A stretch of DNA of 64,000 nt from Microbacterium marinum (GTDB lineage Bacteria; Actinomycetota; Actinomycetes; Actinomycetales; Microbacteriaceae), in assembly GCF_014204835.1 (NCBI RefSeq), contig NZ_JACHMD010000001.1, forward strand, positions 868,001-932,000. Direction: 5' to 3'. Below are positions 1 through 64,000 of this stretch, in pieces; the first letter of the stretch is position 1; the number at the start of each line of letters is the position of its first letter. The position numbers and the translations under genes are program-made. The notes beneath the pieces were generated by a model. That model was given only the letters and a program-made list of their open reading frames with translations, did no database searches and was not told the origin of the DNA.

Positions 1-1
1 C

Positions 2-1054
2 AACGAGGATGGCGGTGTGCTCGCGCGAGGAGCGGACGGCGTACACCTGCTCGGGAGTGACGTCGCGGAGGATTCGATCGCCATGCGGGTTGTTGGGCCC
101 GCATCCGATATTGCCGTTGATCGTTCGACGCTGCATTCCGACGCGTCACTGGGTTTCGTCGTGACGGATGTGCCGACCGGTGTGACGGTGACTGACAGCG
201 AGATCGAGGGTCTCGGCACGGCGGTCCGATCCGTCTCCTCGACCGTCGAGATCTCGGGAAGTGAACTGGCAATTCAAAGCGGGCACATCGTCGAGGTGCT
301 CGAGGACTCTGAGGCGTCACTCCGCGCAAACACTATGAGCGGATCCGGCCAGGATCCTGTCTTCACGGATGACACCAGTCATGCGACCAACGTCTCGAGC
401 GATCAATCGGCGTGGCGGTTCCAATCCGACATTGTGACGTGGCTGCATCATCACCCGATGGTGTGGCTCTGGCTCCTCGTTCTTTTGGTTCCCCTTATCG
501 GGTTCCCCTTCTTCCTGCGGTACAAGCGCCACCAGCGCGAACTGCAGCGGATGCTCGAGAACGCAATGATCGCCTACGCACAGGACCGCATCGACGAGTA
601 TGACACCAGGGGTATGGTGACGCCAGCGGAGGCAGTTCGGCGCGCGGCCGCTCACGAGGTGTCCGCAGGCGCGGGCGACGACCGCGCGCCCTCCGTGCCC
701 GATCGAAGACAACCGGAGTCGCGGCTTCCGGGGGTCGCCGACGCGAGGCACGCGGCATCCGTCGACATACCCACCGTGCGTCCTCCGGCTCTACCGACTT
801 CGAATCAGGGCCGACTTCGAGCGCCGCGTACGCTGAACGACCTGCGCGCGGGGACGCTTGCAGGGCGGGACTTTGCAACCATGCGACAGTTCGCGGTGGC
901 GGCGGTACTCGAATCCGGTTACCCGCTTCCTCACATCGCGCGACTTTTCAGGATCCCGATCTGGCGATTGCAGCAATGGGTGACCGAGGACTATGGAGGT
1001 GCCGAAGGGCCGTCCAGTCCCGCTGGACAGGGGCGTCCTGCGCCAAGACGCTGA
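2..1054 (+). CDS. Beta-helix membrane protein with C-terminal helical domain (5' end cut by window)
   Basis: The reading frame is open to the first base, so the N-terminus lies outside the window. The visible protein begins with about 120 residues of short beta-rich repeats with alternating hydrophobic positions, typical of right-handed parallel beta-helix proteins. One membrane segment follows (around HHPMVWLWLLVLLVPLIGF) and then a basic cytoplasmic stretch. After a disordered Pro/Arg-rich linker, the last 55 residues form a helical domain containing FATMRQFAVAAVLESGY and IARLFRIPIWRLQQWV, which looks like a helix-turn-helix. The same domain ends the protein at 29635-30735. Beta-helix proteins often act on polysaccharides, but no catalytic residues can be assigned here. 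Function unknown. Confidence 0.8.
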   Translation, partial: NEDGGVLARGADGVHLLGSDVAEDSIAMRVVGPASDIAVDRSTLHSDASLGFVVTDVPTGVTVTDSEIEGLGTAVRSVSSTVEISGSELAIQSGHIVEVLEDSEASLRANTMSGSGQDPVFTDDTSHATNVSSDQSAWRFQSDIVTWLHHHPMVWLWLLVLLVPLIGFPFFLRYKRHQRELQRMLENAMIAYAQDRIDEYDTRGMVTPAEAVRRAAAHEVSAGAGDDRAPSVPDRRQPESRLPGVADARHAASVDIPTVRPPALPTSNQGRLRAPRTLNDLRAGTLAGRDFATMRQFAVAAVLESGYPLPHIARLFRIPIWRLQQWVTEDYGGAEGPSSPAGQGRPAPRR

Positions 1055-1149
1055 AGATCTCTCAACTCGCGAGCCCTCCAGGCTGGCCAGAAGCTCGCTC
1101 TGAGCGGACTTTCGGGCACGACGTAGCATCCGCTCGCCTCGTTCGGAGG

Positions 1150-1490
1150 TCAGGGGGCCGTCTCGGGGAGGGTGCGGTCGGCCCACTGCTCGAAATCGTC
1201 GACGAGCTGCTCCCGAATGGCGTTGCCCGTGCCGCTCGCGATCTCGACGCAGCGGTCCACGAGTTCGGCAGTGGTCGGGGTGTGGGCTCTGGGGTCAGGG
1301 TGGTCGGCGGCGGGATGCTCGGGAGTGGCGTGCCGGTGGTTGGGGGCGGGGTGCTGGTGCTTGGGGCCGGGGTGGACGCGATGTCGGTTGTCGGCGCGCA
1401 CGCGGTGCCGGCAGTGAGGATCGCGGCCGCCACCGCGGCGAGCAGCACGATCCTCGGTCGGCGCAGTGTCAGCGCTGACCGTCCTCGCGG
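1150..1490 (-). pseudogene. Frameshifted lipoprotein remnant
   Basis: On the minus strand one frame encodes a lipoprotein signal (RIVLLAAVAAAILTAGTAC, lipobox cysteine) and a Thr/Pro-rich linker to about position 1275. The sensible C-terminus, TPTTAELVDRCVEIASG to DRTLPETAP, is in a different frame, so an indel (net +2 or -1) near 1272-1278 breaks the gene. The expected start codon before TLRRPR is also absent: the triplet is CTG, exactly where sequence resembling the neighbouring hydrolase begins. I read this as a decayed lipoprotein that lost its start at a recombination junction. A sequencing error could explain the frameshift but not the missing start. Confidence 0.6.
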
Positions 1491-1993
1491 CAGTGCGGTC
1501 CGGGGTCGCCGGCTTGCCGGCGTTCGCGAACATCGCGCTGGCCGGCACCTCGTCAGGGGGGAACATCGCTGTCCTCGCGGCACAGGTGGACGCGGCAGTT
1601 CGTTCCACCGAGCCCGGACTCGCAGCACTCGCCCTCGTGGTGCCGTCGCTCCTGCTCTCCGAGATCCCCGATGCCGTGCGAGCCGATGCGCAGTCCTGGC
1701 AGCAGCGTCAGGCGCAGCTCGCCGGATATCTCGGGACGACGATCGCGCCGGCGAGCCCTTGGGCGTCTCTCGCGGTGGCACCCGTCGTCGCGGGAGTACC
1801 CCCGGTCTTCGTCGCGGTTGCGGCGCACGACGAGGTCGCCTTCGGCGCGGACCGGTTCTGCCGCGCCGTCCGTGCCGGGGGAGGGCTCGCGGAGCACCGC
1901 ACCTACGCGATGACGCACGTGACCGCGACACCGCACGTCGAGGCGGCGATGATCGAAGACCTCGCCCAATTCCTGGCGGAACGGCTGGCGTAG
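1485..1993 (+). pseudogene. Truncated alpha/beta hydrolase (HSL/acetylesterase type), C-terminal part
   Basis: The encoded sequence contains the nucleophile elbow ALAGTSSGGNIAVLA (family consensus GDSAGGN). It then has PPVFVAVAAHDEV with the acid region and a histidine-containing end (MTHVTATPHVEAA), matching the C-terminal half of the hormone-sensitive-lipase family. The N-terminal half, including the oxyanion HGGG motif, is missing; upstream lies the opposing lipoprotein remnant. An open frame with a GTG at 1466 exists, but about 175 residues is far short of the usual 300 or so. Probably non-functional. Confidence 0.65.
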
Positions 1994-2044
1994 ACGCCTG
2001 CGCCGACGCGATCGGAAGTGGGTCGCGGCTGTGTCGGGTCGTCG

Positions 2045-2479
2045 TCAGGTGCGACGGCGTCGTGCGCGGAACGCCTCGAGGATCAGCAGGCCGAGACAGG
2101 CGCCGGTCGTGTTCGCGATGATGTCGAGCACGCTCGGCACGCGGGCATCGAGCAGCAGTGCCTGCGTCGACTCGATCGCGACGGTCGCCACCAGCGCCAC
2201 CGGCAGCACCAGCGTGCGGGGCATCATCAGCGGCAGCAGAACGCCGATCGGCAAGAAGAGCGCGATGTTCGCAGCGAACTCCACCCGCGCATGTGTCACG
2301 ACCGGGAAGTGACGGGTGACCGTCTCGAGCAACGGGGCGAGCCCTGCATCGACCGGTGTCGGCCAGAACGCCGTCAGCGCGAGGGCGACGAGATACGCGA
2401 GCAGCAGGAGCTGCGGCATCCGGTCCGCGCGTGCCCTCGGGTCGGGCGGTCGTGGTGCGATCTCGGTGGGGGACGGCAT
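2045..2479 (-). CDS. VanZ family membrane protein
   Basis: A 144-residue protein with four hydrophobic segments and the VanZ-family pattern: VEFAANIALFLPIGVLL followed by VAIESTQALLLDARVPSVLDIIANTTGACLG. VanZ-like proteins are small integral membrane proteins, some linked to teicoplanin resistance; most have no defined role. The start at 2479 is preceded by GAGGAGCGCC, a good ribosome binding site. A TATACA hexamer about 45 bases upstream (near 2523-2528) is a plausible -10 box. It converges on the hydrolase remnant. Confidence 0.85.
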   Translation of the reverse strand: MPSPTEIAPRPPDPRARADRMPQLLLLAYLVALALTAFWPTPVDAGLAPLLETVTRHFPVVTHARVEFAANIALFLPIGVLLPLMMPRTLVLPVALVATVAIESTQALLLDARVPSVLDIIANTTGACLGLLILEAFRARRRRT

Positions 2480-2824
2480 GGCGCTCCTCGATGACGGGGG
2501 CCACGCTGCGACGGTGAACGCCCAGTGTATACCGGGGCGGCTGGGCGCTATTCATTAGCAAGGTGATCAAGGCGCGACGAAGACGACGCTGAAGGTCACC
2601 TCGTCGATGCGGGGCGCGCAGACCTCGGTGAAGGTGACGGGGCCAAGAAGGGTTACGCGGACGTCGCGGTCGCTTCGCCACGGACGCGAGCTGTCGTGCG
2701 TTGACCAGCTGCGCTGCTGCCGCGGTGGCATTCCCCGGCGACGGTGGCGGGGTCTGGCGTACGAGATCGTCCGGATATTCGCCTTGTGTCCGGATGTGGC
2801 GCTGACGGCATCCAGGGTGAAGGT
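2480..2824. other. Intergenic region with possible gene remnant
   Basis: About 345 bases between vanZ and the next gene. The vanZ promoter lies at the left. On the minus strand, a short open stretch ending at 2567 encodes DVRVTLLGPVTFTEVCAP and IDEVTFSVVFVAP, which looks like the beta-rich end of a protein with no recognisable beginning. It may be a decayed fragment. Nothing else was recognised. Confidence 0.35.
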
Positions 2825-4846
2825 GTGAGCACCACCGTTCCCGATTCCCCCGCACCTCTTCGGCGGCGCCGCGCCCTCGTCATCGGCCTCACCGCGTCCA
2901 TCGCGGTGGCCGCGCTCGTCGTCGTGGCCGCGATCGCGTCTGTGTCGGGACAGGGCGATCGTCCGGCGGCGGTGTCCATCACATCGTCCATCGACGGCGA
3001 GCCCGTCGATCTGCAACCTGTCAACGTCGACGATGCGCAGATGGCAGCCCTCACCGAACTGTCGCCTCACCGATACCTCGCGATGCCGCCGTTCGTCATC
3101 GCCAACGACGACGTGCGACCCGGCGCTGTCAGACTCGACCTCGAGTTGCCCGAGTCCGTTCCCGACGGTGTCTTCGTGACCTTCGCATACCTGGACATCA
3201 CCATCGACGAGTGGATGCCGGTCGCCACCCGACTCGACGCTGACGGGCGCACGATCGTCGCTGAGCTCCCCGCCTATGGCTCGGCTGATGGAGGGGGAAT
3301 CGCGCCGACCGTGACGACCGCGTCGCTGCGATCGCGTGCCGTGCCCACCAACATGCCGTTCGACCCCGCCACCCAGATCTGGACCGCCGTGGTCGGTGGG
3401 CTGGACACCGCGGTCGACGCGGTGGGTGAAGCGATCGGAGACGCCGGTGCTGCCGTCGTTGACGTCGTCGATGCCGCCGGCGAGGAGTGGGACCGTGCCA
3501 TCGCTGAGTGGGGCGAAGACTTCACCCTCGGCTCGCAGTGGCTTATGCGGGCAGAACGCGACCTCCTCGGTACCGGAGTTGACGCTCCTACGTGCCAGCC
3601 CGACACGGACGGCGCGGTTCCGTGGGTGGCGGATACTCTGCTGTCCGACAACGCGATGATCGTCGGACTCGGCATCGAAGGCGGAAACGCCGCCGTGCTC
3701 CTGTGCGTGGGGCCCGACCCCGATGACCCGTCGATGCTGCAGGTCCGCGCGGCAGCCAACCGCTCCTACGGGTTTCCCGTCACGCTTGCCGACGGCATCG
3801 TCGCGAGCTCGGCAGGAATGGACGCGCTCGATCCTTCGGCGTCTGTGCTGATCGGGGCGGCGTACTCGGCGATCGCGGGCAACGTCGACCTGCTGTTGAA
3901 TCCGGGCGCCTTCATCCTGCCCGGACAGACGTTCTCGTTCACCGTCGACGAGTCGACAGTCCGAGCATCGCACGAGCTGACCGCGTCCGACCGTGTCGTC
4001 GAGTATCCGCTCGCCGCGTTTCCGCAGGTGCTACTTTCCGGTTTTCTCGGAGCAGCGCTGGAAGAGTTGGATCCCGAGGACATGTTCGCCGGTGCGTTGG
4101 GTGTCTTCTTCCTCGCCCGCGATTGCGACTTCTCCCAGTGGGAAGCTGGTACGCAATGGGCCGAACTGGTCGGCAGCGTCTCGACGTGTGTCGAAACGCT
4201 CGACTCGGACAGCCTGCAGAACGCGGCGCTCGAGGTGGCGCGTTCGACGGAGGTGCCGTCGTCGGGCGCGGTCGACCTGGCCGACGACGTCAAGGCCGCC
4301 GACGCGGCCAAGGCGGCCAAGACAGCCGACGCGTTCGTCGCGGGCGGTGCGGAGAAGGCGCGAAAGGTCATCGGCAAGCTAAAGTGGCTCGCGTTGTTCG
4401 CGGCAGTGCAGACCGTCAGTGACTACATCGCGGATGTCGGTAGCGAAGAACTCAGCGAACTGCCCGCATGGTTCGCCAACGTCACGACGACCGCGGCGCC
4501 TGTCGCGAGCTGGGAGGACGTCGCCGACACCTGGTGCGGCGTCACGGCGCCATGCATCGAGCTCGAACCCGGCACCTCGCAGACCGACTGGGGCACGAGC
4601 ACGCTCGATTTCGACCGGATGATGGGGGAATGCTTCGCGGGGATCGAATCCGGCGACCCCGGGTCGGGCGCGAACGTGGTCTACTGCCCCGCCGGAGTCG
4701 CAACGCCGGACGACATTCCCGGGAGCGACGTGGGACTCCCGCCGGCCGATGACGACTCGGCGTTCGACCGGGTGTTCATCTACCAGGGATACGGCACGTT
4801 CGCCTGGTTCCGTCAGGCCGACCTTTTGGCAGTGAAAGGCTCATGA
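2825..4846 (+). CDS. Single-pass membrane-anchored exported protein, unknown function
   Basis: 673 residues when started at GTG 2825, which follows a purine-rich AGGGTGAAG; the frame is open upstream to 2744. A basic N-terminus (LRRRRAL) precedes one membrane segment (ALVIGLTASIAVAALVVVAA), so the bulk is probably extracellular. The rest is acidic, with four or more cysteines and an alanine-rich amphipathic stretch (DDVKAADAAKAAKTADAFVAG). No enzyme motif was recognised. It overlaps the next gene by ATGA, so the two are almost certainly co-translated and may act together at the cell surface. Confidence 0.75.
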   Translation: MSTTVPDSPAPLRRRRALVIGLTASIAVAALVVVAAIASVSGQGDRPAAVSITSSIDGEPVDLQPVNVDDAQMAALTELSPHRYLAMPPFVIANDDVRPGAVRLDLELPESVPDGVFVTFAYLDITIDEWMPVATRLDADGRTIVAELPAYGSADGGGIAPTVTTASLRSRAVPTNMPFDPATQIWTAVVGGLDTAVDAVGEAIGDAGAAVVDVVDAAGEEWDRAIAEWGEDFTLGSQWLMRAERDLLGTGVDAPTCQPDTDGAVPWVADTLLSDNAMIVGLGIEGGNAAVLLCVGPDPDDPSMLQVRAAANRSYGFPVTLADGIVASSAGMDALDPSASVLIGAAYSAIAGNVDLLLNPGAFILPGQTFSFTVDESTVRASHELTASDRVVEYPLAAFPQVLLSGFLGAALEELDPEDMFAGALGVFFLARDCDFSQWEAGTQWAELVGSVSTCVETLDSDSLQNAALEVARSTEVPSSGAVDLADDVKAADAAKAAKTADAFVAGGAEKARKVIGKLKWLALFAAVQTVSDYIADVGSEELSELPAWFANVTTTAAPVASWEDVADTWCGVTAPCIELEPGTSQTDWGTSTLDFDRMMGECFAGIESGDPGSGANVVYCPAGVATPDDIPGSDVGLPPADDDSAFDRVFIYQGYGTFAWFRQADLLAVKGS

Positions 4847-5625
4847 TGCGGTTCCCACGCTCCACACTGTCCACGCTGATGATCGCTGCGCTGCTCTTCT
4901 CGGGTTGCGCTGCCACGCCGGCTCCAAAAGACGAGATCGAGGTCGTGCCCGACCCGGCGGGGTCAGGCGCCGTGGCGAGCACGCCGAGCACCGAGGCATC
5001 GCCGACCGCGTCGGCCGCGCCAATCGGATGGGAGCTCCCCGCGAGCTGGATGGACGACATGCCCCCGCTCAGCGGTCTCACGGTGCGTTCGACGCGGGTG
5101 GCGATCGGTGTGGACGGGGTGCTCCGTGAAGCGACGGTGCTCGTCGAGGGGAGTCACGAGCCCGAGGCGGCCGCATGGATCGCGTCGCTGCCCGACGTGC
5201 CCGTCACCACGCACGCCGACTTCTCGACTGCGTCCGGCGACACCGAGATCCGGTTGAGCTCGGGATCGACCGTCAGCGGGACCGCCGGAGATTTGCCTGC
5301 CGGCTGGCGCGAGTCGATGCCGTTGGGGCCCGACGGAACGGGCTACGCGTTCGCGGGCACTATCTACACCGTCCTCGCGGACGGTTCCGCACCCGAGCCG
5401 CCGACTTTCGATCTCGGGTTCGATGGCGTCAGTAACGTGTCTTCGTATCGCGCATGGCTGGAAGAACAGCCGGGATGGACGGTGACCACCCTCAGTGACC
5501 GGATGTTCACGGGTGAGAGTGCCGACTTCACCGTCAGCGGGATGATCGGGTCCGACGGCACTGACGAGCTCACCATCACTCCGCTGCGGTGGGACGTGCC
5601 CGGGGTCGACGCGCTCAAGCCCTGA
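4843..5625 (+). CDS. Putative lipoprotein, unknown function
   Basis: 260 residues. The N-terminus STLSTLMIAALLFSGC is a lipoprotein signal peptide with a lipobox cysteine, followed by a Ser/Thr/Ala/Pro-rich linker typical of surface lipoproteins. The mature part is beta-rich and appears to contain two similar halves (PASWMDDMPPLSG and PAGWRESMPLGPD, each followed by a strand-rich module). Translation starts inside the stop of the preceding membrane protein gene (ATGA overlap). Function not recognised; the pair may form an extracytoplasmic complex. Confidence 0.75.
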   Translation: MMRFPRSTLSTLMIAALLFSGCAATPAPKDEIEVVPDPAGSGAVASTPSTEASPTASAAPIGWELPASWMDDMPPLSGLTVRSTRVAIGVDGVLREATVLVEGSHEPEAAAWIASLPDVPVTTHADFSTASGDTEIRLSSGSTVSGTAGDLPAGWRESMPLGPDGTGYAFAGTIYTVLADGSAPEPPTFDLGFDGVSNVSSYRAWLEEQPGWTVTTLSDRMFTGESADFTVSGMIGSDGTDELTITPLRWDVPGVDALKP

Positions 5626-5661
5626 GGCGCGGCAGCCCGTCGTCGAGGTGCGGCATCCGTG

Positions 5662-7125
5662 CTACTGCCAGGTGTGCACCGGCTCGTTCGTGTGCATCGC
5701 CTCGCGGTACTCGAGCAGCGTCGCGCGCAGCGCGTCGAACCGCTCCATCCCGTCGCGTGCGTGCATCTTGCGAGCGAACCACTCCGCGCCGTTCGTGCGG
5801 GCCGCGCAGCGCCCGTCGATGATCCCCAGGTAGCGATCGCGCTCCGCGGCATCCACTCCCCACGCATCCAGACCCTCTGAGGCGAGGGGGAGCAGGTGCT
5901 CCCGGATCAGCTCGGTCGCAGAAACCTGCCCCACACCCGGCCAGCCCAGCCGCGCATCGATGCCCTGACGCGCCGCGGCCTGGAAGTTCTCGCGCGCTGT
6001 CGCGAACGGCATCCGCGACCACACCGGTCGCTCGTCCTCCGCCAGCGCCCGCACCAGACCGAAGTAGAACGCGGCGTTCGCGACCGTGTCGGCCACCGTC
6101 GGGCCGGCCGCGAGGATGCGGTTCTCCACACGGAGGTGCGGCATCCCGTCGGCGATGTCGTACACCGGACGATTCCACCGGTACACGGTGCCATTGTGCA
6201 GCTTCAACTCCGCCAGCGACGGGATGCCACCGGATTCGAGCACCTCGAGCGGGTCCTCGTCGTCGACGATCGGCAGCAGCGCGGGGAAGTAGCGCACGTT
6301 CTCCTCGAACAGGTCGAACACCGACGTGATCCACCGCTCGCCGAACCATACGCGCGGACGTACGCCCTGCACCTTCAGCTCCTCGCTGCGGGTGTCGGTC
6401 GCCTGCTCGAAGAGCGGGATGCGTGACTCCCGCCACAGCTCCCGGCCCAGAAGATACGGCGAGTTCGCCGCTGCCGCGAGCTGCGCACCCGCGATCGCCT
6501 GCGACGCGTTCCAATACGCCGCGAACTGCGCCGGCGAGGTCTGCACATGGAACTGCGTGCTCGTGCACGCCGCCTCGGGCACGATCGAATCCGTCGTCGT
6601 CTCGAGCCGCTCCGGCCCCGCGATCGAGATCGCGATGTCTTCGCCCCGGGCGTCGAGCACTTGCTCGTTGAGCAGCTCGTAGCGCGAGTCCGCACTCAGC
6701 GTGCTGCGGCTCAGGTGCTGCTCGGCGAGCGTGGGCAGGATGCCGATCATCACCAGGTGGGCGCCCTGGGTCTCGGCCCGGGTCTCAGCGTCATTCAGGC
6801 GCTGTCGCAGGTCGTTCTCGAACGTCGTGAGGCCGCCCTCGCGAAGCTTCGCCGGCGGGACGTTGATCTCCACGTTGAAGCGGCCGAGCTCAGTCACGAA
6901 CGTCGGATCGGCGATCGCCCGCAGCACCTCTTCGTTGCGCATGGCCGGGTCGCCGACCTCGTCGATGAGGTTCAGCTCGAGCTCGAGACCCGTCATCGGG
7001 TCGTCGGTGTCGAACCTCGCCTCGCCCAGCATCCGCTCGAAGACGTCGAGGTTGCGCCGGATCTTCTCGCGATGCCGCGTGCGGTCGGCGCCGGTGAACT
7101 CCTGCGCGTCGATCTCTTCTCCCAT
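5662..7125 (-). CDS. Glutamate-cysteine ligase family protein (GCS2-like)
   Basis: 487 residues, carboxylate-amine ligase fold. Family features visible include GLELELNLIDEVGDPAM near the N-terminus (acidic Mg/ATP-binding residues), FNVEINVPPAKL and ACTSTQFHVQTSPAQF. Further on are LKLHNGTVYRWNRPVYD and HLRVENRILAAGPTVAD. Members ligate glutamate to cysteine (mycothiol- or ergothioneine-related chemistry) or similar substrates; the exact substrate is not shown. The ATG is preceded by TACGCT and six bases, so the mRNA is probably leaderless. It stands alone. Confidence 0.85.
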   Translation of the reverse strand: MGEEIDAQEFTGADRTRHREKIRRNLDVFERMLGEARFDTDDPMTGLELELNLIDEVGDPAMRNEEVLRAIADPTFVTELGRFNVEINVPPAKLREGGLTTFENDLRQRLNDAETRAETQGAHLVMIGILPTLAEQHLSRSTLSADSRYELLNEQVLDARGEDIAISIAGPERLETTTDSIVPEAACTSTQFHVQTSPAQFAAYWNASQAIAGAQLAAAANSPYLLGRELWRESRIPLFEQATDTRSEELKVQGVRPRVWFGERWITSVFDLFEENVRYFPALLPIVDDEDPLEVLESGGIPSLAELKLHNGTVYRWNRPVYDIADGMPHLRVENRILAAGPTVADTVANAAFYFGLVRALAEDERPVWSRMPFATARENFQAAARQGIDARLGWPGVGQVSATELIREHLLPLASEGLDAWGVDAAERDRYLGIIDGRCAARTNGAEWFARKMHARDGMERFDALRATLLEYREAMHTNEPVHTWQ

Positions 7126-7131
7126 GCCGCC

Positions 7132-7137
7132 AGCGTA
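7132..7137 (-). promoter_or_regulatory. -10 box, leaderless promoter of the GCS2-like gene
   Basis: On the minus strand TACGCT lies six bases before the ATG at 7125, the spacing expected when the start codon is the first transcribed triplet. Confidence 0.55.
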
Positions 7138-7254
7138 TGCCGGGGGTTCCGACGGGCCGGGGGTGGTTGACAGGGGCGGTCGGTCTGGGTGGTGTCCCGT
7201 GGTGGGGCTCAGCTGTGGAAACTTTCAGCGAATGTCGGAGGGCGATGGCAGGGT

Positions 7255-8736
7255 ATGACTATGGGAATTTTGACCGAGCTCCGCGGCCGGGTGGAGGGGC
7301 TTTCGAGCTTCGCCGAGCTCGACGTCGCCCGGTCTGAACTCCCGGCATCCGCTCTCGGTCTGACGGATGCCGCGGTGATCGAGCTCATCGACTCGGTCGG
7401 CAGCCTCGCGCGCGATGTCGGCACGCTGCAGGCCGTGCTCGCCGGTGTCGCCGCCCGGAGGTCGGGGCGTGAGCGCGGCGTGGAGGGACTATCCACCGCG
7501 GTGGGGCATCGGACTCCCGTCGAACTGATCCGCGCGACGACAGGCGTGGGGCGCGGTGAGGCGGCCCGTGCCGTGCGAGTGGGCGAGGCGCTTCTCGAGG
7601 CGGCGGAGGGGCTGGCGGGTTCGAGTGGCGCGAATGCGGACGCTGATGGCCGCGCGGCGGAGGCGAGCGGCGCGGAAGTCGCGTGGCATGCACCGGTCGA
7701 TGCGGCGCTGCTCGCCGGGCGGATCACGCCGGCGCAGTCCCACGCGATCATCGCCGGGCTGGGCGAGCCGGCCGAAGAACTCCTGACCGCATGGTGCGAA
7801 GCCGGACGAAGACTCGTCGACGAAGCCGCCGGATGGTCGGTCGAGCAACTCGGGGAGCAGGCGCGAACACTGCGCGACATGCTTGACCCCGCGGGTGCCG
7901 AAGAGCGGTTCGCGCGCAGATTCGAACGGCGGTCGTTCCGTATGTGGGCCGACGGTGACGGGCAGCAGCGCGGAACGATCGTGTTCGACGACGAGATGGC
8001 GCCCTGGGTGCGTGGGGTCTTCGACGCCGCGCTGCGGCCCCGGCGGGGTGGCCCGCGCTTCATGACCGACGCCGAACGAGCGGATGCCGCGGCCCTGATC
8101 GACGACCAGAGGACCAACGAACAGCTGTCTTACGACCTGCTCATGGACCTTGTCCGCGCCGGTGCGCTCACCGACGCGAAGCAGGTCTTCGGCGCACGCG
8201 AGCCGGGGGTGCGGGTCGTGGTGACCGCCGGTGGAACGCGGGACGCCCTCGGGAGACTCGTATCGTCCGGTGTCGTGGAAGACGGCGGCACAGCGGTGCC
8301 TGGATCGGTCGTCGACCGTGCGACGTGTATCGGCGGACGCGTGGAGGTGACGGTCGACGGGTGCGGGAACCCCCTGTCCGTCGGACGAGAAGAGCGATTG
8401 TTCACACGGGCGCAGCGGGTAGCGCTCGCCGTGCGAGATGGCGGCTGCATGTGGCCGGGGTGCGAGCGTCCACCGTCGTACTGCGAAGCGCACCACTCCG
8501 TCCCGTGGTCGGAGGGTGGCGCGACCGACAGCGACGTCGGGGTGCTGCTGTGCCGTTTCCATCATCTTCTGCTCCACAACGGCGGATGGTCGATTCGGGG
8601 GAGCGGCCCGACCGGGTTCGCCCTGCACGGGCCGCCGGGAAGCGGGCGCGAGCCGGTCCCGCTGCGATCGAAGTCACCGCTTCGGTGGCGCTGGGACCCA
8701 CCACCCGATCGCGTCGGCTGGCGCTCCGTCGCCTAG
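7255..8736 (+). CDS. DUF222 / HNH endonuclease domain protein (13E12-repeat type)
   Basis: About 493 residues. The N-terminal two thirds is a helical DUF222 domain (VELIRATTGVGRGEAARAVR; LLAGRITPAQSHAIIAGL). The C-terminus is a full HNH nuclease motif: CMWPGCERPPSYCEAHHSVPWSEGG then LLCRFHHLLLHNGGW, with zinc-binding cysteines and the catalytic histidine pair. This family is highly duplicated in actinobacteria and sometimes mobile; its role is not established. ATG occurs at 7255 and 7261; an AGGG lies just upstream and suits 7261 better by spacing. No flanking repeats were seen, unlike the two DUF559 nuclease genes in this window. Confidence 0.85.
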   Translation: MTMGILTELRGRVEGLSSFAELDVARSELPASALGLTDAAVIELIDSVGSLARDVGTLQAVLAGVAARRSGRERGVEGLSTAVGHRTPVELIRATTGVGRGEAARAVRVGEALLEAAEGLAGSSGANADADGRAAEASGAEVAWHAPVDAALLAGRITPAQSHAIIAGLGEPAEELLTAWCEAGRRLVDEAAGWSVEQLGEQARTLRDMLDPAGAEERFARRFERRSFRMWADGDGQQRGTIVFDDEMAPWVRGVFDAALRPRRGGPRFMTDAERADAAALIDDQRTNEQLSYDLLMDLVRAGALTDAKQVFGAREPGVRVVVTAGGTRDALGRLVSSGVVEDGGTAVPGSVVDRATCIGGRVEVTVDGCGNPLSVGREERLFTRAQRVALAVRDGGCMWPGCERPPSYCEAHHSVPWSEGGATDSDVGVLLCRFHHLLLHNGGWSIRGSGPTGFALHGPPGSGREPVPLRSKSPLRWRWDPPPDRVGWRSVA

Positions 8737-8792
8737 TCGTTGCGCCCCGTTGCGTCGCCCGGCGTTTCCGACGCGCAGCCGCTGGCGGGCGC

Positions 8793-8798
8793 TAGGCT
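8793..8798 (+). promoter_or_regulatory. -10 box, leaderless promoter
   Basis: TAGGCT followed by exactly seven bases and ATG 8806. This spacing decides the start in favour of 8806 over upstream in-frame codons. Confidence 0.6.
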
Positions 8799-8805
8799 CG
8801 GGCGC

Positions 8806-10623
8806 ATGCCGGTCCTGGGGGAGCGCATCGCGTCGTCGCGCGCTGTTTCGTCGCGCGCGGGCGGTGCAGCGCGGCTCGTTGCAGCGCGGCTCGGATCGAC
8901 GCGACATGGATCGACGCGGCTCGGGTGGGCGGCCAGATCCTGGTGGGACGCCGTCTGCAGCGGACAGTTCCTCACCCGGTGGAGCGCCCTCGTCTCGCTC
9001 CTCGTCGCCGCACTCCTGAGTGTCCCCACCATCGGCGAACCCTCCGCCGCCAACTACGCCGTCTCCGTCGTCATCGCCGCCCTCGGCTGGATGCCGCTCG
9101 CCGCCGCGCTCGCGCTCGTCGCCGTCCTCGAGCGCCGGCTCACCTCCCGACCCGCCCGCGCGGTCGTCGTGCTCGGCTCGATCGCGGTCGTCGCCGCATC
9201 ACGATCGTTCGTCAACGACCTCGCGAGCCTCGCCCTCATCGGCATCCCCACCATCGGCGCGCCCGGACCTCGCATCGTCACCAACCTGCTCACCGCCTAC
9301 GCCGCGCTCTCGCTCGTCGCCGTCATCACCAGCCAGGTACGAAATCGGCGCGTGACCGTCGACCGTCTCACCGACGCACTCGGCCGTATGCGGGTCGGCG
9401 TCCAGCGGACTCGCGCCTTCGTCGCCACGACCGACACGCTGCTCGGCGACATCGTCTCCGACCTCCGCGCCCGGCGCGATGCGCTGCTGGCGGGCACCGT
9501 CACGTTCGACACCGTCCGCGCGTACTCCGAACGCGTGCGCGCCGCCAGTCACCGCCTCGAGCGGCTCTCCCAGAGCGACCTCGCAGCGCCCCGCGGCGAC
9601 GAACGAATCGATGGCGACGCCGTCGGCCTGCCCACGCCGCCGCTGCTCACCCGCCTCGTCCCCACCCCGTGGCTCAGCGTCGGCCTGATCTACGTCATCG
9701 CTGCGCTCCCGTTCGGCGTCGCCGCCGGCGGCACCACGGTCGGGCTCATCGCCATCGTTGCGACGTGCGCGCTCGACCTCGCCGCGGGCAGCGTCGTGCG
9801 GGTGCTCGACCGGGGGCCGCAGGGACGCGCCCGCGGCATCCGGTTCCTGATCGTCTGGATCGCCGTCGGGTGGGCTGTCATGGCCCTTGCGACGACACTC
9901 CTGCCCGACATCGGCGTGCTCGGTCTGCTGCCGGTGGTCACCCTGCCGGTGCTCGCGGTCATCGTCAGCCTGAGCGTCGACGCCGCCCAGCGCGCCCGCG
10001 CCGAAGAGATGCGCGCGACCGCGGTGCTCACCTCGATCGTGCGCGCGCTCGCCTCGACGACCGCCCGCGCACTCGGTCCGCTGCACCGCGCGGCGGGCGT
10101 GCTCCACGGCGACGTGCAGGGCAGGTGCGTCATCCTCGCGGCGCGGGCAGACGAGCGCGCACCCACCCGCGACGAGCTCAACACCTTCCGCGAGGGCACC
10201 GACCGCGCGTTCGGGGACCTCACCCGCGCCGCCGACGCCGTCGACACCGGCTCGGTCGACACGGCTGGCGAGCTCGAGCGCATGCTCCGCGCGTGGGAGA
10301 GCGTCATCGCCGTCACCACGCGCATCAGCGACGACGCTCGCGCCGCGCTCGCCGCACCCGACGTCATGCACCAGGCGACCGAAGCGGTCAACGAAGCCCT
10401 TCTGAATGCGGTGAAGCACTCCGCCGCAAGGGATGCCGTTGTCGAGATCACTGCGAGCGCAGAGGGTGTTCTGACGCGGGTGTCGTCTGCGGGCAGGCTC
10501 GCGGCCGGGCGGGTGCAGGGCTTCGGATCACGCGCCGGCGGTACCCGGATCGTCCAGGAGGATGACCTTGTGGTCTTCGAGGCGCACATCGCGCGGGACA
10601 GCTCGGCCGCGCCGAACGACTAA
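8806..10623 (+). CDS. Membrane protein with degenerate HisKA_3/HATPase features, paralogue 1
   Basis: 605 residues. Two blocks of hydrophobic helices are separated by a coiled region (FDTVRAYSERVRAASHRLERL). Then comes AAGVLHGDVQGRCVILAAR, resembling the phosphoacceptor box of HisKA_3 kinases but with Gly where an acidic residue usually follows the histidine. An N-box-like VNEALLNAVKHSAARDAV and a glycine-rich GFGSRAGGTRI close the domain. It is paralogous to 11100-12935 along its whole length (shared WWDAV, AASHRLE, VQGRCV and NAVKHS). No response regulator is adjacent. It could be a degenerate sensor or a GHKL ATPase. Confidence 0.75.
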   Translation: MPVLGERIASSRAVSSRAGGAARLVAARLGSTRHGSTRLGWAARSWWDAVCSGQFLTRWSALVSLLVAALLSVPTIGEPSAANYAVSVVIAALGWMPLAAALALVAVLERRLTSRPARAVVVLGSIAVVAASRSFVNDLASLALIGIPTIGAPGPRIVTNLLTAYAALSLVAVITSQVRNRRVTVDRLTDALGRMRVGVQRTRAFVATTDTLLGDIVSDLRARRDALLAGTVTFDTVRAYSERVRAASHRLERLSQSDLAAPRGDERIDGDAVGLPTPPLLTRLVPTPWLSVGLIYVIAALPFGVAAGGTTVGLIAIVATCALDLAAGSVVRVLDRGPQGRARGIRFLIVWIAVGWAVMALATTLLPDIGVLGLLPVVTLPVLAVIVSLSVDAAQRARAEEMRATAVLTSIVRALASTTARALGPLHRAAGVLHGDVQGRCVILAARADERAPTRDELNTFREGTDRAFGDLTRAADAVDTGSVDTAGELERMLRAWESVIAVTTRISDDARAALAAPDVMHQATEAVNEALLNAVKHSAARDAVVEITASAEGVLTRVSSAGRLAAGRVQGFGSRAGGTRIVQEDDLVVFEAHIARDSSAAPND

Positions 10624-10734
10624 CGCACAACCGGCCGTTCCGCTACCCCTTGGTCGGAATCGGGTCGTCTTCATAGCGTGGACGTCATCCGGAGCGCACC
10701 GGCATCCGGACCGATCGACGGAAGGACCAGAACC

Positions 10735-10905
10735 ATGGGACTCGACGACAAGATCAAGAACGCCGCACAGGACCTCACCGGCAAGGCCAAGGAGGGCACC
10801 GGCAAGGCGACCGACAACGAGCGCCTCGAAGCGGAAGGCCAGGGCGACCAGACGGAAGCCAACCTCCGCAAGGCCGGCGAGAACGTGAAGGACGCGTTCA
10901 AGTAA
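10735..10905 (+). CDS. CsbD family stress-response protein
   Basis: 56 residues, acidic and hydrophilic, with the CsbD pattern MGLDDKIKNAAQDLTGKAKE and GDQTEANLRKAGENVKDAFK. CsbD-like proteins are small, abundant and usually controlled by general stress sigma factors; molecular function unknown. GGAAGGA lies upstream at good spacing and a strong terminator follows. It sits between the two kinase-like paralogues on the same strand but has its own terminator. Confidence 0.9.
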   Translation: MGLDDKIKNAAQDLTGKAKEGTGKATDNERLEAEGQGDQTEANLRKAGENVKDAFK

Positions 10906-10921
10906 GCCGCCTCCAGACGAA

Positions 10922-10947
10922 CGCCTCGGTTCCCCGGAACCGGGGCG
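10922..10947 (+). terminator. Terminator after csbD-like gene
   Basis: Inverted repeat CGCCTCGGTTCC / GGAACCGGGGCG with a two-base loop and one mismatch, followed by TTT. Confidence 0.75.
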
Positions 10948-11038
10948 TTTCGCTGTCATCGCAGGGCGCTCAGCCCGCACCTGCAGCGCTCCAGTCAAAC
11001 GCATAGCCCCCCGCCGAGGATTCCGGGCGTGTCGGAGC

Positions 11039-11044
11039 TAGACT
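11039..11044 (+). promoter_or_regulatory. -10 box upstream of kinase-like paralogue 2
   Basis: TAGACT about 55 bases before the start; implies a leader of roughly 49 bases with a GGGGAG ribosome binding site. Confidence 0.4.
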
Positions 11045-11099
11045 GGAACCCGGGACCGGCCCGAACCGATCTCGGCGCAACGGCTCTGGGGAGATCGTG

Positions 11100-12935
11100 A
11101 TGTCACAGCGAGGATCAGCTCTCGCGAAGCGGCGCATCCGTGTCGGCGCGCACGTCTGGTGGGACGCCGTCACCAGCGGTGCCTTCTTCACGCGCTCGTC
11201 GCTGCTCGTTTCGCTCCTCATCGCCATGACGGTGATGGCCCCGTTCCAACACTTCGACGAAGGCGGCGACTACTTCGGCGTGCTGCTGGTCGGCTTCCTC
11301 GGCTGGGCGCTGCTCGCGATCGCCTTGCTCCCCGCGGCATCCGCCGAACGGCGACTGCGCACCCGCCGCGGTCGCGCCTTCGTGGTGCTCTCGGCCGTGG
11401 TGGTCGCCGCGATCGTGCGGCCGTTCATCAACGAAGTGCTGTTCGTCGTCTTCTTCGGCGTCACCCCGATCATCGACGACTGGCCGAGCCGCGTCGTCTC
11501 GAACGTCGTCGTCTGGGTCGCCGGCCTGTCGATCATCGCGATGACCGTGCGCTCCATCGAGCTCACCCGCGGCACCCGCGCCCGCCTGGGCCAGGCCGTC
11601 GCCACTCTCACCCACGGCCGCCAGCGACTCGCCCGGTTCGAGAACGACAACCGCGCCGTGCTCGAGGAGATGATCGGCGACCTGCGCATCGAACGCGAAA
11701 AGATGCTCGCCGGCACGATCGACTTCGCCGCCGTCCGCGAGTACTCCGAGACGGTCCGCGCGGCCAGCCACCGACTCGAAGAGCGCGCGCAGCTCAACCT
11801 CCGGCTCGTGGATGCCGAACAGCCCCCGCCCGCAGAAGACACGGTTGAGGTCTCGGCGCTCACCATGCTCCGGCCGCCGCCGTACCTGCTTGTCGGCATC
11901 GTCTTCCTCGCCGGCGCCCTCCCGTACGCCCACGGTATGGGCGGCTTCGACACCGCGCTCGCCGCGCTGCTGGTCGGCCTGCCCATCACCCTCGCCGCCG
12001 ACATCGTCAGTCGGCTCCTCGGCCGGGGCCGCAGCGCCAGTGCGCGAGGCGCCGCGATCCTCGCGACCTGGTTCGTGGCCGGGGTGCTCATGACGGTGCT
12101 CGCGCACGTGCTCGTGCCGGGGGATGACCCCTCGAAACTCGTCCCGATCATCTCCCTGCCCCTCGTCGCCGTTGCGCTCGCCGCCTGCACCGATGCCATC
12201 GCGCGCGCGGCGATCACCTCACGTCGCCTCGAAGCGGTGCTCGCCCTCGTCGCGCGCACCCTCACGACAAAGACCGCCGAAGCGCGGCGTCCGCTCCGCA
12301 ACGCCGCGCACGTCCTGCACGGGCGCGTGCAGGGACGCTGTGTGCTGCTCGCCGCCTATGCCGACGAGTGGGAGCTCAGCGACGAGCAGATCGACACGTT
12401 CCGATCAGAACTCGACGAGGCATTCGAGTCCGTCCTGTGGTTCGAGGCCGAGACCGACTCGCTCGGCCGCGAGGGACTCGTGCAGTCCAACCACGAGGAC
12501 GTTTCGGAACTCGTCGCCACCTGGAGCTCCGTCCTCGACGTCTCGAGCGAGATCTCCGAGGCTGCCGCCGTCGAGCTCGGAGACCCCGCCATCTCGCGGC
12601 GCGTGGCCACCGTCATCAACGAAGGCTTCGTCAACGCGGTGAAGCACTCCGAGGCGAAAGAGGTGTGGCTCTCGATCGGCGTCGAAGACGGGGCACTGCT
12701 CGTGCGCACCTGGTCGATCGGCGTCATCGAGAAGGCCCCGCTCGAACCCGGCTCCGCCTCGCGCGGCATCGGCGCGCTCGGCGACGGCGCACGCATCTTC
12801 CAGCGCGGCGACGAAGTCGTCCTCGAAGTGCCGGTTCCGCTGTCGACCGGCCTCACCGCACCCGTGCGTACCCTCGCCCCACGCCGTGGCTCGGGACTGT
12901 TCCGCAAGGCCTCACCGCACTCGCACGCCGGATAG
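11100..12935 (+). CDS. Membrane protein with degenerate HisKA_3/HATPase features, paralogue 2
   Basis: 611 residues from ATG 11100; GGGGAG seven bases upstream supports it over the adjacent GTG. It has the same architecture as 8806-10623: N-terminal WWDAVTSGAFFTR, about four membrane helices, a coiled stretch (VREYSETVRAASHRLEERA) and a second hydrophobic block. Then follow AAHVLHGRVQGRCVLLAAY, the N-box-like INEGFVNAVKHSEAKEV and a glycine-rich SRGIGALGDGARI. The residue after the putative phosphoacceptor His is again Gly. The conserved departure in both copies suggests a divergent family rather than random decay. No partner regulator is adjacent. Confidence 0.75.
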   Translation: MSQRGSALAKRRIRVGAHVWWDAVTSGAFFTRSSLLVSLLIAMTVMAPFQHFDEGGDYFGVLLVGFLGWALLAIALLPAASAERRLRTRRGRAFVVLSAVVVAAIVRPFINEVLFVVFFGVTPIIDDWPSRVVSNVVVWVAGLSIIAMTVRSIELTRGTRARLGQAVATLTHGRQRLARFENDNRAVLEEMIGDLRIEREKMLAGTIDFAAVREYSETVRAASHRLEERAQLNLRLVDAEQPPPAEDTVEVSALTMLRPPPYLLVGIVFLAGALPYAHGMGGFDTALAALLVGLPITLAADIVSRLLGRGRSASARGAAILATWFVAGVLMTVLAHVLVPGDDPSKLVPIISLPLVAVALAACTDAIARAAITSRRLEAVLALVARTLTTKTAEARRPLRNAAHVLHGRVQGRCVLLAAYADEWELSDEQIDTFRSELDEAFESVLWFEAETDSLGREGLVQSNHEDVSELVATWSSVLDVSSEISEAAAVELGDPAISRRVATVINEGFVNAVKHSEAKEVWLSIGVEDGALLVRTWSIGVIEKAPLEPGSASRGIGALGDGARIFQRGDEVVLEVPVPLSTGLTAPVRTLAPRRGSGLFRKASPHSHAG

Positions 12936-12968
12936 CGGCGCGACGCGCGCGGCGCGGCATCCGCTCGA

Positions 12969-13142
12969 TCAGTGCGTGAGCAGGGATGCCGCCGGCTCGA
13001 ACTCATGCGTCAGGGCGGCGATGCAGAGCGCGGCGACGGCGATCGCCACCACCCCTACGAGGGCGTATGCCCACCAGCGCACGCCGGGCGCCTTCGGAAC
13101 CGGACTGCGACGTGAACGCGTGCGCGACGAACGAGCGGCCAT
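12969..13142 (-). CDS. Small single-pass membrane protein, unknown
   Basis: 57 residues starting at ATG 13142, preceded by GGGGAG. The N-terminus is very basic (SSRTRSRRSPVPK), followed by one membrane helix (WWAYALVGVVAIAVAALCIAA) and a short tail. The positive-inside rule puts the basic N-terminus in the cytoplasm. It converges on kinase-like paralogue 2 and diverges from the first giant surface protein gene. No homologue recognised. Confidence 0.6.
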   Translation of the reverse strand: MAARSSRTRSRRSPVPKAPGVRWWAYALVGVVAIAVAALCIAALTHEFEPAASLLTH

Positions 13143-13263
13143 GGTGATCTCCCCACGAGTCAGCGCCGGGCTCTGGCGCTGAGATCCCCTCCCAGGTGGC
13201 GTCGATGCCGGGGATCTGCGGACACAGTAGCGCTCCCCGCGGGCTCGCAGAAGGCGTTCGCGG

Positions 13264-13358
13264 CAACGTTGCGTTAAATCTGTTGACGCGCGGTCAACGG
13301 CCGTCGCGGCGGCGTGTGACCGCGGAGTGGCGCTCGAGGCGTTGCGTCTGCCATGCTC
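13264..13358 (+). promoter_or_regulatory. Conserved upstream block, copy 1
   Basis: 95 bases matching 18241-18335 at 87 positions, lying the same way before each giant surface protein gene. It contains a perfect inverted repeat GTTGAC-GCGCG-GTCAAC (13282-13298), a candidate operator overlapping a TTGAC -35-like sequence. Confidence 0.65.
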
Positions 13359-13364
13359 ATCGAA

Positions 13365-13408
13365 GGCTCCTGGGGACGGAGCCATGGGGACTCGGGCGTC
13401 GGCGCCCG
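13365..13408 (+). promoter_or_regulatory. Structured mRNA leader, two hairpins (copy 1)
   Basis: Hairpin a: GGCTCC / GGAGCC with loop TGGGGAC. Hairpin b: CGGGCG / CGCCCG with loop TCGG. The GGGGGAG ribosome binding site follows. The same two-hairpin layout, with different paired bases, precedes the second surface gene. Confidence 0.5.
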
Positions 13409-13427
13409 AAAACTGGGGGAGCGCATG

Positions 13428-16400
13428 ATGCGTGCACGTCGATCTGTCTACTTGCGCGGTCTCGCCGCGCTCGCCATCTGGTCGGTCGCAGTGACCGGCG
13501 CCGTCCTGGCGCCGCAGGCCGCCGTGGCCGAAACGCCGACGCCGGACGTCTCCGCGCAGACGGTCACCGTCGGGGAGGACGGCAGCGTCGTCGTCGACGC
13601 GACGACAGGCGCCGCGGACATCGACAACAGCGCCGCGCCCGACGCGACCATCGAGGAGACCGTGCCCGGTGAGGGAGACGGCGACCCGGTGGCCTCCGAC
13701 GAGGACCCCTCTGCTCCGTCGGTCGACGCGCCGGAGTCGCCGTCGACACCGCCCGCGAACGAAGACGACGCCACGCCGGACGAGGTCGTGGTGGTCGAGG
13801 AGCCGCGTGGCGACGACGCACCTCAGCGCGCCGGACCGCAGGTCGCGGGCGAGACAGGAATCTCCGGCACCGTCACCGACACCAGCGGCGCCCCCATCGA
13901 GGGCGCAGAAGTGTTGCTGTACCCCGGCAGCGAGAATGACGGGTACTACACCTCCGCCTACACCGAGGACGACGGCAGCTACCGCATCGATTGGCTGGAG
14001 CCGGGCTCGTACACGGTCCTCGTCATCGCTCCCGACGGCGTCAACCTTCAGCGCACCTGGTTCGGCGGCGTGACCGGGCAGGCGGATGCCGAGACAATCG
14101 AACTCGCCGACGGTGCGCACCGCAGTGGCATCGACGTGACCCTCACCGCCGGCGCCCGCATCTCCGGAACGGTGAAGACGGACAAGGGCGCGGCCGTGGC
14201 CGGCGCGGACGTCCGCGTCTACGAGTGGCGAGAGAGCTCTGACGGTCCCCGCTGGGAGTGGGTCGATTCCGTTTCGTCGGGCGCGAGCGGTGCATTCGAC
14301 TTCGTTGGGCTGCCCGGCGGCACCTACGCCGTCGAAGTGACGCCCCTCGACGAACAGAACCTGATCGGCGAGTGGTGGCGCGATGCGGCGACCCCGGACG
14401 CTGCCGAACCGATCGTGCTGGGCGACGGTGACTCGGCGACGGACATCCACATGAAGGTCGCGCTGGGAGCGCGGCTCTCCGGCAAGGTGACCGACACCAA
14501 GAACGCTCCCGTCGCGAACGCGAGTGTCGAGGTCTACCGCTACATCCCTGAGCAAGAGTGGTGGGACTGGGAGAAGCAGGTCACTACGGCGGCGGACGGC
14601 ACGTTCACCGTGCGGTCGCTGCCCGCCGGAACGTACACGCTTCGTTTCCGCGCACCCACGGGCGTCAACCTCGTTCCGCAGTACTGGGGTGGTTCGCAGA
14701 CGCAGTCGGATGCGACGCCGATCGAGGTCGGCGCGGGCGGCACGGTCACCAACCTGTCAGTGAAGCTGCAGAGCGGCTCGCAGATCACGGGACGGATCCT
14801 CACCGCCGGTGGCGCTGCCATCAGCGGGTCTGTCGACGTCTACAAGGTGGTCACCGAAGACGACTGGTCATACAACAACTGGGTGGACATCGTCAGCACC
14901 GACAACACCGGTGCGTACAAGGTCGTCGGCCTCCCCGCCGGCGACTACAAACTGCAGTTTTCCTCCGATGAAGACGGGTACGCGACGGAGTGGTGGGATG
15001 ACGAGGCTCTGGAACGCAACGCGGACATCATCACCCTCGCCAGTGGGGCGACCCGAACCGGCGTCACCGCGCGGCTGAGTGCGGCGGCCTCGATCTCGGG
15101 CACCGTTCTCGACGCCGAAGGGAACCCGCTCGAATGGGCGAGCGTCAACGTCTATCTCGTGACGCCGGAAGGACGCGAGCAGATCGTATCGGGCTCCACC
15201 CGCGAAGACGGCACCTACACCGTCGGGCGACTGCCCGCGGGGACGTACGCCGTCGAGGTCCCGAAGCCATGGGACTCCGACGCGCTGGGCGAATGGTGGT
15301 CAGACAAGCCCACGTTCGAGACCGCCGACCGAATTACCCTGGCCGCAGGGGCGGCTCGGACGAAGGTCGACTTCACGCTGTCGACCGGCGCCAGCATCTC
15401 CGGCCGCATCACTGACGACGAGGGCGCTCCCGTCTCGTTGGCCCAGGTCACCCTGTACCGGTGGTCCGTGGACGTCGAGAACGACAGTTCGTACTGGGAC
15501 AGCATCGAGTGGGGTGAGGCCGACGATGACGGTCGTTACGCCTTCCGCGGGCTCGAGCGTGGGACCTACACCGTTCAGTTCCGCGCACCTGAGGGCGGCA
15601 ACCTCCTGAGCGAATATTGGAACGACGTCGCGCAGAATGACGACGCCACGGCGATCGACGTCGATCGCGGCGATGCCATCACCGACATCGACGCGGTCCT
15701 CTCCACCGGCGGATCCATCACCGGCCGGGTGACCGGCACCGACGATGCGCCGATCGCCGACATCGAGGTGTGGGTCAGCGAATACGACGGAGGCGAATCC
15801 AGCCGCTCCGTCATCACCGCGGATGACGGGAGCTGGGCGGTCAACGGCCTCACGCCCGGCACCTACCGCGTGTACTTCGACGCGCCGGCATCCACCTCCC
15901 TCATCGACGAGTGGTGGGATGACGCCCGCGAATACAGCGACGCAACGTCGATCGTCGTCGAGGCCGGGGCCGCGGTCACCGGCATCGACGCTGCGCTCGC
16001 CGTCGGTGGATCGATCAGCGGGACCGTCCGCTCAGCTTCGGGCGTCGTCGCGGGCGTTCAGGTCGAGGTGAGCGCCAAGACCGCCGACGGGTTCCTCGAC
16101 TACCGCGGCAGCACCCTGACTGACGGCACCGGTCGATACACCTTCGGCGGTCTCGAGCCCGGCAACTACGTCGTCTCCTTCACCACCGACTCCTCCGACA
16201 ACCTCGTTCCCGAGTGGTGGAACAACGTGACCCGGAGCGCCGACGCCACCGCGATCGCCATCACCGGAGCCACTGCGCGCACCGGCATCGACGCGACCCT
16301 CGCTAAGGGCGCGACGCTTTCCGGAATCGTAACCGGTCCCGACGGCAAACCCGTTCGAGACGTGTGGATCAACCTCGAGACGTCCGACGGCAAGTGGACG

Positions 16401-17996
16401 CGCTTGAGCGCAGCTCAGACCGGCACCGACGGAAAGTGGGCGGCGCGCGGCCTGCCTGCAGGGACGTACCTGGTGTCGTTCGAGACGGCCTGGGAGAGCC
16501 CGCTGATCGGCGAGTGGTGGAACGACACGCTCGATCGTGCGAAAGCCGCCCCGATCAAGGTCGCCGCCGGCGCGACCATCTCGACGGTGAACGCCAAACT
16601 CGCGAAGGGCGCCTCCCTCTCGGGCACGGTGACCTCCGCGTCCGGACCGTTGAAGACGGCACGCGTGATGACGTACCGGAAGACCGCCGACGGATGGACG
16701 TACGGGAAGGACACGGTCACCGATGCACAGGGTCGCTACCTGATCGAGGGTCTGCTGCCTGGGACGTACGCGGTCCGCTTCGACGGGCCGGACGGTCAGA
16801 ACCTGGTGCGGGAGTGGTGGAACGACAAGCCCACTCGCGCCGCCGCCGACACGATCAGCCTGACTGGTGCGACCGCCAAGACGAAGGTCGACGCGAAGCT
16901 CTCCACGGGCGCGACCATCTCCGGCACGGTGACCGCGCCTGCGGGTACGAGCCTCGGCTGGGCGTCCGTTTCCGCGCTGCGGAAACTGAGCAGCGGATGG
17001 GAGCAGGTCGGCTACGGGTACGTGGAGGAAAACGGCTCGTATTCCATCGCCGGGCTCGGTGCCGGCACGTACACGCTCAAATTCCAGGGCGGCGTGCCGT
17101 CGTATACCTCCGAGTGGTGGAAGGACAAGATCACCGAGGCGACGGCTACGACCTTCACGGTCACGGCGGGGAAGGCGCACACCGGCTTCGACGCCACCCT
17201 CGCCACGCCGATCGCCGCGTCTCGTCCCTCGCTCACCGGCACTCTGAAAGTCGGTTCGCCTCTCAAGATCACCCCCGGGACGTGGCAGAAGGGTGCGGCG
17301 CTCACCTATCGCTGGTGGGTGAACGGCGAGCTCGTCCCGGGCGCCACCTCAGCCACCTACACTCCCGCCGGAACCTCCGCCGGCAAGTGGATCGCCGGCG
17401 AGGTCACCGGCTCGCTTGCAGGCTACGGGACCGTCAACTGGTTCACGACTGAGCGCGGACCCATAGCCAACGGCACGCTGACCGCCCCGACCCCGACGAT
17501 CAGCGGAACGCCGGTCATCGGCTCCACGCTCACCGCGAAGGCGGGGACGTGGACGAAGGGAACGAAGCTCGCGTACCAGTGGTTCGCGAAGGGCAAGGCG
17601 ATCTCGGGTGCGACGAAGTCGACCTACAAGGTCACCTCGGGTGTGGCCGACAAGACCATCACGGTCCGCGTCACCGGATCGCTCACCGGATACACCACGG
17701 CGTCGAAGACGTCGAAGGCGACCGCCGCCGTGTTGAAGACGGCGACGCCGAAGATCAGCGGCACGGCCAAGGTCGGATCAACGCTCACCGCGAAGCCCGG
17801 CACCTGGACGAGCAAGACGACCTTCGCGTACCAGTGGTATGCGAACGGCAAGGCGATCTCGAAGGCGACGAAGGTCACCTACAAGATCCCGAAGTCGCTG
17901 GCCGGCAAGAAGATCACGGTCAAGGTCACCGGAAAGAAGTCCGGCTACGCCTCGGCGGCGAAGACTTCGGCGGCAACAGGTTCCATCAAGCGCTGA
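13428..17996 (+). CDS. Giant secreted cell-surface repeat protein 1
   Basis: 1522 residues. A signal peptide (AVLAPQAAVAE cleavage region) and an acidic Asp/Glu/Pro linker come first. Eleven repeats of 90-100 residues follow (about 144-1260), each shaped like a carboxypeptidase-regulatory/Cna-B beta sandwich. They open with SISGTV-type strands, pass through PAGTYTL, carry EWW(N/D)D and close with GIDATLAKGA-like sequence. Three Ig-like modules finish the protein (TLTAKPGTWT, FAYQWYANGK). There is no LPXTG or C-terminal helix; the basic end KKSGYASAAKTSAATGSIKR may bind the wall electrostatically. ATG 13428 is chosen by alignment with its paralogue (MRARR). Probably an adhesin or stalk. Confidence 0.88.
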   Translation: MRARRSVYLRGLAALAIWSVAVTGAVLAPQAAVAETPTPDVSAQTVTVGEDGSVVVDATTGAADIDNSAAPDATIEETVPGEGDGDPVASDEDPSAPSVDAPESPSTPPANEDDATPDEVVVVEEPRGDDAPQRAGPQVAGETGISGTVTDTSGAPIEGAEVLLYPGSENDGYYTSAYTEDDGSYRIDWLEPGSYTVLVIAPDGVNLQRTWFGGVTGQADAETIELADGAHRSGIDVTLTAGARISGTVKTDKGAAVAGADVRVYEWRESSDGPRWEWVDSVSSGASGAFDFVGLPGGTYAVEVTPLDEQNLIGEWWRDAATPDAAEPIVLGDGDSATDIHMKVALGARLSGKVTDTKNAPVANASVEVYRYIPEQEWWDWEKQVTTAADGTFTVRSLPAGTYTLRFRAPTGVNLVPQYWGGSQTQSDATPIEVGAGGTVTNLSVKLQSGSQITGRILTAGGAAISGSVDVYKVVTEDDWSYNNWVDIVSTDNTGAYKVVGLPAGDYKLQFSSDEDGYATEWWDDEALERNADIITLASGATRTGVTARLSAAASISGTVLDAEGNPLEWASVNVYLVTPEGREQIVSGSTREDGTYTVGRLPAGTYAVEVPKPWDSDALGEWWSDKPTFETADRITLAAGAARTKVDFTLSTGASISGRITDDEGAPVSLAQVTLYRWSVDVENDSSYWDSIEWGEADDDGRYAFRGLERGTYTVQFRAPEGGNLLSEYWNDVAQNDDATAIDVDRGDAITDIDAVLSTGGSITGRVTGTDDAPIADIEVWVSEYDGGESSRSVITADDGSWAVNGLTPGTYRVYFDAPASTSLIDEWWDDAREYSDATSIVVEAGAAVTGIDAALAVGGSISGTVRSASGVVAGVQVEVSAKTADGFLDYRGSTLTDGTGRYTFGGLEPGNYVVSFTTDSSDNLVPEWWNNVTRSADATAIAITGATARTGIDATLAKGATLSGIVTGPDGKPVRDVWINLETSDGKWTRLSAAQTGTDGKWAARGLPAGTYLVSFETAWESPLIGEWWNDTLDRAKAAPIKVAAGATISTVNAKLAKGASLSGTVTSASGPLKTARVMTYRKTADGWTYGKDTVTDAQGRYLIEGLLPGTYAVRFDGPDGQNLVREWWNDKPTRAAADTISLTGATAKTKVDAKLSTGATISGTVTAPAGTSLGWASVSALRKLSSGWEQVGYGYVEENGSYSIAGLGAGTYTLKFQGGVPSYTSEWWKDKITEATATTFTVTAGKAHTGFDATLATPIAASRPSLTGTLKVGSPLKITPGTWQKGAALTYRWWVNGELVPGATSATYTPAGTSAGKWIAGEVTGSLAGYGTVNWFTTERGPIANGTLTAPTPTISGTPVIGSTLTAKAGTWTKGTKLAYQWFAKGKAISGATKSTYKVTSGVADKTITVRVTGSLTGYTTASKTSKATAAVLKTATPKISGTAKVGSTLTAKPGTWTSKTTFAYQWYANGKAISKATKVTYKIPKSLAGKKITVKVTGKKSGYASAAKTSAATGSIKR

Positions 17997-18003
17997 CCGA
18001 GAT

Positions 18004-18043
18004 CCCCTGACACCGCAGAAGCCCCCATCTCCGGTGTCAGGGG
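18004..18043. terminator. Terminator after surface protein 1
   Basis: Twelve-base perfect stem CCCCTGACACCG / CGGTGTCAGGGG. The same hairpin follows surface protein 2 at 24357-24396. Confidence 0.7.
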
Positions 18044-18115
18044 GTCAGCACAGGAGGCCGCGTCACACCGTCGGCGCACTCCAGCTGAGCGACTCGATGT
18101 CGGAACTGTCCGGGC

Positions 18116-18228
18116 TCAGCTCGCGGCGAGCGACAGCTTCGGCGGGTTCGGACCCTTCGGGGCCTTCACGATCACGCCGACATCGACGCGCCCGCCGGGA
18201 GTCAGGTTGCGAGGTGATGGTCATCGTC
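18116..18228 (-). pseudogene. Remnant of the GH5 cellulase 3' end
   Basis: 18116-18209 closely matches 24467-24560, the last codons and stop of the cellulase gene. At 18210 the match jumps: 19 bases (18210-18228) are identical to 24755-24773, also inside the cellulase gene. So this is a copy of the cellulase 3' end carrying a 194-base internal deletion, followed directly by the duplicated promoter of surface protein 2. It is a scar of tandem duplication and cannot encode a protein. Confidence 0.8.
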
Positions 18229-18240
18229 CGCCGTTCGGCG

Positions 18241-18335
18241 CAACCTTGCGTTGAATCCGTTGACGCGCGGTCAACGGCGGTCGCGGTGCCGTGTGACCGC
18301 GGAGTGGCGCTGGACGCGTTGCGTCTGCCATGCTC
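18241..18335 (+). promoter_or_regulatory. Conserved upstream block, copy 2
   Basis: Second copy of the 95-base block (8 differences from 13264-13358). The GTTGAC-GCGCG-GTCAAC inverted repeat (18259-18275) is unchanged. Confidence 0.65.
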
Positions 18336-18342
18336 AGTCTCA

Positions 18343-18413
18343 GAGCCCCCTGGGGTGGGGGCTCGGGGGATGAGCGGGCGCTTGCGCCCGCGAACATTCG
18401 GGCGGAGAGCCCG
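18343..18413 (+). promoter_or_regulatory. Structured mRNA leader, three hairpins (copy 2)
   Basis: Hairpin a: GAGCCCCC / GGGGGCTC, loop TGGGGT. Hairpin b: GCGGGCG / CGCCCGC, loop CTTG. Hairpin c: CGGGC / GCCCG. GGGGAGG precedes the start. Pairing in a and b is kept although bases differ from copy 1. Confidence 0.5.
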
Positions 18414-18430
18414 ATGCTGGGGAGGCTTCG

Positions 18431-21400
18431 ATGCGCGCACGTCGCACCGTCTTGTCGCGATGGATCGCGACCACCACGATCTGGGCAATTGCCGCCGCCG
18501 GCATGGTGCTCGCACCGCAGGCCGCCGTCGCCGCGACTCCCGACACGTCGGACACGTCCGTGTCGATGACCGTCGACACCGACGGCACTGTCGTGATGGA
18601 TGCCGAGGCGGGTGACGAGGCTGAGGTCGAGGTGTCCGCGCCGGGCGAGGTCGAGGTCGAGGATGCTGCGCCGGGCGAGGGCGAGGAAGCCGCGCCGGAG
18701 CCGGCGCCGACCCCGAGCGAGAGTGTGGCGGAAGAGGTCGCACCGTTGCCCGCCCCGACACCGTCCGAAACGGAGATCGCCGATCCCGCAGAAGACGTGG
18801 CGCCGACGACGGACCCGAGCATCGATGACGCGCCGACGCGTGCCGGACCCGACGCTCGCGTCATGGCGTCGGACAGCACCGGGAGTATCTCGGGTGTCGT
18901 CCTCGACCCCGACGGCAACCCGGTCGCGGATGTGTACGTGGCACTGTACGTCGGCGATGACGAGTGGGACAGCTGGGGCACGTACACGTCCGAATCCGGA
19001 GTGTTCACGTTCACGGACCTCTACGCCGGGACGTACGTGGTCGGTGCCTCCGCCGCGTGGGACAGCGACTACTTCGACGTTTGGTCGGGCGGTGCGGCGA
19101 ACCGATCGGATGCAGAGCCTCTCGACGTTGCTCCGGGCGCCACCGTCAGCGACGTCACCTTGCAGTTCACCCGCTCCGCGGTCATCGCGGGCACCGTCAC
19201 CGACGACCATGGCGCACCGGTCCCTGACGCATCCGTCGACCTGTACCGCTGGGACGCGGAATGGGAGGGCTGGTGGGACCAGGTTGACCGCCGCTCGACC
19301 GACAGCGCCGGCGCGTTCCGGTTCGCGCGGCTCGAGCCTGGCGAGTACACGCTGCGGACGTCGACGGACGCCGCGATCGGGCTGCAGACCGAGTGGTGGG
19401 ACGGTGCCGCCCGCAAAGCGGATGCCACGCGCATCGTCGTGGAAGGTGTTGAGACGCACGACGGCCTCGTCGTCTCGCTCGTCCCCGGCGCCTCCCTGAG
19501 CGGCACGGTCACCGCGCCCGCAGGTATGTCTGCCGAGTCGGACATCTCCGTGTACGTCCACGATGGCGAGTCCTGGGAGCACGCGGCATCCACGTGGTCG
19601 GAGGATGGCACCTACCGAATCGGCGGGTTGCCCGCTGGGGAGTACCGCGTCGTCGCGCAGCCGTACGACGGGCGCCTGCTCACCCGCTGGTGGGACGGTG
19701 CAACCACCCGTGAGGATGCGACGAGCATCGACCTCGCATCGACCGACACCGTCACCGGCATCGACATCGCCCTCCCTCGCGGCGCGAGCATCGCCGGCAC
19801 CGTGACGAACCAATCGGGCACCGCGGCAGCGAACGTGCGCGTCTCGGCCCTGGTCGAGCGCGATGCGGACAGCGAGTCACCCTGGTGGGAATCGGTCGCG
19901 TCTGCGTGGACCGCTGAAGACGGCACGTACGTCCTCACCGGCCTCGAGCCCGGTACGTACACCCTGCGGTTTACCCCTGATGACGACGTCAACCTCCTGC
20001 AGGAGTGGTGGGACGACGCGAGCAGTGAAACGGATGCCGCCACCTTCTCCGTGCATGCGGGCGCGACGCTCACCGGCTACGACGCCGCGCTCCGCCGCGG
20101 TGCATCGATCGCGGGCACCGTCAAGACCGCCGCGGGCGCGCCTGTCGCGGCATCCGTCACCCTCTACCGTGTCGTCACCGACGATGACGGCACGTACCAG
20201 AACTCGGTGCGGTGGCTTTCCACGGACGAAACCGGTGCGTTCTCGGCGGCAGGTCTCGCAGCTGGTGACTACACCCTGCGGATCCAACCCGAGGATGCGG
20301 CGTACGCGACGCAGTGGTGGGACGGCGAGAGCTTCTCGCACACGGCCGAGACGTTCACGCTCGCCGCGGAAGGAACCCGCACGGGACTTGCGGTCCGCGT
20401 CGTCGCAGCGGCATCCATCTCGGGTGTCGTGACCGGTCCGGGAGGTACGCCGATCGAAGGCGCGTCGGTGAGCGCATCGATCTCCGGCGGAGACTGGTAT
20501 GACACGGTCGCATCGGCCGAGACCGACGCCGATGGTCGGTACACGCTTACCGGCCTTCCGCCTGGTTCCTACGCCGTCTACGCGGAATCTTCCGCGACTG
20601 ACCACATCGGTGAGTGGTGGACGGATGCCACTTCCTTCGAGACCGCGACCAAGGTGCCGCTCACTGCCGGCGCGGCGAAGACGGGCGTTGACATGCGGCT
20701 CGCGCAGGGCGGGCGCATCGAGGGTGTCGTCTCGGATGCAGATGGCCCCATCGCGGACGCGTACGTCCGACTGTACGAGTGGCGTTCCGGCGAATGGCAG
20801 CGGACGCAGAGCCGATGGAGCGACGAGAGCGGCACCTACGCGTTCACGTCGGTCCCGGCCGGCACGTACACCCTGCGGTTCACCGACGAGGGCGGCCGCG
20901 GCCTCGCCCCCGAATGGTGGGACGACGCCGAGTCCGAGGCCGACGCGGAGCGGATCGAGGTCTCGCCGGGATCGCGCGTGACCGACGTCGACGCAACGCT
21001 CGCGCCCGGCGCCTCGTTGAGCGGTCGCGTGCTCGACCCGACCGGCGCGGGCGTTGCCGGTGCGACGGTCAGGGCGACCTGGGACGCGCCGGAGGGTTGG
21101 ACCGAGAGCGAGACGACGACCACCGACGACACCGGTGCGTGGACGTTCAGGGGGCTGGCATCGGGGGAGTACACCCTCTCGTTCACCGCGCCGGCTGAAG
21201 CCAGCCTGATCTCCGAGTGGTGGTCGGATGCCGCAACGCGCGATGACGCGACGCCGATCGCCCTCGCCCGTGGTGAAGCCGTCACCGGGCTCGATGCGCG
21301 CCTGGCGAAGGGGGCGTCGATCGCCGGTAGGGTGACCGGACCCGGTGTGGCCGACAACGTCGCGGTGCAGCTGTACCGCCAGGACGAGCGCTTTCCGTCG

Positions 21401-24349
21401 TGGGTGGCGGAGGTGCGAACCGATGCCGAAGGCCGCTACCTGTTCGGTGGCCTCACAGCCGGGACCTACTCGATGGAGTTCGTCCCCGACTCGGACGTCA
21501 ATCTCGTGTCGGCGTGGTCGGGTGGCGCGCCGACATCCGATGACGCCGCCACCATCACGGTCGGTGCGATCGAGTCGGTAACCGGCCGCGACATTCGCCT
21601 CGTCGCCGGCGCGACGCTCAGCGGCACGCTCACCGGTCCCGGTGGCGTCCCTATTCTGGGGAGGGTCAGCGTCGAGAGCGACGATCGGTACCGGTCCACG
21701 TGGACCGCCGACGACGGCACCTGGACGGTCACGGGTCTTGCAGCGGATGACTACCTCGTGCAGTTCCGTGCAGACTACGGCGTGAACCTCGTCAGCGAGT
21801 GGTGGGAGAACGCCGGAACCCGCGAAACCGCGACCGTGGTGCCGCTGACGGGTGGCGCGACTCGAGTCCTCAACGCGAGCCTCGTCACCGGTGCGACGAT
21901 CTCGGGCACGGTGACCAACGCCGCCGGCAACCCGATCGAAGACGCCTTCGTAGAGGTGTACGCGCGGGTCGATGGGTTGCTGCAGTACGTCAGTAACACC
22001 GAGACTGCCGCAGACGGCAGTTACGTCCTCGCCGGATTGCCCGCGGGCACCTACCTTGTGAGCTTCTCGGGCGAGTACCTGCAGAACTATGTCTCCGAGT
22101 GGTGGGACGACGCTGCGACGGATGCCACATCGACCGCCATCACGCTCGCGAGCGGCGCATCGCTCGCGGGCGTGGACGCCGCGCTTGCGGTTGGTGCCGC
22201 CATATCTGGCACGTTGCTTCGCGATGGCGGAGGGACGCTTGAGGACGGCTGGGTTGAGGCCTACCGTCGCGAAGGCGACCGCTGGGTTTTCGCGGGGTCC
22301 GCTTCGCTCGACGAGACGGGGAGCTACTTGATCAACGGCCTGCCAGCCGGCACGTACACGCTGCAGTTCAGCGGGTATGTGACTGAGCACGTCTGGGAGT
22401 GGTGGGACGACCAGCCCAACCTGGAGACCGCGAACTCGTTCGCGCTCACTGCGGGAGCGTCGCGCACAGGTGTTGATGCGCAGCTGGCTGCACCGCTCGC
22501 GTCCGCGACGCCGACGATTGCCGGCACCCCGCAGGTTGGTGCGACGCTCACCCTGCGCCCCGGCACCTGGCAGAGCGGCGCAACGCTGCAGTATCGCTGG
22601 TACGCCGACGATGACGAGATTGTCGGTGCCACGGCGCTCACATTCGTGCCGACCTCGGCGCACGCCGGGAAGCGCATCTCGGCGTCGGTCACCGGCGCAC
22701 TCGCGGGCTACGCCTCGGTGACGCGTTGGACGGAGTACTCCGAAGCGGTCGCAGGTGGCGTGCTGACTGCACCCGTTCCGACGATCTCGGGGACGGTTGC
22801 GGTTGGATCGACGTTGACGGCAAAGCCGGGCACGTGGACAGAGGGTACGGCGCTGACCTACCAGTGGTCGGTCGGTGGATCGTCGGTGGCTGGTGCCACG
22901 AGCGCGACGTTCACGATCCCGGCATCGGCGGTCGGTAAGACGATCACGGTCACGGTGTCGGGTTCGCTGGCGGGGTACGCCTCGGTGTCGAAGACGTCGG
23001 CTGCGACGGCGGCTGTGCCGCTGCAGGTGCTGACGGCGCCGACGCCGACGATCAGCGGCACGGTTGAGGTCGGCTCGACCTTGACGGCAAAGCCGGGCAC
23101 GTGGACAGAGGGTACGGCGCTGACCTATCAGTGGTCGGTTGCCGGCACTGCGGTGTCGGGTGCGACGTCTGCGACGTTCACGGTCCCGGCATCCGCCGTG
23201 GGCAAGACGATCACCGTCACCGTGACGGGGTCGCTGGCGGGATACGCCTCAGTGTCGAAGACGTCGGCTGCGACGGCGGCTGTGCCGCTGCAGGTGCTCA
23301 CCGCACCGACCCCGACGATCTCGGGCACGGTCGAGGTCGGCTCGACGCTGACGGCAACGCCGGGTACATGGACAGAGGGCGCGGTGCTGACCTACGAATG
23401 GTCGGTTGCGGATGCTACGGTGTCGGGTGCGACGTCGGCGACGTTCGTCGTTCCGGCATCCGCGGTGGGGAAGACGATCACCGTCACCGTGACGGGGTCG
23501 CTCGCGGGATACGCCTCGGTGTCGAAGACGTCGGCTGCGACGGCGGCTGTGCCGCTGCAGGCCCTTACCGCCCCGACCCCGACGATTTCGGGCACCGTAA
23601 AGGTCGGTTCAACGCTGACCGCAAAACCGGGCACGTGGACTACAGGCACGACGCTGAAGTATCAGTGGTCGGTTGCCGGCACCGCGGTGGCGGGTGCGAC
23701 GTCCGCGACGTTCACCGTCCCGGCATCCTCGGTCGGTAAGACGATCACGGTCACCGTGTCGGGTTCGCTCGACGGGTACGCCTCGGCGTCGAAGACCTCC
23801 GCTGCGACGGCCGCCGTGCCGCTGCAGGCGCTGACCGCCCCGACCCCGACGATCAGCGGAACCCCGGTCATCGGCTCCACACTCACGGCCAAACCCGGAA
23901 CGTGGACGAAGGGGACGAAACTCGCCTACCAGTGGCTCGCCGGTGGGAAGGCGATCTCGGGTGCGACGAAGTCCACCTACAAGGTCACCTCCGGTGCCGC
24001 CAACAAGACCATCACCGTCCGCGTCACCGGGTCGCTCACCGGCTACACGACGACGTCCAAGACGTCGAAGGCGACCGCCGCGGTGTTGAAGACGGCGACG
24101 CCGAAGATCAGCGGCACGGCCAAGGTCGGCTCGACGCTCACGGCGAAGCCCGGCACCTGGACGAGCAAGACGACGTTCGCGTACCAGTGGTACGCGAACG
24201 GCAAGGCGATCTCGAAGGCGACCAAGGTCACGTACAAGATCCCGAAGTCGCTGGCAGGCAAGAAGATCACGGTCAAGGTCACCGGCAAGAAGTCCGGCTA
24301 CGCCTCGGCTGCGAAGACTTCGGCGGCAACAGGTTCCATCAAGCGCTGA
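18431..24349 (+). CDS. Giant secreted cell-surface repeat protein 2
   Basis: 1972 residues, paralogue of surface protein 1. It starts with a signal peptide (MVLAPQAAVAAT) and an acidic linker. Twelve Cna-B/carboxypeptidase-regulatory-like repeats follow (about 152-1355), most ending in an EWWDD box. Seven Ig-like modules (about 1357-1972) complete it, four of them nearly identical at DNA level. The last two modules and the stop region are almost base-for-base the same as in surface protein 1, pointing to recent duplication or gene conversion. No sortase signal. The GH5 cellulase converging on it suggests, but does not prove, a role in contact with plant or polysaccharide surfaces. Confidence 0.88.
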   Translation: MRARRTVLSRWIATTTIWAIAAAGMVLAPQAAVAATPDTSDTSVSMTVDTDGTVVMDAEAGDEAEVEVSAPGEVEVEDAAPGEGEEAAPEPAPTPSESVAEEVAPLPAPTPSETEIADPAEDVAPTTDPSIDDAPTRAGPDARVMASDSTGSISGVVLDPDGNPVADVYVALYVGDDEWDSWGTYTSESGVFTFTDLYAGTYVVGASAAWDSDYFDVWSGGAANRSDAEPLDVAPGATVSDVTLQFTRSAVIAGTVTDDHGAPVPDASVDLYRWDAEWEGWWDQVDRRSTDSAGAFRFARLEPGEYTLRTSTDAAIGLQTEWWDGAARKADATRIVVEGVETHDGLVVSLVPGASLSGTVTAPAGMSAESDISVYVHDGESWEHAASTWSEDGTYRIGGLPAGEYRVVAQPYDGRLLTRWWDGATTREDATSIDLASTDTVTGIDIALPRGASIAGTVTNQSGTAAANVRVSALVERDADSESPWWESVASAWTAEDGTYVLTGLEPGTYTLRFTPDDDVNLLQEWWDDASSETDAATFSVHAGATLTGYDAALRRGASIAGTVKTAAGAPVAASVTLYRVVTDDDGTYQNSVRWLSTDETGAFSAAGLAAGDYTLRIQPEDAAYATQWWDGESFSHTAETFTLAAEGTRTGLAVRVVAAASISGVVTGPGGTPIEGASVSASISGGDWYDTVASAETDADGRYTLTGLPPGSYAVYAESSATDHIGEWWTDATSFETATKVPLTAGAAKTGVDMRLAQGGRIEGVVSDADGPIADAYVRLYEWRSGEWQRTQSRWSDESGTYAFTSVPAGTYTLRFTDEGGRGLAPEWWDDAESEADAERIEVSPGSRVTDVDATLAPGASLSGRVLDPTGAGVAGATVRATWDAPEGWTESETTTTDDTGAWTFRGLASGEYTLSFTAPAEASLISEWWSDAATRDDATPIALARGEAVTGLDARLAKGASIAGRVTGPGVADNVAVQLYRQDERFPSWVAEVRTDAEGRYLFGGLTAGTYSMEFVPDSDVNLVSAWSGGAPTSDDAATITVGAIESVTGRDIRLVAGATLSGTLTGPGGVPILGRVSVESDDRYRSTWTADDGTWTVTGLAADDYLVQFRADYGVNLVSEWWENAGTRETATVVPLTGGATRVLNASLVTGATISGTVTNAAGNPIEDAFVEVYARVDGLLQYVSNTETAADGSYVLAGLPAGTYLVSFSGEYLQNYVSEWWDDAATDATSTAITLASGASLAGVDAALAVGAAISGTLLRDGGGTLEDGWVEAYRREGDRWVFAGSASLDETGSYLINGLPAGTYTLQFSGYVTEHVWEWWDDQPNLETANSFALTAGASRTGVDAQLAAPLASATPTIAGTPQVGATLTLRPGTWQSGATLQYRWYADDDEIVGATALTFVPTSAHAGKRISASVTGALAGYASVTRWTEYSEAVAGGVLTAPVPTISGTVAVGSTLTAKPGTWTEGTALTYQWSVGGSSVAGATSATFTIPASAVGKTITVTVSGSLAGYASVSKTSAATAAVPLQVLTAPTPTISGTVEVGSTLTAKPGTWTEGTALTYQWSVAGTAVSGATSATFTVPASAVGKTITVTVTGSLAGYASVSKTSAATAAVPLQVLTAPTPTISGTVEVGSTLTATPGTWTEGAVLTYEWSVADATVSGATSATFVVPASAVGKTITVTVTGSLAGYASVSKTSAATAAVPLQALTAPTPTISGTVKVGSTLTAKPGTWTTGTTLKYQWSVAGTAVAGATSATFTVPASSVGKTITVTVSGSLDGYASASKTSAATAAVPLQALTAPTPTISGTPVIGSTLTAKPGTWTKGTKLAYQWLAGGKAISGATKSTYKVTSGAANKTITVRVTGSLTGYTTTSKTSKATAAVLKTATPKISGTAKVGSTLTAKPGTWTSKTTFAYQWYANGKAISKATKVTYKIPKSLAGKKITVKVTGKKSGYASAAKTSAATGSIKR
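22759..23830 (+). repeat. Tandem 264-base repeats encoding Ig-like modules
   Basis: Four consecutive units of about 264-269 bases (starting near 22759, 23028, 23292 and 23560), each 88 or so codons from LTAPTPTISGTV to ATAAVPLQ. Long stretches are identical between units, so recombination could add or remove modules in frame. Confidence 0.8.
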
Positions 24350-24356
24350 CCGAGAT

Positions 24357-24396
24357 CCCCTGACACCGCAGACGCCCCCATCTCCGGTGTCAGGGG
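24357..24396. terminator. Terminator between surface protein 2 and cellulase
   Basis: CCCCTGACACCG / CGGTGTCAGGGG, a duplicate of the hairpin at 18004-18043. It lies between convergent genes. Confidence 0.7.
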
Positions 24397-24466
24397 GTCA
24401 GCGCACGTGCCGCTTCACGCCGTCGGCGCGTACCAGCTGAGCGACTCGATGGAGCGACCGTGCGGG

Positions 24467-26047
24467 TCAGCTCGCGGCGAGCGACAGCTTCGGCGGGTTC
24501 GGACCCTTCGGAGCTTTCACGATCACGCCGACATCGACGCGCCCGCCGGGAGTCAGGTTGTCGAGACCCCAGTTCTTTCCGGCGCAAGTCACCTTCGCCG
24601 TCGTCTTCGCGGCATTCGTGAGCGTGCAGTCCATGCCCCACGCGCTGTCGATCGACGTGGCACCAGGAGACACCCACGACGCGCGCCATGATTTCGTCGC
24701 AGCCTTCGCCGGCGCCTTCACGGTGAGACCCACCTGATACGCACCCGGCCACGCCGAGGTGATGGTCATCGTCGCTGACGTGCCATTCGACGACGATGAC
24801 GAGGACTTCCCGACCGAGGGATCGGGCGACGGCTGCGCGCTCGACGACGGCTGCGGGGTCGGGGTGGGCTGCGGCGGTGTCGTCGGCTTCGGCGCCGGGG
24901 GATACGCGACCTTCTTCGGCGTGAGGATCGGCTTCAGCGCGGTGAGCTTCGCCTTCTGGCGCGTGTACCAGTCGTCCTTCAGCAGGCCGCCGGTGTCACC
25001 GCTGTTCGGGTTGAACGACCAGTACGCCCAGCTCATCCGCTTCGTCTTGATGTACGACGTGAGCTTCGCGAGCCACTTCTTGTCGCTCGACGTCTCGAGC
25101 TTGGTGCCGAACTCGCCGATGAACACCGGAGCGATGTTCTTCGTGGCGATGTACCCCCAGTTGCGCTCCCAGATGGCGGTGAGGTTGTTCGGATAGTTCT
25201 TCGCGGAGAACCACGGCTGGTATGCGACCGAGAGCGGGTACTCGTGCGGCGAGTACACGACCCGGTTCTTCACCGTGAGCGACACCGGCTTCTTCGCGAC
25301 ACCGCGCAGGCCGCCGCCCCACCACGTGACCGAGCCGTCCTGCTCGTACTGGACGCCCTCGACGATGATCAGCAGACGCGCGTTCACCTTGTGGATCGCG
25401 TTCCCGGCACGCGTCGCCGCGGCACGCCAATCGCGGGCGCGCTCGCCGCAGCCCCAGCACGCCTTCCCTCGCGGCTCGTTGTGCAGGTCGACCCCGATGA
25501 CCGTCGCATTCTTCTGGTAGCGCTTCGCGAGCTTCTTCCAATCCGCGATCCAGCGGGCCTCCGGGTACTGCTTCGTGTACCAGAGCTCGGACTGCGCCGC
25601 CGAATCGGGACGGTGGCGGTCGAGGATGATCCGGATGCCGTACTTGCGGGCGCTCGCGACAACGGCATCCATCACCTGGAGCGGCGACTTGCCCGCGAGC
25701 GTCGGGTTGATCGCGGTGTTGATCGAGTTCGACGTGCGCTTTGCGAGGCACTCGTTGGAGAACGGCAGGCGGATCGTGTTGAAGCCCATGCCGGCGATCT
25801 GCGCCATGCCCTGGTCGACAGTGATCGACCACAAGCCGTGCGGGGCGCAGGTGTCGGTCTCCATGCCGAACCACGACGTCGCCTTGATCGTGAAGGTCGC
25901 GCCGGTCGTGGCCGACACGATCTTCGAGCCTTTGGTCTTCAACCAGGCGGGGGCGGCCGCTTCGGCGGCGGGCGCGGGGGAGGCGACCACGCTGACGGTC
26001 ACCGCGAGCAGCAGGGCCGCAAAGCCCGCCAGCAGTCGTCGCCACAT
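24467..26047 (-). CDS. Secreted GH5 endoglucanase (cellulase) with C-terminal cellulose-binding-like domain
   Basis: 526 residues from ATG 26047 (GGGGGAAT upstream). A signal peptide (LLAGFAALLLAVTVSVV) leads into a GH5 catalytic domain. Visible are FNTIRLPFSNE, RIILDRHRP, the acid/base motif DLHNEPRG, SPHEYPL and the nucleophile motif FIGEFGTK. A Pro/Thr/Ser linker follows, then about 95 residues resembling a family 2 carbohydrate-binding module (SATMTITSAWPGAYQVGLTV, SWRASWVSPGATSI). It should hydrolyse beta-1,4-glucans outside the cell. Its 3' end is duplicated in decayed form at 18116-18228. Confidence 0.9.
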   Translation of the reverse strand: MWRRLLAGFAALLLAVTVSVVASPAPAAEAAAPAWLKTKGSKIVSATTGATFTIKATSWFGMETDTCAPHGLWSITVDQGMAQIAGMGFNTIRLPFSNECLAKRTSNSINTAINPTLAGKSPLQVMDAVVASARKYGIRIILDRHRPDSAAQSELWYTKQYPEARWIADWKKLAKRYQKNATVIGVDLHNEPRGKACWGCGERARDWRAAATRAGNAIHKVNARLLIIVEGVQYEQDGSVTWWGGGLRGVAKKPVSLTVKNRVVYSPHEYPLSVAYQPWFSAKNYPNNLTAIWERNWGYIATKNIAPVFIGEFGTKLETSSDKKWLAKLTSYIKTKRMSWAYWSFNPNSGDTGGLLKDDWYTRQKAKLTALKPILTPKKVAYPPAPKPTTPPQPTPTPQPSSSAQPSPDPSVGKSSSSSSNGTSATMTITSAWPGAYQVGLTVKAPAKAATKSWRASWVSPGATSIDSAWGMDCTLTNAAKTTAKVTCAGKNWGLDNLTPGGRVDVGVIVKAPKGPNPPKLSLAAS

Positions 26048-26110
26048 GTCGTAGATTCCCCCGTCGATCGCGGCCGGACGCCGCGAGAACATCGACTCAC
26101 AAGGGTACGG

Positions 26111-26136
26111 CACGCGCGCGCACGCGTATACGCGCG
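26111..26136. other. Alternating purine-pyrimidine tract with CGCGTATACGCG palindrome
   Basis: 26 bases of strict pyrimidine/purine alternation in the divergent promoter region of the cellulase and coaA genes. The central 12 bases (26123-26134) are a perfect palindrome. It could be a Z-DNA-prone element or an operator. Confidence 0.5.
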
Positions 26137-26167
26137 AGCGTGCGACAGAACGACCCCGCCGCCCCGC

Positions 26168-26173
26168 TAGAGT
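26168..26173 (+). promoter_or_regulatory. -10 box, leaderless promoter of coaA
   Basis: TAGAGT, then seven bases, then ATG 26181. Confidence 0.6.
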
Positions 26174-26180
26174 TGCGGCA

Positions 26181-27128
26181 ATGTCCCCCGACGAGACGCT
26201 GACGCCCGTCGACTCGCTCTACCGCGAGATCGACCGTGCGGAGTGGGCGCGCATGGCCTCCGGCATGGAGCAGCCCCTCACGGAGACCGAGGTCATTCAG
26301 CTGCGAGGCATCGGCGACCGCCTCGACATCCGCGAAGTGCGCGAGGTGTACCTCCCGCTGAGCCGACTGCTGTCGCTCTACGCCAGCGCCACCAAGCGCC
26401 TCGGCGCCGACACGGCCGACTTCGTCGGCGAACCCGACGCGACCACCCCCTTCATCGTCGCCGTGGCCGGATCCGTCGCGGTCGGCAAGTCCACCGTCGC
26501 CCGCCTGCTGCGCGAGCTGATGAGCCGGTGGCCCGGAACGCCCCGCGTCGAACTCGTCACCACCGATGGCTTCCTCTACCCCAACGCCGAGCTCGAACGC
26601 CGCGGCATCATGGACCGCAAGGGCTTCCCGGAGTCGTACGACCGCCGCGCCCTGGTCGACTTCCTCGTTGCGGTGAAGTCGGGGGCGCCCGAAGTCCGCG
26701 CCCCGTACTACTCGCACATGCGGTACGACATCATCCCTGACGCGCACGTGACGGTGCGCCGCCCCGACGTCATCATCGTCGAAGGGCTCAACGTCCTGGC
26801 ATCCGCCCCCAACCCGCACGACATCGCCGTGAGCGAGCTGTTCGACTTCTCCATCTATGTGGATGCCGAGATCGAGCACATCACCCAGTGGTACGTCGAC
26901 CGCTTCCTCGCCCTCCGCGAGGCGGCGTTCTCGAATCCGAACTCGTTCTTCAAGGTCTTCGCCGACATCTCCGACGACGAAGCGGTTCAGCGCGCCCTCG
27001 GCTTCTGGAACGACATCAACCTGCCGAACCTGCGCGAGAACGTGGAACCCACCAAGCACCGCGCGAAGCTGGTGCTGCGCAAGGCCGCGAACCACACCGT
27101 CGAGACGGTGCGCCTGCGCAAGCTCTGA
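26181..27128 (+). CDS. coaA: Type I pantothenate kinase
   Basis: 315 residues, the normal length for CoaA. It phosphorylates pantothenate with ATP, the first step of coenzyme A synthesis, in the cytoplasm. Walker A is GSVAVGKST (near residue 97). Other family blocks are VELVTTDGFLYPN, GFPESYDRRALVDFL, PYYSHMRYDI and IIVEGLNVL. The start is fixed by the leaderless promoter. The stop codon is three bases from that of the convergent CAP-domain gene. Confidence 0.95.
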   Translation: MSPDETLTPVDSLYREIDRAEWARMASGMEQPLTETEVIQLRGIGDRLDIREVREVYLPLSRLLSLYASATKRLGADTADFVGEPDATTPFIVAVAGSVAVGKSTVARLLRELMSRWPGTPRVELVTTDGFLYPNAELERRGIMDRKGFPESYDRRALVDFLVAVKSGAPEVRAPYYSHMRYDIIPDAHVTVRRPDVIIVEGLNVLASAPNPHDIAVSELFDFSIYVDAEIEHITQWYVDRFLALREAAFSNPNSFFKVFADISDDEAVQRALGFWNDINLPNLRENVEPTKHRAKLVLRKAANHTVETVRLRKL

Positions 27129-27131
27129 GGC

Positions 27132-27605
27132 TCAGTACTTGCCGAACACCTGCGTGTAGTACGGCTGGCCGGCCTTCGAGCAGGCGACGCCGATGCCGAT
27201 GTGGGTGTACCCGCCGAGGATGTTCTTCCGGTGCCCGGTCGACTTCAGCCATGCGGGGGTGACCTTCTGCGGGGTGTACCCGTACGCGACGTTCTCGGCC
27301 GCCGCAGTCCAGCCCTTCGGGATCTGGCTCGCGTAGTTCGGGTTGTGCTTCATCGTTCCGGATGCCGCCTGCTTCGCCGACCACGCAACCGCGACCTTAT
27401 GCATGCTCGAGCTCGCCTTCAGCGCCTTCTTGCCGGCACTCTTCCGAGCGGCGTTGACGTCGGTGAGGATCCGCTTCTGCACAGCGGCCTGCGTCGCCGA
27501 CGTGCACGAGGTGCTCACGGCGGCGCTCGCCGCGGTGGCGGGCGCGAGGGTCAGGACGAGTGCAGCGGTGAGGGCCGCGGCGAAACCGGCGATCGGGCGT
27601 GACAT
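27132..27605 (-). CDS. Secreted CAP/SCP-domain protein
   Basis: 157 residues. A signal peptide (FAAALTAALVLTLAPATAASA) precedes one CAP domain with the usual blocks VNAARKSAGKKALK, VAVAWSAKQAASGTMKHNPN, WTAAAENVAYGY, HRKNILGGYTHIGIGV and PYYTQVFG. The His and Glu of the CAP cavity are present (MKHNPN, AAENV). Bacterial CAP proteins are secreted and their roles are mostly unknown. AGGGAG lies before the ATG. Confidence 0.9.
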   Translation of the reverse strand: MSRPIAGFAAALTAALVLTLAPATAASAAVSTSCTSATQAAVQKRILTDVNAARKSAGKKALKASSSMHKVAVAWSAKQAASGTMKHNPNYASQIPKGWTAAAENVAYGYTPQKVTPAWLKSTGHRKNILGGYTHIGIGVACSKAGQPYYTQVFGKY

Positions 27606-27715
27606 GAGGGGCTCCCTGGGTGCGTAGGCAGTCCTCTTGGATACACGACGCACCTGGGAGAGCCCCCGACGCGCCCGGCGCGCGGCCGCGGGGCGGAGTC
27701 CCAGCCGGCCGGACC

Positions 27716-27721
27716 TAGCAT
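27716..27721 (+). promoter_or_regulatory. -10 box, leaderless promoter of glmS
   Basis: TAGCAT, then seven bases, then ATG 27729. Confidence 0.6.
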
Positions 27722-27728
27722 TGACCCC

Positions 27729-29579
<1,851 letters not shown>

Positions 29580-29595
29580 GCGCGATCGGTCGCGC
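29580..29595 (+). terminator. Short hairpin after glmS
   Basis: GCGCGA-TCGG-TCGCGC, a perfect six-base stem just after the stop; no T tract, so weak evidence. Confidence 0.4.
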
Positions 29596-29634
29596 GTGCG
29601 CGGTCGACTCCATGCCGTGGGCGGCGGCTCGCCG

Positions 29635-30735
29635 TCAGCGAGCGGGGCCGCGGCGCGGCCCGCGGGCCTCTTCGACCCAGGCGCGCAGCTGCCAGGGCGC
29701 GAAGCGGAACAAGCGGGCGACGTCGGCCTCCGCGTACCCGGCCTCGAGCACCGCAGCGACCGCGAACTCGCGCATGGTCGCGAACTCGCGACCCTCGAGC
29801 GGACCGGTCCGCAGGTCGCGGAAGCTCCGCGGCGCAACCGGACCCTGCGGGCGTCGGCCCGTGGGGATGTTGCCCGTCGGAGAGTTGCCGGTCGTCGAAC
29901 CGAGCTCGGGGACGGAGATCACGTAACCGGCCGGCGGCCCGCCGGCGGGATGCTGCGGAGGAAGGTGCGGCTGCTGCGGAGTGGGAACACCGTACGGCGT
30001 CGCCGGGGGCTGCTGTGGCGGCTGTTGATGCTGCGGTGGCCGCTGCCGCGGTGGCGCGCCACGATACTGCGGTGCGGCGGGATGCGGTGGCGCCGCGAGA
30101 CGGCGTTGCGGCGCGGCAGGCTGACGCGGCGCGACGGGCTCACCGGCGGCATTGACGGGCGGATGCCACGGAGGTCCCTCCTGCGCCGGGTCGAAGTCCT
30201 GCGGCTGCTGCGCCCAGATCGGCGCGGACGGGTCGGGTTCCCAGATGGCGGGGATCTCGAGCGGCGTGTAGTCGGGGGGTGGCTCGGCGAGCAGGTGCGC
30301 ATCGGGCCACAGCAGAGACGCGTCCTCGTGGGACACCCGGTCGTCCGGCGTGTGTGCGGGGGTGGAATCGTCTGGCTCGGCGAACTCGGCGCGCGGCGAT
30401 GTCATCGTGTCGACCTCTTCGGGTGAGGGCGGAGCATCGGTGCCGACAGTCGGGACTTCGGCGGGGCGAGGTTCCGGCGTCGGTGCATCGTCGGAACCGG
30501 GCTCGGTGGTGGCGGCATCCGTGCTGACGGGATCGCCGTCCGCCACGTCGGGTGAGGCGGGAAGGAGCTCAGCGGTGCCCGCAGCGTGCCGGTCGGGCGA
30601 CCGGCGCTGCAGCACCACCCCCACGATAAGGCCGGCCGCGAACACTGTCACGGCTCCGGCGGCGATCCACGGCACGGGGACGGCCGGAAGCGCGGCGAAC
30701 ACCGCCGCCCACGTGTCCCCCGCCGTGCCGGACAT
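29635..30735 (-). CDS. Proline-rich single-pass membrane protein with FATMR-type C-terminal domain
   Basis: 366 residues from ATG 30735 (GGGGGG four bases upstream). One membrane helix (IAAGAVTVFAAGLIVGVVL) is followed by a long acidic then Pro/Gln/Ala-rich disordered region (about 60-305). The last 55 residues are a helical domain: FRDLRTGPLEGREFATMREF, AVAAVLEAGYAEADVARLFR, WQLRAWVEEARG. About 60% of this domain is identical to the end of the beta-helix protein at 2-1054. The pattern resembles a helix-turn-helix, so DNA or partner binding at the inner membrane face is possible. Function unknown. Confidence 0.8.
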   Translation of the reverse strand: MSGTAGDTWAAVFAALPAVPVPWIAAGAVTVFAAGLIVGVVLQRRSPDRHAAGTAELLPASPDVADGDPVSTDAATTEPGSDDAPTPEPRPAEVPTVGTDAPPSPEEVDTMTSPRAEFAEPDDSTPAHTPDDRVSHEDASLLWPDAHLLAEPPPDYTPLEIPAIWEPDPSAPIWAQQPQDFDPAQEGPPWHPPVNAAGEPVAPRQPAAPQRRLAAPPHPAAPQYRGAPPRQRPPQHQQPPQQPPATPYGVPTPQQPHLPPQHPAGGPPAGYVISVPELGSTTGNSPTGNIPTGRRPQGPVAPRSFRDLRTGPLEGREFATMREFAVAAVLEAGYAEADVARLFRFAPWQLRAWVEEARGPRRGPAR

Positions 30736-30837
30736 CTGACCCCCCGTCAGCCCTTTTCGCCATGGTAGCGACACACGGGCGCGGCGCGCGCGGTCGCCGA
30801 CAGGCGGGTCCGCAGCGGAAGGCCAGGCGGGGGACGG

Positions 30838-31662
30838 TCAGCGCAGGAGGGTGCCGGCGGCGACGAGCGCGAGCATCGTCGCGTTGTAGACGACGTGCAC
30901 CAGGACCGCGCCCCAGATGCGGCCGGTCAGCATCACGAGCAGCGCGCAGGTGAGCCCGACCGCGCCGAGCGGGAGGGCCTCGTTCAGCGGCAGCGAGCCG
31001 TCCACGGCATGCAGCAGAACGAAGGTCGCCGTCGAAACCAGCACCGCCGCCAGCCCCGCCGCGAACGACCCCGCGGGCCGCCGCAGCATCGAGTACACGG
31101 CGACGAGGATGACGCCGCGGAAGAAGAACTCCTCCACCGTCGGCGCGATGAGCCCCGCCGGCACGGCATCGGTGAGCAGCCAGGTCGGAGACAGCGACCC
31201 GTCGAGCGTGGCGATCGAAGGGATCGGCTGCGACCCGGCATCCGTGATCCACCCCTGCAGGATGCGCAGAAACACGCCGAGCGTGACCGCGTAGAGGACG
31301 TCGACGGGACGGAAGGCCAGCAACCCCGCGGGGCGGCCGCGGCGGAAGGCGTACGCGATCGGGAAGGTCATCCCCACCCACAGCACGATCTGCGAGACCA
31401 GACCCGACCACGGCGACTGCCACGTCGCCGAGATGAGCGTGCTCGCAAAGACTCCAACCCCCACGCCCATGAGCGCGATCGCCAACACGATGCCGTCCCA
31501 CCGGCGAACGGCGGTCCCGCCGAGGCGCCAGTCGGTGCGACGGGACCGGCGTCGGCGACGCGGGGACGCATCATCCGGGGTCGGCGCAGGCACCACCGCG
31601 GTCGCGGGAGCGGCAGACGAGGAGTCGGGCGCGTCCGGGCCGTCGCTAAGCTGTTCCTGCAC
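30838..31662 (-). CDS. CPBP family intramembrane metalloprotease
   Basis: 274 residues, about eight hydrophobic segments after a charged N-terminus. The diagnostic motif is VEEFFFRGVILVA (EExxxR type), with histidines in FVLLHAVDGSL and AVLVHVVYNATM completing the predicted metal site. Members process prenylated or other membrane proteins, or confer bacteriocin self-immunity. GTG 31662 is preceded by TACCGT at seven bases, consistent with leaderless transcription. Confidence 0.88.
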   Translation of the reverse strand: MQEQLSDGPDAPDSSSAAPATAVVPAPTPDDASPRRRRRSRRTDWRLGGTAVRRWDGIVLAIALMGVGVGVFASTLISATWQSPWSGLVSQIVLWVGMTFPIAYAFRRGRPAGLLAFRPVDVLYAVTLGVFLRILQGWITDAGSQPIPSIATLDGSLSPTWLLTDAVPAGLIAPTVEEFFFRGVILVAVYSMLRRPAGSFAAGLAAVLVSTATFVLLHAVDGSLPLNEALPLGAVGLTCALLVMLTGRIWGAVLVHVVYNATMLALVAAGTLLR

Positions 31663-31669
31663 GGGGCCT

Positions 31670-31675
31670 ACGGTA
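31670..31675 (-). promoter_or_regulatory. -10 box, leaderless promoter of the CPBP gene
   Basis: Minus-strand TACCGT, seven bases, then GTG 31662. Confidence 0.5.
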
Positions 31676-31745
31676 CCCGGTGCCCGCCCGCACCACGTCG
31701 AGCTGCCGCCTGGGGAGTCCCGGCATCCGACTCGGAAGGACCCTC

Positions 31746-32333
31746 GTGATCCAGATCCTCACGGTCTGCACCGGAAACATCTGCCGCTCACCGCTGGCCG
31801 CGCAGGTGCTCGCGTCGCGACTCGCCGACATCGGCGTCGAAGCGACCAGCGCCGGCACGCGTGCCCGGAACGGCGATCGGATGCCACCCGAAGCCGCCGA
31901 ACTGGCCCTCGCCGCCGGCGTGCTGGGCGACACCTCGAACGCGCACCGCGCCCGGTACCTCACCGAAGCGCTGCTGATGGACCCCGACCTCATCCTCGCC
32001 ATGGACCGCGATCACCGGCGCGCCATCGTCGAACTCGCCCCGGGCAAGCTGCGCGCCACCTTCACCGCGCGCGAGTTCGAGCGACTGGCCGCCGCGACGT
32101 CCGACGACGCGGTCCGGGCAGGCGCCACCGGTGCCGACCCGCGGGAGCGGCTGCGCGGCGCGCTCGCCGTCATCGCCGGTCAGCGCGGGCTCGTGCTGCC
32201 CCCCGCCAATCCCGTCGACGACGACGTCGTCGACCCGTACGGGCGCTCACGGGAGACCTACGCCCGATCGGCCGCGGAGCTTCTGCCGAGCCTCGCCGCC
32301 GTCGAACGCGTCGTGCGGCTCGCCGTCGGCTGA
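31746..32333 (+). CDS. Low-molecular-weight protein-tyrosine-phosphatase family protein
   Basis: 195 residues from GTG 31746 (GGAAGGA upstream). The phosphate loop ILTVCTGNICRSPLAA carries the C-X5-R signature near the N-terminus. The general acid is probably the Asp in VVDPYGRSRETY near the C-terminus. It is longer than the usual 150 or so residues, the extra lying in an Ala-rich insert (about 125-160). LMW-PTPs often dephosphorylate kinases of capsule export; arsenate reductases share the fold. No kinase gene is adjacent. Confidence 0.85.
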   Translation: MIQILTVCTGNICRSPLAAQVLASRLADIGVEATSAGTRARNGDRMPPEAAELALAAGVLGDTSNAHRARYLTEALLMDPDLILAMDRDHRRAIVELAPGKLRATFTAREFERLAAATSDDAVRAGATGADPRERLRGALAVIAGQRGLVLPPANPVDDDVVDPYGRSRETYARSAAELLPSLAAVERVVRLAVG

Positions 32334-32368
32334 TGGCCGCCTGCAGGCTGCGCCCCGGGGCACGGCGA

Positions 32369-32374
32369 TAGGCT
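32369..32374 (+). promoter_or_regulatory. -10 box upstream of acpS operon
   Basis: TAGGCT about 38 bases before the acpS start; the leader then includes CGGAGGCGCG, a strong ribosome binding site. Confidence 0.45.
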
Positions 32375-32411
32375 GAAGGGATGCCGCCAGACGCGGCGGA
32401 ACGGAGGCGCG

Positions 32412-32795
32412 ATGATCGTGGGTATCGGTGTCGACCTCGTCGACATCCCGCGTTTCGAGGCCTCGATCGCCCGCACGCCGAAGCTCCTCGGGCGCCTGTT
32501 CACCACCGCTGAACAGGCGCTCAAGCCGCACTCGATGGCCGCGCGCTACGCCGCGAAGGAAGCGCTCATCAAGGCCCTCGGCGGGTCGGACGGCGTGCAC
32601 TGGACCGACATCGAGATCGGTGCGGAAGCGTCGGGACGCCCGATCTTCGCGCTGTCGGGTGAGACGGCGACCACGGTCGCTGAACGCGGCATCACCGCCC
32701 TGCACCTCTCCCTCTCCCACGACGCCGGGCTCGCGACCGCGTACGTGATCGCCGAGTCCATCCCGGCCTCCGCCGCACCGGGAGCCCTCGCATGA
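32412..32795 (+). CDS. acpS: Holo-[acyl-carrier-protein] synthase
   Basis: 127 residues. It transfers 4'-phosphopantetheine from CoA to the serine of acyl carrier protein. The family motifs are IVGIGVDLVDIPRFE (Mg-binding Asp) and ARYAAKEALIKALG, with LHLSLSHDAGLATAYVI at the end. First gene of a tightly packed run: its stop overlaps the start of alr (ATGA). Confidence 0.95.
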   Translation: MIVGIGVDLVDIPRFEASIARTPKLLGRLFTTAEQALKPHSMAARYAAKEALIKALGGSDGVHWTDIEIGAEASGRPIFALSGETATTVAERGITALHLSLSHDAGLATAYVIAESIPASAAPGALA

Positions 32796-33916
32796 CCCGG
32801 ATGCCCGACGGACTCGCCCGTGAGGCGGTCATCGACGTCTCGGCGATCGAGCACAACGTCCGCCACCTCCGCGCCATGACCGGCACCGAGGTGATCGCCG
32901 TCGTCAAAGCCGACGGATACGGTCACGGCGCCGAGCGCTCGGCGCGCGCGGCCCTTGCCGGTGGAGCCGACCGCATCGCCGTCGCCGACATCGGCGAGGC
33001 GCTCGCGCTCCGGGTCGCCGGCATCGATGCTCCGCTCCTGGCCTGGCTGCACGCGCCGGGAGAATCGTTCGTCGAGGCGGCGGCCGCCGGCGTCGAGCTC
33101 GGCATCTCGAGTCTCCAGCAGCTCCGGGCCGCGGCTGCGGCGGGCACGGCCGATCGCCCGGTCCGCGTCCACCTCAAGGTCGAGACAGGTCTCGGTCGCA
33201 ATGGCATCGCCCCCGCCGACTACGGCACCGTCTTCGCCGAGGCCGCCCGGTTCGAGGCACAGGGCGTCATCGAGGTCATCGGCATGTTCAGCCACCTCTC
33301 GAACACCTCGCCCGCCGAGGACCGCGCGGCGCTGTCCCGCTTCACGGTGGCCCAGGCGGGAGCAGAAGCCACGGGTCTGCGGCCCCGGCTCCGCCACATC
33401 GCGGCGTCGCATGCCGCGATCGACATGCCCGACGCGCGGCTGAACTGCGTCCGCCTCGGCATCGCGATCTACGGGCTCTCGCCTTTCGCCGATCGCTCCT
33501 CGGCCGACCTCGGACTCCGTCCCGCGATGACGCTACGGGCCGCGGTGGCCGCGGTCCGCCGGGTGCCGGCGGGGCAGGGCGTCTCCTACGGCTACCTGCA
33601 CCGCACCGCATCGGAGTCGACACTCGCCCTCATCTCCATCGGCTACGCCGACGGCGTGCCGCGCGCTGCCTCCGCCGGCGGCCCCGTGCGCATCGGCGGA
33701 CGCACGTACCGGGTCGCCGGGCGCATCGCGATGGACCAGTTCGTCGTCGACGTCGGCGACGCTCAGGTCGACGTCGGCGACGAGGCGGTTCTGTTCGGCG
33801 ACCCCGAACGGGGCGCGCCGTCGGCCGGGGAGTGGGCGGATGCCGCCGGCACCATCAACTACGAGATCGTCACCCGAATCGGCCCGCGCGTCCCGCGGCG
33901 GGAGACGCGCTCGTGA
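32792..33916 (+). CDS. alr: Alanine racemase
   Basis: 374 residues. A PLP enzyme converting L- to D-alanine for peptidoglycan. The PLP lysine is in EVIAVVKADGYGHGAER near the N-terminus. The second catalytic base is probably the tyrosine in GQGVSYGYLHRTA. The substrate/PLP region includes HLKVETGLGRNGI and ISIGYADGVPR. Start overlaps acpS by four bases and its stop overlaps tsaE by four (GTGA), indicating translational coupling. Confidence 0.95.
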   Translation: MTRMPDGLAREAVIDVSAIEHNVRHLRAMTGTEVIAVVKADGYGHGAERSARAALAGGADRIAVADIGEALALRVAGIDAPLLAWLHAPGESFVEAAAAGVELGISSLQQLRAAAAAGTADRPVRVHLKVETGLGRNGIAPADYGTVFAEAARFEAQGVIEVIGMFSHLSNTSPAEDRAALSRFTVAQAGAEATGLRPRLRHIAASHAAIDMPDARLNCVRLGIAIYGLSPFADRSSADLGLRPAMTLRAAVAAVRRVPAGQGVSYGYLHRTASESTLALISIGYADGVPRAASAGGPVRIGGRTYRVAGRIAMDQFVVDVGDAQVDVGDEAVLFGDPERGAPSAGEWADAAGTINYEIVTRIGPRVPRRETRS

Positions 33917-34377
33917 GCGGGATCGCCGCCTTCGAAGGTCGTCGCGAGATCGCCACGGCGAGCGAAATGGAGCAGCTCGGCCGCGACCTCGGCGGAGCGC
34001 TCCGCGCCGGCGATCTCGTCGTCCTCACGGGACCGCTCGGCGCCGGCAAGACCACCCTCACCCGGGGGATCGGCGCAGGGCTCGCTGTGCGAGGACCGGT
34101 GCAGAGCCCGACGTTCGTGATCGCGCGCACCCATCCGTCCGAGGTCGACGGGCCGCCCCTCGTGCACGTCGACGCCTACCGGCTCGGTTCGCCCGCCGAA
34201 CTCGACGACCTGGGGCTCGACCTCGACCGCTCCGTCACGATCGTCGAGTGGGGGCGCGACATGGTCGACGGGCTCCTCGACTCGTGGTGGGAGATCGAGA
34301 TAGAACGCGGCGTCGCCGACACCGTCGATCTCGAGGACGACGACCCGCGCGTCGTCACGGTCAGCCGCCGCCCCTGA
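33913..34377 (+). CDS. tsaE: tRNA t6A biosynthesis ATPase TsaE
   Basis: 154 residues. The P-loop is TGPLGAGKTTLTRGIGAGL; VQSPTFVIARTHP, LVHVDAYRLGSPAEL and VTIVEWGRD are TsaE signatures. With TsaB and TsaD it forms the complex that transfers threonylcarbamoyl to A37 of ANN-decoding tRNAs. GTG 33913 overlaps the alr stop, which selects this start over upstream codons. Confidence 0.95.
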   Translation: MSGIAAFEGRREIATASEMEQLGRDLGGALRAGDLVVLTGPLGAGKTTLTRGIGAGLAVRGPVQSPTFVIARTHPSEVDGPPLVHVDAYRLGSPAELDDLGLDLDRSVTIVEWGRDMVDGLLDSWWEIEIERGVADTVDLEDDDPRVVTVSRRP

Positions 34378-34430
34378 CCCCTGCTGGCATAGGCCCGGTG
34401 GGGTGCTGAGCCGGCGGCATCCGTGCCCGA

Positions 34431-34436
34431 TACCCT
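34431..34436 (+). promoter_or_regulatory. -10 box, leaderless promoter of tsaB
   Basis: TACCCT, seven bases, then GTG 34444. It gives tsaB-rimI-tsaD a second entry point inside the cluster. Confidence 0.5.
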
Positions 34437-34443
34437 GGACGAT

Positions 34444-35112
34444 GTGATTCTCGGCATCGACACCTCCCTCGGCACCGCGGTCGCGATCGCCGACGCCGAC
34501 GGTGCGGTGCACGCCGAGGCGGCGAGCTCTGATCCCCTCGGTCACGCCGAGATCATCGGCTCGCTGCTGCAGACGGTGCTGACGGATGCCGCGCGCGGCC
34601 CCATCGGCCAGACCTCGGCGCCACAGCCGGTCGCCCTCACGGCGGTCGCCGCAGGCATGGGCCCGGGCCCGTTCACAGGGCTTCGAGTCGGCATCGCCGC
34701 CGCGCGCGCGTTCGCCCTGGGCCGCGGCATCCCCGTCGTCCCCGTCGCCAGCCACGACGCGGCCGCGCTCGCCGCGATGCTGGCCGATCCGTTCGCCGAC
34801 CTGCCCCGCTTCGCCGTCGTCACCGACGCGCGCCGCCGGGAGTTCGCCTACACCGTCTACGAGGGCGTCGACGACGACGGTCTGCCGGTCCGTGTCGCCG
34901 GCCCTGCCCTCGTGAAACGCGACGAGATCGATCAGACCCTCGCGGGCTTCGCCGCGGAGCGCCGCGACGTGACCGTCATCCCGGCGGCGATGGTCGCGCT
35001 CGTCGCAGCGCGCTCGCTCGCCGCGGATCGTGTCGCCCAGCTCGACGAGCCGCTCTACCTGCGTGCACCCGACGTCACGCCGCCCGCTCCCCGCAAGAAG
35101 GTCGGATCATGA
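34444..35112 (+). CDS. tsaB: tRNA t6A biosynthesis protein TsaB
   Basis: 222 residues, ASKHA fold. It begins ILGIDTSLGTAVAIAD and contains GMGPGPFTGLRVGIAAARAF and VTDARRREFAYTVYE, all TsaB hallmarks. It has no catalytic site of its own but dimerises with TsaD. The start is set at GTG 34444 because a -10 hexamer lies seven bases before it and the homologous N-terminus begins there. It overlaps rimI by ATGA. Confidence 0.93.
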   Translation: MILGIDTSLGTAVAIADADGAVHAEAASSDPLGHAEIIGSLLQTVLTDAARGPIGQTSAPQPVALTAVAAGMGPGPFTGLRVGIAAARAFALGRGIPVVPVASHDAAALAAMLADPFADLPRFAVVTDARRREFAYTVYEGVDDDGLPVRVAGPALVKRDEIDQTLAGFAAERRDVTVIPAAMVALVAARSLAADRVAQLDEPLYLRAPDVTPPAPRKKVGS

Positions 35113-35642
35113 CCCTGCGCACCGCCGCACCCGACGACCTGGCCGCGATCATGCGGCTCGAGCGCGAGACGTTCCCCACCGACGCGTGGAGCGAGCCGAT
35201 GCTGCGCGACGAGATCGCCTCGCCCCACGGGCGCTACGTCGTCGACGCCGAGGCCGGGCGCCTGCTCGGCTACGGTGGCGTACGGGCGGTCGCCGGCGCG
35301 CCCGACGCCGACATCCAGACGATCGCCGTCGCCGCCGAGGCGCGTGGTCGGGGCCGCGGACGCGCGCTCCTGCGCGAGCTGCTCGCGACCGCTCGCAGTC
35401 GGGGCGCCCGGTCCGTCTTCCTCGAGGTGCGCGACGACAACCCCAACGCGACGGCGCTCTACGCCTCGGAGGGATTCGCCCAGATCGGTCGCCGCCCCCG
35501 GTACTACCAGCCCGACGACGTCGACGCGATCGTCATGAAGCTCGACCTCGCCGCCTGGGCCGACGCGCACGGCGTCGGCGGAGCTCACAGCGGTGCGAGC
35601 GCCGGCGCGGACGCCGGGTCCGCCGCGAAGGGATGGTGCTGA
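35109..35642 (+). CDS. rimI: Ribosomal-protein-alanine N-acetyltransferase, GNAT family
   Basis: 177 residues. The GNAT acetyl-CoA loop is [40 protein letters not shown] and [11 protein letters not shown] are typical of RimI. It acetylates the N-terminus of ribosomal protein S18 (and possibly others). It sits between tsaB and tsaD, the standard order in actinobacteria. The Ala/Gly-rich tail of about 25 residues is not part of the fold. Confidence 0.93.
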
Positions 35643-35643
35643 C

Positions 35644-36708
35644 GTGGCATCCACTCGCGAACCCCTCGTTCTCGGCATCGAGACCAGCTGCGACGAGACG
35701 GGCATCGGCATCGTCCGCGGCCGCACCCTCCTCAGTAACACGATCGCCAGCTCGATGGACGAGCACGCCCGCTACGGCGGCGTCGTGCCCGAAGTCGCCG
35801 CCCGCGCGCACCTCGAAGCACTCCAGCCGGCGATCAAAGCGGCGCTCGCCGAAGCGGAGGTCTCCCTCGCCGACCTCGACGCCGTCGCGGTCACCAGCGG
35901 TCCCGGTCTCGCGGGTGCGCTGATGGTGGGAGTGGGCGCCGCGAAAGCCCTCGCCGTCAGCCTCGACAAGCCCCTCTACGCCGTCAACCACCTCGTCGGC
36001 CACATCGCCGCCGACATCCTCACCGGTGACGAGGTCGAATACCCGACGGTCGCACTCCTCGTCAGCGGCGGACACACCTCGCTGCTGCTCGTGCGCGACC
36101 TCGTGTCCGACGTTGAGCTCCTCGGCGAGACGATGGACGACGCCGCGGGGGAGGCGTTCGACAAGATCGCCCGTATCCTCGGGCTGCCCTACCCGGGCGG
36201 TCCCGAGATCGACAAAGCGGCCGCCGACGGCGACCCGACCGCGATCCGGTTCCCACGCGGCCTGTCCCGGGCCTCCGACATGGCCGAGCACCGCTACGAC
36301 TTCTCGTTCTCGGGGCTGAAGACCGCCGTCGCGCGATGGGTGGAGCAGCGCGAGGCCGCGGGCGAGCCCGTCTCGGTGTCCGACGTCGCGGCATCCTTCC
36401 GCGAAGCCGTCGTCGACGTGCTCGTCACCAAGGCCCTCGATGCGTGTGCCCGCCACGGCGTTCCCCGCCTGCTCCTCGGCGGCGGCGTCATCGCCAACCG
36501 CCGGCTGCGTGAGGTGGCGCTCCAGCGTGCCGAGGCAGCAGGCGTCGCCGTGCGCATCCCGCCGCTGTCCCTCTGCACCGACAACGGCGCGATGATCGCC
36601 GCGCTCGCCGCGGAGCTCGTCCGCACCGGGCGACCCGCGTCGACCCTCGCCTTCGGCGCCGACTCGACGCTCCCCGTCACCGAGATCCAGGTCGCGGCCG
36701 CGCGATGA
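35644..36708 (+). CDS. tsaD: tRNA N6-adenosine threonylcarbamoyltransferase TsaD
   Basis: 354 residues from GTG 35644, one base after the rimI stop, with GAAGGG upstream. It starts [14 protein letters not shown]. Metal-binding histidines are in [32 protein letters not shown] and [19 protein letters not shown] are family blocks, and the catalytic core ends [16 protein letters not shown]. It transfers threonylcarbamoyl-AMP product to A37 of tRNA with TsaB and TsaE. Stop overlaps the next ATG. Confidence 0.96.
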
Positions 36709-37259
36709 GCGAGCGCGAGATGGCGGGCAGCGGCGAGGCGTCGGCGACCGACGCCGACTCCACCGCCGCGACCCGGAGCGAGCACCCCGCGGCCGTCCCG
36801 GGCGCGGCATCCGGTCGCACGATCGTGCCCGCCGCGATCGAACCGCCGTCGGATGACGTCGCCCGCGCGCCTGTGACGGCCGCCCTCCCGGGCGAGCACC
36901 GCGGCGGCTTCCAGCGCGAGATGACGCAGCCGCTCCCGGTGGCGCCGCCCCTCGAGGTGCACCCCGATCCGGCGGAGGCGTCCGACCCGCAGGTGCACTG
37001 GATCCACCCGCCGCCCACCCTGCCGCGCAGCGCCGGCTGGGGGCTGCTCTTCGGCATCCTCGGCCTCACCCTGTCGTTCTTCGTCGGATGGGGATTCCCC
37101 GTCGGCCTGATCGGCCTCGTGCTCGCGATCCTTGCGCTCCGCCGCCCCTGGGAAAGCCGCGAGACCGCCGTCTGGGCGTTGGCGCTGAGCGTGGCGTCGC
37201 TCGTCTTCAGCGCGGGGTGGCTGTGGTGGGCGCACAGTCAGGGCGCGCTCTTCGCCTGA
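36705..37259 (+). CDS. DUF4190-like membrane protein
   Basis: 184 residues. The N-terminal 105 are polar, Ala/Pro-rich and probably disordered. Two to three membrane segments follow ([55 protein letters not shown]). The arrangement matches small DUF4190-type proteins of actinobacteria, whose function is unknown. It overlaps tsaD by ATGA and so is translated with the t6A cluster, though a functional link is unproven. Confidence 0.7.
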
Positions 37260-37277
37260 GAGCGGATGCCGCGCGGT

Positions 37278-38477
37278 TCAGACCCGATCGACCAGCAGCG
37301 CCAGCCGCTGCGCCGCCTTGCCCTCGCCCACGCGGGTGAGGATGAGGGTCGCGGACGCGTCGCCCTTGAGCGTCAGCTTGCGGCGGAACTGCGCGGGATC
37401 CACGTCGACGCCGCGCTTCTTGATCTCGAGCGTCCCGATGCCGTTCCATCGCAGCGCCGCGTTGATCGTCGGCACCTTCAGCGGCATCGCCTCGCGGACG
37501 CGGAACGACTGCACGAACGGGCTCGTCAGCGCGGCATCCGACGTGAGGTAGGCGATTCCCTCGCCGAGCATGCCCGCCTGCAGCTCGCGGGCCACATCGC
37601 CGATGAGGCGGGCGCGGATCACGGCGCCCTCCGGCTCGTGGACGAACGCCCCCAGCTCCCGCACCGGTTCGTCGTCGGCGTCGGATGCCGCGGTGATCTC
37701 GTGAGCCGCGCCGGTCCGGACCACGAGCGCCGAGCGGCGCACACCGTCGCGGCGCAGCGCGCCCGACCACAGCACGAGCTCGATCGTCGATCCGTCCACG
37801 CTGATCCACTGCGCCTCGACGTCGTCGGGGATCAACCCGCGGTCCAGGCCCGGGCCGAGCTTCACGCCCACCGGCATCCGTGCCGCGAGATCGAACACCC
37901 AGTCCAGCGACGGCGACCAGTCCTCGGGGCGGGTGCGCGAGGTCTCGGAGTGCCCCGCAGTGCGACGAGCCGGGTCGAGCCACACGGCGTCGACGCCCGC
38001 AAGGTCGACATCCTCGGCGAGGCCGTGGCGCACGGTCGCGGCCTCGCCGAACGGCGCCAGGTTGTACGCCGCGAGAGCCGCCGTCGTCTCATCGGCGTCG
38101 ACCGCCACGACGTCGAGGCCGATGCCGGCGAAGCCGAGGGCGTCGCCGCCGATGCCGCACCCGAGGTCGGCCACGCGAGTCAGTCCCGCATCGCGGAAGC
38201 GCGCCGCGTGGCGCGCCGCGATCTCCAGGCGCGTCGCCTGCTCGAGACCTGCCCGGGTGAACAGCATCCGGTCGGCGAACGGGCCGAACTTCGCGGCGGC
38301 GCGCGTACGGAGGTGGGCCTGCCCGACGACAGCCGCCACCAGGTCTGGGGAGTGCCCCGCGCCGCGCAGCCGCGACACCGCGGCGGCAACCTCGCCGGTC
38401 GTTGCCAGGGGTCCGATCTCGTCGACCATGCGCAGTCCCTGCGCGGTGAGCAGGGCGGTCAGCTCGGCCTGTTCCAT
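37278..38477 (-). CDS. Class I SAM-dependent methyltransferase with THUMP-like C-terminus
   Basis: 399 residues. SAM motif I is RVADLGCGIGGDALGF (about 107-122), followed by VVAVDADETTAALA and VDAVWLDPARRTAG in place of a DPPY-like motif IV. The N-terminus is helical and the C-terminal 90 residues are basic and beta-rich (GTLEIKKRGVDVDPAQFRRK), matching the THUMP-like domain of this family. Probably an RNA methyltransferase; target unknown. The ATG is six bases after a minus-strand TAGGCT. Confidence 0.8.
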   Translation of the reverse strand: MEQAELTALLTAQGLRMVDEIGPLATTGEVAAAVSRLRGAGHSPDLVAAVVGQAHLRTRAAAKFGPFADRMLFTRAGLEQATRLEIAARHAARFRDAGLTRVADLGCGIGGDALGFAGIGLDVVAVDADETTAALAAYNLAPFGEAATVRHGLAEDVDLAGVDAVWLDPARRTAGHSETSRTRPEDWSPSLDWVFDLAARMPVGVKLGPGLDRGLIPDDVEAQWISVDGSTIELVLWSGALRRDGVRRSALVVRTGAAHEITAASDADDEPVRELGAFVHEPEGAVIRARLIGDVARELQAGMLGEGIAYLTSDAALTSPFVQSFRVREAMPLKVPTINAALRWNGIGTLEIKKRGVDVDPAQFRRKLTLKGDASATLILTRVGEGKAAQRLALLVDRV

Positions 38478-38483
38478 CCCGCC

Positions 38484-38489
38484 AGCCTA
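38484..38489 (-). promoter_or_regulatory. -10 box, leaderless promoter of the methyltransferase gene
   Basis: Minus-strand TAGGCT, six bases, then ATG 38477. Confidence 0.5.
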
Positions 38490-38526
38490 GGCGGCCGGTC
38501 ACAGACCGAAACGAACGCGACGACGG

Positions 38527-38553
38527 TTGGCACTCGCGTTGCGTGAGTGCCAA
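38527..38553. promoter_or_regulatory. CIRCE element 1 (HrcA operator)
   Basis: TTGGCACTC, nine bases, GAGTGCCAA: a perfect inverted repeat fitting the CIRCE consensus. It overlaps the probable groES -35 (TTGCGT, 38539-38544). Confidence 0.92.
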
Positions 38554-38561
38554 CCGCCCCC

Positions 38562-38567
38562 TAGACT
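38562..38567 (+). promoter_or_regulatory. groES -10 box
   Basis: TAGACT, 17 bases after TTGCGT, lying between the two CIRCE elements. Confidence 0.65.
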
Positions 38568-38572
38568 TGCCA

Positions 38573-38599
38573 TTAGCACTCTCGGTAAGGGAGTGCTGA
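38573..38599. promoter_or_regulatory. CIRCE element 2 (HrcA operator)
   Basis: TTAGCACTC, nine bases, GAGTGCTGA: the canonical CIRCE with one mismatched end base. It lies just downstream of the -10 box. Confidence 0.92.
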
Positions 38600-38640
38600 T
38601 TGAGTCTTCCCAGACCCCACCAGCTAGAAAGAGGTAGACC

Positions 38641-38937
38641 GTGTCGGTTTCCATCAAGCCGCTCGAGGACCGCATCGTCATCAAGCAGGTCGAGGCCGAG
38701 CAGACCACCGCGAGTGGCCTGGTCATCCCCGACACCGCCAAGGAGAAGCCCCAGGAGGGCGAGGTCGTGGCCGTCGGCCCCGGCCGCATCGACGACAACG
38801 GCAACCGCGTTCCGCTCGACGTCGCCGTCGGCGACCGCGTCCTGTACAGCAAGTACGGCGGCACCGAGGTCAAGTTCGGCGGTGACGAGTTCCTCGTCCT
38901 GTCGGCTCGCGACGTCCTGGCGGTCGTCGTCCGCTGA
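38641..38937 (+). CDS. groES: Co-chaperonin GroES
   Basis: 98 residues, full length. It opens [20 protein letters not shown]; the mobile loop [19 protein letters not shown] and the end [13 protein letters not shown] are intact. It caps the GroEL folding chamber. GTG start with AGAAAGAGG upstream. Repression by HrcA is expected from two CIRCE operators. A terminator follows at once and no groEL is adjacent, so this is a monocistronic groES. Confidence 0.97.
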
Positions 38938-38954
38938 CGCACAGCACCCTTTCG

Positions 38955-38987
38955 AAGGGCCCGGATGCCACTGGCACCCGGGCCCTT
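38955..38987 (+). terminator. groES terminator
   Basis: Long stem AAGGGCCCGG...TGCC / GGCA...CCGGGCCCTT with a short loop. Confidence 0.85.
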
Positions 38988-39089
38988 CTGCTGTTCCCGG
39001 CAGGTGCTCGCCTCCGGCGTGGCGGGATCCCGACGGTGAACGGCAGGAAGCCGCCTCCGCCGTGGCATCCGCTCATGTCACGACCGTCG

Positions 39090-39095
39090 TAGGCT
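39090..39095 (+). promoter_or_regulatory. -10 box, leaderless promoter of rarD
   Basis: TAGGCT, seven bases, then GTG 39103. Confidence 0.6.
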
Positions 39096-39102
39096 TTTTC
39101 CC

Positions 39103-40041
39103 GTGACACCCGATCAGGCAGCCCGCGAACAGTCCCTCGGTGGCATCTACGTTCTCGCGGCCTACCTGCTGTGGGGCTTCATGCCCATCTACTTCGTCAC
39201 CCTCGCGCCGACGAGCCCGTGGGAGGTCGTCGCATGGCGGATCCTGCTCGCGCTGGTCTTCTGCGCCGTGCTCCTCGCGGTGACGCGCACCTGGGGACGC
39301 CTTCTCGCGCTGCTGCGCAACCGCCGCCTCGTGATCTGGACCGTCGTGGCCGGCGTCCTCATCTACGTGAACTGGCAGGCATTCCTCATCGGAACGCTCA
39401 CCGGGCACGTCGTCGAGACGAGCCTCGGCTACTTCATCAACCCCATCGCGACCGTCCTGCTCGGCGTGATCGTCCTCCACGAGCGTCTCCGCATCGCGCA
39501 GTGGGTCGCCATCGGCATCGCCGCTGCCGCGGTCGTCGTGATCATCGTCGCCGTCGGCACCGTGCCGTGGATCGCACTGACGCTCGCCGCGAGCTTCGCG
39601 ACCTACGGTCTCGTCAAGAAGAAGATCGGCCCCGCGGTCGACGCACTCAGTGGGCTCACCCTCGAATCGCTGTGGCTGATCCCCATCGCCATCATCCAGC
39701 TGATCGTCGTCGCCACGACCACGGGACTCACGATGGGCCAGGTCAGTGGCGGGCACACCTTCCTGCTGCTGCTCGCAGGTGTCATCACCGGCGTCCCGCT
39801 GCTGTTCTTCGCGGCCGGTGCGCGACGGACGACGCTGACCGTCGTCGGCATCCTCCAGTTCATCGCCCCGATCATGCAGTTCCTCACGGGCGTGCTCATC
39901 CTCGGCGAGCCGATGCCCGCCGAACGTTGGGCGGGCTTCGCCCTCGTGTGGACGGCGATCGCGATCTTCACCGTCGACTCGGTCGTCCACTCGCGCCGTC
40001 AGCGGAGCGCGCTGGCCGCAGGCGTCTCCGACCCCGTCTGA
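39103..40041 (+). CDS. rarD: RarD-type EamA family transporter
   Basis: 312 residues with ten predicted membrane helices in two EamA halves. It opens GGIYVLAAYLLWGFMPIYFV, and FINPIATVLLGVIVLHERL plus QFIAPIMQFLTGVLILGEPM are the repeated EamA signatures. RarD proteins are drug/metabolite transporters, historically linked to chloramphenicol sensitivity; the substrate here is unknown. The start is supported by the -10 box seven bases upstream. Confidence 0.9.
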   Translation: MTPDQAAREQSLGGIYVLAAYLLWGFMPIYFVTLAPTSPWEVVAWRILLALVFCAVLLAVTRTWGRLLALLRNRRLVIWTVVAGVLIYVNWQAFLIGTLTGHVVETSLGYFINPIATVLLGVIVLHERLRIAQWVAIGIAAAAVVVIIVAVGTVPWIALTLAASFATYGLVKKKIGPAVDALSGLTLESLWLIPIAIIQLIVVATTTGLTMGQVSGGHTFLLLLAGVITGVPLLFFAAGARRTTLTVVGILQFIAPIMQFLTGVLILGEPMPAERWAGFALVWTAIAIFTVDSVVHSRRQRSALAAGVSDPV

Positions 40042-40198
40042 ACTCCGCGCACGACACGCCGGTGAGATCTCGTCATCTGGCGCGGCGAGCCGCCCGGAAT
40101 CCGCGACTTCTCGCGGATTCGGAGACGCCCAGTGGGAGCGCGCCCATGTCGTTACACATCGTTAACGAACGGCAACATTCACGAGACGAGCCGCCCGC

Positions 40199-40204
40199 TA
40201 GGTT
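40199..40204 (+). promoter_or_regulatory. -10 box of livK
   Basis: TAGGTT about 55 bases before the start, downstream of an unusually AT-rich patch (around 40149-40180, including GTTAAC). Confidence 0.4.
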
Positions 40205-40258
40205 GTTCAACACCGGGCCGGTCCCGATCCGACCCGTGTCACCACAGCAAGGAGCACA

Positions 40259-41623
40259 ATGAGCGTTCTCTCCCGTACGCGCGCCGCGAAGGTCATGGGC
40301 GGCATCGCCCTGGTCGGAGCAAGCGCGCTCGTCCTCGCCGGCTGTGCCGGCAACACCAGCACGCCGGAAGGTTCGGATGCTCCCGAAGGGGAGTCGTCGG
40401 GCTTCGAGTTCCCGGTCGACTGCAACGAGGCAGAACCGGCGTCGTACACCCCCGAGCTCAACTCGACCTCCGAGGGTCCCGCCACCGACCTCGAGTACAC
40501 GATCGGAACGGCGCTGCCCGTCACCGGTAACCTCGCCTTCCTCGGCCCGCCCGAGATCGCGGGCACCGAGTTCGCGGCCGCCGAGGTCAACGAGGCCAAC
40601 AAGGGCGTCACGATCAACCTCGTCCAGGGCGACTCGGGCGACACCGACAACAAGGCCTACGAGACCGAGATCCCGCGTCTGCTGGGCGAGGGCGCGACGG
40701 CCATCATCGGCGCCGCCTCGTCGGGCACGTCGCTGCAGTTCATCGACCAGGTCATCGCCGCCAACGCGATCCAGTTCTCGCCGGCCAACACCTCCGCAGC
40801 CTTCACCGGCTACGAGGACAACGGCCTCTACTGGCGCACCGCCCCCTCCGACACCCTGCAGGGTGAGGTCCTCGGCAACCTGATCGCCGGTGACGGCGCC
40901 GAGACGCTCGGCATGATCGTGCTGAACGACTCGTACGGCACGGGCCTGGCCTGCTTCACCAAGACGGCCTTCGAGGCCGCCGGTGGCGAGGTCGTCGCGG
41001 CATCCCTCTACAACACCGGTGACACGAACTTCTCGGCTCAGGTCGAGGACGTTCTGGCCGCCGACCCCGACGCGATCGCCCTGATCACGTTCGAAGAGGT
41101 CAAGACGATCATCCCCGAGCTGATCTCGGCCGAGGTTCCGGCGGAGAGCCTGTACTTCGTGGACGGCAACCTCGCCAACTTCGGTGACGAGTTCGAAGCC
41201 GGAACGCTCGAAGGCGCCAAGGGAACCTACCCCGCGGTCGACCCCGACAGCATCGCCGCCTTCCGCGAAGACCTGAACGCGTTCGTGGTCGAGTCCGGTG
41301 ACGCCGAGCTCGCCGACTTCACCTACGCGCCGGAGTCGTACGACGCCGTCATCCTCCTCGCTCTGGCCGCCCTCGAGGCCGGCTCGGCCGAGGGCCCGGA
41401 TGTGGCAGCGCACCTCCAGCAGGTGTCGGGCGGTTCGGGTGAGGGCACGAAGTGCACCACCTTTGCCGAGTGCGCCGACATCATCAACGCCGGAGACGTC
41501 GCCGACTACGACGGCGTCTCGGGTCCGGTCACCTTCAACGAGGTGGGCGACCCCACGGAAGCCTCCATCGGTGTCTTCCAGTACAACGCGGAGAACACGT
41601 ACGACTTCCTGAACGTGGGCTGA
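40259..41623 (+). CDS. livK: Branched-chain amino acid ABC transporter, substrate-binding lipoprotein
   Basis: 454 residues. A signal with lipobox LVLAGC is followed by an acidic linker and a type I periplasmic-binding fold: TIGTALPVTGNLAFLGPPE, AIIGAASSGTSLQFID, FSPANTSAAFTGYEDNGLYW, LNDSYGTGLA. It captures leucine-type amino acids or similar compounds outside the membrane for LivHMGF. AAGGAG precedes the ATG. It is on the opposite strand from livFGMH, with the A-repeat nuclease gene between them. Confidence 0.9.
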   Translation: MSVLSRTRAAKVMGGIALVGASALVLAGCAGNTSTPEGSDAPEGESSGFEFPVDCNEAEPASYTPELNSTSEGPATDLEYTIGTALPVTGNLAFLGPPEIAGTEFAAAEVNEANKGVTINLVQGDSGDTDNKAYETEIPRLLGEGATAIIGAASSGTSLQFIDQVIAANAIQFSPANTSAAFTGYEDNGLYWRTAPSDTLQGEVLGNLIAGDGAETLGMIVLNDSYGTGLACFTKTAFEAAGGEVVAASLYNTGDTNFSAQVEDVLAADPDAIALITFEEVKTIIPELISAEVPAESLYFVDGNLANFGDEFEAGTLEGAKGTYPAVDPDSIAAFREDLNAFVVESGDAELADFTYAPESYDAVILLALAALEAGSAEGPDVAAHLQQVSGGSGEGTKCTTFAECADIINAGDVADYDGVSGPVTFNEVGDPTEASIGVFQYNAENTYDFLNVG

Positions 41624-41642
41624 TCCAGCCTCAGGGTCGACG

Positions 41643-41674
41643 CAGCGGCCCCGGTCTTCGGACCGGGGCCGCTG
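41643..41674 (+). terminator. livK terminator
   Basis: Perfect 14-base stem CAGCGGCCCCGGTC / GACCGGGGCCGCTG closed by a TTCG tetraloop. Confidence 0.9.
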
Positions 41675-41755
41675 TGGTGTGTGGCGGGTTGTGCTCGGCG
41701 TCGTGGCATCCCCTGGGCTTGAGGTGGCACCTCTGCGCCAGGGGCAGCCCTTTCC

Positions 41756-41815
41756 TTCAGGTGGCAGTTCTTGTCGCTGTGGATGCCGCGTAGCGGCGTG
41801 TCCCGCCACCTGAGC
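41756..41815 (+). repeat. Palindromic repeat A, copy 1
   Basis: Outer arms TTCAGGTGGC and GCCACCTGAG enclose a weaker inner pair (CGCTGTG / CGTAGCG) and a GGATGCC core. It starts 15 bases beyond the nuclease stop codon. Confidence 0.85.
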
Positions 41816-41829
41816 GGGGCGCGTGGACC

Positions 41830-42822
41830 TCAGGCGCGTCGCGCGAGCGCAGCGCGCACCATCCGCACGACGCGGCGATCCCGCCCCCGGACGTGCGCCG
41901 ATGTGGCCCGCACGACGTCCCACCCCAGCGCTGTCAGGGCGGCCGCGCGCTCGATGTCGCGCGCCCACTGCGCGGCATCCGTCCGGTGATGATCGCCCTC
42001 GGCCTCGATGACGATCCGTCGCTCGGGATAGGCGCAGTCCGCGATCGCGACGAGGCGACCGCGGCTGTCTCGGATCTCGACATCGAGCTCGGGCTCGGGG
42101 AGGTGTGCATCGACCAGCGCCAGCCGCAGGTCGGTCTCAAGGGGCGACATCGCGCCGACTCGGATCGCTGCGAGCGCGGCACGAAGCTTCGGTGCGCCCG
42201 CGCGCCTGCCGGCATCCGCAGCTCGGACGAGCGCCTCGATGGTCGTCAGCTGCGCGTCCGGCCGGGGGTGGCCGTGGCTGTCCCGAGGGATGCGAACGAA
42301 CGCGTCGCCGAGGCGGACGAGTTGTCGAATGTCGAGCTCGCCGCCGAGCATCGCCCACGTGGTCGCCGGTGTCGTCACGGGGAGTCCGTCGAGGGCGACG
42401 ACGTCGGCGAGTGCAGGGAGAGCCTTCCGACCGCGGATGCCGCGCCGGCGAGGCGCGCGCGCCGGTGCGTGAACCGCCACGTCCAGGTCGCGCAGGTCGC
42501 GGATCGGGTGCCCCCACAGCGCCGCCGCGGTCGCGCCGCAGAAGAACGCGTGCGGCTCGATCACGCACGCGTACTGGCGAGCGCGACGCCACGCCTCCGT
42601 GCGGCGGGCGTCGTCGAGCGGGTACGCACTGTCCGGTGGCGCGCATGCTGCCGACGCCGGTGCGCGCATCCCCCGGAACGGCGCCGTGAGGTCATCCGCG
42701 CGGAGGCGACGCGGCCGCACGCCGGCGTCGAGCGCGTCGGCGCACGCGAACGGCGGGCAGAGCCCAGGCGGGAGCGGGGCAGGGGAGCGCGGCATCCGCT
42801 CATGATCCGCGCTCTGCGACAT
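41830..42822 (-). CDS. DUF559/VSR-like nuclease domain protein, enclosed by A repeats
   Basis: About 330 residues. The C-terminal 100 form a PD-(D/E)XK very-short-patch-repair-like fold: SPLETDLRLALVDAHLPEPE, DSRGRLVAIADCAYPE, IVIEAEGDHHRTDAAQWARD and LTALGWDVVRATSAHV. Catalytic acids are probably the Asp of ADCAYPE and the Glu of IEAEGDHH. The N-terminal 200 resemble the AbiEi-like regulators often fused to DUF559 (FFCGATAAALWGHPI, LDVAVHAP). Start uncertain: ATG at 42822 or 42795. Palindrome A lies 15 bases past the stop, and three more copies lie upstream of the start. Confidence 0.75.
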   Translation of the reverse strand: MSQSADHERMPRSPAPLPPGLCPPFACADALDAGVRPRRLRADDLTAPFRGMRAPASAACAPPDSAYPLDDARRTEAWRRARQYACVIEPHAFFCGATAAALWGHPIRDLRDLDVAVHAPARAPRRRGIRGRKALPALADVVALDGLPVTTPATTWAMLGGELDIRQLVRLGDAFVRIPRDSHGHPRPDAQLTTIEALVRAADAGRRAGAPKLRAALAAIRVGAMSPLETDLRLALVDAHLPEPELDVEIRDSRGRLVAIADCAYPERRIVIEAEGDHHRTDAAQWARDIERAAALTALGWDVVRATSAHVRGRDRRVVRMVRAALARRA

Positions 42823-42893
42823 CCGCTGACCAGGCGCTGCACCGAAGGGGACAGTCCGTGCCAATGCGCGTCGGGGGAGAAGGCGCTCATCGC

Positions 42894-42954
42894 GCTCAGG
42901 GGGCAGTTCTCGTCGCTACGGATGCCACGTAGCGGCGTGTCGGGCCACCTGAAC
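42894..42954 (+). repeat. Palindromic repeat A, copy 2
   Basis: CTCAGGGGGCAG ... CGCTACG-GATGCCA-CGTAGCG ... GGCCACCTGAAC. The inner stem is perfect; the outer has one or two changes. Confidence 0.85.
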
Positions 42955-42978
42955 CGGGAGGGCGTGAGGCGCGCTCGC

Positions 42979-43040
42979 GTTCAGGTGGCAGTTCTTGTCG
43001 CTACGGTTGCCACGAAGCGGGGTGTCCTGCCACCTGGAGC
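42979..43040 (+). repeat. Palindromic repeat A, copy 3
   Basis: GTTCAGGTGGCAG ... CTGCCACCTGGAG, inner CGCTACG / CGAAGCG. 24 bases after copy 2, same orientation. Confidence 0.85.
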
Positions 43041-43088
43041 GCCAGCAGAGCCTGCCGCCTGAACGGGGCAGGCGTACGGCGCAGTCGC

Positions 43089-43150
43089 GTTCAGGTGGCA
43101 GCTTTTGTCGCTACGGATGCCACGTAACGGCGTGTCCTGCCACCTGAAGC
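43089..43150 (+). repeat. Palindromic repeat A, copy 4
   Basis: GTTCAGGTGGCAG ... CTGCCACCTGAAG, near-perfect outer stem; inner CGCTACG / CGTAACG. Confidence 0.85.
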
Positions 43151-43215
43151 CCCGCCAGCGGCGGCAGCGCCAGCACCCTGAAGCCCCGCCAGCACCACCC
43201 GAGCCCCACACCCCA

Positions 43216-43261
43216 CACACGACGAAGCCCCCGGCCACACGGCCGGGGGCTTCGTCGTGTG
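43216..43261. terminator. livF operon terminator
   Basis: Perfect 21-base stem (arms 43216-43236 and 43241-43261) with an ACAC loop, just after the livF stop. It can act in both directions. Confidence 0.9.
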
Positions 43262-43266
43262 CAATC

Positions 43267-44034
43267 TCAGGTGCCGAGCGTGCCGAGGTACAGCCCGATG
43301 ACCTTCGGGTCGTTCAGCAGCTCGCGGCCGGTGCCGGTGTACGCGTCGCGTCCCTGGTCGAGGACGTAGCCGCGGTCGCAGATCTGCAGGCAGCGCCGCG
43401 CGTTCTGCTCGACCATGATCGTCGTCACGCCGGCCTTGTTGATCTCCGAAACGCGCAGGAACGCCTCGTCCTGGCGCGACGGCGAGAGGCCGGCGGAGGG
43501 CTCGTCGAGCAGCAGCACGTGCGGGTCCATCATGAGCGCGCGACCCATCGCCACCATCTGGCGCTCACCGCCCGACAGCGATCCGGCACGCTGCTGCAGG
43601 CGCTTGGCGAGGTCGGGGAAGATCGACGTCACGAACTCGACGCGCTCCTCGACCACCTTCGGACGCTGGTAGGCGCCCATCTGCAGGTTCTCGGCGATCG
43701 ACAGGCTCGGGAACACGTTGTTCGTCTGCGGGACGAACCCCACGCCCTTCTGCACGAGCTTGTTGGCGCGGAGCCCGGTGATGTCGTCGCCGTTGAGCAC
43801 GACGGCGCCCGAGCGAATCTTCACCTGCCCGAAGATCGCCTTCAGCATCGTCGACTTGCCGGCGCCGTTGGGCCCGATGATGCCGATCAGCTCGCCCTTG
43901 GCGGCGGTGAGGTTCGCGCCGTTGAGGATGTTCACCCCCGGCAGGTACCCGGCGTGCACGTCACGCAGTTCGACGACGTTCTGCACCGGCGCGGTGGCAG
44001 TGCTGCCTGCGGGTGCGGCGGCGGTGTCGCTCAC
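43267..44034 (-). CDS. livF: Branched-chain amino acid ABC transporter ATPase LivF
   Basis: 255 residues. Walker A GPNGAGKST, signature LSGGERQMVAMGRALM, Walker B HVLLLDEPSAG and the switch region MVEQNAR are all present. An N-terminal 20-residue Ala/Thr tail precedes the domain. Energises the LivHM permease with LivG. GTG 44034 overlaps the livG stop (GTGA), so it is the last gene of livHMGF; a strong terminator follows. Confidence 0.95.
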   Translation of the reverse strand: MSDTAAAPAGSTATAPVQNVVELRDVHAGYLPGVNILNGANLTAAKGELIGIIGPNGAGKSTMLKAIFGQVKIRSGAVVLNGDDITGLRANKLVQKGVGFVPQTNNVFPSLSIAENLQMGAYQRPKVVEERVEFVTSIFPDLAKRLQQRAGSLSGGERQMVAMGRALMMDPHVLLLDEPSAGLSPSRQDEAFLRVSEINKAGVTTIMVEQNARRCLQICDRGYVLDQGRDAYTGTGRELLNDPKVIGLYLGTLGT

Positions 44035-45176
44035 TTGTTCTCCTCCGTGCTGTGGGTGCTGTCGGGCGCGTCCGTCGGCTCCGCCGGGGCGGATGCCGCC
44101 GCGCGCTCGGCCGCTGCGCTCCGACGGCTCACGGGCGCGGCGGCGTCCGTCGCGATCCCAGGCTGCGAGGCGTCGGACGCCGGCACCTCGGGCGCCGATG
44201 TCTCGTCGGAGGCCGGCGTCGCGGCATCCGCTTCGACGGCCTCCTGCAGCTCGTGCGCCTGCGCCGCGAGCCCTTCGCCCTCGGCGGTCAGCTCGCCCTC
44301 GTAGCGGCCGGTCACGACGCCGAGGTCGACGTCCTGGTGCGCGCCGAGGTAGGCGTCGATCACGGCCTGCTCCTTCATCACCGTGTCGGGCGGACCCTCG
44401 GCGACGACCTTGCCCTCGGCCATCACGACGACCCAGTCCGCGATGTGGCGGACCATGTGCATGTCGTGCTCGACGAAGAGCACCGTCATGCCGAGGTCCT
44501 TCAGGTCGAGGATGTGGTCGAGCAGCGACTGCGTCAGGGCCGGGTTGACACCGGCCATCGGCTCGTCGAGCATCACCAGCGTCGGGTCGCTCATCAGCGC
44601 ACGCGCCATCTCGAGGAGCTTGCGCTGACCGCCCGAGAGCGAAGCGGCGAAGTCCTTCTCCTTGGCGTCGAGCTTGAACCGCTCGAGCAGGCCGCGGGCC
44701 TTTTCCTCGATCTGCGCTTCCTGCCGCTTCCAGAGGAAGGGGAGGATGCCGCGCCAGATCGTCTCGCCGCCCTGACCGGGCGCACCGAGCTTCATGTTCT
44801 CGAGCACCGTGAGCAGACCCAGCGACTTCGTCAGCTGGAACGTGCGCACCTGACCCATGCGGGCCGTCTTGAACGCGGGGATGCCGGCCAGGTTCTGGCC
44901 GTCGAACGACCAGTCGCCCTCGTTCGGCTTGTCGAAGCCGGTGAGCAGATTGAACAGCGTCGTCTTGCCGGCACCGTTGGGCCCGATGAGCGCCGTGATG
45001 GCGTTCCGCGGGATCTCGAGGTGGTCGACGTCGACGGCGGTGAGGCCGCCGAACACGCGCTTCACACCGTCGGCGACGATGATCGGGTCGACCTTCTCCA
45101 CACCGGGGCGGATCTCGCCCTTGTGGAGTCCCGTCGACTTCGGGCGCGGAGTGGGGGGTGCAACGTCAGCGGACAA
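44031..45176 (-). CDS. livG: Branched-chain amino acid ABC transporter ATPase LivG, with long C-terminal extension
   Basis: 381 residues. Walker A GPNGAGKTTLFN, the LivG insert, signature LSGGQRKLLEMARALM and Walker B VMLDEPMAG are present. The domain ends near residue 300 (IDAYLGAHQD). About 80 further residues form an acidic Ala/Glu/Thr/Pro-rich tail not needed for the fold. TTG 45176 has GAAGGAG upstream and overlaps livM by 11 bases. Confidence 0.93.
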   Translation of the reverse strand: MSADVAPPTPRPKSTGLHKGEIRPGVEKVDPIIVADGVKRVFGGLTAVDVDHLEIPRNAITALIGPNGAGKTTLFNLLTGFDKPNEGDWSFDGQNLAGIPAFKTARMGQVRTFQLTKSLGLLTVLENMKLGAPGQGGETIWRGILPFLWKRQEAQIEEKARGLLERFKLDAKEKDFAASLSGGQRKLLEMARALMSDPTLVMLDEPMAGVNPALTQSLLDHILDLKDLGMTVLFVEHDMHMVRHIADWVVVMAEGKVVAEGPPDTVMKEQAVIDAYLGAHQDVDLGVVTGRYEGELTAEGEGLAAQAHELQEAVEADAATPASDETSAPEVPASDASQPGIATDAAAPVSRRSAAAERAAASAPAEPTDAPDSTHSTEENK

Positions 45177-46146
45177 AGGTCAGCTCCTTCTTGTTGCCGA
45201 GGATGCCCTGCGGGCGGAAGATCACCAGCAGCATCAGCGCGACGCCCACGAGGACGAACACGAGCATCTGGCTCTGCTCTGCGGTGAGGAAGGGCAGCCA
45301 GCCGATCTTCACGAGCGCCGGGAGCAGGTTGGACAGGAACGCGCGCACCACCCAGAACAGCACCGCGCCGAGCACGGGGCCGAAGATGGTCGCCGCGCCG
45401 CCGAGCAGCAGCGCCGTCCACACGTAGAACGTCTGCGAGGTGACGTACACGTTCGGGTTCACGTTCGTGCCCATCGCGGTCACGATGCCACCGGCGGCGA
45501 TGATCACGCCACCGACGATGAGCGCCTGCATCTTGAAGGCGAACACGTTCTTGCCGAGCGAGCGCACGGCATCCTCGTCTTCACGGATGCCGCGGATCAC
45601 GCGCCCCCACGGGCTGCTCATGAGCAGCCACACGAAGAGCACGACGATCGCGATCGTGATGATGCCGATGATGATGACCCACCACTGGTCGGACTGGTAG
45701 GTCCAGGGACCCCAGCCGTACCGTCCCGGAGGGAGCGGGTTGCTTGCGCGGAAACCGGCCTGGAAGCCCGAGAGGCCGTCGGCGGAGCCGGTGGTCTCTC
45801 GGAACGTCGAGGTCAGGAACAGCAGACGCACGACCTCCGCGGCCGCGATCGTGACGATCGCGAGGTAGTCGCCGCGCAGGCGCAGGGTCGGGATGCCCAT
45901 GACGATGGAGAACAGCACCGCGCCGACCAGGCCGACGAGGACCGCGACCGGCCAGGGGAGGGCGAACGTGAGCGTCGAGATCGCGAAGCCGTAGGCGCCG
46001 ATGGCCATGAAGCCGGCGACACCCATGTTCAGAAGGCCGGCGAAACCGAAGTGCACCGAGAGACCGATCGCCGCGAGCACGAAGCCGAGCGTGGTCGGCG
46101 ACAGGATCTGCGCCGCCGTGTTGTTGAGGATCTGCAGGATGTTCAT
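45166..46146 (-). CDS. livM: Branched-chain amino acid ABC transporter permease LivM
   Basis: 326 residues with eight or more membrane helices. LSVHFGFAGLLNMGVAGFMAIGAYGFAI is the LivM signature (cited here as separate parts SVHFGFAGLLNMG and FMAIGAYG). The inner coupling region is WGRVIRGIREDEDAVRSLG, contacting the ATPases. Ends FRPQGILGNKKELTFVR as usual. Six bases after the livH stop; overlaps livG. Confidence 0.93.
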   Translation of the reverse strand: MNILQILNNTAAQILSPTTLGFVLAAIGLSVHFGFAGLLNMGVAGFMAIGAYGFAISTLTFALPWPVAVLVGLVGAVLFSIVMGIPTLRLRGDYLAIVTIAAAEVVRLLFLTSTFRETTGSADGLSGFQAGFRASNPLPPGRYGWGPWTYQSDQWWVIIIGIITIAIVVLFVWLLMSSPWGRVIRGIREDEDAVRSLGKNVFAFKMQALIVGGVIIAAGGIVTAMGTNVNPNVYVTSQTFYVWTALLLGGAATIFGPVLGAVLFWVVRAFLSNLLPALVKIGWLPFLTAEQSQMLVFVLVGVALMLLVIFRPQGILGNKKELTFVR

Positions 46147-46152
46147 CAGCCG

Positions 46153-47466
46153 CTATCCGATTCGCTCTCGGCGTCCCAGGAGGCCCTGCGGACGGAACAG
46201 AAGGATCACGATCAGCACGACCAGGGCGCCGACGTACTTGAGGTCCGAGGGGATCCACAGCGTGGAGACCTCGACGAGCAGACCGACGATGATCGAGCCG
46301 AGCAGGGCGCCGAACGCCGTGCCCAGGCCGCCGAGGGTGATCGCGGCGAAGATCAGCAGCAGGATGCTCGTTCCCATGTCCCACTTGATGCCGGGGCGGA
46401 AGTAGGCCCACAGCACGCCGGACAGGCCGGCGAGGGCCGCCGCCATGATCCAGACGATGCGGACCACCGCGTCGACGTCGATGCCGCTGGCGGCCGCCAG
46501 CGACGGGTTGTCCGACACGGCGCGGGTCGCCCGTCCGATGCGGGTGCGCATCAGCCACCACGCGAACGCGATGATCACGACGATCGAGACGCCCATGCTC
46601 ACCACGTCGGTGATCGACAGGCGGATCGGGCCGAGCCCGGGGATCGTCGAGGTCGCTGCTCCCGGCAGGTTCTCCGTGCCACCGCCGATGAACATCTGGA
46701 AGATGTAGCGCAGCGCCAGCGAGAGGCCGATCGAGACGATCATCAGCTGGACGGTGCCGAGACCCTTGCGCCGCAAGGGGCGCCACAATCCGGCATCCAT
46801 TCCGAAGCCGAACATCGCCGAGACGACCACCGCCAAGGGGATCGCCACCCAGATCGGGAGGTCGAGGCCCACAGCGAACAGGAATGCCGCCAGCGCGCCG
46901 AAGGTCACCATCTCACCGTGCGCGAAGTTCGACAGCCCCGTCGTGCCGAACACGAGCGAGGCGCCGATCGCGGCTAGCGCGAGCATGAGACCGAAGTTGA
47001 GGCCGTTCACGGCACGAGAGGCGAACTGGTCCCAGAACGACGTCGTCGCGCGTTCGGCCGCCTCGAGCGTGAAGTTCGCGGCGACCGAGCTGCCGGCACC
47101 GAACGTCACGTCGCGGGAGAACTCGAAGCCCTCGGGGGCTTCGGTTCCTTCCGGGAGCGATTCCGCATCGACGGTCACCGTCCATGCCCCGTCCTTGTCG
47201 GGCACGCCGAGCGCCACACGACCGTTCTCGTCGGTCTGGCCCTCGCCTTCGAAGCCACGACCCGACACCGCGACGGTGACGCCTTCGACGCCCTCACCGC
47301 CGGTGCGGACGTTGACGTTGACCGTGAATGGCAGGTCTTCTTCGGTCTGGGCGACCGCGGGGTTCGCGAGGCCGAGCAGCATCACACCGGAGAACACTCC
47401 GGCGAGCAATGCCATGAACGCGCGTCGCCAGCGTTTGTGGGCGCGCGAAGAGCGGGTGGTCGTCAC
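46153..47466 (-). CDS. livH: LivH permease fused to an N-terminal exported beta-sandwich domain
   Basis: 437 residues. The C-terminal 295 are a normal LivH permease (GLNFGLMLALAAIGASLVFG, LSNFAHGEMVTFGALAAF, FRPQGLLGRRERIG). Before it lies a signal-like helix (MALLAGVFSGVMLLGLANP) with an AVAQT cleavage-like site. A domain of about 95 residues resembling a carboxypeptidase-regulatory/Ig fold follows (VEGVTVAVSGRGFEGEGQTD, GRVALGVPDKDGAWTVTVDA). Ordinary LivH has about 300 residues. GTG 47466 is preferred over 47472 because AGGAGG then has proper spacing. First gene of livHMGF. Confidence 0.88.
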   Translation of the reverse strand: MTTTRSSRAHKRWRRAFMALLAGVFSGVMLLGLANPAVAQTEEDLPFTVNVNVRTGGEGVEGVTVAVSGRGFEGEGQTDENGRVALGVPDKDGAWTVTVDAESLPEGTEAPEGFEFSRDVTFGAGSSVAANFTLEAAERATTSFWDQFASRAVNGLNFGLMLALAAIGASLVFGTTGLSNFAHGEMVTFGALAAFLFAVGLDLPIWVAIPLAVVVSAMFGFGMDAGLWRPLRRKGLGTVQLMIVSIGLSLALRYIFQMFIGGGTENLPGAATSTIPGLGPIRLSITDVVSMGVSIVVIIAFAWWLMRTRIGRATRAVSDNPSLAAASGIDVDAVVRIVWIMAAALAGLSGVLWAYFRPGIKWDMGTSILLLIFAAITLGGLGTAFGALLGSIIVGLLVEVSTLWIPSDLKYVGALVVLIVILLFRPQGLLGRRERIG

Positions 47467-47472
47467 CGACAC

Positions 47473-49235
<1,763 letters not shown>

Positions 49236-49318
49236 GCCGCGGCGGCGGCCGCGGCGCGGCATCCGCTCGACGTCTGCTGACCGCGAGCGTCGCTGCTCGC
49301 CGTCGCGGCCTGCCCCGC

Positions 49319-49386
49319 GGAGGTGATCCGCGCCCGGGAGGGTCGTGTGGCGAAATCGGCCCTCCCGAGTGCAGATCTCCTCCCGG
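49319..49386 (+). repeat. Palindromic repeat B, copy 1
   Basis: Outer arms GGAGGTGATC / GATCTCCTCC, inner arms CGGGAGG / CCTCCCG. It ends about 45 bases beyond the nuclease stop. Confidence 0.8.
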
Positions 49387-49431
49387 GTGCCGCCCGGGCG
49401 CTGGCCGCGCCTGAACGCTGGCCGTGCCCGC

Positions 49432-50265
49432 TCAGCGAGCGCGGTGGAGTCCTCTCGCGATCGCGCCGGTGATGAGGTCTTGCACCGACGGCCACATCTC
49501 CATCACCTGCGCGTAGGTGACCCGGATGACGTGGTACCCGTGCAGCATCAGACGCGCGTCATGCTCGATGTCCGCGGCACGCTGCGCACCGACATGATGG
49601 CCGCCGTCGATCTGGATGACGAGTCGATCACCGATCAACAGGTCGACGGGGCGCCCGAGCAACCAGACCTGTTGCCGCATCGACATCCGCAACCAGCGGA
49701 GTCGGCGCGGGAGGAGCGTTTCGAGTCCGGAGTCCGAGAAGAGGGATGCCGCCTCGCACACCTCGCGGGCGGAGGGAGGCAGCGCAAGGGAGCTCATGAG
49801 CTCGCGATCGGTCTTGCCGAGCCGGAGCGCCGATTCCCACACTGCGAGCGCGAGTTCGCGAGGCTGGCAGCGCGCGACGGCGACGAGCGTGTTCTCCACC
49901 GAATCAACGAGCGCGTCGGGGTGACGCGGCGTGGGCGGCGCCGCCCAATGGACGACGGCACCCGAGACCGCGACGTGGCCCGCGTGCGCGGGTGCTGCGA
50001 CATGCCGCGAGTCGTCGCGCATCACCCACAGCCCGTGTCGCTCGGCCGCCGTGACACACGTGAGGACGACGCCCGCGCGTGCCGCGGCGACGACATCGGG
50101 GTCAGCGTCGGGGACGGCCACCCATCCGCGGCGGAGGCGCACCGCGAGCCCGCGCCGCACGGCGGCTTCGATCCGATGGCGGCTCGCTCCGGCGTCGATG
50201 AGACTCGTGGTGCGCGCAACACCACCGCGGCGACGAATCTCGAGGCAGAGGGTGCGTTCGTCCAT
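49432..50265 (-). CDS. AbiEi-like/DUF559 nuclease domain protein, enclosed by inverted B repeats
   Basis: 277 residues from ATG 50265. The N-terminus is a winged-helix AbiEi-like antitoxin domain (LIDAGASRHRIEAAVRRGLA, VRLRRGWVAVPDAD, LTCVTAAERHGLWV). The C-terminal 110 are a DUF559 PD-(D/E)XK nuclease: SGLETLLPRRLRWLRMSMRQ, LGRPVDLLIGDRLVIQIDGG, HHVGAQRAADIEHDARLMLH, GYHVIRVTYAQVMEMW. Probable catalytic acids are the Glu of SGLET and the Asp residues of PVDLLI and QIDGG. It lies between guaB and guaB3 on the opposite strand, with palindrome B in inverted copies on both sides. An upstream start at 50316 is possible. Confidence 0.78.
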   Translation of the reverse strand: MDERTLCLEIRRRGGVARTTSLIDAGASRHRIEAAVRRGLAVRLRRGWVAVPDADPDVVAAARAGVVLTCVTAAERHGLWVMRDDSRHVAAPAHAGHVAVSGAVVHWAAPPTPRHPDALVDSVENTLVAVARCQPRELALAVWESALRLGKTDRELMSSLALPPSAREVCEAASLFSDSGLETLLPRRLRWLRMSMRQQVWLLGRPVDLLIGDRLVIQIDGGHHVGAQRAADIEHDARLMLHGYHVIRVTYAQVMEMWPSVQDLITGAIARGLHRAR

Positions 50266-50380
50266 TCCCCGAGGGTCGCGCCCGCCGGGCGGCGGGCGGC
50301 GTCGCTCCCGGCACATTGGGGTGTCTTCCGCGCGAACGGCGCCCGTGGAGAAGTCGTCGTCGCGGCGGCCGCCTGCTGAG

Positions 50381-50446
50381 GGGAGGAGAACTGCGCTCGG
50401 GAGGATGGATGCCGCGCAGCGGCCCTCCCGGGCGCCGATCACCTCC
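50381..50446 (-). repeat. Palindromic repeat B, copy 2 (inverted)
   Basis: Read on the minus strand it matches copy 1 over its arms and flanks (GGAGGTGATC, GCGCCCGGGAGGG, CCTCCCGAG, TCTCCTCCC), while the centre differs and contains GGCATCC. Confidence 0.8.
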
Positions 50447-50522
50447 GGCACGCCGGTGCCCGCCACGCGGCACGCCGTGCCCGTCGCGCGGGACCCCCGG
50501 GCGCGGCGCGGGAGCCCACCGG

Positions 50523-50528
50523 TAGGCT
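50523..50528 (+). promoter_or_regulatory. -10 box, leaderless promoter of guaB3
   Basis: TAGGCT, six bases, then GTG 50535. Confidence 0.55.
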
Positions 50529-50534
50529 GGGGGC

Positions 50535-51662
50535 GTGAGCATGGAAATCGAGCTCGGTCGCGCCAAGCGCGCCCGCCGGGCCTACACGTTCGACGACATC
50601 GCGGTCGTGCCCTCCCGGCGCACGCGCAACCCCGAGGATGTCTCGACGGCGTGGACGATCGACGCGTACAGCTTCGGCATCCCGGTGCTCGGCGCCCCGA
50701 TGGACTCGGTCATGAGTCCGCGCACCGCCATCATGCTCGGCCAGCTCGGCGGCCTCGGCGTGCTCGACCTCGAGGGCCTCTGGACCCGCTACGACGACCC
50801 CGAGCCCCTCCTCGCCGAGATCGCCGCCCTGCCCCACGACGGCGCGACCCGTCGCATGCAGGAGCTGTACTCCGCACCGATCAAGCCGGAGCTCGTGCGC
50901 GACCGTCTCGCCGAGGTCCGCGCCGCCGGTGTCACCGTGGCGGGCGCCCTCACACCGCAGCGCACGCAGGACCTCTACGAGACCGTCGTCGCCGCCGGCG
51001 TCGACCTCTTCGTCATCCGCGGCACGACCGTCTCGGCCGAGCACGTCTCGAGCGAGACCGAGCCGCTGAACCTCAAGAAGTTCATCTACGACCTCGATGT
51101 CCCCGTCATCGTGGGCGGCGCCTCCACGTACACCGCGGCGCTCCACCTCATGCGCACGGGCGCGGCGGGTGTCCTCGTCGGGTTCGGCGGGGGAGCGGCA
51201 TCCACCACCCGCGCCACCCTCGGTCTCCACGCCCCGATGGCGACCGCCGTCGCCGACGTCGCCGGTGCGCGTCGCGACTACCTTGACGAGTCGGGCGGCC
51301 GGTACGTCCACGTCATCGCCGACGGCGGAGTGGGCACCTCGGGTGACATGGTCAAGGCGCTCGCCATGGGGGCGGATGCCGTCATGCTCGGCGTCGCGCT
51401 CGCTCGCGCGACCGACGCTCCCGGCCGCGGTTTCCACTGGGGACCCGAGGCGCACCACCCGAAGCTCCCGCGAGGCACCCGCGTCGAGACGGGCCAGGTC
51501 GCTCCGCTCGAGGAGATCCTCTACGGGCCGGCCCCGGTCGCCGACGGCACCGCGAACCTGATCGGCGCGCTCCGCAAGTCGATGGCCACGACCGGGTACT
51601 CCGACCTCAAGGAGTTCCAGCGCGTCGAGGTCGTCGTCGCGCCGTACGCCTCGTCTCGCTGA
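50535..51662 (+). CDS. guaB3: GuaB3 family IMP dehydrogenase-related protein
   Basis: 375 residues, IMPDH-like barrel without CBS domains: RRAYTFDDIAVVPSRRTRNP, LGAPMDSVMSPRTAIMLGQL, VHVIADGGVGTSGDMVKALA. The loop that bears the catalytic cysteine in IMPDH reads GFGGGAASTTRATLG here, with no Cys. So classical IMPDH catalysis is unlikely; the family's activity in actinobacteria is unclear. First gene of a run with SURF1, DUF3817 and guaA (stop overlaps the next ATG by one base). Confidence 0.9.
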   Translation: MSMEIELGRAKRARRAYTFDDIAVVPSRRTRNPEDVSTAWTIDAYSFGIPVLGAPMDSVMSPRTAIMLGQLGGLGVLDLEGLWTRYDDPEPLLAEIAALPHDGATRRMQELYSAPIKPELVRDRLAEVRAAGVTVAGALTPQRTQDLYETVVAAGVDLFVIRGTTVSAEHVSSETEPLNLKKFIYDLDVPVIVGGASTYTAALHLMRTGAAGVLVGFGGGAASTTRATLGLHAPMATAVADVAGARRDYLDESGGRYVHVIADGGVGTSGDMVKALAMGADAVMLGVALARATDAPGRGFHWGPEAHHPKLPRGTRVETGQVAPLEEILYGPAPVADGTANLIGALRKSMATTGYSDLKEFQRVEVVVAPYASSR

Positions 51663-52510
51663 TGACCCAGCCCCGCCTCGTCGACGGCGTCCCCGACGTC
51701 TTCCCCCCGACGCTGCGGGAGGTGATGCTCCGACCCTTCTGGATCGGCATGCTCGCCGTGGCGCTGGCGGTCGCGGGCATCTTCGCGTGGCTCGGTCAGT
51801 GGCAGCTCGGCAACGCCATCGACACCGACCCGCCACCGGCGGGGATGACCGAAGAGCTGCGGCCGCTCGGTGAGGTGGTGGCTCCCGGCGACTACCTGGC
51901 CGAGCCGCTCGTCGGCCAGCAGGTCGAGGTCACCGGGTCGTTCGTCCCCGGCGACTTCCGGGTCATCTCGTCCCGCTTCGACCAGGAGGAGCCGGGGTTC
52001 TGGGTCGCGGGGCAGTTCCGCGTCGACCCATCGACGGCGGGCGTCACCGATCCGACGTCGCTGGCTGTGGCCGTCGGTTTCACGGGCTCGCGTGCGGAGG
52101 CGGACGCCGCGGCATCCGCTCTCGATCAAGAGGCACCGCAGGACGTCACGCTCACCGGGCGCCTGATCTCCGACGAGGGGGCGCTGCCGCCGCCGTCAGA
52201 TGGCGACCCGCAGGAGCTCACACGCATGTCCCCGCCCGCGCTGCTGTCCGGGTGGACGGATGCCGCTGGGATCGACGTCTACCGGCCGTACCTGACCTCG
52301 TCGGAGCCGCTCGGCGGGCTGGGGGAGATCCACTCGCCGGCGCCGAGCGAGCTGTCGTCGGTGAACTGGCTGAACATCTTCTACGCGATCGAATGGGCGG
52401 TGTTCGCCGGCTTCGCCGTCTACATGTGGTATCGGCTGACCCGAGACGCGTGGGAGAAAGAGGTCGAGGAGCTGACCGGCGGCGACGAGCCCGAGCCCGC
52501 GCGCCCGTAG
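51662..52510 (+). CDS. SURF1-like cytochrome oxidase assembly protein
   Basis: 282 residues. One membrane helix near each end (FWIGMLAVALAVAGIFAWLG; WLNIFYAIEWAVFAGFAVYM) with an outer domain between, the SURF1 layout. LGQWQLGNAI, EVTGSFVPGDFRVISSR, VGFTGSR and NWLNIFYAIEW match conserved SURF1 regions. It assists cytochrome c oxidase maturation in aerobes. Starts at the guaB3 stop (TGATG). Confidence 0.85.
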   Translation: MTQPRLVDGVPDVFPPTLREVMLRPFWIGMLAVALAVAGIFAWLGQWQLGNAIDTDPPPAGMTEELRPLGEVVAPGDYLAEPLVGQQVEVTGSFVPGDFRVISSRFDQEEPGFWVAGQFRVDPSTAGVTDPTSLAVAVGFTGSRAEADAAASALDQEAPQDVTLTGRLISDEGALPPPSDGDPQELTRMSPPALLSGWTDAAGIDVYRPYLTSSEPLGGLGEIHSPAPSELSSVNWLNIFYAIEWAVFAGFAVYMWYRLTRDAWEKEVEELTGGDEPEPARP

Positions 52511-52513
52511 ACT
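52508..52513 (+). promoter_or_regulatory. -10 box, leaderless promoter of the DUF3817 gene
   Basis: TAGACT overlapping the SURF1 stop, seven bases, then ATG 52521. Confidence 0.5.
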
Positions 52514-52520
52514 GGAAGCC

Positions 52521-53042
52521 ATGCCCGTCCAGCCCAAACTCGCCTCTTTCCCGGCGATCCGCGGCGCCCTGAAGTTCTACCAGATCGCGTCGGTCATCAC
52601 CGGAGTCGGCCTGCTGCTGCTCCTGGCGGAGATGATCCTCAAGTACACCCCGCTGCACCTCGAGCTGTTCGCCGGGGGATCGGGCGGGTTCCTCTGGTTC
52701 GCGGGCGTCATCGCCGGCGCGGACTGCGAATGGTGGTCGCTGTTCCTCCCCGCCACGAACGCGTGCGAGATGACCTCGCTCGGCGACGGCGTGAACATCT
52801 CACTCGCGATCCTCATCATCCACGGCTGGTTCTACGTCGTGTACCTCTTCGCGTGCTTCCGCCTGTGGAGCCTGATGCGCTGGGGCTTCCCGCGCTTCAT
52901 CCTCCTCGCCCTCGGCGGCGTCGTGCCGCTCCTGTCCTTCTTCATGGAGATCCGCGTCGCCCGTGAGGTGAAGGCCTACCTCGCCACGCGTGAAGAGACC
53001 GCGGCATCCCTCCCCGCCCCCACCCCCACGGAGACCCGGTGA
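52521..53042 (+). CDS. DUF3817 membrane protein
   Basis: 173 residues, three to four membrane helices ([59 protein letters not shown]). [17 protein letters not shown] and [15 protein letters not shown] followed by [10 protein letters not shown] fit DUF3817, commonly found beside guaA in actinobacteria. Function unknown. Its stop overlaps guaA by GTGA. Confidence 0.85.
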
Positions 53043-54619
53043 CTGAGCAGACCGAAACCTCGCAGCGTCCCGTCCTGGTCGTCGACTTCGGCGCCCAGTA
53101 CGCCCAGCTGATCGCCCGCCGCGTGCGTGAGGCGGGTGTGTACAGCGAGCTCGTGCCGCACACCGCCACCGCCGCCGAGATCGCCGAGCGGAACCCGGTC
53201 GGCATCATCCTCTCCGGCGGACCGTCGTCGGTATACGAGGAGGGTGCGCCTCAGCTCGACGCGGGCGTCTTCGACCTCGGCGTGCCGACCCTCGGCATCT
53301 GCTACGGCTTCCAGTTCATGGCCAAGACCCTCGGTGGCGAGGTCGCGAACACGGGCCTGCGCGAATACGGTGCGACGGATGCCACCATCGTCACCGACAA
53401 CGTGCTCCTCGGCGACCAGCCCGTCGAGCAGAACGTCTGGATGAGCCACGGCGACCAGGTCTCGGCGGCTCCGGCCGGCTTCGAGGTGCTCGCCCGCACG
53501 GCCGCGACCCCGGTCGCCGCGTTCGCGGACGACGTCCGCAAGTTCTATGGCGTGCAGTGGCATCCCGAGGTCAAGCACTCCGACCACGGCCAGCACGTGC
53601 TCGAAAACTTCCTGCACAAGGCGGCCGGACTCGCCTCGGACTGGAACAGCGACAACGTCATCGCCGAGCAGGTCGAGAAGATCCGCGCGCAGATCGGCAC
53701 CGGTCGTGTGATCTCGGCGCTCTCGGGCGGCGTCGACTCCGCCGTCTCTACGGCGCTCGTCCACAAGGCCGTCGGCGACCAGCTCACCGCCGTGTTCATC
53801 GACCACGGCCTCCTTCGCAAGGGCGAGCGCGAACAGGTCGAGAACGACTACGTGGCATCCACCGGCGTCCGTCTCATCACAGTCGACGCGCGCGAGACGT
53901 TCCTGAACGCGCTCGCCGGCGTCAGCGACCCCGAGCAGAAGCGCAAGATCATCGGCCGCGAGTTCATCCGCGCCTTCGAGAAGGTGCAGCAGGACCTCAT
54001 CGCCGAAGCCGCGGCCGAAGGCGACCCGATCGGGTTCCTCGTCCAAGGCACGCTGTACCCCGACGTGGTCGAGTCCGGCGGCGGCACGGGGACCGCGAAC
54101 ATCAAGAGCCACCACAACGTCGGCGGTCTGCCCGAGGACCTGCAGTTCGAGCTCGTCGAGCCGCTGCGGGCCCTCTTCAAGGACGAGGTCCGCGCGATCG
54201 GACGCGAGCTCGGCCTGCCCGAGGCGATCGTCGGGCGGCAGCCCTTTCCGGGGCCCGGCCTCGGAATCCGCATCGTGGGTGAGGTCACCGCTGACCGTCT
54301 CGAGATCCTGCGTGACGCCGACGCCATCGCCCGCGCGGAGCTGACGAAGGCGGGCCTCGACGGCGAGATCTGGCAGTGCCCCGTCGTCCTCCTCGCCGAC
54401 GTCCGCTCGGTGGGCGTGCAGGGTGACGGCCGCACCTACGGACACCCGATCGTGCTGCGTCCGGTGTCCTCGGAGGACGCGATGACCGCCGACTGGACGC
54501 GCCTGCCCTACGACGTGCTGTCGAAGATCAGCAACCGCATCACCAACGAGGTGCGCGACGTCAACCGCGTCGTCCTCGACGTGACGAGCAAGCCCCCGGG
54601 GACCATCGAGTGGGAGTGA
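53039..54619 (+). CDS. guaA: GMP synthase (glutamine-hydrolysing)
   Basis: 526 residues. Makes GMP from XMP, ATP and glutamine. The N-terminal class I amidotransferase has the nucleophile in [11 protein letters not shown] and the His-Glu pair in [10 protein letters not shown]. The ATP-pyrophosphatase loop is [17 protein letters not shown], and the dimerisation domain ends [16 protein letters not shown], which is the exact conserved C-terminus. GTG 53039 overlaps the DUF3817 stop. With guaB and guaB3 it completes the GMP branch. Confidence 0.97.
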
Positions 54620-54631
54620 CGCTCCCTGTTT

Positions 54632-54668
54632 GACGGATGCCGCGGCCCTTGTGGGCGCGGCATCCGTC
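54632..54668. terminator. guaA terminator
   Basis: Perfect 13-base stem GACGGATGCCGCG / CGCGGCATCCGTC; the stem itself contains the GGATGCC word. Confidence 0.85.
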
Positions 54669-54690
54669 GTTCTGGGTGGGTCGTGCGCCC

Positions 54691-54752
54691 GTTCAGGTGG
54701 CAGTTCTCGTCGGTTCGGCAGGCGCGTAGCGGCGTGTCGTGCCACCTGAAGC
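54691..54752 (+). repeat. Palindromic repeat A, copy 5 (solo)
   Basis: GTTCAGGTGGCAG ... GTGCCACCTGAAG with an altered inner stem (CGGTTCG / CGTAGCG). It is not next to a nuclease gene. 54753-54918 holds nothing else recognised except a small GACAC/GTGTC hairpin. Confidence 0.8.
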
Positions 54753-54918
54753 AGCAGCTCAGCGCGCGAAGCACAGTGTCACGATCTCGAAGGGGCGCCG
54801 TGCGTGTGCACCGGGCGGGTGCATTCCGGTGGATGCTTGACACGCCGGTGTCCGGGCGGCGAGAGTGGCGGCCAAGGACGGTGAGGCGTCCGACACCACC
54901 CGAGGTGAGGAGGCGCGT

Positions 54919-56511
54919 GTGCTCAAGCGACCCCGCACGCAGCCGTTCGCCCAGTTCCTCCTCGCGTTCTCGACGCTGATGATCCTCGGCACCCTCGCCG
55001 TCATCGACCTGTCGAGACTGACCCCTCTCGTCATGATCGGGGCCGGGGTGATCCTTCTCAACGCCGTGTTCATGGCGTTCATCTGGCGCGTCCGACCTAC
55101 GAAGAACACCGGGTGGCTGGCCGTCATCCCGCTCGTCGACATCGTCGCGTGCATCCCGATCCGCGACGCCGGGTTCGACGTGCTCCCGACCGCGGGGCTC
55201 CTGGTCATCTTCCCGCTGGGCTGGCTCGCCTTCGCGTTCCAGATCGGCACGGTCGTGACAGGTGTCGTGCTCACCGTGCTCCTGCCGCTGACCACGCTCA
55301 TGCGCACGGACGGGGAGAAGACCCTGGCCGACTGGGTCGCACTCGGGGCGCTCCCACTCACGATGGCACTCATCGCCCTGACCATCAGGATCATCGCCCG
55401 CGACCTCACCAGCGTGCGCTCGCACGCGGACAGCGTCTCCAGCAGGCTCTCCCACGCGCTTCAGTCCTCCGGCCGCGACGGGGCCGTGCTGCAGGCGCTC
55501 CTCGACACCACCGACGATGCCGTCGCCGTGTACGACACCGAGGGTCACCCGGTGCTCCTCAACGCCATGGCGGCGGAGATCACCGGTCGCGCCGACATCG
55601 GGGCACTTGCGCAGGAGACACCGCTGCGTGCTGTCTTCGCCGCCGACGGCGTCACCCCGATGCGGATCGGTCCCGACTTCGTCGACGCGGTACGCGCCGG
55701 TGTGTTCGCCGCCCCGCGCGTTCTCCAGTTCGGGGAGGATCCGCGGCGGGTTCTGCAGCTCATCGTCCGTCCGGTCATCCACGACGGCGAGGAGATCGGC
55801 ATCGTCGCCGTCGCGCAGGACGTCACCGACCTCATTCACGCGGTCGAGGTGCGCGATCGGTTCCTCAGCACCGTCGGTCATGAGTTCCGGACCCCGCTGA
55901 CGGTGATCCTCGGCCACGCCGACATCGCACTCATGCGCGAGGACGGCGACCAGGACCGCTGGACCGCCGTGGAGCGTTCGGCCGAGCGACTGCTCCGCCT
56001 CGTCGAGCGCCTGATCGCCGCCGGTCATTCCTCGCTCGACGTCGAATCGCGGTCGGGCGTCGCCCACGTCGGGGCTGTTGTCAAGCACGCGGTGCGCGAA
56101 GTGACCGCTCGGGCGGAGGAGCGCGGCATCCAGATCGTCGTGGAGACGCTGCCCGACCTGTCTGCGCAGATCGCCGTCCGCGATCTCTTCTCGATCGTCG
56201 AGGAGCTTGTGCGCAACGCGGTCGAATTCACCCCGGAAGGCGGGCCGGCGGTCGTCGTCTCGGCGCGCGCCGACGGCACGGATGCCGTGATCTCGGTCGT
56301 CGATCGCGGGGTCGGGATGAGCGCGGGGGAGCGGCTGCAGGCCTTCGACCGGTTCTACCGGACCCCGTATGCGCGTGACCACGCGGTCCCGGGGACGGGC
56401 ATCGGCCTGTCCATCGCGGCATCCCTCGCCGAAGCGTACGGCGGCGCGGTCACCCTCGACGCGGGAGACCCCGACGGGACGGTCGCGACGCTGCGGGTGC
56501 CGGTGCAGTGA
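54919..56511 (+). CDS. Membrane sensor histidine kinase with PAS domain (orphan)
   Basis: 530 residues from GTG 54919, six bases after GAGGAGG. Five to six membrane helices fill residues 8-170. A PAS domain follows (LLDTTDDAVAVYDTEGHPVL). The dimerisation domain has H-box FLSTVGHEFRTPLTVILGH. The ATPase has N-box EELVRNAVEFTP, G1 VVDRGVGMS, F-box FDRFYR and G2 GTGIGLSIA, all intact. No response regulator is adjacent, so the partner is elsewhere; the signal is unknown. Confidence 0.9.
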   Translation: MLKRPRTQPFAQFLLAFSTLMILGTLAVIDLSRLTPLVMIGAGVILLNAVFMAFIWRVRPTKNTGWLAVIPLVDIVACIPIRDAGFDVLPTAGLLVIFPLGWLAFAFQIGTVVTGVVLTVLLPLTTLMRTDGEKTLADWVALGALPLTMALIALTIRIIARDLTSVRSHADSVSSRLSHALQSSGRDGAVLQALLDTTDDAVAVYDTEGHPVLLNAMAAEITGRADIGALAQETPLRAVFAADGVTPMRIGPDFVDAVRAGVFAAPRVLQFGEDPRRVLQLIVRPVIHDGEEIGIVAVAQDVTDLIHAVEVRDRFLSTVGHEFRTPLTVILGHADIALMREDGDQDRWTAVERSAERLLRLVERLIAAGHSSLDVESRSGVAHVGAVVKHAVREVTARAEERGIQIVVETLPDLSAQIAVRDLFSIVEELVRNAVEFTPEGGPAVVVSARADGTDAVISVVDRGVGMSAGERLQAFDRFYRTPYARDHAVPGTGIGLSIAASLAEAYGGAVTLDAGDPDGTVATLRVPVQ

Positions 56512-56566
56512 CCGTCCACCGGCGGACGGTCGGCTGACCGGACGCCGGTCAGACTCCCGCGAACGA

Positions 56567-56598
56567 CGAAGGCCGCCCGGCGAACCGGACGGCCTTCG
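56567..56598. terminator. Bidirectional terminator
   Basis: CGAAGGCCGCCCGG / CCGGACGGCCTTCG with a CGAA loop and one mismatch, between convergent genes. Confidence 0.85.
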
Positions 56599-56614
56599 TG
56601 AACGGCGAACGAGG

Positions 56615-57517
56615 TCAGTCGCTGCCGCGCAGGATCGCGATCATGCGCAGGATCTCGACGTACAGCCAGACGACGGTCACCATGATGCCGAAGGCGCCAA
56701 CCCAGGCGAACGCGCGGGGAGCCCCATTGCGGGCGCCCTGCTGGACGAGGTCGAAGTCCTGCACGAGCGAGTACGCCGCCATGAGGACGACCAGCACGCC
56801 GATAATCAGACCCAGGGGAATGCCGAAGACCTTCGCCGAGTAGAGGCCGAAGGCGCCCTGCGTCACGCCCGTCCACATGAGGACGAGGTTGATGAGGCCG
56901 AACACCAGGTAGCTGACCATGGCGATGAGGAAGATCTTGTTCGCGCGCTTGCTGACACGCACCTTGCCGTTCGCGAAGAGGGCCAGCGTGACGCCGACCA
57001 CGGCGAGGGTCGCGATCGTCGCCTGTAGGACGATGCCGGGCCACATCACCTCGAAGTAGGCCGAGATGCCGCCGACGAAGAGGCCTTCCGCTGCGGCGTA
57101 CGCCCAGATGAGCGCGGGGCGGACCTTCTTGCGCGAGGTGAAGCTGATCACGAGTGCGAGGACGAAGCCGACGAGCGCGCCGATGATCCACGGCATGATC
57201 GTGAGACCGTTGGGCGCGGTCGCGTCGAGCGTGCCGCCGAGGGTCCAGAACCAGCCCACGAGGGCCGTGACGAGAAGGATGCCGAACAGGCCTGCCGTCT
57301 TGACGACGGTGTCCTCGACGGTCATGCGGCCGGTCTGCGACGAGCCCGCAGCAGGAGCGGCGTACATGCCCTCCAGCTGCGCGTTCGCCGCGACGTCGGC
57401 AGCCTGGTGCGAGGCCGTCGAGTACGCGGTCTGCTGGGCCGGTGGGGTCAGGCCGGGACGGCGCTGATCCTCCTGGAACACCGGATTGTTGAAGGCGAAA
57501 TTGCCGGACGCTGCCAT
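56615..57517 (-). CDS. Bax inhibitor-1/YccA family membrane protein
   Basis: 300 residues. A polar N-terminus (about 1-80) precedes seven membrane helices. YSAKVFGIPLGLIIGVLVVL and AAYSLVQDFDLVQQGARNG are typical of the family (LVxDFD signature). Bacterial members may be H+-sensitive Ca2+ leak channels; physiological role uncertain. Promoter: minus-strand TACGCT at 57566-57571 gives a leader of about 41 bases containing GGAG. Confidence 0.88.
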   Translation of the reverse strand: MAASGNFAFNNPVFQEDQRRPGLTPPAQQTAYSTASHQAADVAANAQLEGMYAAPAAGSSQTGRMTVEDTVVKTAGLFGILLVTALVGWFWTLGGTLDATAPNGLTIMPWIIGALVGFVLALVISFTSRKKVRPALIWAYAAAEGLFVGGISAYFEVMWPGIVLQATIATLAVVGVTLALFANGKVRVSKRANKIFLIAMVSYLVFGLINLVLMWTGVTQGAFGLYSAKVFGIPLGLIIGVLVVLMAAYSLVQDFDLVQQGARNGAPRAFAWVGAFGIMVTVVWLYVEILRMIAILRGSD

Positions 57518-57565
57518 GATGTGTCTCACTCCAAAGATCGAGGCACAGCGCGATGCTGTCGATCC

Positions 57566-57571
57566 AGCGTA
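57566..57571 (-). promoter_or_regulatory. -10 box of the Bax inhibitor-1 gene
   Basis: TACGCT on the minus strand, about 48 bases before the ATG. Confidence 0.4.
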
Positions 57572-57640
57572 TCGGACCGGATTTCCGGGGGTGGGGCCTC
57601 GCCCTGTGAGACCCCTATGAACGGGCCGCATCTGCCTGGG

Positions 57641-57646
57641 TAGCCT
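57641..57646 (+). promoter_or_regulatory. -10 box, leaderless promoter of the GDPD gene
   Basis: TAGCCT, six bases, then ATG 57653. Confidence 0.55.
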
Positions 57647-57652
57647 GGTCGT

Positions 57653-58660
57653 ATGCCCCGTCGCAGCCCGCTCGTGATCGGCCACCGGGGTGCTCCCGGC
57701 TACCGCCCCGAGCACAGCCGCTCGTCCTACGACCTCGCGCTCGAGATGGGCGTCGACGCAGTCGAGCCCGACGTCGTGTTCACCGCCGACGGCGTCGCCG
57801 TCGTGCGCCACGAGAACGAGATCAGCACAACGACCGATGTCGCCGCCCGTCCCGAGTTCGCAGATCGCCGCACGACCAAGACGATCGACGGGCGCGACCT
57901 CACCGGCTGGTTCACCGAGGACTTCACCTGGAACGAACTGGCAACGCTCCGCTGCCGCGAGCGCTTGCCGCAGCTGCGCCCCCGCAGTGCCTCCTTCGAC
58001 GACACCCAGCCGATCCTCCGGTTCTCCGACCTGCTGGATCTCGTCCGGCGCGCGGGTCTCGATCAGGGGCGCGAGATCGGCGTGGTCCTCGAGATCAAGC
58101 ACGCCACGTACTTCGGCGGAATCGGATACGACGTCGCCTCTCTGCTGGCCGCCGAGCTGGCCGCGGCGGGGTGGGATGCCGGCCAGCTTCCCCTCATCGT
58201 GGAATCGTTCGAGCAGACCGCACTGACGCAGCTCCGAGACCGCGGCATCCGGGCCCGCTTCGTCTATCTCCTCGAGGCGGCGGGCCGCCCCTTCGACCTC
58301 GCCGCCCGCCACGGAGCGACGTCGCCGACCTACGCCGCTCAGCTCACCCCGGTCGGCCTCGACCGTCTCGCGGCCGAGGTGGACGGGATCAGCCTCGACA
58401 AGAAGATCGTGCTCGCGGAGAAGGGCGGACGGGTCGCCGGCACCTCGCCGGTGGTCGCGGCCGCCCAGGAGCGCGGGCTCGAGGTCTACACGTGGACGTG
58501 CCGCCCCGAGAACGCCTTCCTCGCGCGCCCGTTCCGGCGGGGGCGCGACAAAGCGGCGTTCGGCGACTGGGAGGCGGAGTGGACGGCTATCGCCGATGCC
58601 GCGCTCGACGGCGTCTTCGTCGATCACCCCGACCTCGGCGTCGACTTCTTCCGTCGCTGA
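57653..58660 (+). CDS. Glycerophosphodiester phosphodiesterase
   Basis: 335 residues, GDPD TIM barrel. The catalytic first block is VIGHRGAPGYRPEHS, followed by AVEPDVVFTADGVAVVRHEN; LEIKHATYF and VESFEQTALTQLRDRG match later strands. It lacks a signal peptide, so it probably hydrolyses deacylated phospholipids in the cytoplasm to glycerol-3-phosphate and an alcohol. Leaderless start. Confidence 0.93.
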   Translation: MPRRSPLVIGHRGAPGYRPEHSRSSYDLALEMGVDAVEPDVVFTADGVAVVRHENEISTTTDVAARPEFADRRTTKTIDGRDLTGWFTEDFTWNELATLRCRERLPQLRPRSASFDDTQPILRFSDLLDLVRRAGLDQGREIGVVLEIKHATYFGGIGYDVASLLAAELAAAGWDAGQLPLIVESFEQTALTQLRDRGIRARFVYLLEAAGRPFDLAARHGATSPTYAAQLTPVGLDRLAAEVDGISLDKKIVLAEKGGRVAGTSPVVAAAQERGLEVYTWTCRPENAFLARPFRRGRDKAAFGDWEAEWTAIADAALDGVFVDHPDLGVDFFRR

Positions 58661-58693
58661 CGGTCCTCCCGGGAGGTGCGGAGGATGCCGCGG

Positions 58694-58699
58694 TAGAGT
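58694..58699 (+). promoter_or_regulatory. -10 box of the mini-ORF/MFS transcript
   Basis: TAGAGT, with transcription expected near 58707, immediately before the mini-ORF GTG. Confidence 0.5.
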
Positions 58700-58707
58700 A
58701 ATCAACG

Positions 58708-58737
58708 GTGCCTCCCGCACCCCGTGTAACTACCTGA
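58708..58737 (+). CDS. Candidate leader peptide upstream of MFS gene
   Basis: GTG-initiated nine-codon frame, V/M-P-P-A-P-R-V-T-T, then TGA. It lies at the predicted 5' end of the mRNA, so it could be translated leaderless. Its CCTCC (58711-58715) is complementary to GGAGG of the MFS ribosome binding site (58779-58783). Ribosome position on this frame could therefore expose or hide that site. A GGCG / CGCC hairpin lies between (58755-58768). Regulatory role inferred. Confidence 0.4.
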   Translation: MPPAPRVTT

Positions 58738-58787
58738 TCCCCGATGCGAGTCAAGGCGGCACGACGCCCCTTCTCTCCGGAGGTCCC

Positions 58788-60017
58788 ATGTCACGCCACT
58801 CGATGACCGCGCTCGTGCGCGCGGTCGGAGTCTGGTACTTCGCGATCGCTCTGATCGCGAGGCTTCCGTACGCGATGATCGTCGTCGGCGTGCTCACCAT
58901 GGTGGTCGACGCACGCGGTTCGCTCGCTGTCGGCGGACTCACCTCGGCGATGGTGGGTCTCGGGACCATCGCCACCGGGCCGCTCATCGGCGCCGCCGCC
59001 GACCGCTACGGACAGCGCCCCGTCCTCCTGCTCGCGACCGTCGTGCAGGCGAGCGTCCTCGTCGCCCTCGTCGTCGTCGCCTACGGTGACACCCCCGACG
59101 GACTCCTCCTCGCCGTCTCGGCGCTCGCCGGTGCGACCGCACCGCAGGTCTCGCCGATGTCGCGCGCCCGCATGGTCGCCGCCGTGGGCCGCCTCCGCGT
59201 GACCGACCGCGACCGCGTCCAGGAGTCGGTGATGGGCTACGAGTCCGCGGTCGACGAGGTCGTCTTCGTGTTCGGCCCCGTGCTCGTCGGGGTCATCGCG
59301 ATCGCCGGAGATCCCGCCGCGCCGGTCCTCGCCGCTGCCGCCCTCACGGTTGTCTTCGTCGCGGGATTCGCCCTGCACCCCACCGCTCGCACCGCCGCGT
59401 ACGCCGAGAGCCGGCAGGCGCGAGAACCCGTCCGGGCGGTGTTCCGTCCGGGCATCGTGCTGGCCGCGGCCGGCACGCTCGCCACCGGCCTCTTCTTCGG
59501 TGCGATGCTCACCTCCCTCACCGCGTTCGCCGAAGAGGGCGGGTTCCCCGAGCAGACCGGCATCCTCTACGGGATCATGGGGATCGGATCGGCGATCCTC
59601 GCCCTGAGCGTCGGGCTCTTCCCACGCCGGTTCACCCTGCCGTGGCGGTGGATCGGGTTCACCGTGCTCCTCGTCATCGGCGCCCTCCTCGCAGCCGGTG
59701 CCACCGGCGCCCTCTCCATGGGATGGGCGCTCGCGCTCGCCGGGTGCGGCATCGGCCCCACCCTCGCGACCCTGTACGCGCTCGCCGCCGCCCGCGCACC
59801 GCTCGGACGGGAGGCGACCGTGATGACGATCCTCGGATCGGGAGTCGTGGTGGGTCAGGCGTTCGGAAGCATGCTCGTCGGTCTCCTCGCCGAGACGGCC
59901 GGTGCCTCTGCCGCGCTGTGGACACCCGTCCTCGCGGCGGTGCTGCTGCTGGTGGCAGGTGTCGCCAACCTGCGCGTTCGCCACGACGTTCCGCGGGTGG
60001 TCGCGCTCGCCCCCTAG
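58788..60017 (+). CDS. MFS transporter
   Basis: 409 residues, twelve hydrophobic helices. The loop 2-3 motif is AADRYGQRPVLLLATVV, and the centre carries a long charged loop (about 205-225). GIGPTLATLYALAAARAP and the last helices match drug-efflux-like MFS proteins; substrate unknown. ATG 58788 follows CCGGAGG. The 80-base leader contains a mini-ORF and possible attenuator. Confidence 0.88.
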   Translation: MSRHSMTALVRAVGVWYFAIALIARLPYAMIVVGVLTMVVDARGSLAVGGLTSAMVGLGTIATGPLIGAAADRYGQRPVLLLATVVQASVLVALVVVAYGDTPDGLLLAVSALAGATAPQVSPMSRARMVAAVGRLRVTDRDRVQESVMGYESAVDEVVFVFGPVLVGVIAIAGDPAAPVLAAAALTVVFVAGFALHPTARTAAYAESRQAREPVRAVFRPGIVLAAAGTLATGLFFGAMLTSLTAFAEEGGFPEQTGILYGIMGIGSAILALSVGLFPRRFTLPWRWIGFTVLLVIGALLAAGATGALSMGWALALAGCGIGPTLATLYALAAARAPLGREATVMTILGSGVVVGQAFGSMLVGLLAETAGASAALWTPVLAAVLLLVAGVANLRVRHDVPRVVALAP

Positions 60018-60020
60018 GGT
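60015..60020 (+). promoter_or_regulatory. -10 box, leaderless promoter of the ABC exporter
   Basis: TAGGGT overlapping the MFS stop, seven bases, then ATG 60028. It decides the start over upstream in-frame codons. Confidence 0.55.
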
Positions 60021-60027
60021 GAGCGTC

Positions 60028-60960
60028 ATGACAACATCGGGCATCGTCGCGGAGGGGGTGCGGCGATCCTTCGGACAGGTCCACGCCGTCCGCGACGTCA
60101 CATTCCAGGCACCTGAGGGTGCCGTCACCGGGCTCGTCGGACCCAACGGGTCGGGCAAGACCACGCTGCTGCTGATGCTGGCCTCGCTGCTGGCTCCCGA
60201 CGCCGGCACGATCCGCATCGCCGACGTCGATCCCATCGCGGAGCCTGCTGCGGCACGCGCCCTGCTGGGGTGGATGCCGGACAGCCTCGGCGCGTGGCCG
60301 TCGCTGACCGCGCGCGAGACGATCGTGATGACCGGCCGCCTCTCGGGTCTGACGAAGGCGACGGCGGGGGAGCGCGCCGCCGTGCTGCTGGGCACCGTCG
60401 GTCTCGAGGATCTCGCGGACGCGCCGGCGAAGGTGCTGTCCCGGGGTCAGAAGCAGCGGCTCGGGCTCGCCCGCGCGCTGGTCCACGATCCGAAGGTGCT
60501 GCTCTTGGACGAGCCGGCGTCGGGCCTCGATCCGCAGGCGCGCATCGACCTGCGGGTCCTCCTGCGCCGACTCGCCGCCGAAGGACGGACCGTCCTGATC
60601 TCCAGCCACATCCTCTCCGAGCTCGAAGAGGTCGTGGACGACGCCGTCTTCCTCCTGCGCGGAGAGACGGTTCGTGCCGACCGGGTGGCGCAGGCCGCGA
60701 ATCGGGCGCGGACATGGCGCATCCGCCTCGCCGACCGCGACGCGACCGCCGCTGCGCTCCCGGTCGCGCAGGCGCTCGACCTCGACGTCGCGACCCTGCC
60801 GATCGACCGGCGTGATCTGCTCGTGTCGTTCGCGACCGACGCGGATGCCGCGCGCGGCCTCGCCGCGCTGATCGGCGGGGGACTCCCCGTCGCGGAGTTC
60901 TCGGCGGCGACGGGCCTGCTCGAACACACCTTCCTCGACCTCGAAGGAGGTGCCCGATGA
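60028..60960 (+). CDS. ABC transporter ATP-binding protein
   Basis: 310 residues. Walker A LVGPNGSGKTTLLLML, signature LSRGQKQRLGLARALV, Walker B VLLLDEPASGLDPQ and H-loop LISSHILSELEEV are complete. The C-terminal 80 residues form a regulatory-like extension. It pairs with the ABC-2 permease encoded next, whose ATG overlaps its stop (ATGA). Together an exporter of unknown substrate. Confidence 0.93.
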   Translation: MTTSGIVAEGVRRSFGQVHAVRDVTFQAPEGAVTGLVGPNGSGKTTLLLMLASLLAPDAGTIRIADVDPIAEPAAARALLGWMPDSLGAWPSLTARETIVMTGRLSGLTKATAGERAAVLLGTVGLEDLADAPAKVLSRGQKQRLGLARALVHDPKVLLLDEPASGLDPQARIDLRVLLRRLAAEGRTVLISSHILSELEEVVDDAVFLLRGETVRADRVAQAANRARTWRIRLADRDATAAALPVAQALDLDVATLPIDRRDLLVSFATDADAARGLAALIGGGLPVAEFSAATGLLEHTFLDLEGGAR

Positions 60961-62039
60961 GCCTCACGCGTCTCTGGACGGTCGCACAGCTCGACCTGAC
61001 CCAGCGCATCCGGACGGTGTCCTGGTACGTCCTGCTCGGCGTCTTCGCGCTCTTCCTGCTCGGCGCGACAGTGCTCGCCTTCCTTGCCTTCTCCGGGCAG
61101 GAGGCATCCGGCCCCGGTGTCTACTCGACGGTCGTGTTCATCACGCTGCTGCTCGTCGTCCTCGTCTCCCCGACGCTCAGCGGCAACACCATCAACGGCG
61201 ACCGGGATGCCGCGACCCTGGCGCCCGTCCAGGTCACCCAGGCGACCACGGCCGAGATCCTCCTCGGTAAGTTCCTGGCCGCCTGGATCACCGGGTTGGC
61301 GTTCGCCGTCGTCGCGATCCCGTTCCTTCTCATCGCCTCCCTCGCGGGCGGGGTGAACCCGTTCACGGTGCTCGTCTCGGCACTCGTCCTGATCGTGGAG
61401 ACCGGGGTCGTCGCCGGGCTCGGGACCGCGTTCAGCGGCATCCTCGCCCGTCCGCTCTTCTCGGTCGCGACCACCTACCTCGTCGTCGCGGCGCTCGCGA
61501 TCGGCACCTTCGTGGGCTTCGGCCTGGTGGGGGCGAGCATCACCTCCGAGCAGGTGAGCCGGTACCAGTCGGCGGTCTACGATCCCGTGTCGGGTGAGCC
61601 CGAGTGCGTCGACGGCGTCGACTCCTGCTACAACGACCCCGAGGACATGGTCTGCGAGGAGTGGCAGAGCGACTCGTACCGCATTCCGCGCTACGACACC
61701 GTCTGGTGGATGCTCGCACCCAACCCCTTCGTCATCCTCGCCGACGCGACGCCCGTCGACTTCGACCGTGATGGTCAGCCGCTCGATCTCTTCGGGTACG
61801 CGAAGGTGGGCCTCCGCTCGCTGCAGAACGCGCCCGACCTCGAGACGAGCTGGAGCGAGTGCGAGCCGTACGTCGAAGAGGACTACCCCACCGGGGAGGA
61901 GGTCGTGGCGGGCTCGACCCCGAGCTGGTTCGTCGGCCTCGGGCTTCAGATCGCGCTCACCGCGGCGCTCCTGGCGTGGGCGGGAGCCCGGACCCGGACA
62001 CCCGCCCGAGCGCTGCCGCCCGGGACCCGGATCGCCTGA
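60957..62039 (+). CDS. ABC-2 type transporter permease
   Basis: 360 residues. Six membrane helices, with SPTLSGNTINGDRDAATLAP and TAEILLGKFLAAWITGLAF typical of ABC-2 permeases. An unusual outer loop between helices 5 and 6 (about 200-320) is acidic and has four or more cysteines (CVDGVDSCYND, MVCEEW, SECEPY), possibly disulphide-bonded. Translationally coupled to the ATPase gene. Confidence 0.88.
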   Translation: MSLTRLWTVAQLDLTQRIRTVSWYVLLGVFALFLLGATVLAFLAFSGQEASGPGVYSTVVFITLLLVVLVSPTLSGNTINGDRDAATLAPVQVTQATTAEILLGKFLAAWITGLAFAVVAIPFLLIASLAGGVNPFTVLVSALVLIVETGVVAGLGTAFSGILARPLFSVATTYLVVAALAIGTFVGFGLVGASITSEQVSRYQSAVYDPVSGEPECVDGVDSCYNDPEDMVCEEWQSDSYRIPRYDTVWWMLAPNPFVILADATPVDFDRDGQPLDLFGYAKVGLRSLQNAPDLETSWSECEPYVEEDYPTGEEVVAGSTPSWFVGLGLQIALTAALLAWAGARTRTPARALPPGTRIA

Positions 62040-62051
62040 GCACGTCGCGGT

Positions 62052-62081
62052 CGGGCAGGTGAGGATCTTCTCATCTGCCCG
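62052..62081 (+). terminator. ABC exporter terminator
   Basis: CGGGCAGGTGAG / CTCATCTGCCCG with loop GATCTT and one mismatch. Confidence 0.8.
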
Positions 62082-62202
62082 ATCGATGCTTGGGGGATCG
62101 TCAGGCGATGCATAGCCTCCTATCAGTCTCGGCGTTCGACCACCGCATCCCGGCGGATCGTCAAGCCCCGCCGTGACCCTCCCAGAAGGAAGGCGGTTCC
62201 TC

Positions 62203-64000
62203 TTGCACCGACGCATACTGGCAGTCGCGGGCGTCCTCGCCCTGTCGCTGCCCACGACCGCGGCATTCGCCGCGACGGACACGGACACCTCACCGTTGTC
62301 GCGATTCGAACAGACCGGCTCGACCGGCAAGATCGACAGCGCGATCACCGCCGGGGCCATCGACCCCGACCGACGGATCACCGTGGTCGTCGAGATGGAA
62401 GGCGACCCGGTCGCCGTCGTGCAGGCCGAGGAAGGCCGCACGCTCACGAAGACCGAGCGCTCCACCGTCAAGAAGGACCTCAAGAAGGCGCAGGACGCCA
62501 TCCGCGGTCAGATCGCCGAACGCGGTGGCAAGATCCGCGCTCAGATGCAGTCGGCGTACAACGGCATCCAGGTGTCGCTGCCGGCCACGCAGGTCGACGA
62601 GGTCGCCGCCCTCCCGGGCGTCATCGGCGTCCACCAGGTCGTCACGCACGAACTCGACAACGCCGTCTCCGTGCCCTACCTCGGCGTCCCGTCGGTCTGG
62701 GAGGACACCGGCTACACCGGCGCGAACGTCAAGGTCGCGATTCTCGACACCGGCATCGACTACACCCACTCCGCCTTCGGCGGGCCAGGCACCGTCGAGG
62801 CGTTCGAAGCCGCCTCGGCGACGTCGACCGCGCCGGCCGACCCCGCCCTGTACGGCCCAAGCGCCCCGCGCATCAAGGGCGGTATCGACCTCGTCGGCGA
62901 CGCCTACGACGCCGGCGGCACGGGCGACGCGCTCATCCCCAAGCCCGACGCGAACCCGCTCGACTGCCAGGGTCACGGCTCGCACGTCGCCGGCACCACC
63001 GGTGGTTCGGGCGTCCTGCCCGACGGCTCCACATACGACGGCCCTTACGACTCGACGACTCCGTCGGTCGACTTCAAGGTCGGACCGGGCGTCGCCCCCG
63101 AGGCCGACCTCTACGCGGTCCGTGTCTTCGGCTGCGACGGCTCGACCGACGTCACCGTGCAGGCCATCGACTGGGCCGTAGACAACGGCATGGACGTCAT
63201 CAACATGTCGCTCGGCTCGTCGTTCGGACGAGGCGACGACCCCAGCGCGGTCGCCGCAGCCAACGCCGTCGGCGCGGGCGTCGTCGTCGTGGCATCCGCC
63301 GGCAACTCCGGCCACAACCCGTACCTGACCGGTTCGCCCGGCTCGGGCGACGGCGTCATCGCGGTGTCCGCGGTCGACAGCTCCGAGTCCTTCCCGGGCG
63401 CGACGATCAGCGTCGGCGGCAAGACCGTCGAGGCGATCAACGCCAACGGCGAATCGGTCGCCGACCTGGGCGCGCTCAGCGTCGTCCGGCTGATGAACGA
63501 CCCCGCCACGACGGCCAACGAAGCGCTCGGGTGCGCGGCATCCGACTACACGCGCGTCGGAATCGTCGAAGGCGGCAACCAGCTCGCCGTCGTCGAGCGA
63601 GGCACCTGCGCCCGCGCCGCCAAGCCGATCTTCGGCCAGCAGGCGGGAGCGGCCGCGGTGCTCATGGTGAACAACACGAACGACCTGCCCCCGTACGAGG
63701 GCGCCATCTTCGACAATCCCGACGACGGCACACCGTACGAGGTCACGATCCCGTTCCTCGGCGTGCGCCAGTCCGACGGCCCGGCGTTCACCACCGGAGC
63801 ATCGGCCACCTTCGCCGACGCGCAGATCGCGAACCCGTCGTTCCGCGGCTACGCCTCGTTCACCTCGGCCGGCCCCCGCAGCGGTGACAGCTCGATCAGC
63901 CCCGATGTCGCAGCTCCCGGCGTGTCGATCGCCTCGGCTGCGGTCGGCACCGGCTCCTCGCCCGCCATCATGTCTGGCACGTCGATGGCCGCGCCCCACG
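62203..64000 (+). CDS. Secreted subtilisin-like serine protease (3' end cut by window)
   Basis: The frame is open from TTG 62203 to the last base (599 residues seen). A signal peptide (MHRRILAVAGVLALSLPTTA) is followed by an inhibitor_I9-type propeptide (ITVVVEMEGDPVAVV). The S8 triad is Asp182 (ILDTGIDYTHS), His258 (GHGSHVAGT) and Ser594 (GTSMAAPH), with oxyanion Asn in ASAGNSGHNP. A protease-associated domain is inserted before the serine (LAVVERGTCARAAKP, AAAVLMVNNTND). TTG is chosen because AGAAGGAAGG lies upstream and a clean signal peptide results; in-frame GTG 62173 is the alternative. Confidence 0.93.
   Translation, partial: MHRRILAVAGVLALSLPTTAAFAATDTDTSPLSRFEQTGSTGKIDSAITAGAIDPDRRITVVVEMEGDPVAVVQAEEGRTLTKTERSTVKKDLKKAQDAIRGQIAERGGKIRAQMQSAYNGIQVSLPATQVDEVAALPGVIGVHQVVTHELDNAVSVPYLGVPSVWEDTGYTGANVKVAILDTGIDYTHSAFGGPGTVEAFEAASATSTAPADPALYGPSAPRIKGGIDLVGDAYDAGGTGDALIPKPDANPLDCQGHGSHVAGTTGGSGVLPDGSTYDGPYDSTTPSVDFKVGPGVAPEADLYAVRVFGCDGSTDVTVQAIDWAVDNGMDVINMSLGSSFGRGDDPSAVAAANAVGAGVVVVASAGNSGHNPYLTGSPGSGDGVIAVSAVDSSESFPGATISVGGKTVEAINANGESVADLGALSVVRLMNDPATTANEALGCAASDYTRVGIVEGGNQLAVVERGTCARAAKPIFGQQAGAAAVLMVNNTNDLPPYEGAIFDNPDDGTPYEVTIPFLGVRQSDGPAFTTGASATFADAQIANPSFRGYASFTSAGPRSGDSSISPDVAAPGVSIASAAVGTGSSPAIMSGTSMAAPH

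Follow-up and report, generated by a model that had tools for sequence, protein, structure and literature searches.

Nested palindromes flanking AbiEi-DUF559 nuclease genes in Microbacterium: a candidate REP-like system built around a Vsr-like nuclease

Results

The B element in the guaB-guaB3 interval

The window, i.e. the whole stretch of 64,000 nucleotides of Microbacterium marinum DNA analyzed, lies in a single-contig genome of 3.12 Mb (G000). Between guaB (stop at 49235) and guaB3 (start at 50535), both IMPDH-family genes according to Pfam, resides a gene on the reverse strand (49432..50265; ATG start, stop at 49432-49434) encoding a putative AbiEi-DUF559 (Vsr-like) nuclease of 277 aa. 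Two nested palindromes flank this gene. B1 (49319..49384, forward) lies between the 3' ends of guaB and of the nuclease gene; B2 (50381..50446, reverse) is found 116-181 bp upstream of the nuclease ATG and 88 bp before guaB3. Each copy carries four half-sites, GGAGG at 49319-49323 and 49337-49341 and CCTCC at 49361-49365 and 49379-49383 in B1, GGAGG at 50382-50386 and 50400-50404 and CCTCC at 50424-50428 and 50442-50446 in B2, with the same 18-24-18 bp spacing in both. B1 and B2 make up the longest inverted repeat that a repeat search detects in the window (49318-49384 and 50381-50447, 67 nt, 81% complementary). The two 450-bp flanks of the gene align locally with a score of 72, the maximum in 1000 first-order shuffles being 50, and a score as high is reached by 0.2% of 1500 random 834-bp spans devoid of DUF559.

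B has no other clear copy in its own genome, blastn with B1 detecting only B1 and B2 at E < 0.1. Two further hits appear with a covariance model built on related palindromes: the palindrome of another element of the same genome (L001), and a weak solo copy at 427156 (L319, G000:C1:427156), a nested palindrome scoring 29 bits with model R1, apparently intergenic, and possibly left behind by an element since lost. Scanning of the 49200-50600 interval yielded neither terminator- nor promoter-like patterns, nor any GC stem followed by a T run; two Rfam matches were discarded, both being far below gathering scores. Neighbours scanned around B with Pfam (permease, guaB, guaB3, SURF1) include neither a nucleotidyltransferase toxin gene nor a cytosine methyltransferase gene.

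The guaB-guaB3 interval was monitored in 20 relatives and measured in 19 of them (L097-L116), the contig of the twentieth ending too early. Spacer length ranges from 69 bp, in G085, to 7793 bp, and most of the 19 hold varied cargo, which makes the interval a variable region in the genus. In G015, whose guaB3 is 95% identical, the spacer spans 7.6 kb and a B-like gene was not seen. An ortholog of B, 68% identical and residing at the same place in G008 (L100), is flanked by its own version of the palindrome (CGGAGG). The earlier note had described B1 and B2 as inverted nested palindromes enclosing a DUF559 gene, a description borne out by repeat search, half-site spacing and shuffle test alike. 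Two ways in which it could have been wrong are at odds with the data, the G008 ortholog having repeats of its own at this place, and the B repeats being neither spread genome-wide, by blastn and covariance model, nor terminator-like. Its proposal that an insertion splits guaB from guaB3 holds in part: the pair is indeed separated, by varied cargo, in most relatives, with no base-precise empty site detected.

Family A and other repeats of the window

A second, more divergent DUF559 gene lies about 6.6 kb from B in the 41756-43148 region, along with four copies of another palindrome. The gene (41833..42864, reverse strand; 344 aa as listed from a TTG) encodes a DUF559/MTES_1575-like protein; by self-blastn, one palindrome is found on one side (41756..41819) and three on the other (42890-42953, 42980-43041 and 43085-43148), all on the forward strand. 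The commonest octamer of the window is CGGCATCC, present in 96 copies on both strands. Many direct repeats, with spacings near 300, 267 and 255 nt, crowd the region from about 13800 to 24500, which apparently encodes repeat-domain proteins.

The B protein

Pfam detects DUF559 in the B protein (E 8e-6) and AbiEi_4 below cut-off, otherwise MTES_1575 only. The structural model predicts an AbiEi fold at residues 1-174, complete, and a Vsr-like fold at residues 178-273. The predicted DNA-binding part (49744..50265, reverse strand, residues 1-174) starts with a winged helix at about residues 1-54, and includes a candidate specificity loop (49966..50004, reverse strand, residues 88-100) set between predicted strands 87-90 and 103-106. 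The putative nuclease domain (49435..49734, reverse strand, residues 178-277) has I-Bth0305I and Vsr as nearest folds in the model, and the predicted fold is of the Vsr/EDxHD type, with conserved acidic and histidine residues. E182, D208, Q218, D220, H224, H235 and D236 are invariant across 56 close homologues. At position 182 E is kept in 80/81 loci of the set described below; it is replaced by K in the G008 ortholog, which may be catalytically dead and retains its flanking palindromes all the same. PADLOC matches are restricted to AbiEi models. Close relatives, mostly from Microbacterium when named, carry annotations as DUF559, AbiEi or very-short-patch-repair endonuclease only.

Distribution in Microbacterium and in its order

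PF04480 genes were found at seven places in the own genome. Repeats reside on both sides at six of the seven and differ in sequence at each; the remaining locus (L005) has only a 26-nt direct repeat. B-like proteins were detected in 95/99 Microbacterium genomes at E 1e-10, and in 45/119 genomes from the order at E 1e-8, six of these belonging to the genus.

Flanks were compared in a set of 83 loci, made up by the seven own loci, the 69 top-ranking non-own places of the search in Microbacterium genomes, and seven guaB-site loci, five of which were included because a DUF559 gene lay there; no locus was selected for palindromes. One locus (L141) was left out before counting because of a short flank, and another (L038, the same gene as L100) after the swapped-pair test. 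Upstream and downstream flanks are alike above the 99th percentile of 1500 swapped pairs at 49/82 loci (one gene being counted twice), and matching flank repeats exceed the 99th percentile of 1500 random spans at 59/81, the other 22 being below threshold. Palindrome scores above the 95th percentile of the far-flank background were found in both flanks at 44/81 loci and in at least one at 73/81, although some of these hits are terminators and far flanks contain some palindromes as well. A 7-mer common to both flanks and repeated at least six times was found at 58/81 loci, vs. 13/77 far-flank controls and 208/1620 shuffles. Outside the genus, 10/25 loci pass the 99th percentile of 500 swapped pairs, L161, the weakest, by a small margin. 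As judged from sequence, B belongs to a family of enzyme-plus-palindrome units residing in Microbacterium and its order.

Further variation was observed at single loci. In another family of the order, a near-perfect palindrome of 72 nt, more AT-rich than Microbacterium palindromes, flanks a distant DUF559 gene on both sides (L175). At the rpsN site of G001 (L138) two tandem palindromes lie upstream of the gene, and none was seen in the 450 bp downstream.

Palindrome structure

Each arm is laid out as X-spacer-X, a short unit X recurring at a distance of 18 or 19 nt in 150/169 arms with a repeat; X matches at 6/6 positions in 101/214 arms, vs. 12/214 shuffled arms. X is GGAGG at B, and ACAGG, CTCAG, GCAAG, CGAGAACAGG and others elsewhere. 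An alignment of 23 GGAGG-type palindromes shows the two GGAGG blocks and a GAT..GC motif to be invariant or nearly so, partly by construction, several having been found with a query or pattern containing these letters; the GTAG tetranucleotide is absent from their consensus. Arms pair in 98% of the cells, the 5-nt spacer between inner and outer arms in 61%, which is above its slid controls. Because the spacer pairs far less than the arms, half-sites for a protein are favoured over a continuous hairpin, a less probable reading that the excess over slid controls would fit. At some loci the palindrome picker selected the wrong hairpin (L113, L139, and terminators at the rpsN site).

Each gene has its own palindrome

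The two palindromes of one locus have a median identity of 81% (41 loci), vs. 62% for 300 random pairs. When the same site, defined by both flanks being shared, is compared in different species, identity within the locus exceeds identity between ortholog palindromes in 65/71 pairs, and in 58/60 once the mis-picked L113 and L139 are removed; both copies of a locus thus change together.

Palindrome likeness tracks protein likeness (r 0.30; maximum of 500 permutations 0.154). In a window scan of 78 loci, controlled for overall protein likeness and using the same definition of site, residues 88-99 give the best correlation (r 0.24, null maximum 0.172). Since some both-flank site classes share one flank (26 two-flank classes, 19 when merged), the scan was repeated with pairs from different merged classes (2667 pairs, 19 classes). 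The top-ranking windows again start at residues 89 (89-100, r 0.238) and 88 (r 0.235), the null maximum being 0.181. An r of 0.24 is modest. The recognition helix of the winged helix, considered as a reader of X, falls outside the best covarying windows. HAG-type loops are associated with X of the GAGG type (28, 6, 7 and 34 loci; Fisher p 1e-8), with the proviso that the split was picked after seeing the loop-X table and loci are non-independent (13, 5, 5 and 13 by site). By eye, two loci with no flank in common (L155 and L147) both feature the loop PGSSG.KP and X = CGCAG.

In short, X differs between loci, agrees within a locus, and covaries with loop 88-100. That each nuclease has its own cognate palindrome, as suggested in the earlier note, is supported by the locus-specific X and by identity within loci, and the covariation between nuclease and palindrome for which it proposed a test was found at residues 88-100, also between unlinked places.

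Genes mostly appear to stay in place, palindromes vary in number and position

Gene names valS, rpsN, purM, ctaB, hup and fbiC were read from translations and are presumptive. In the compared set, all pairs of proteins at least 68% identical share a flank; the genes hence look mostly inherited in place. Orientation may differ within a site, as in L043 vs. other rpsN-site loci, and at the guaB site too. The gene turned up in 12/30 loci examined at the rpsN site, one contig being too short to tell. Among close relatives this site is empty in G005, hosts a solo palindrome in G066 and G014, and the full unit in G060 and G001. No DUF559 gene was found beside the solo palindromes in 5.7 kb (G066) and 4.5 kb (G014). 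Junctions of empty, solo and full sites are too diverged to be read, and yield no base-precise empty allele. At another site of G066 a solo palindrome lies between convergent genes, and the matching flanks are 10 bp apart in G083. Neither a target-site duplication nor a base-precise junction was found at the rpsN or the G066/G083 site. A phage or plasmid origin was considered and set aside, phage matches being absent and plasmid matches amounting to three, weak and partial, all to Tsukamurella.

The palindrome of the G050 element, used as query, detected nested palindromes elsewhere in G050, G032, G087, G051, G037 and G018, with no DUF559 gene found within 1.5 kb of these dispersed copies; a match in G039 was rejected, not being a nested palindrome of this kind. 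An exact two-arm pattern occurs in 6/99 genomes, its reversed control in 0/99. Model R1 finds matches at E 0.01 in 66/99 genomes, 17 of which have 20 to 51 matches, on both strands, among at most 52 candidates scored per genome; the richest genomes host at least about 25 palindromes. In the 54 genomes with a locus of the test set, R1 matches listed have a median of 24 in the 18 genomes with an R1-type element, vs. 4.5 in the 36 others, R1-type meaning 40 bits or more at a DUF559 gene, a cut chosen by the authors. After subtraction of copies at fetched loci the medians among matches listed are 19 and 3.5, with a p value of 1.7e-5 that ignores phylogeny.

Dispersed copies match the elements of their own genome to a variable extent. 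Ranked among 81 elements, that of the own genome is in the top 3 for 15/15 copies in G050 (which supplied the query), G032, G087, G008 and G037, and ranks 19 or lower for copies in G051 and G019. For seven further copies it ranks 1, 1, 3, 7, 13, 27 and 33, and an eighth, in G049, adjoins another DUF559 gene outside the set. The matching covers fetched DUF559 genes only, and the original set contained none from G018 or G066; elements fetched later from G066 (five B-like), G051 and G018 show no clear match to the solo copies.

Palindromes are also found within a coding sequence. One nested palindrome resides in frame in the linker of an FbiC-like two-domain protein (L306, G053:C68:46380), whose radical-SAM/CofH nature was checked by Pfam. 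Two in-frame copies each are found in the same linker in M. enclense NIO-1002 (L336) and Microbacterium sp. Leaf151 (L335), none in M. hydrothermale and two MAGs, and a right-arm remnant in M. testaceum NS220. R1 finds copies in 3/22 fbiC loci searched, out of 81. The fbiC copies are the clearest sign of the gain, or loss, of a palindrome at a readable place.

Discussion

A putative palindrome-spreading system

The architecture of the units, their generality, the locus-specific X, its covariation with the loop, and the solo, dispersed and coding-sequence copies are all read directly from the DNA. On these grounds the family would be a palindrome-spreading system resembling REPtrons, in which a nuclease takes the place of the HuH transposase; this reading, in which the protein is supposed to bind and cut palindromes and to drive their spread, is given a probability of roughly 0.56. 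The AbiEi-like part would bind each nested palindrome at its four half-sites, residues from about 88 to 100 reading the variable unit X (GGAGG at B), and the Vsr/I-Bth0305I-like domain would nick or cut at the palindrome. Joining AbiEi-type binding to a Vsr-like nuclease would yield a protein able to cut its own binding sites. Most likely, the break made at a palindrome or a related site would be repaired by copying another palindrome, a process which would preserve the likeness of copies within a locus as X and the loop drift jointly, and could expand arrays and seed new copies as well. The gene would mostly stay put, and the palindromes would bracket it, form local arrays, stand alone and disperse, as REPs do.

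Some data do not fit easily. The own genome has no strong third copy of B1/B2 (one solo of 29 bits), dispersed copies match own-genome elements unevenly, the G008 ortholog may not cut because of K182 and yet retains its palindromes, and a Vsr-like nuclease alone cannot join DNA. B is a quiet member of the family, and evidence for movement comes from other relatives.

Alternative explanations

The protein could be an autoregulator only, which represses its own gene via the upstream palindrome, in the manner of AbiEi and Rv2827c. According to the cited part of PMC7319586, both bind inverted repeats in their own promoters, AbiEi two 23-bp repeats and Rv2827c two pairs within -1 to -131. The complete AbiEi fold of the model and the location of B2 ahead of the ATG suit this role, as does the persistence of palindromes in G008 next to a protein lacking the motif glutamate. 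The downstream palindrome would then be a second operator or a transcription boundary, dispersed copies would be a regulon or relics, and the nuclease would act elsewhere or not at all. An operator, however, needs no matched copies downstream, in arrays, alone with no gene found near, or inside fbiC, and autoregulation as the sole function appears rather unlikely. Autoregulation via the upstream palindrome is compatible with the spread of palindromes, and the two may coexist.

Movement of the gene and both palindromes together, as a transposon with palindromic ends, would account for opposite orientations at the same site (rpsN and guaB sites) and for the patchy occurrence of the gene at the rpsN site. 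It is improbable, given that in the compared set closely similar genes always share a flank and look mostly inherited in place, and that mobile-element matches are confined to the partial plasmid ones. A device for defence or homing, whose nuclease cuts foreign or allelic DNA bearing X while the palindromes mark self or titrate the enzyme, is suggested by the predicted nuclease fold, nearest to I-Bth0305I and Vsr, and by the fast change of X and loop, a hint of conflict; it is very improbable, PADLOC recognizing only AbiEi models, the neighbours being housekeeping genes, and the palindromes being kept, not disrupted, beside the gene. Ordinary hairpins, i.e. terminators or chance palindromes, are expected in a GC-rich genome and do occur in far flanks and, as terminators, at the rpsN site, but B is neither genome-wide nor terminator-like, the flanks beat random spans and shuffles, and identity matched on both sides together with covariation with the protein already contradicts this reading, which can be dismissed.

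Relation to known systems

REPtrons (TnpAREP/RAYT and REPs) are the closest parallel. In the cited parts of PMC8266576 and PMC3733652 they feature one gene bracketed by cognate palindromes, covariation of enzyme and palindrome, and a resident rather than mobile gene, as the B family does, and also dispersed palindromes. REPtron-type dispersal is seen here in several relatives, with mixed own-genome matches, and is absent for B in its own genome. The REPtron enzyme, which cuts and joins palindromes as single strands, is a HuH transposase with a catalytic tyrosine, the B enzyme an AbiEi-Vsr-like nuclease, unrelated by Pfam and model; the GTAG tag beside the palindrome is missing from the aligned GGAGG-type palindromes; B-family palindromes span 65-70 bp and have four half-sites, unlike REPs; and copies number at least tens per genome here, hundreds to thousands in some genomes for REPs, as stated in the same parts of those sources. 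The enzyme being unrelated and the GTAG tag lacking, the B family is not a REPtron member. The cited part of PMC3733652 links REP-type palindromes to HuH enzymes, and describes one REP superfamily as having no known enzyme; Rickettsia palindromic elements are named there as well.

The B family shares with the AbiEi/Rv2827c repressors the two-domain fold and the paired inverted repeats near the own gene described in that part of PMC7319586, and differs in having a fused nuclease domain and a matched downstream palindrome, and in lacking an adjacent nucleotidyltransferase toxin gene. The fold predicted for residues 178-273 is that of Vsr and the homing endonuclease I-Bth0305I; B carries an AbiEi module in addition, has no methyltransferase among the neighbours scanned, and lies outside any intron or intein. 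Like IS200/IS605, B is a short unit with palindromic ends, but it lacks a HuH transposase, and in the compared set its gene is mostly inherited in place. Rickettsia palindromic elements insert in frame into proteins, and in-frame palindromes are likewise seen here in fbiC; here, a candidate cognate enzyme exists. A search of the open-access literature found nothing linking DUF559 to palindromes or REPs.

One may go further, albeit at somewhat less than even odds, and regard the family as a new class of systems, in which a Vsr-like nuclease with an AbiEi-type loop (residues 88-100) would encode the sequence of its palindrome, private enzyme-palindrome pairs would co-evolve within one genus, and palindromes would spread by break-and-copy repair, even in frame within proteins of the host. 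If the proposed reading is true, a nuclease-based system, common in Microbacterium and present in its order, would be a second way to build a REP-type system, and the covariation of loop and palindrome would provide, in dozens of naturally occurring enzyme-site pairs, the material for reading and directly testing a recognition code.
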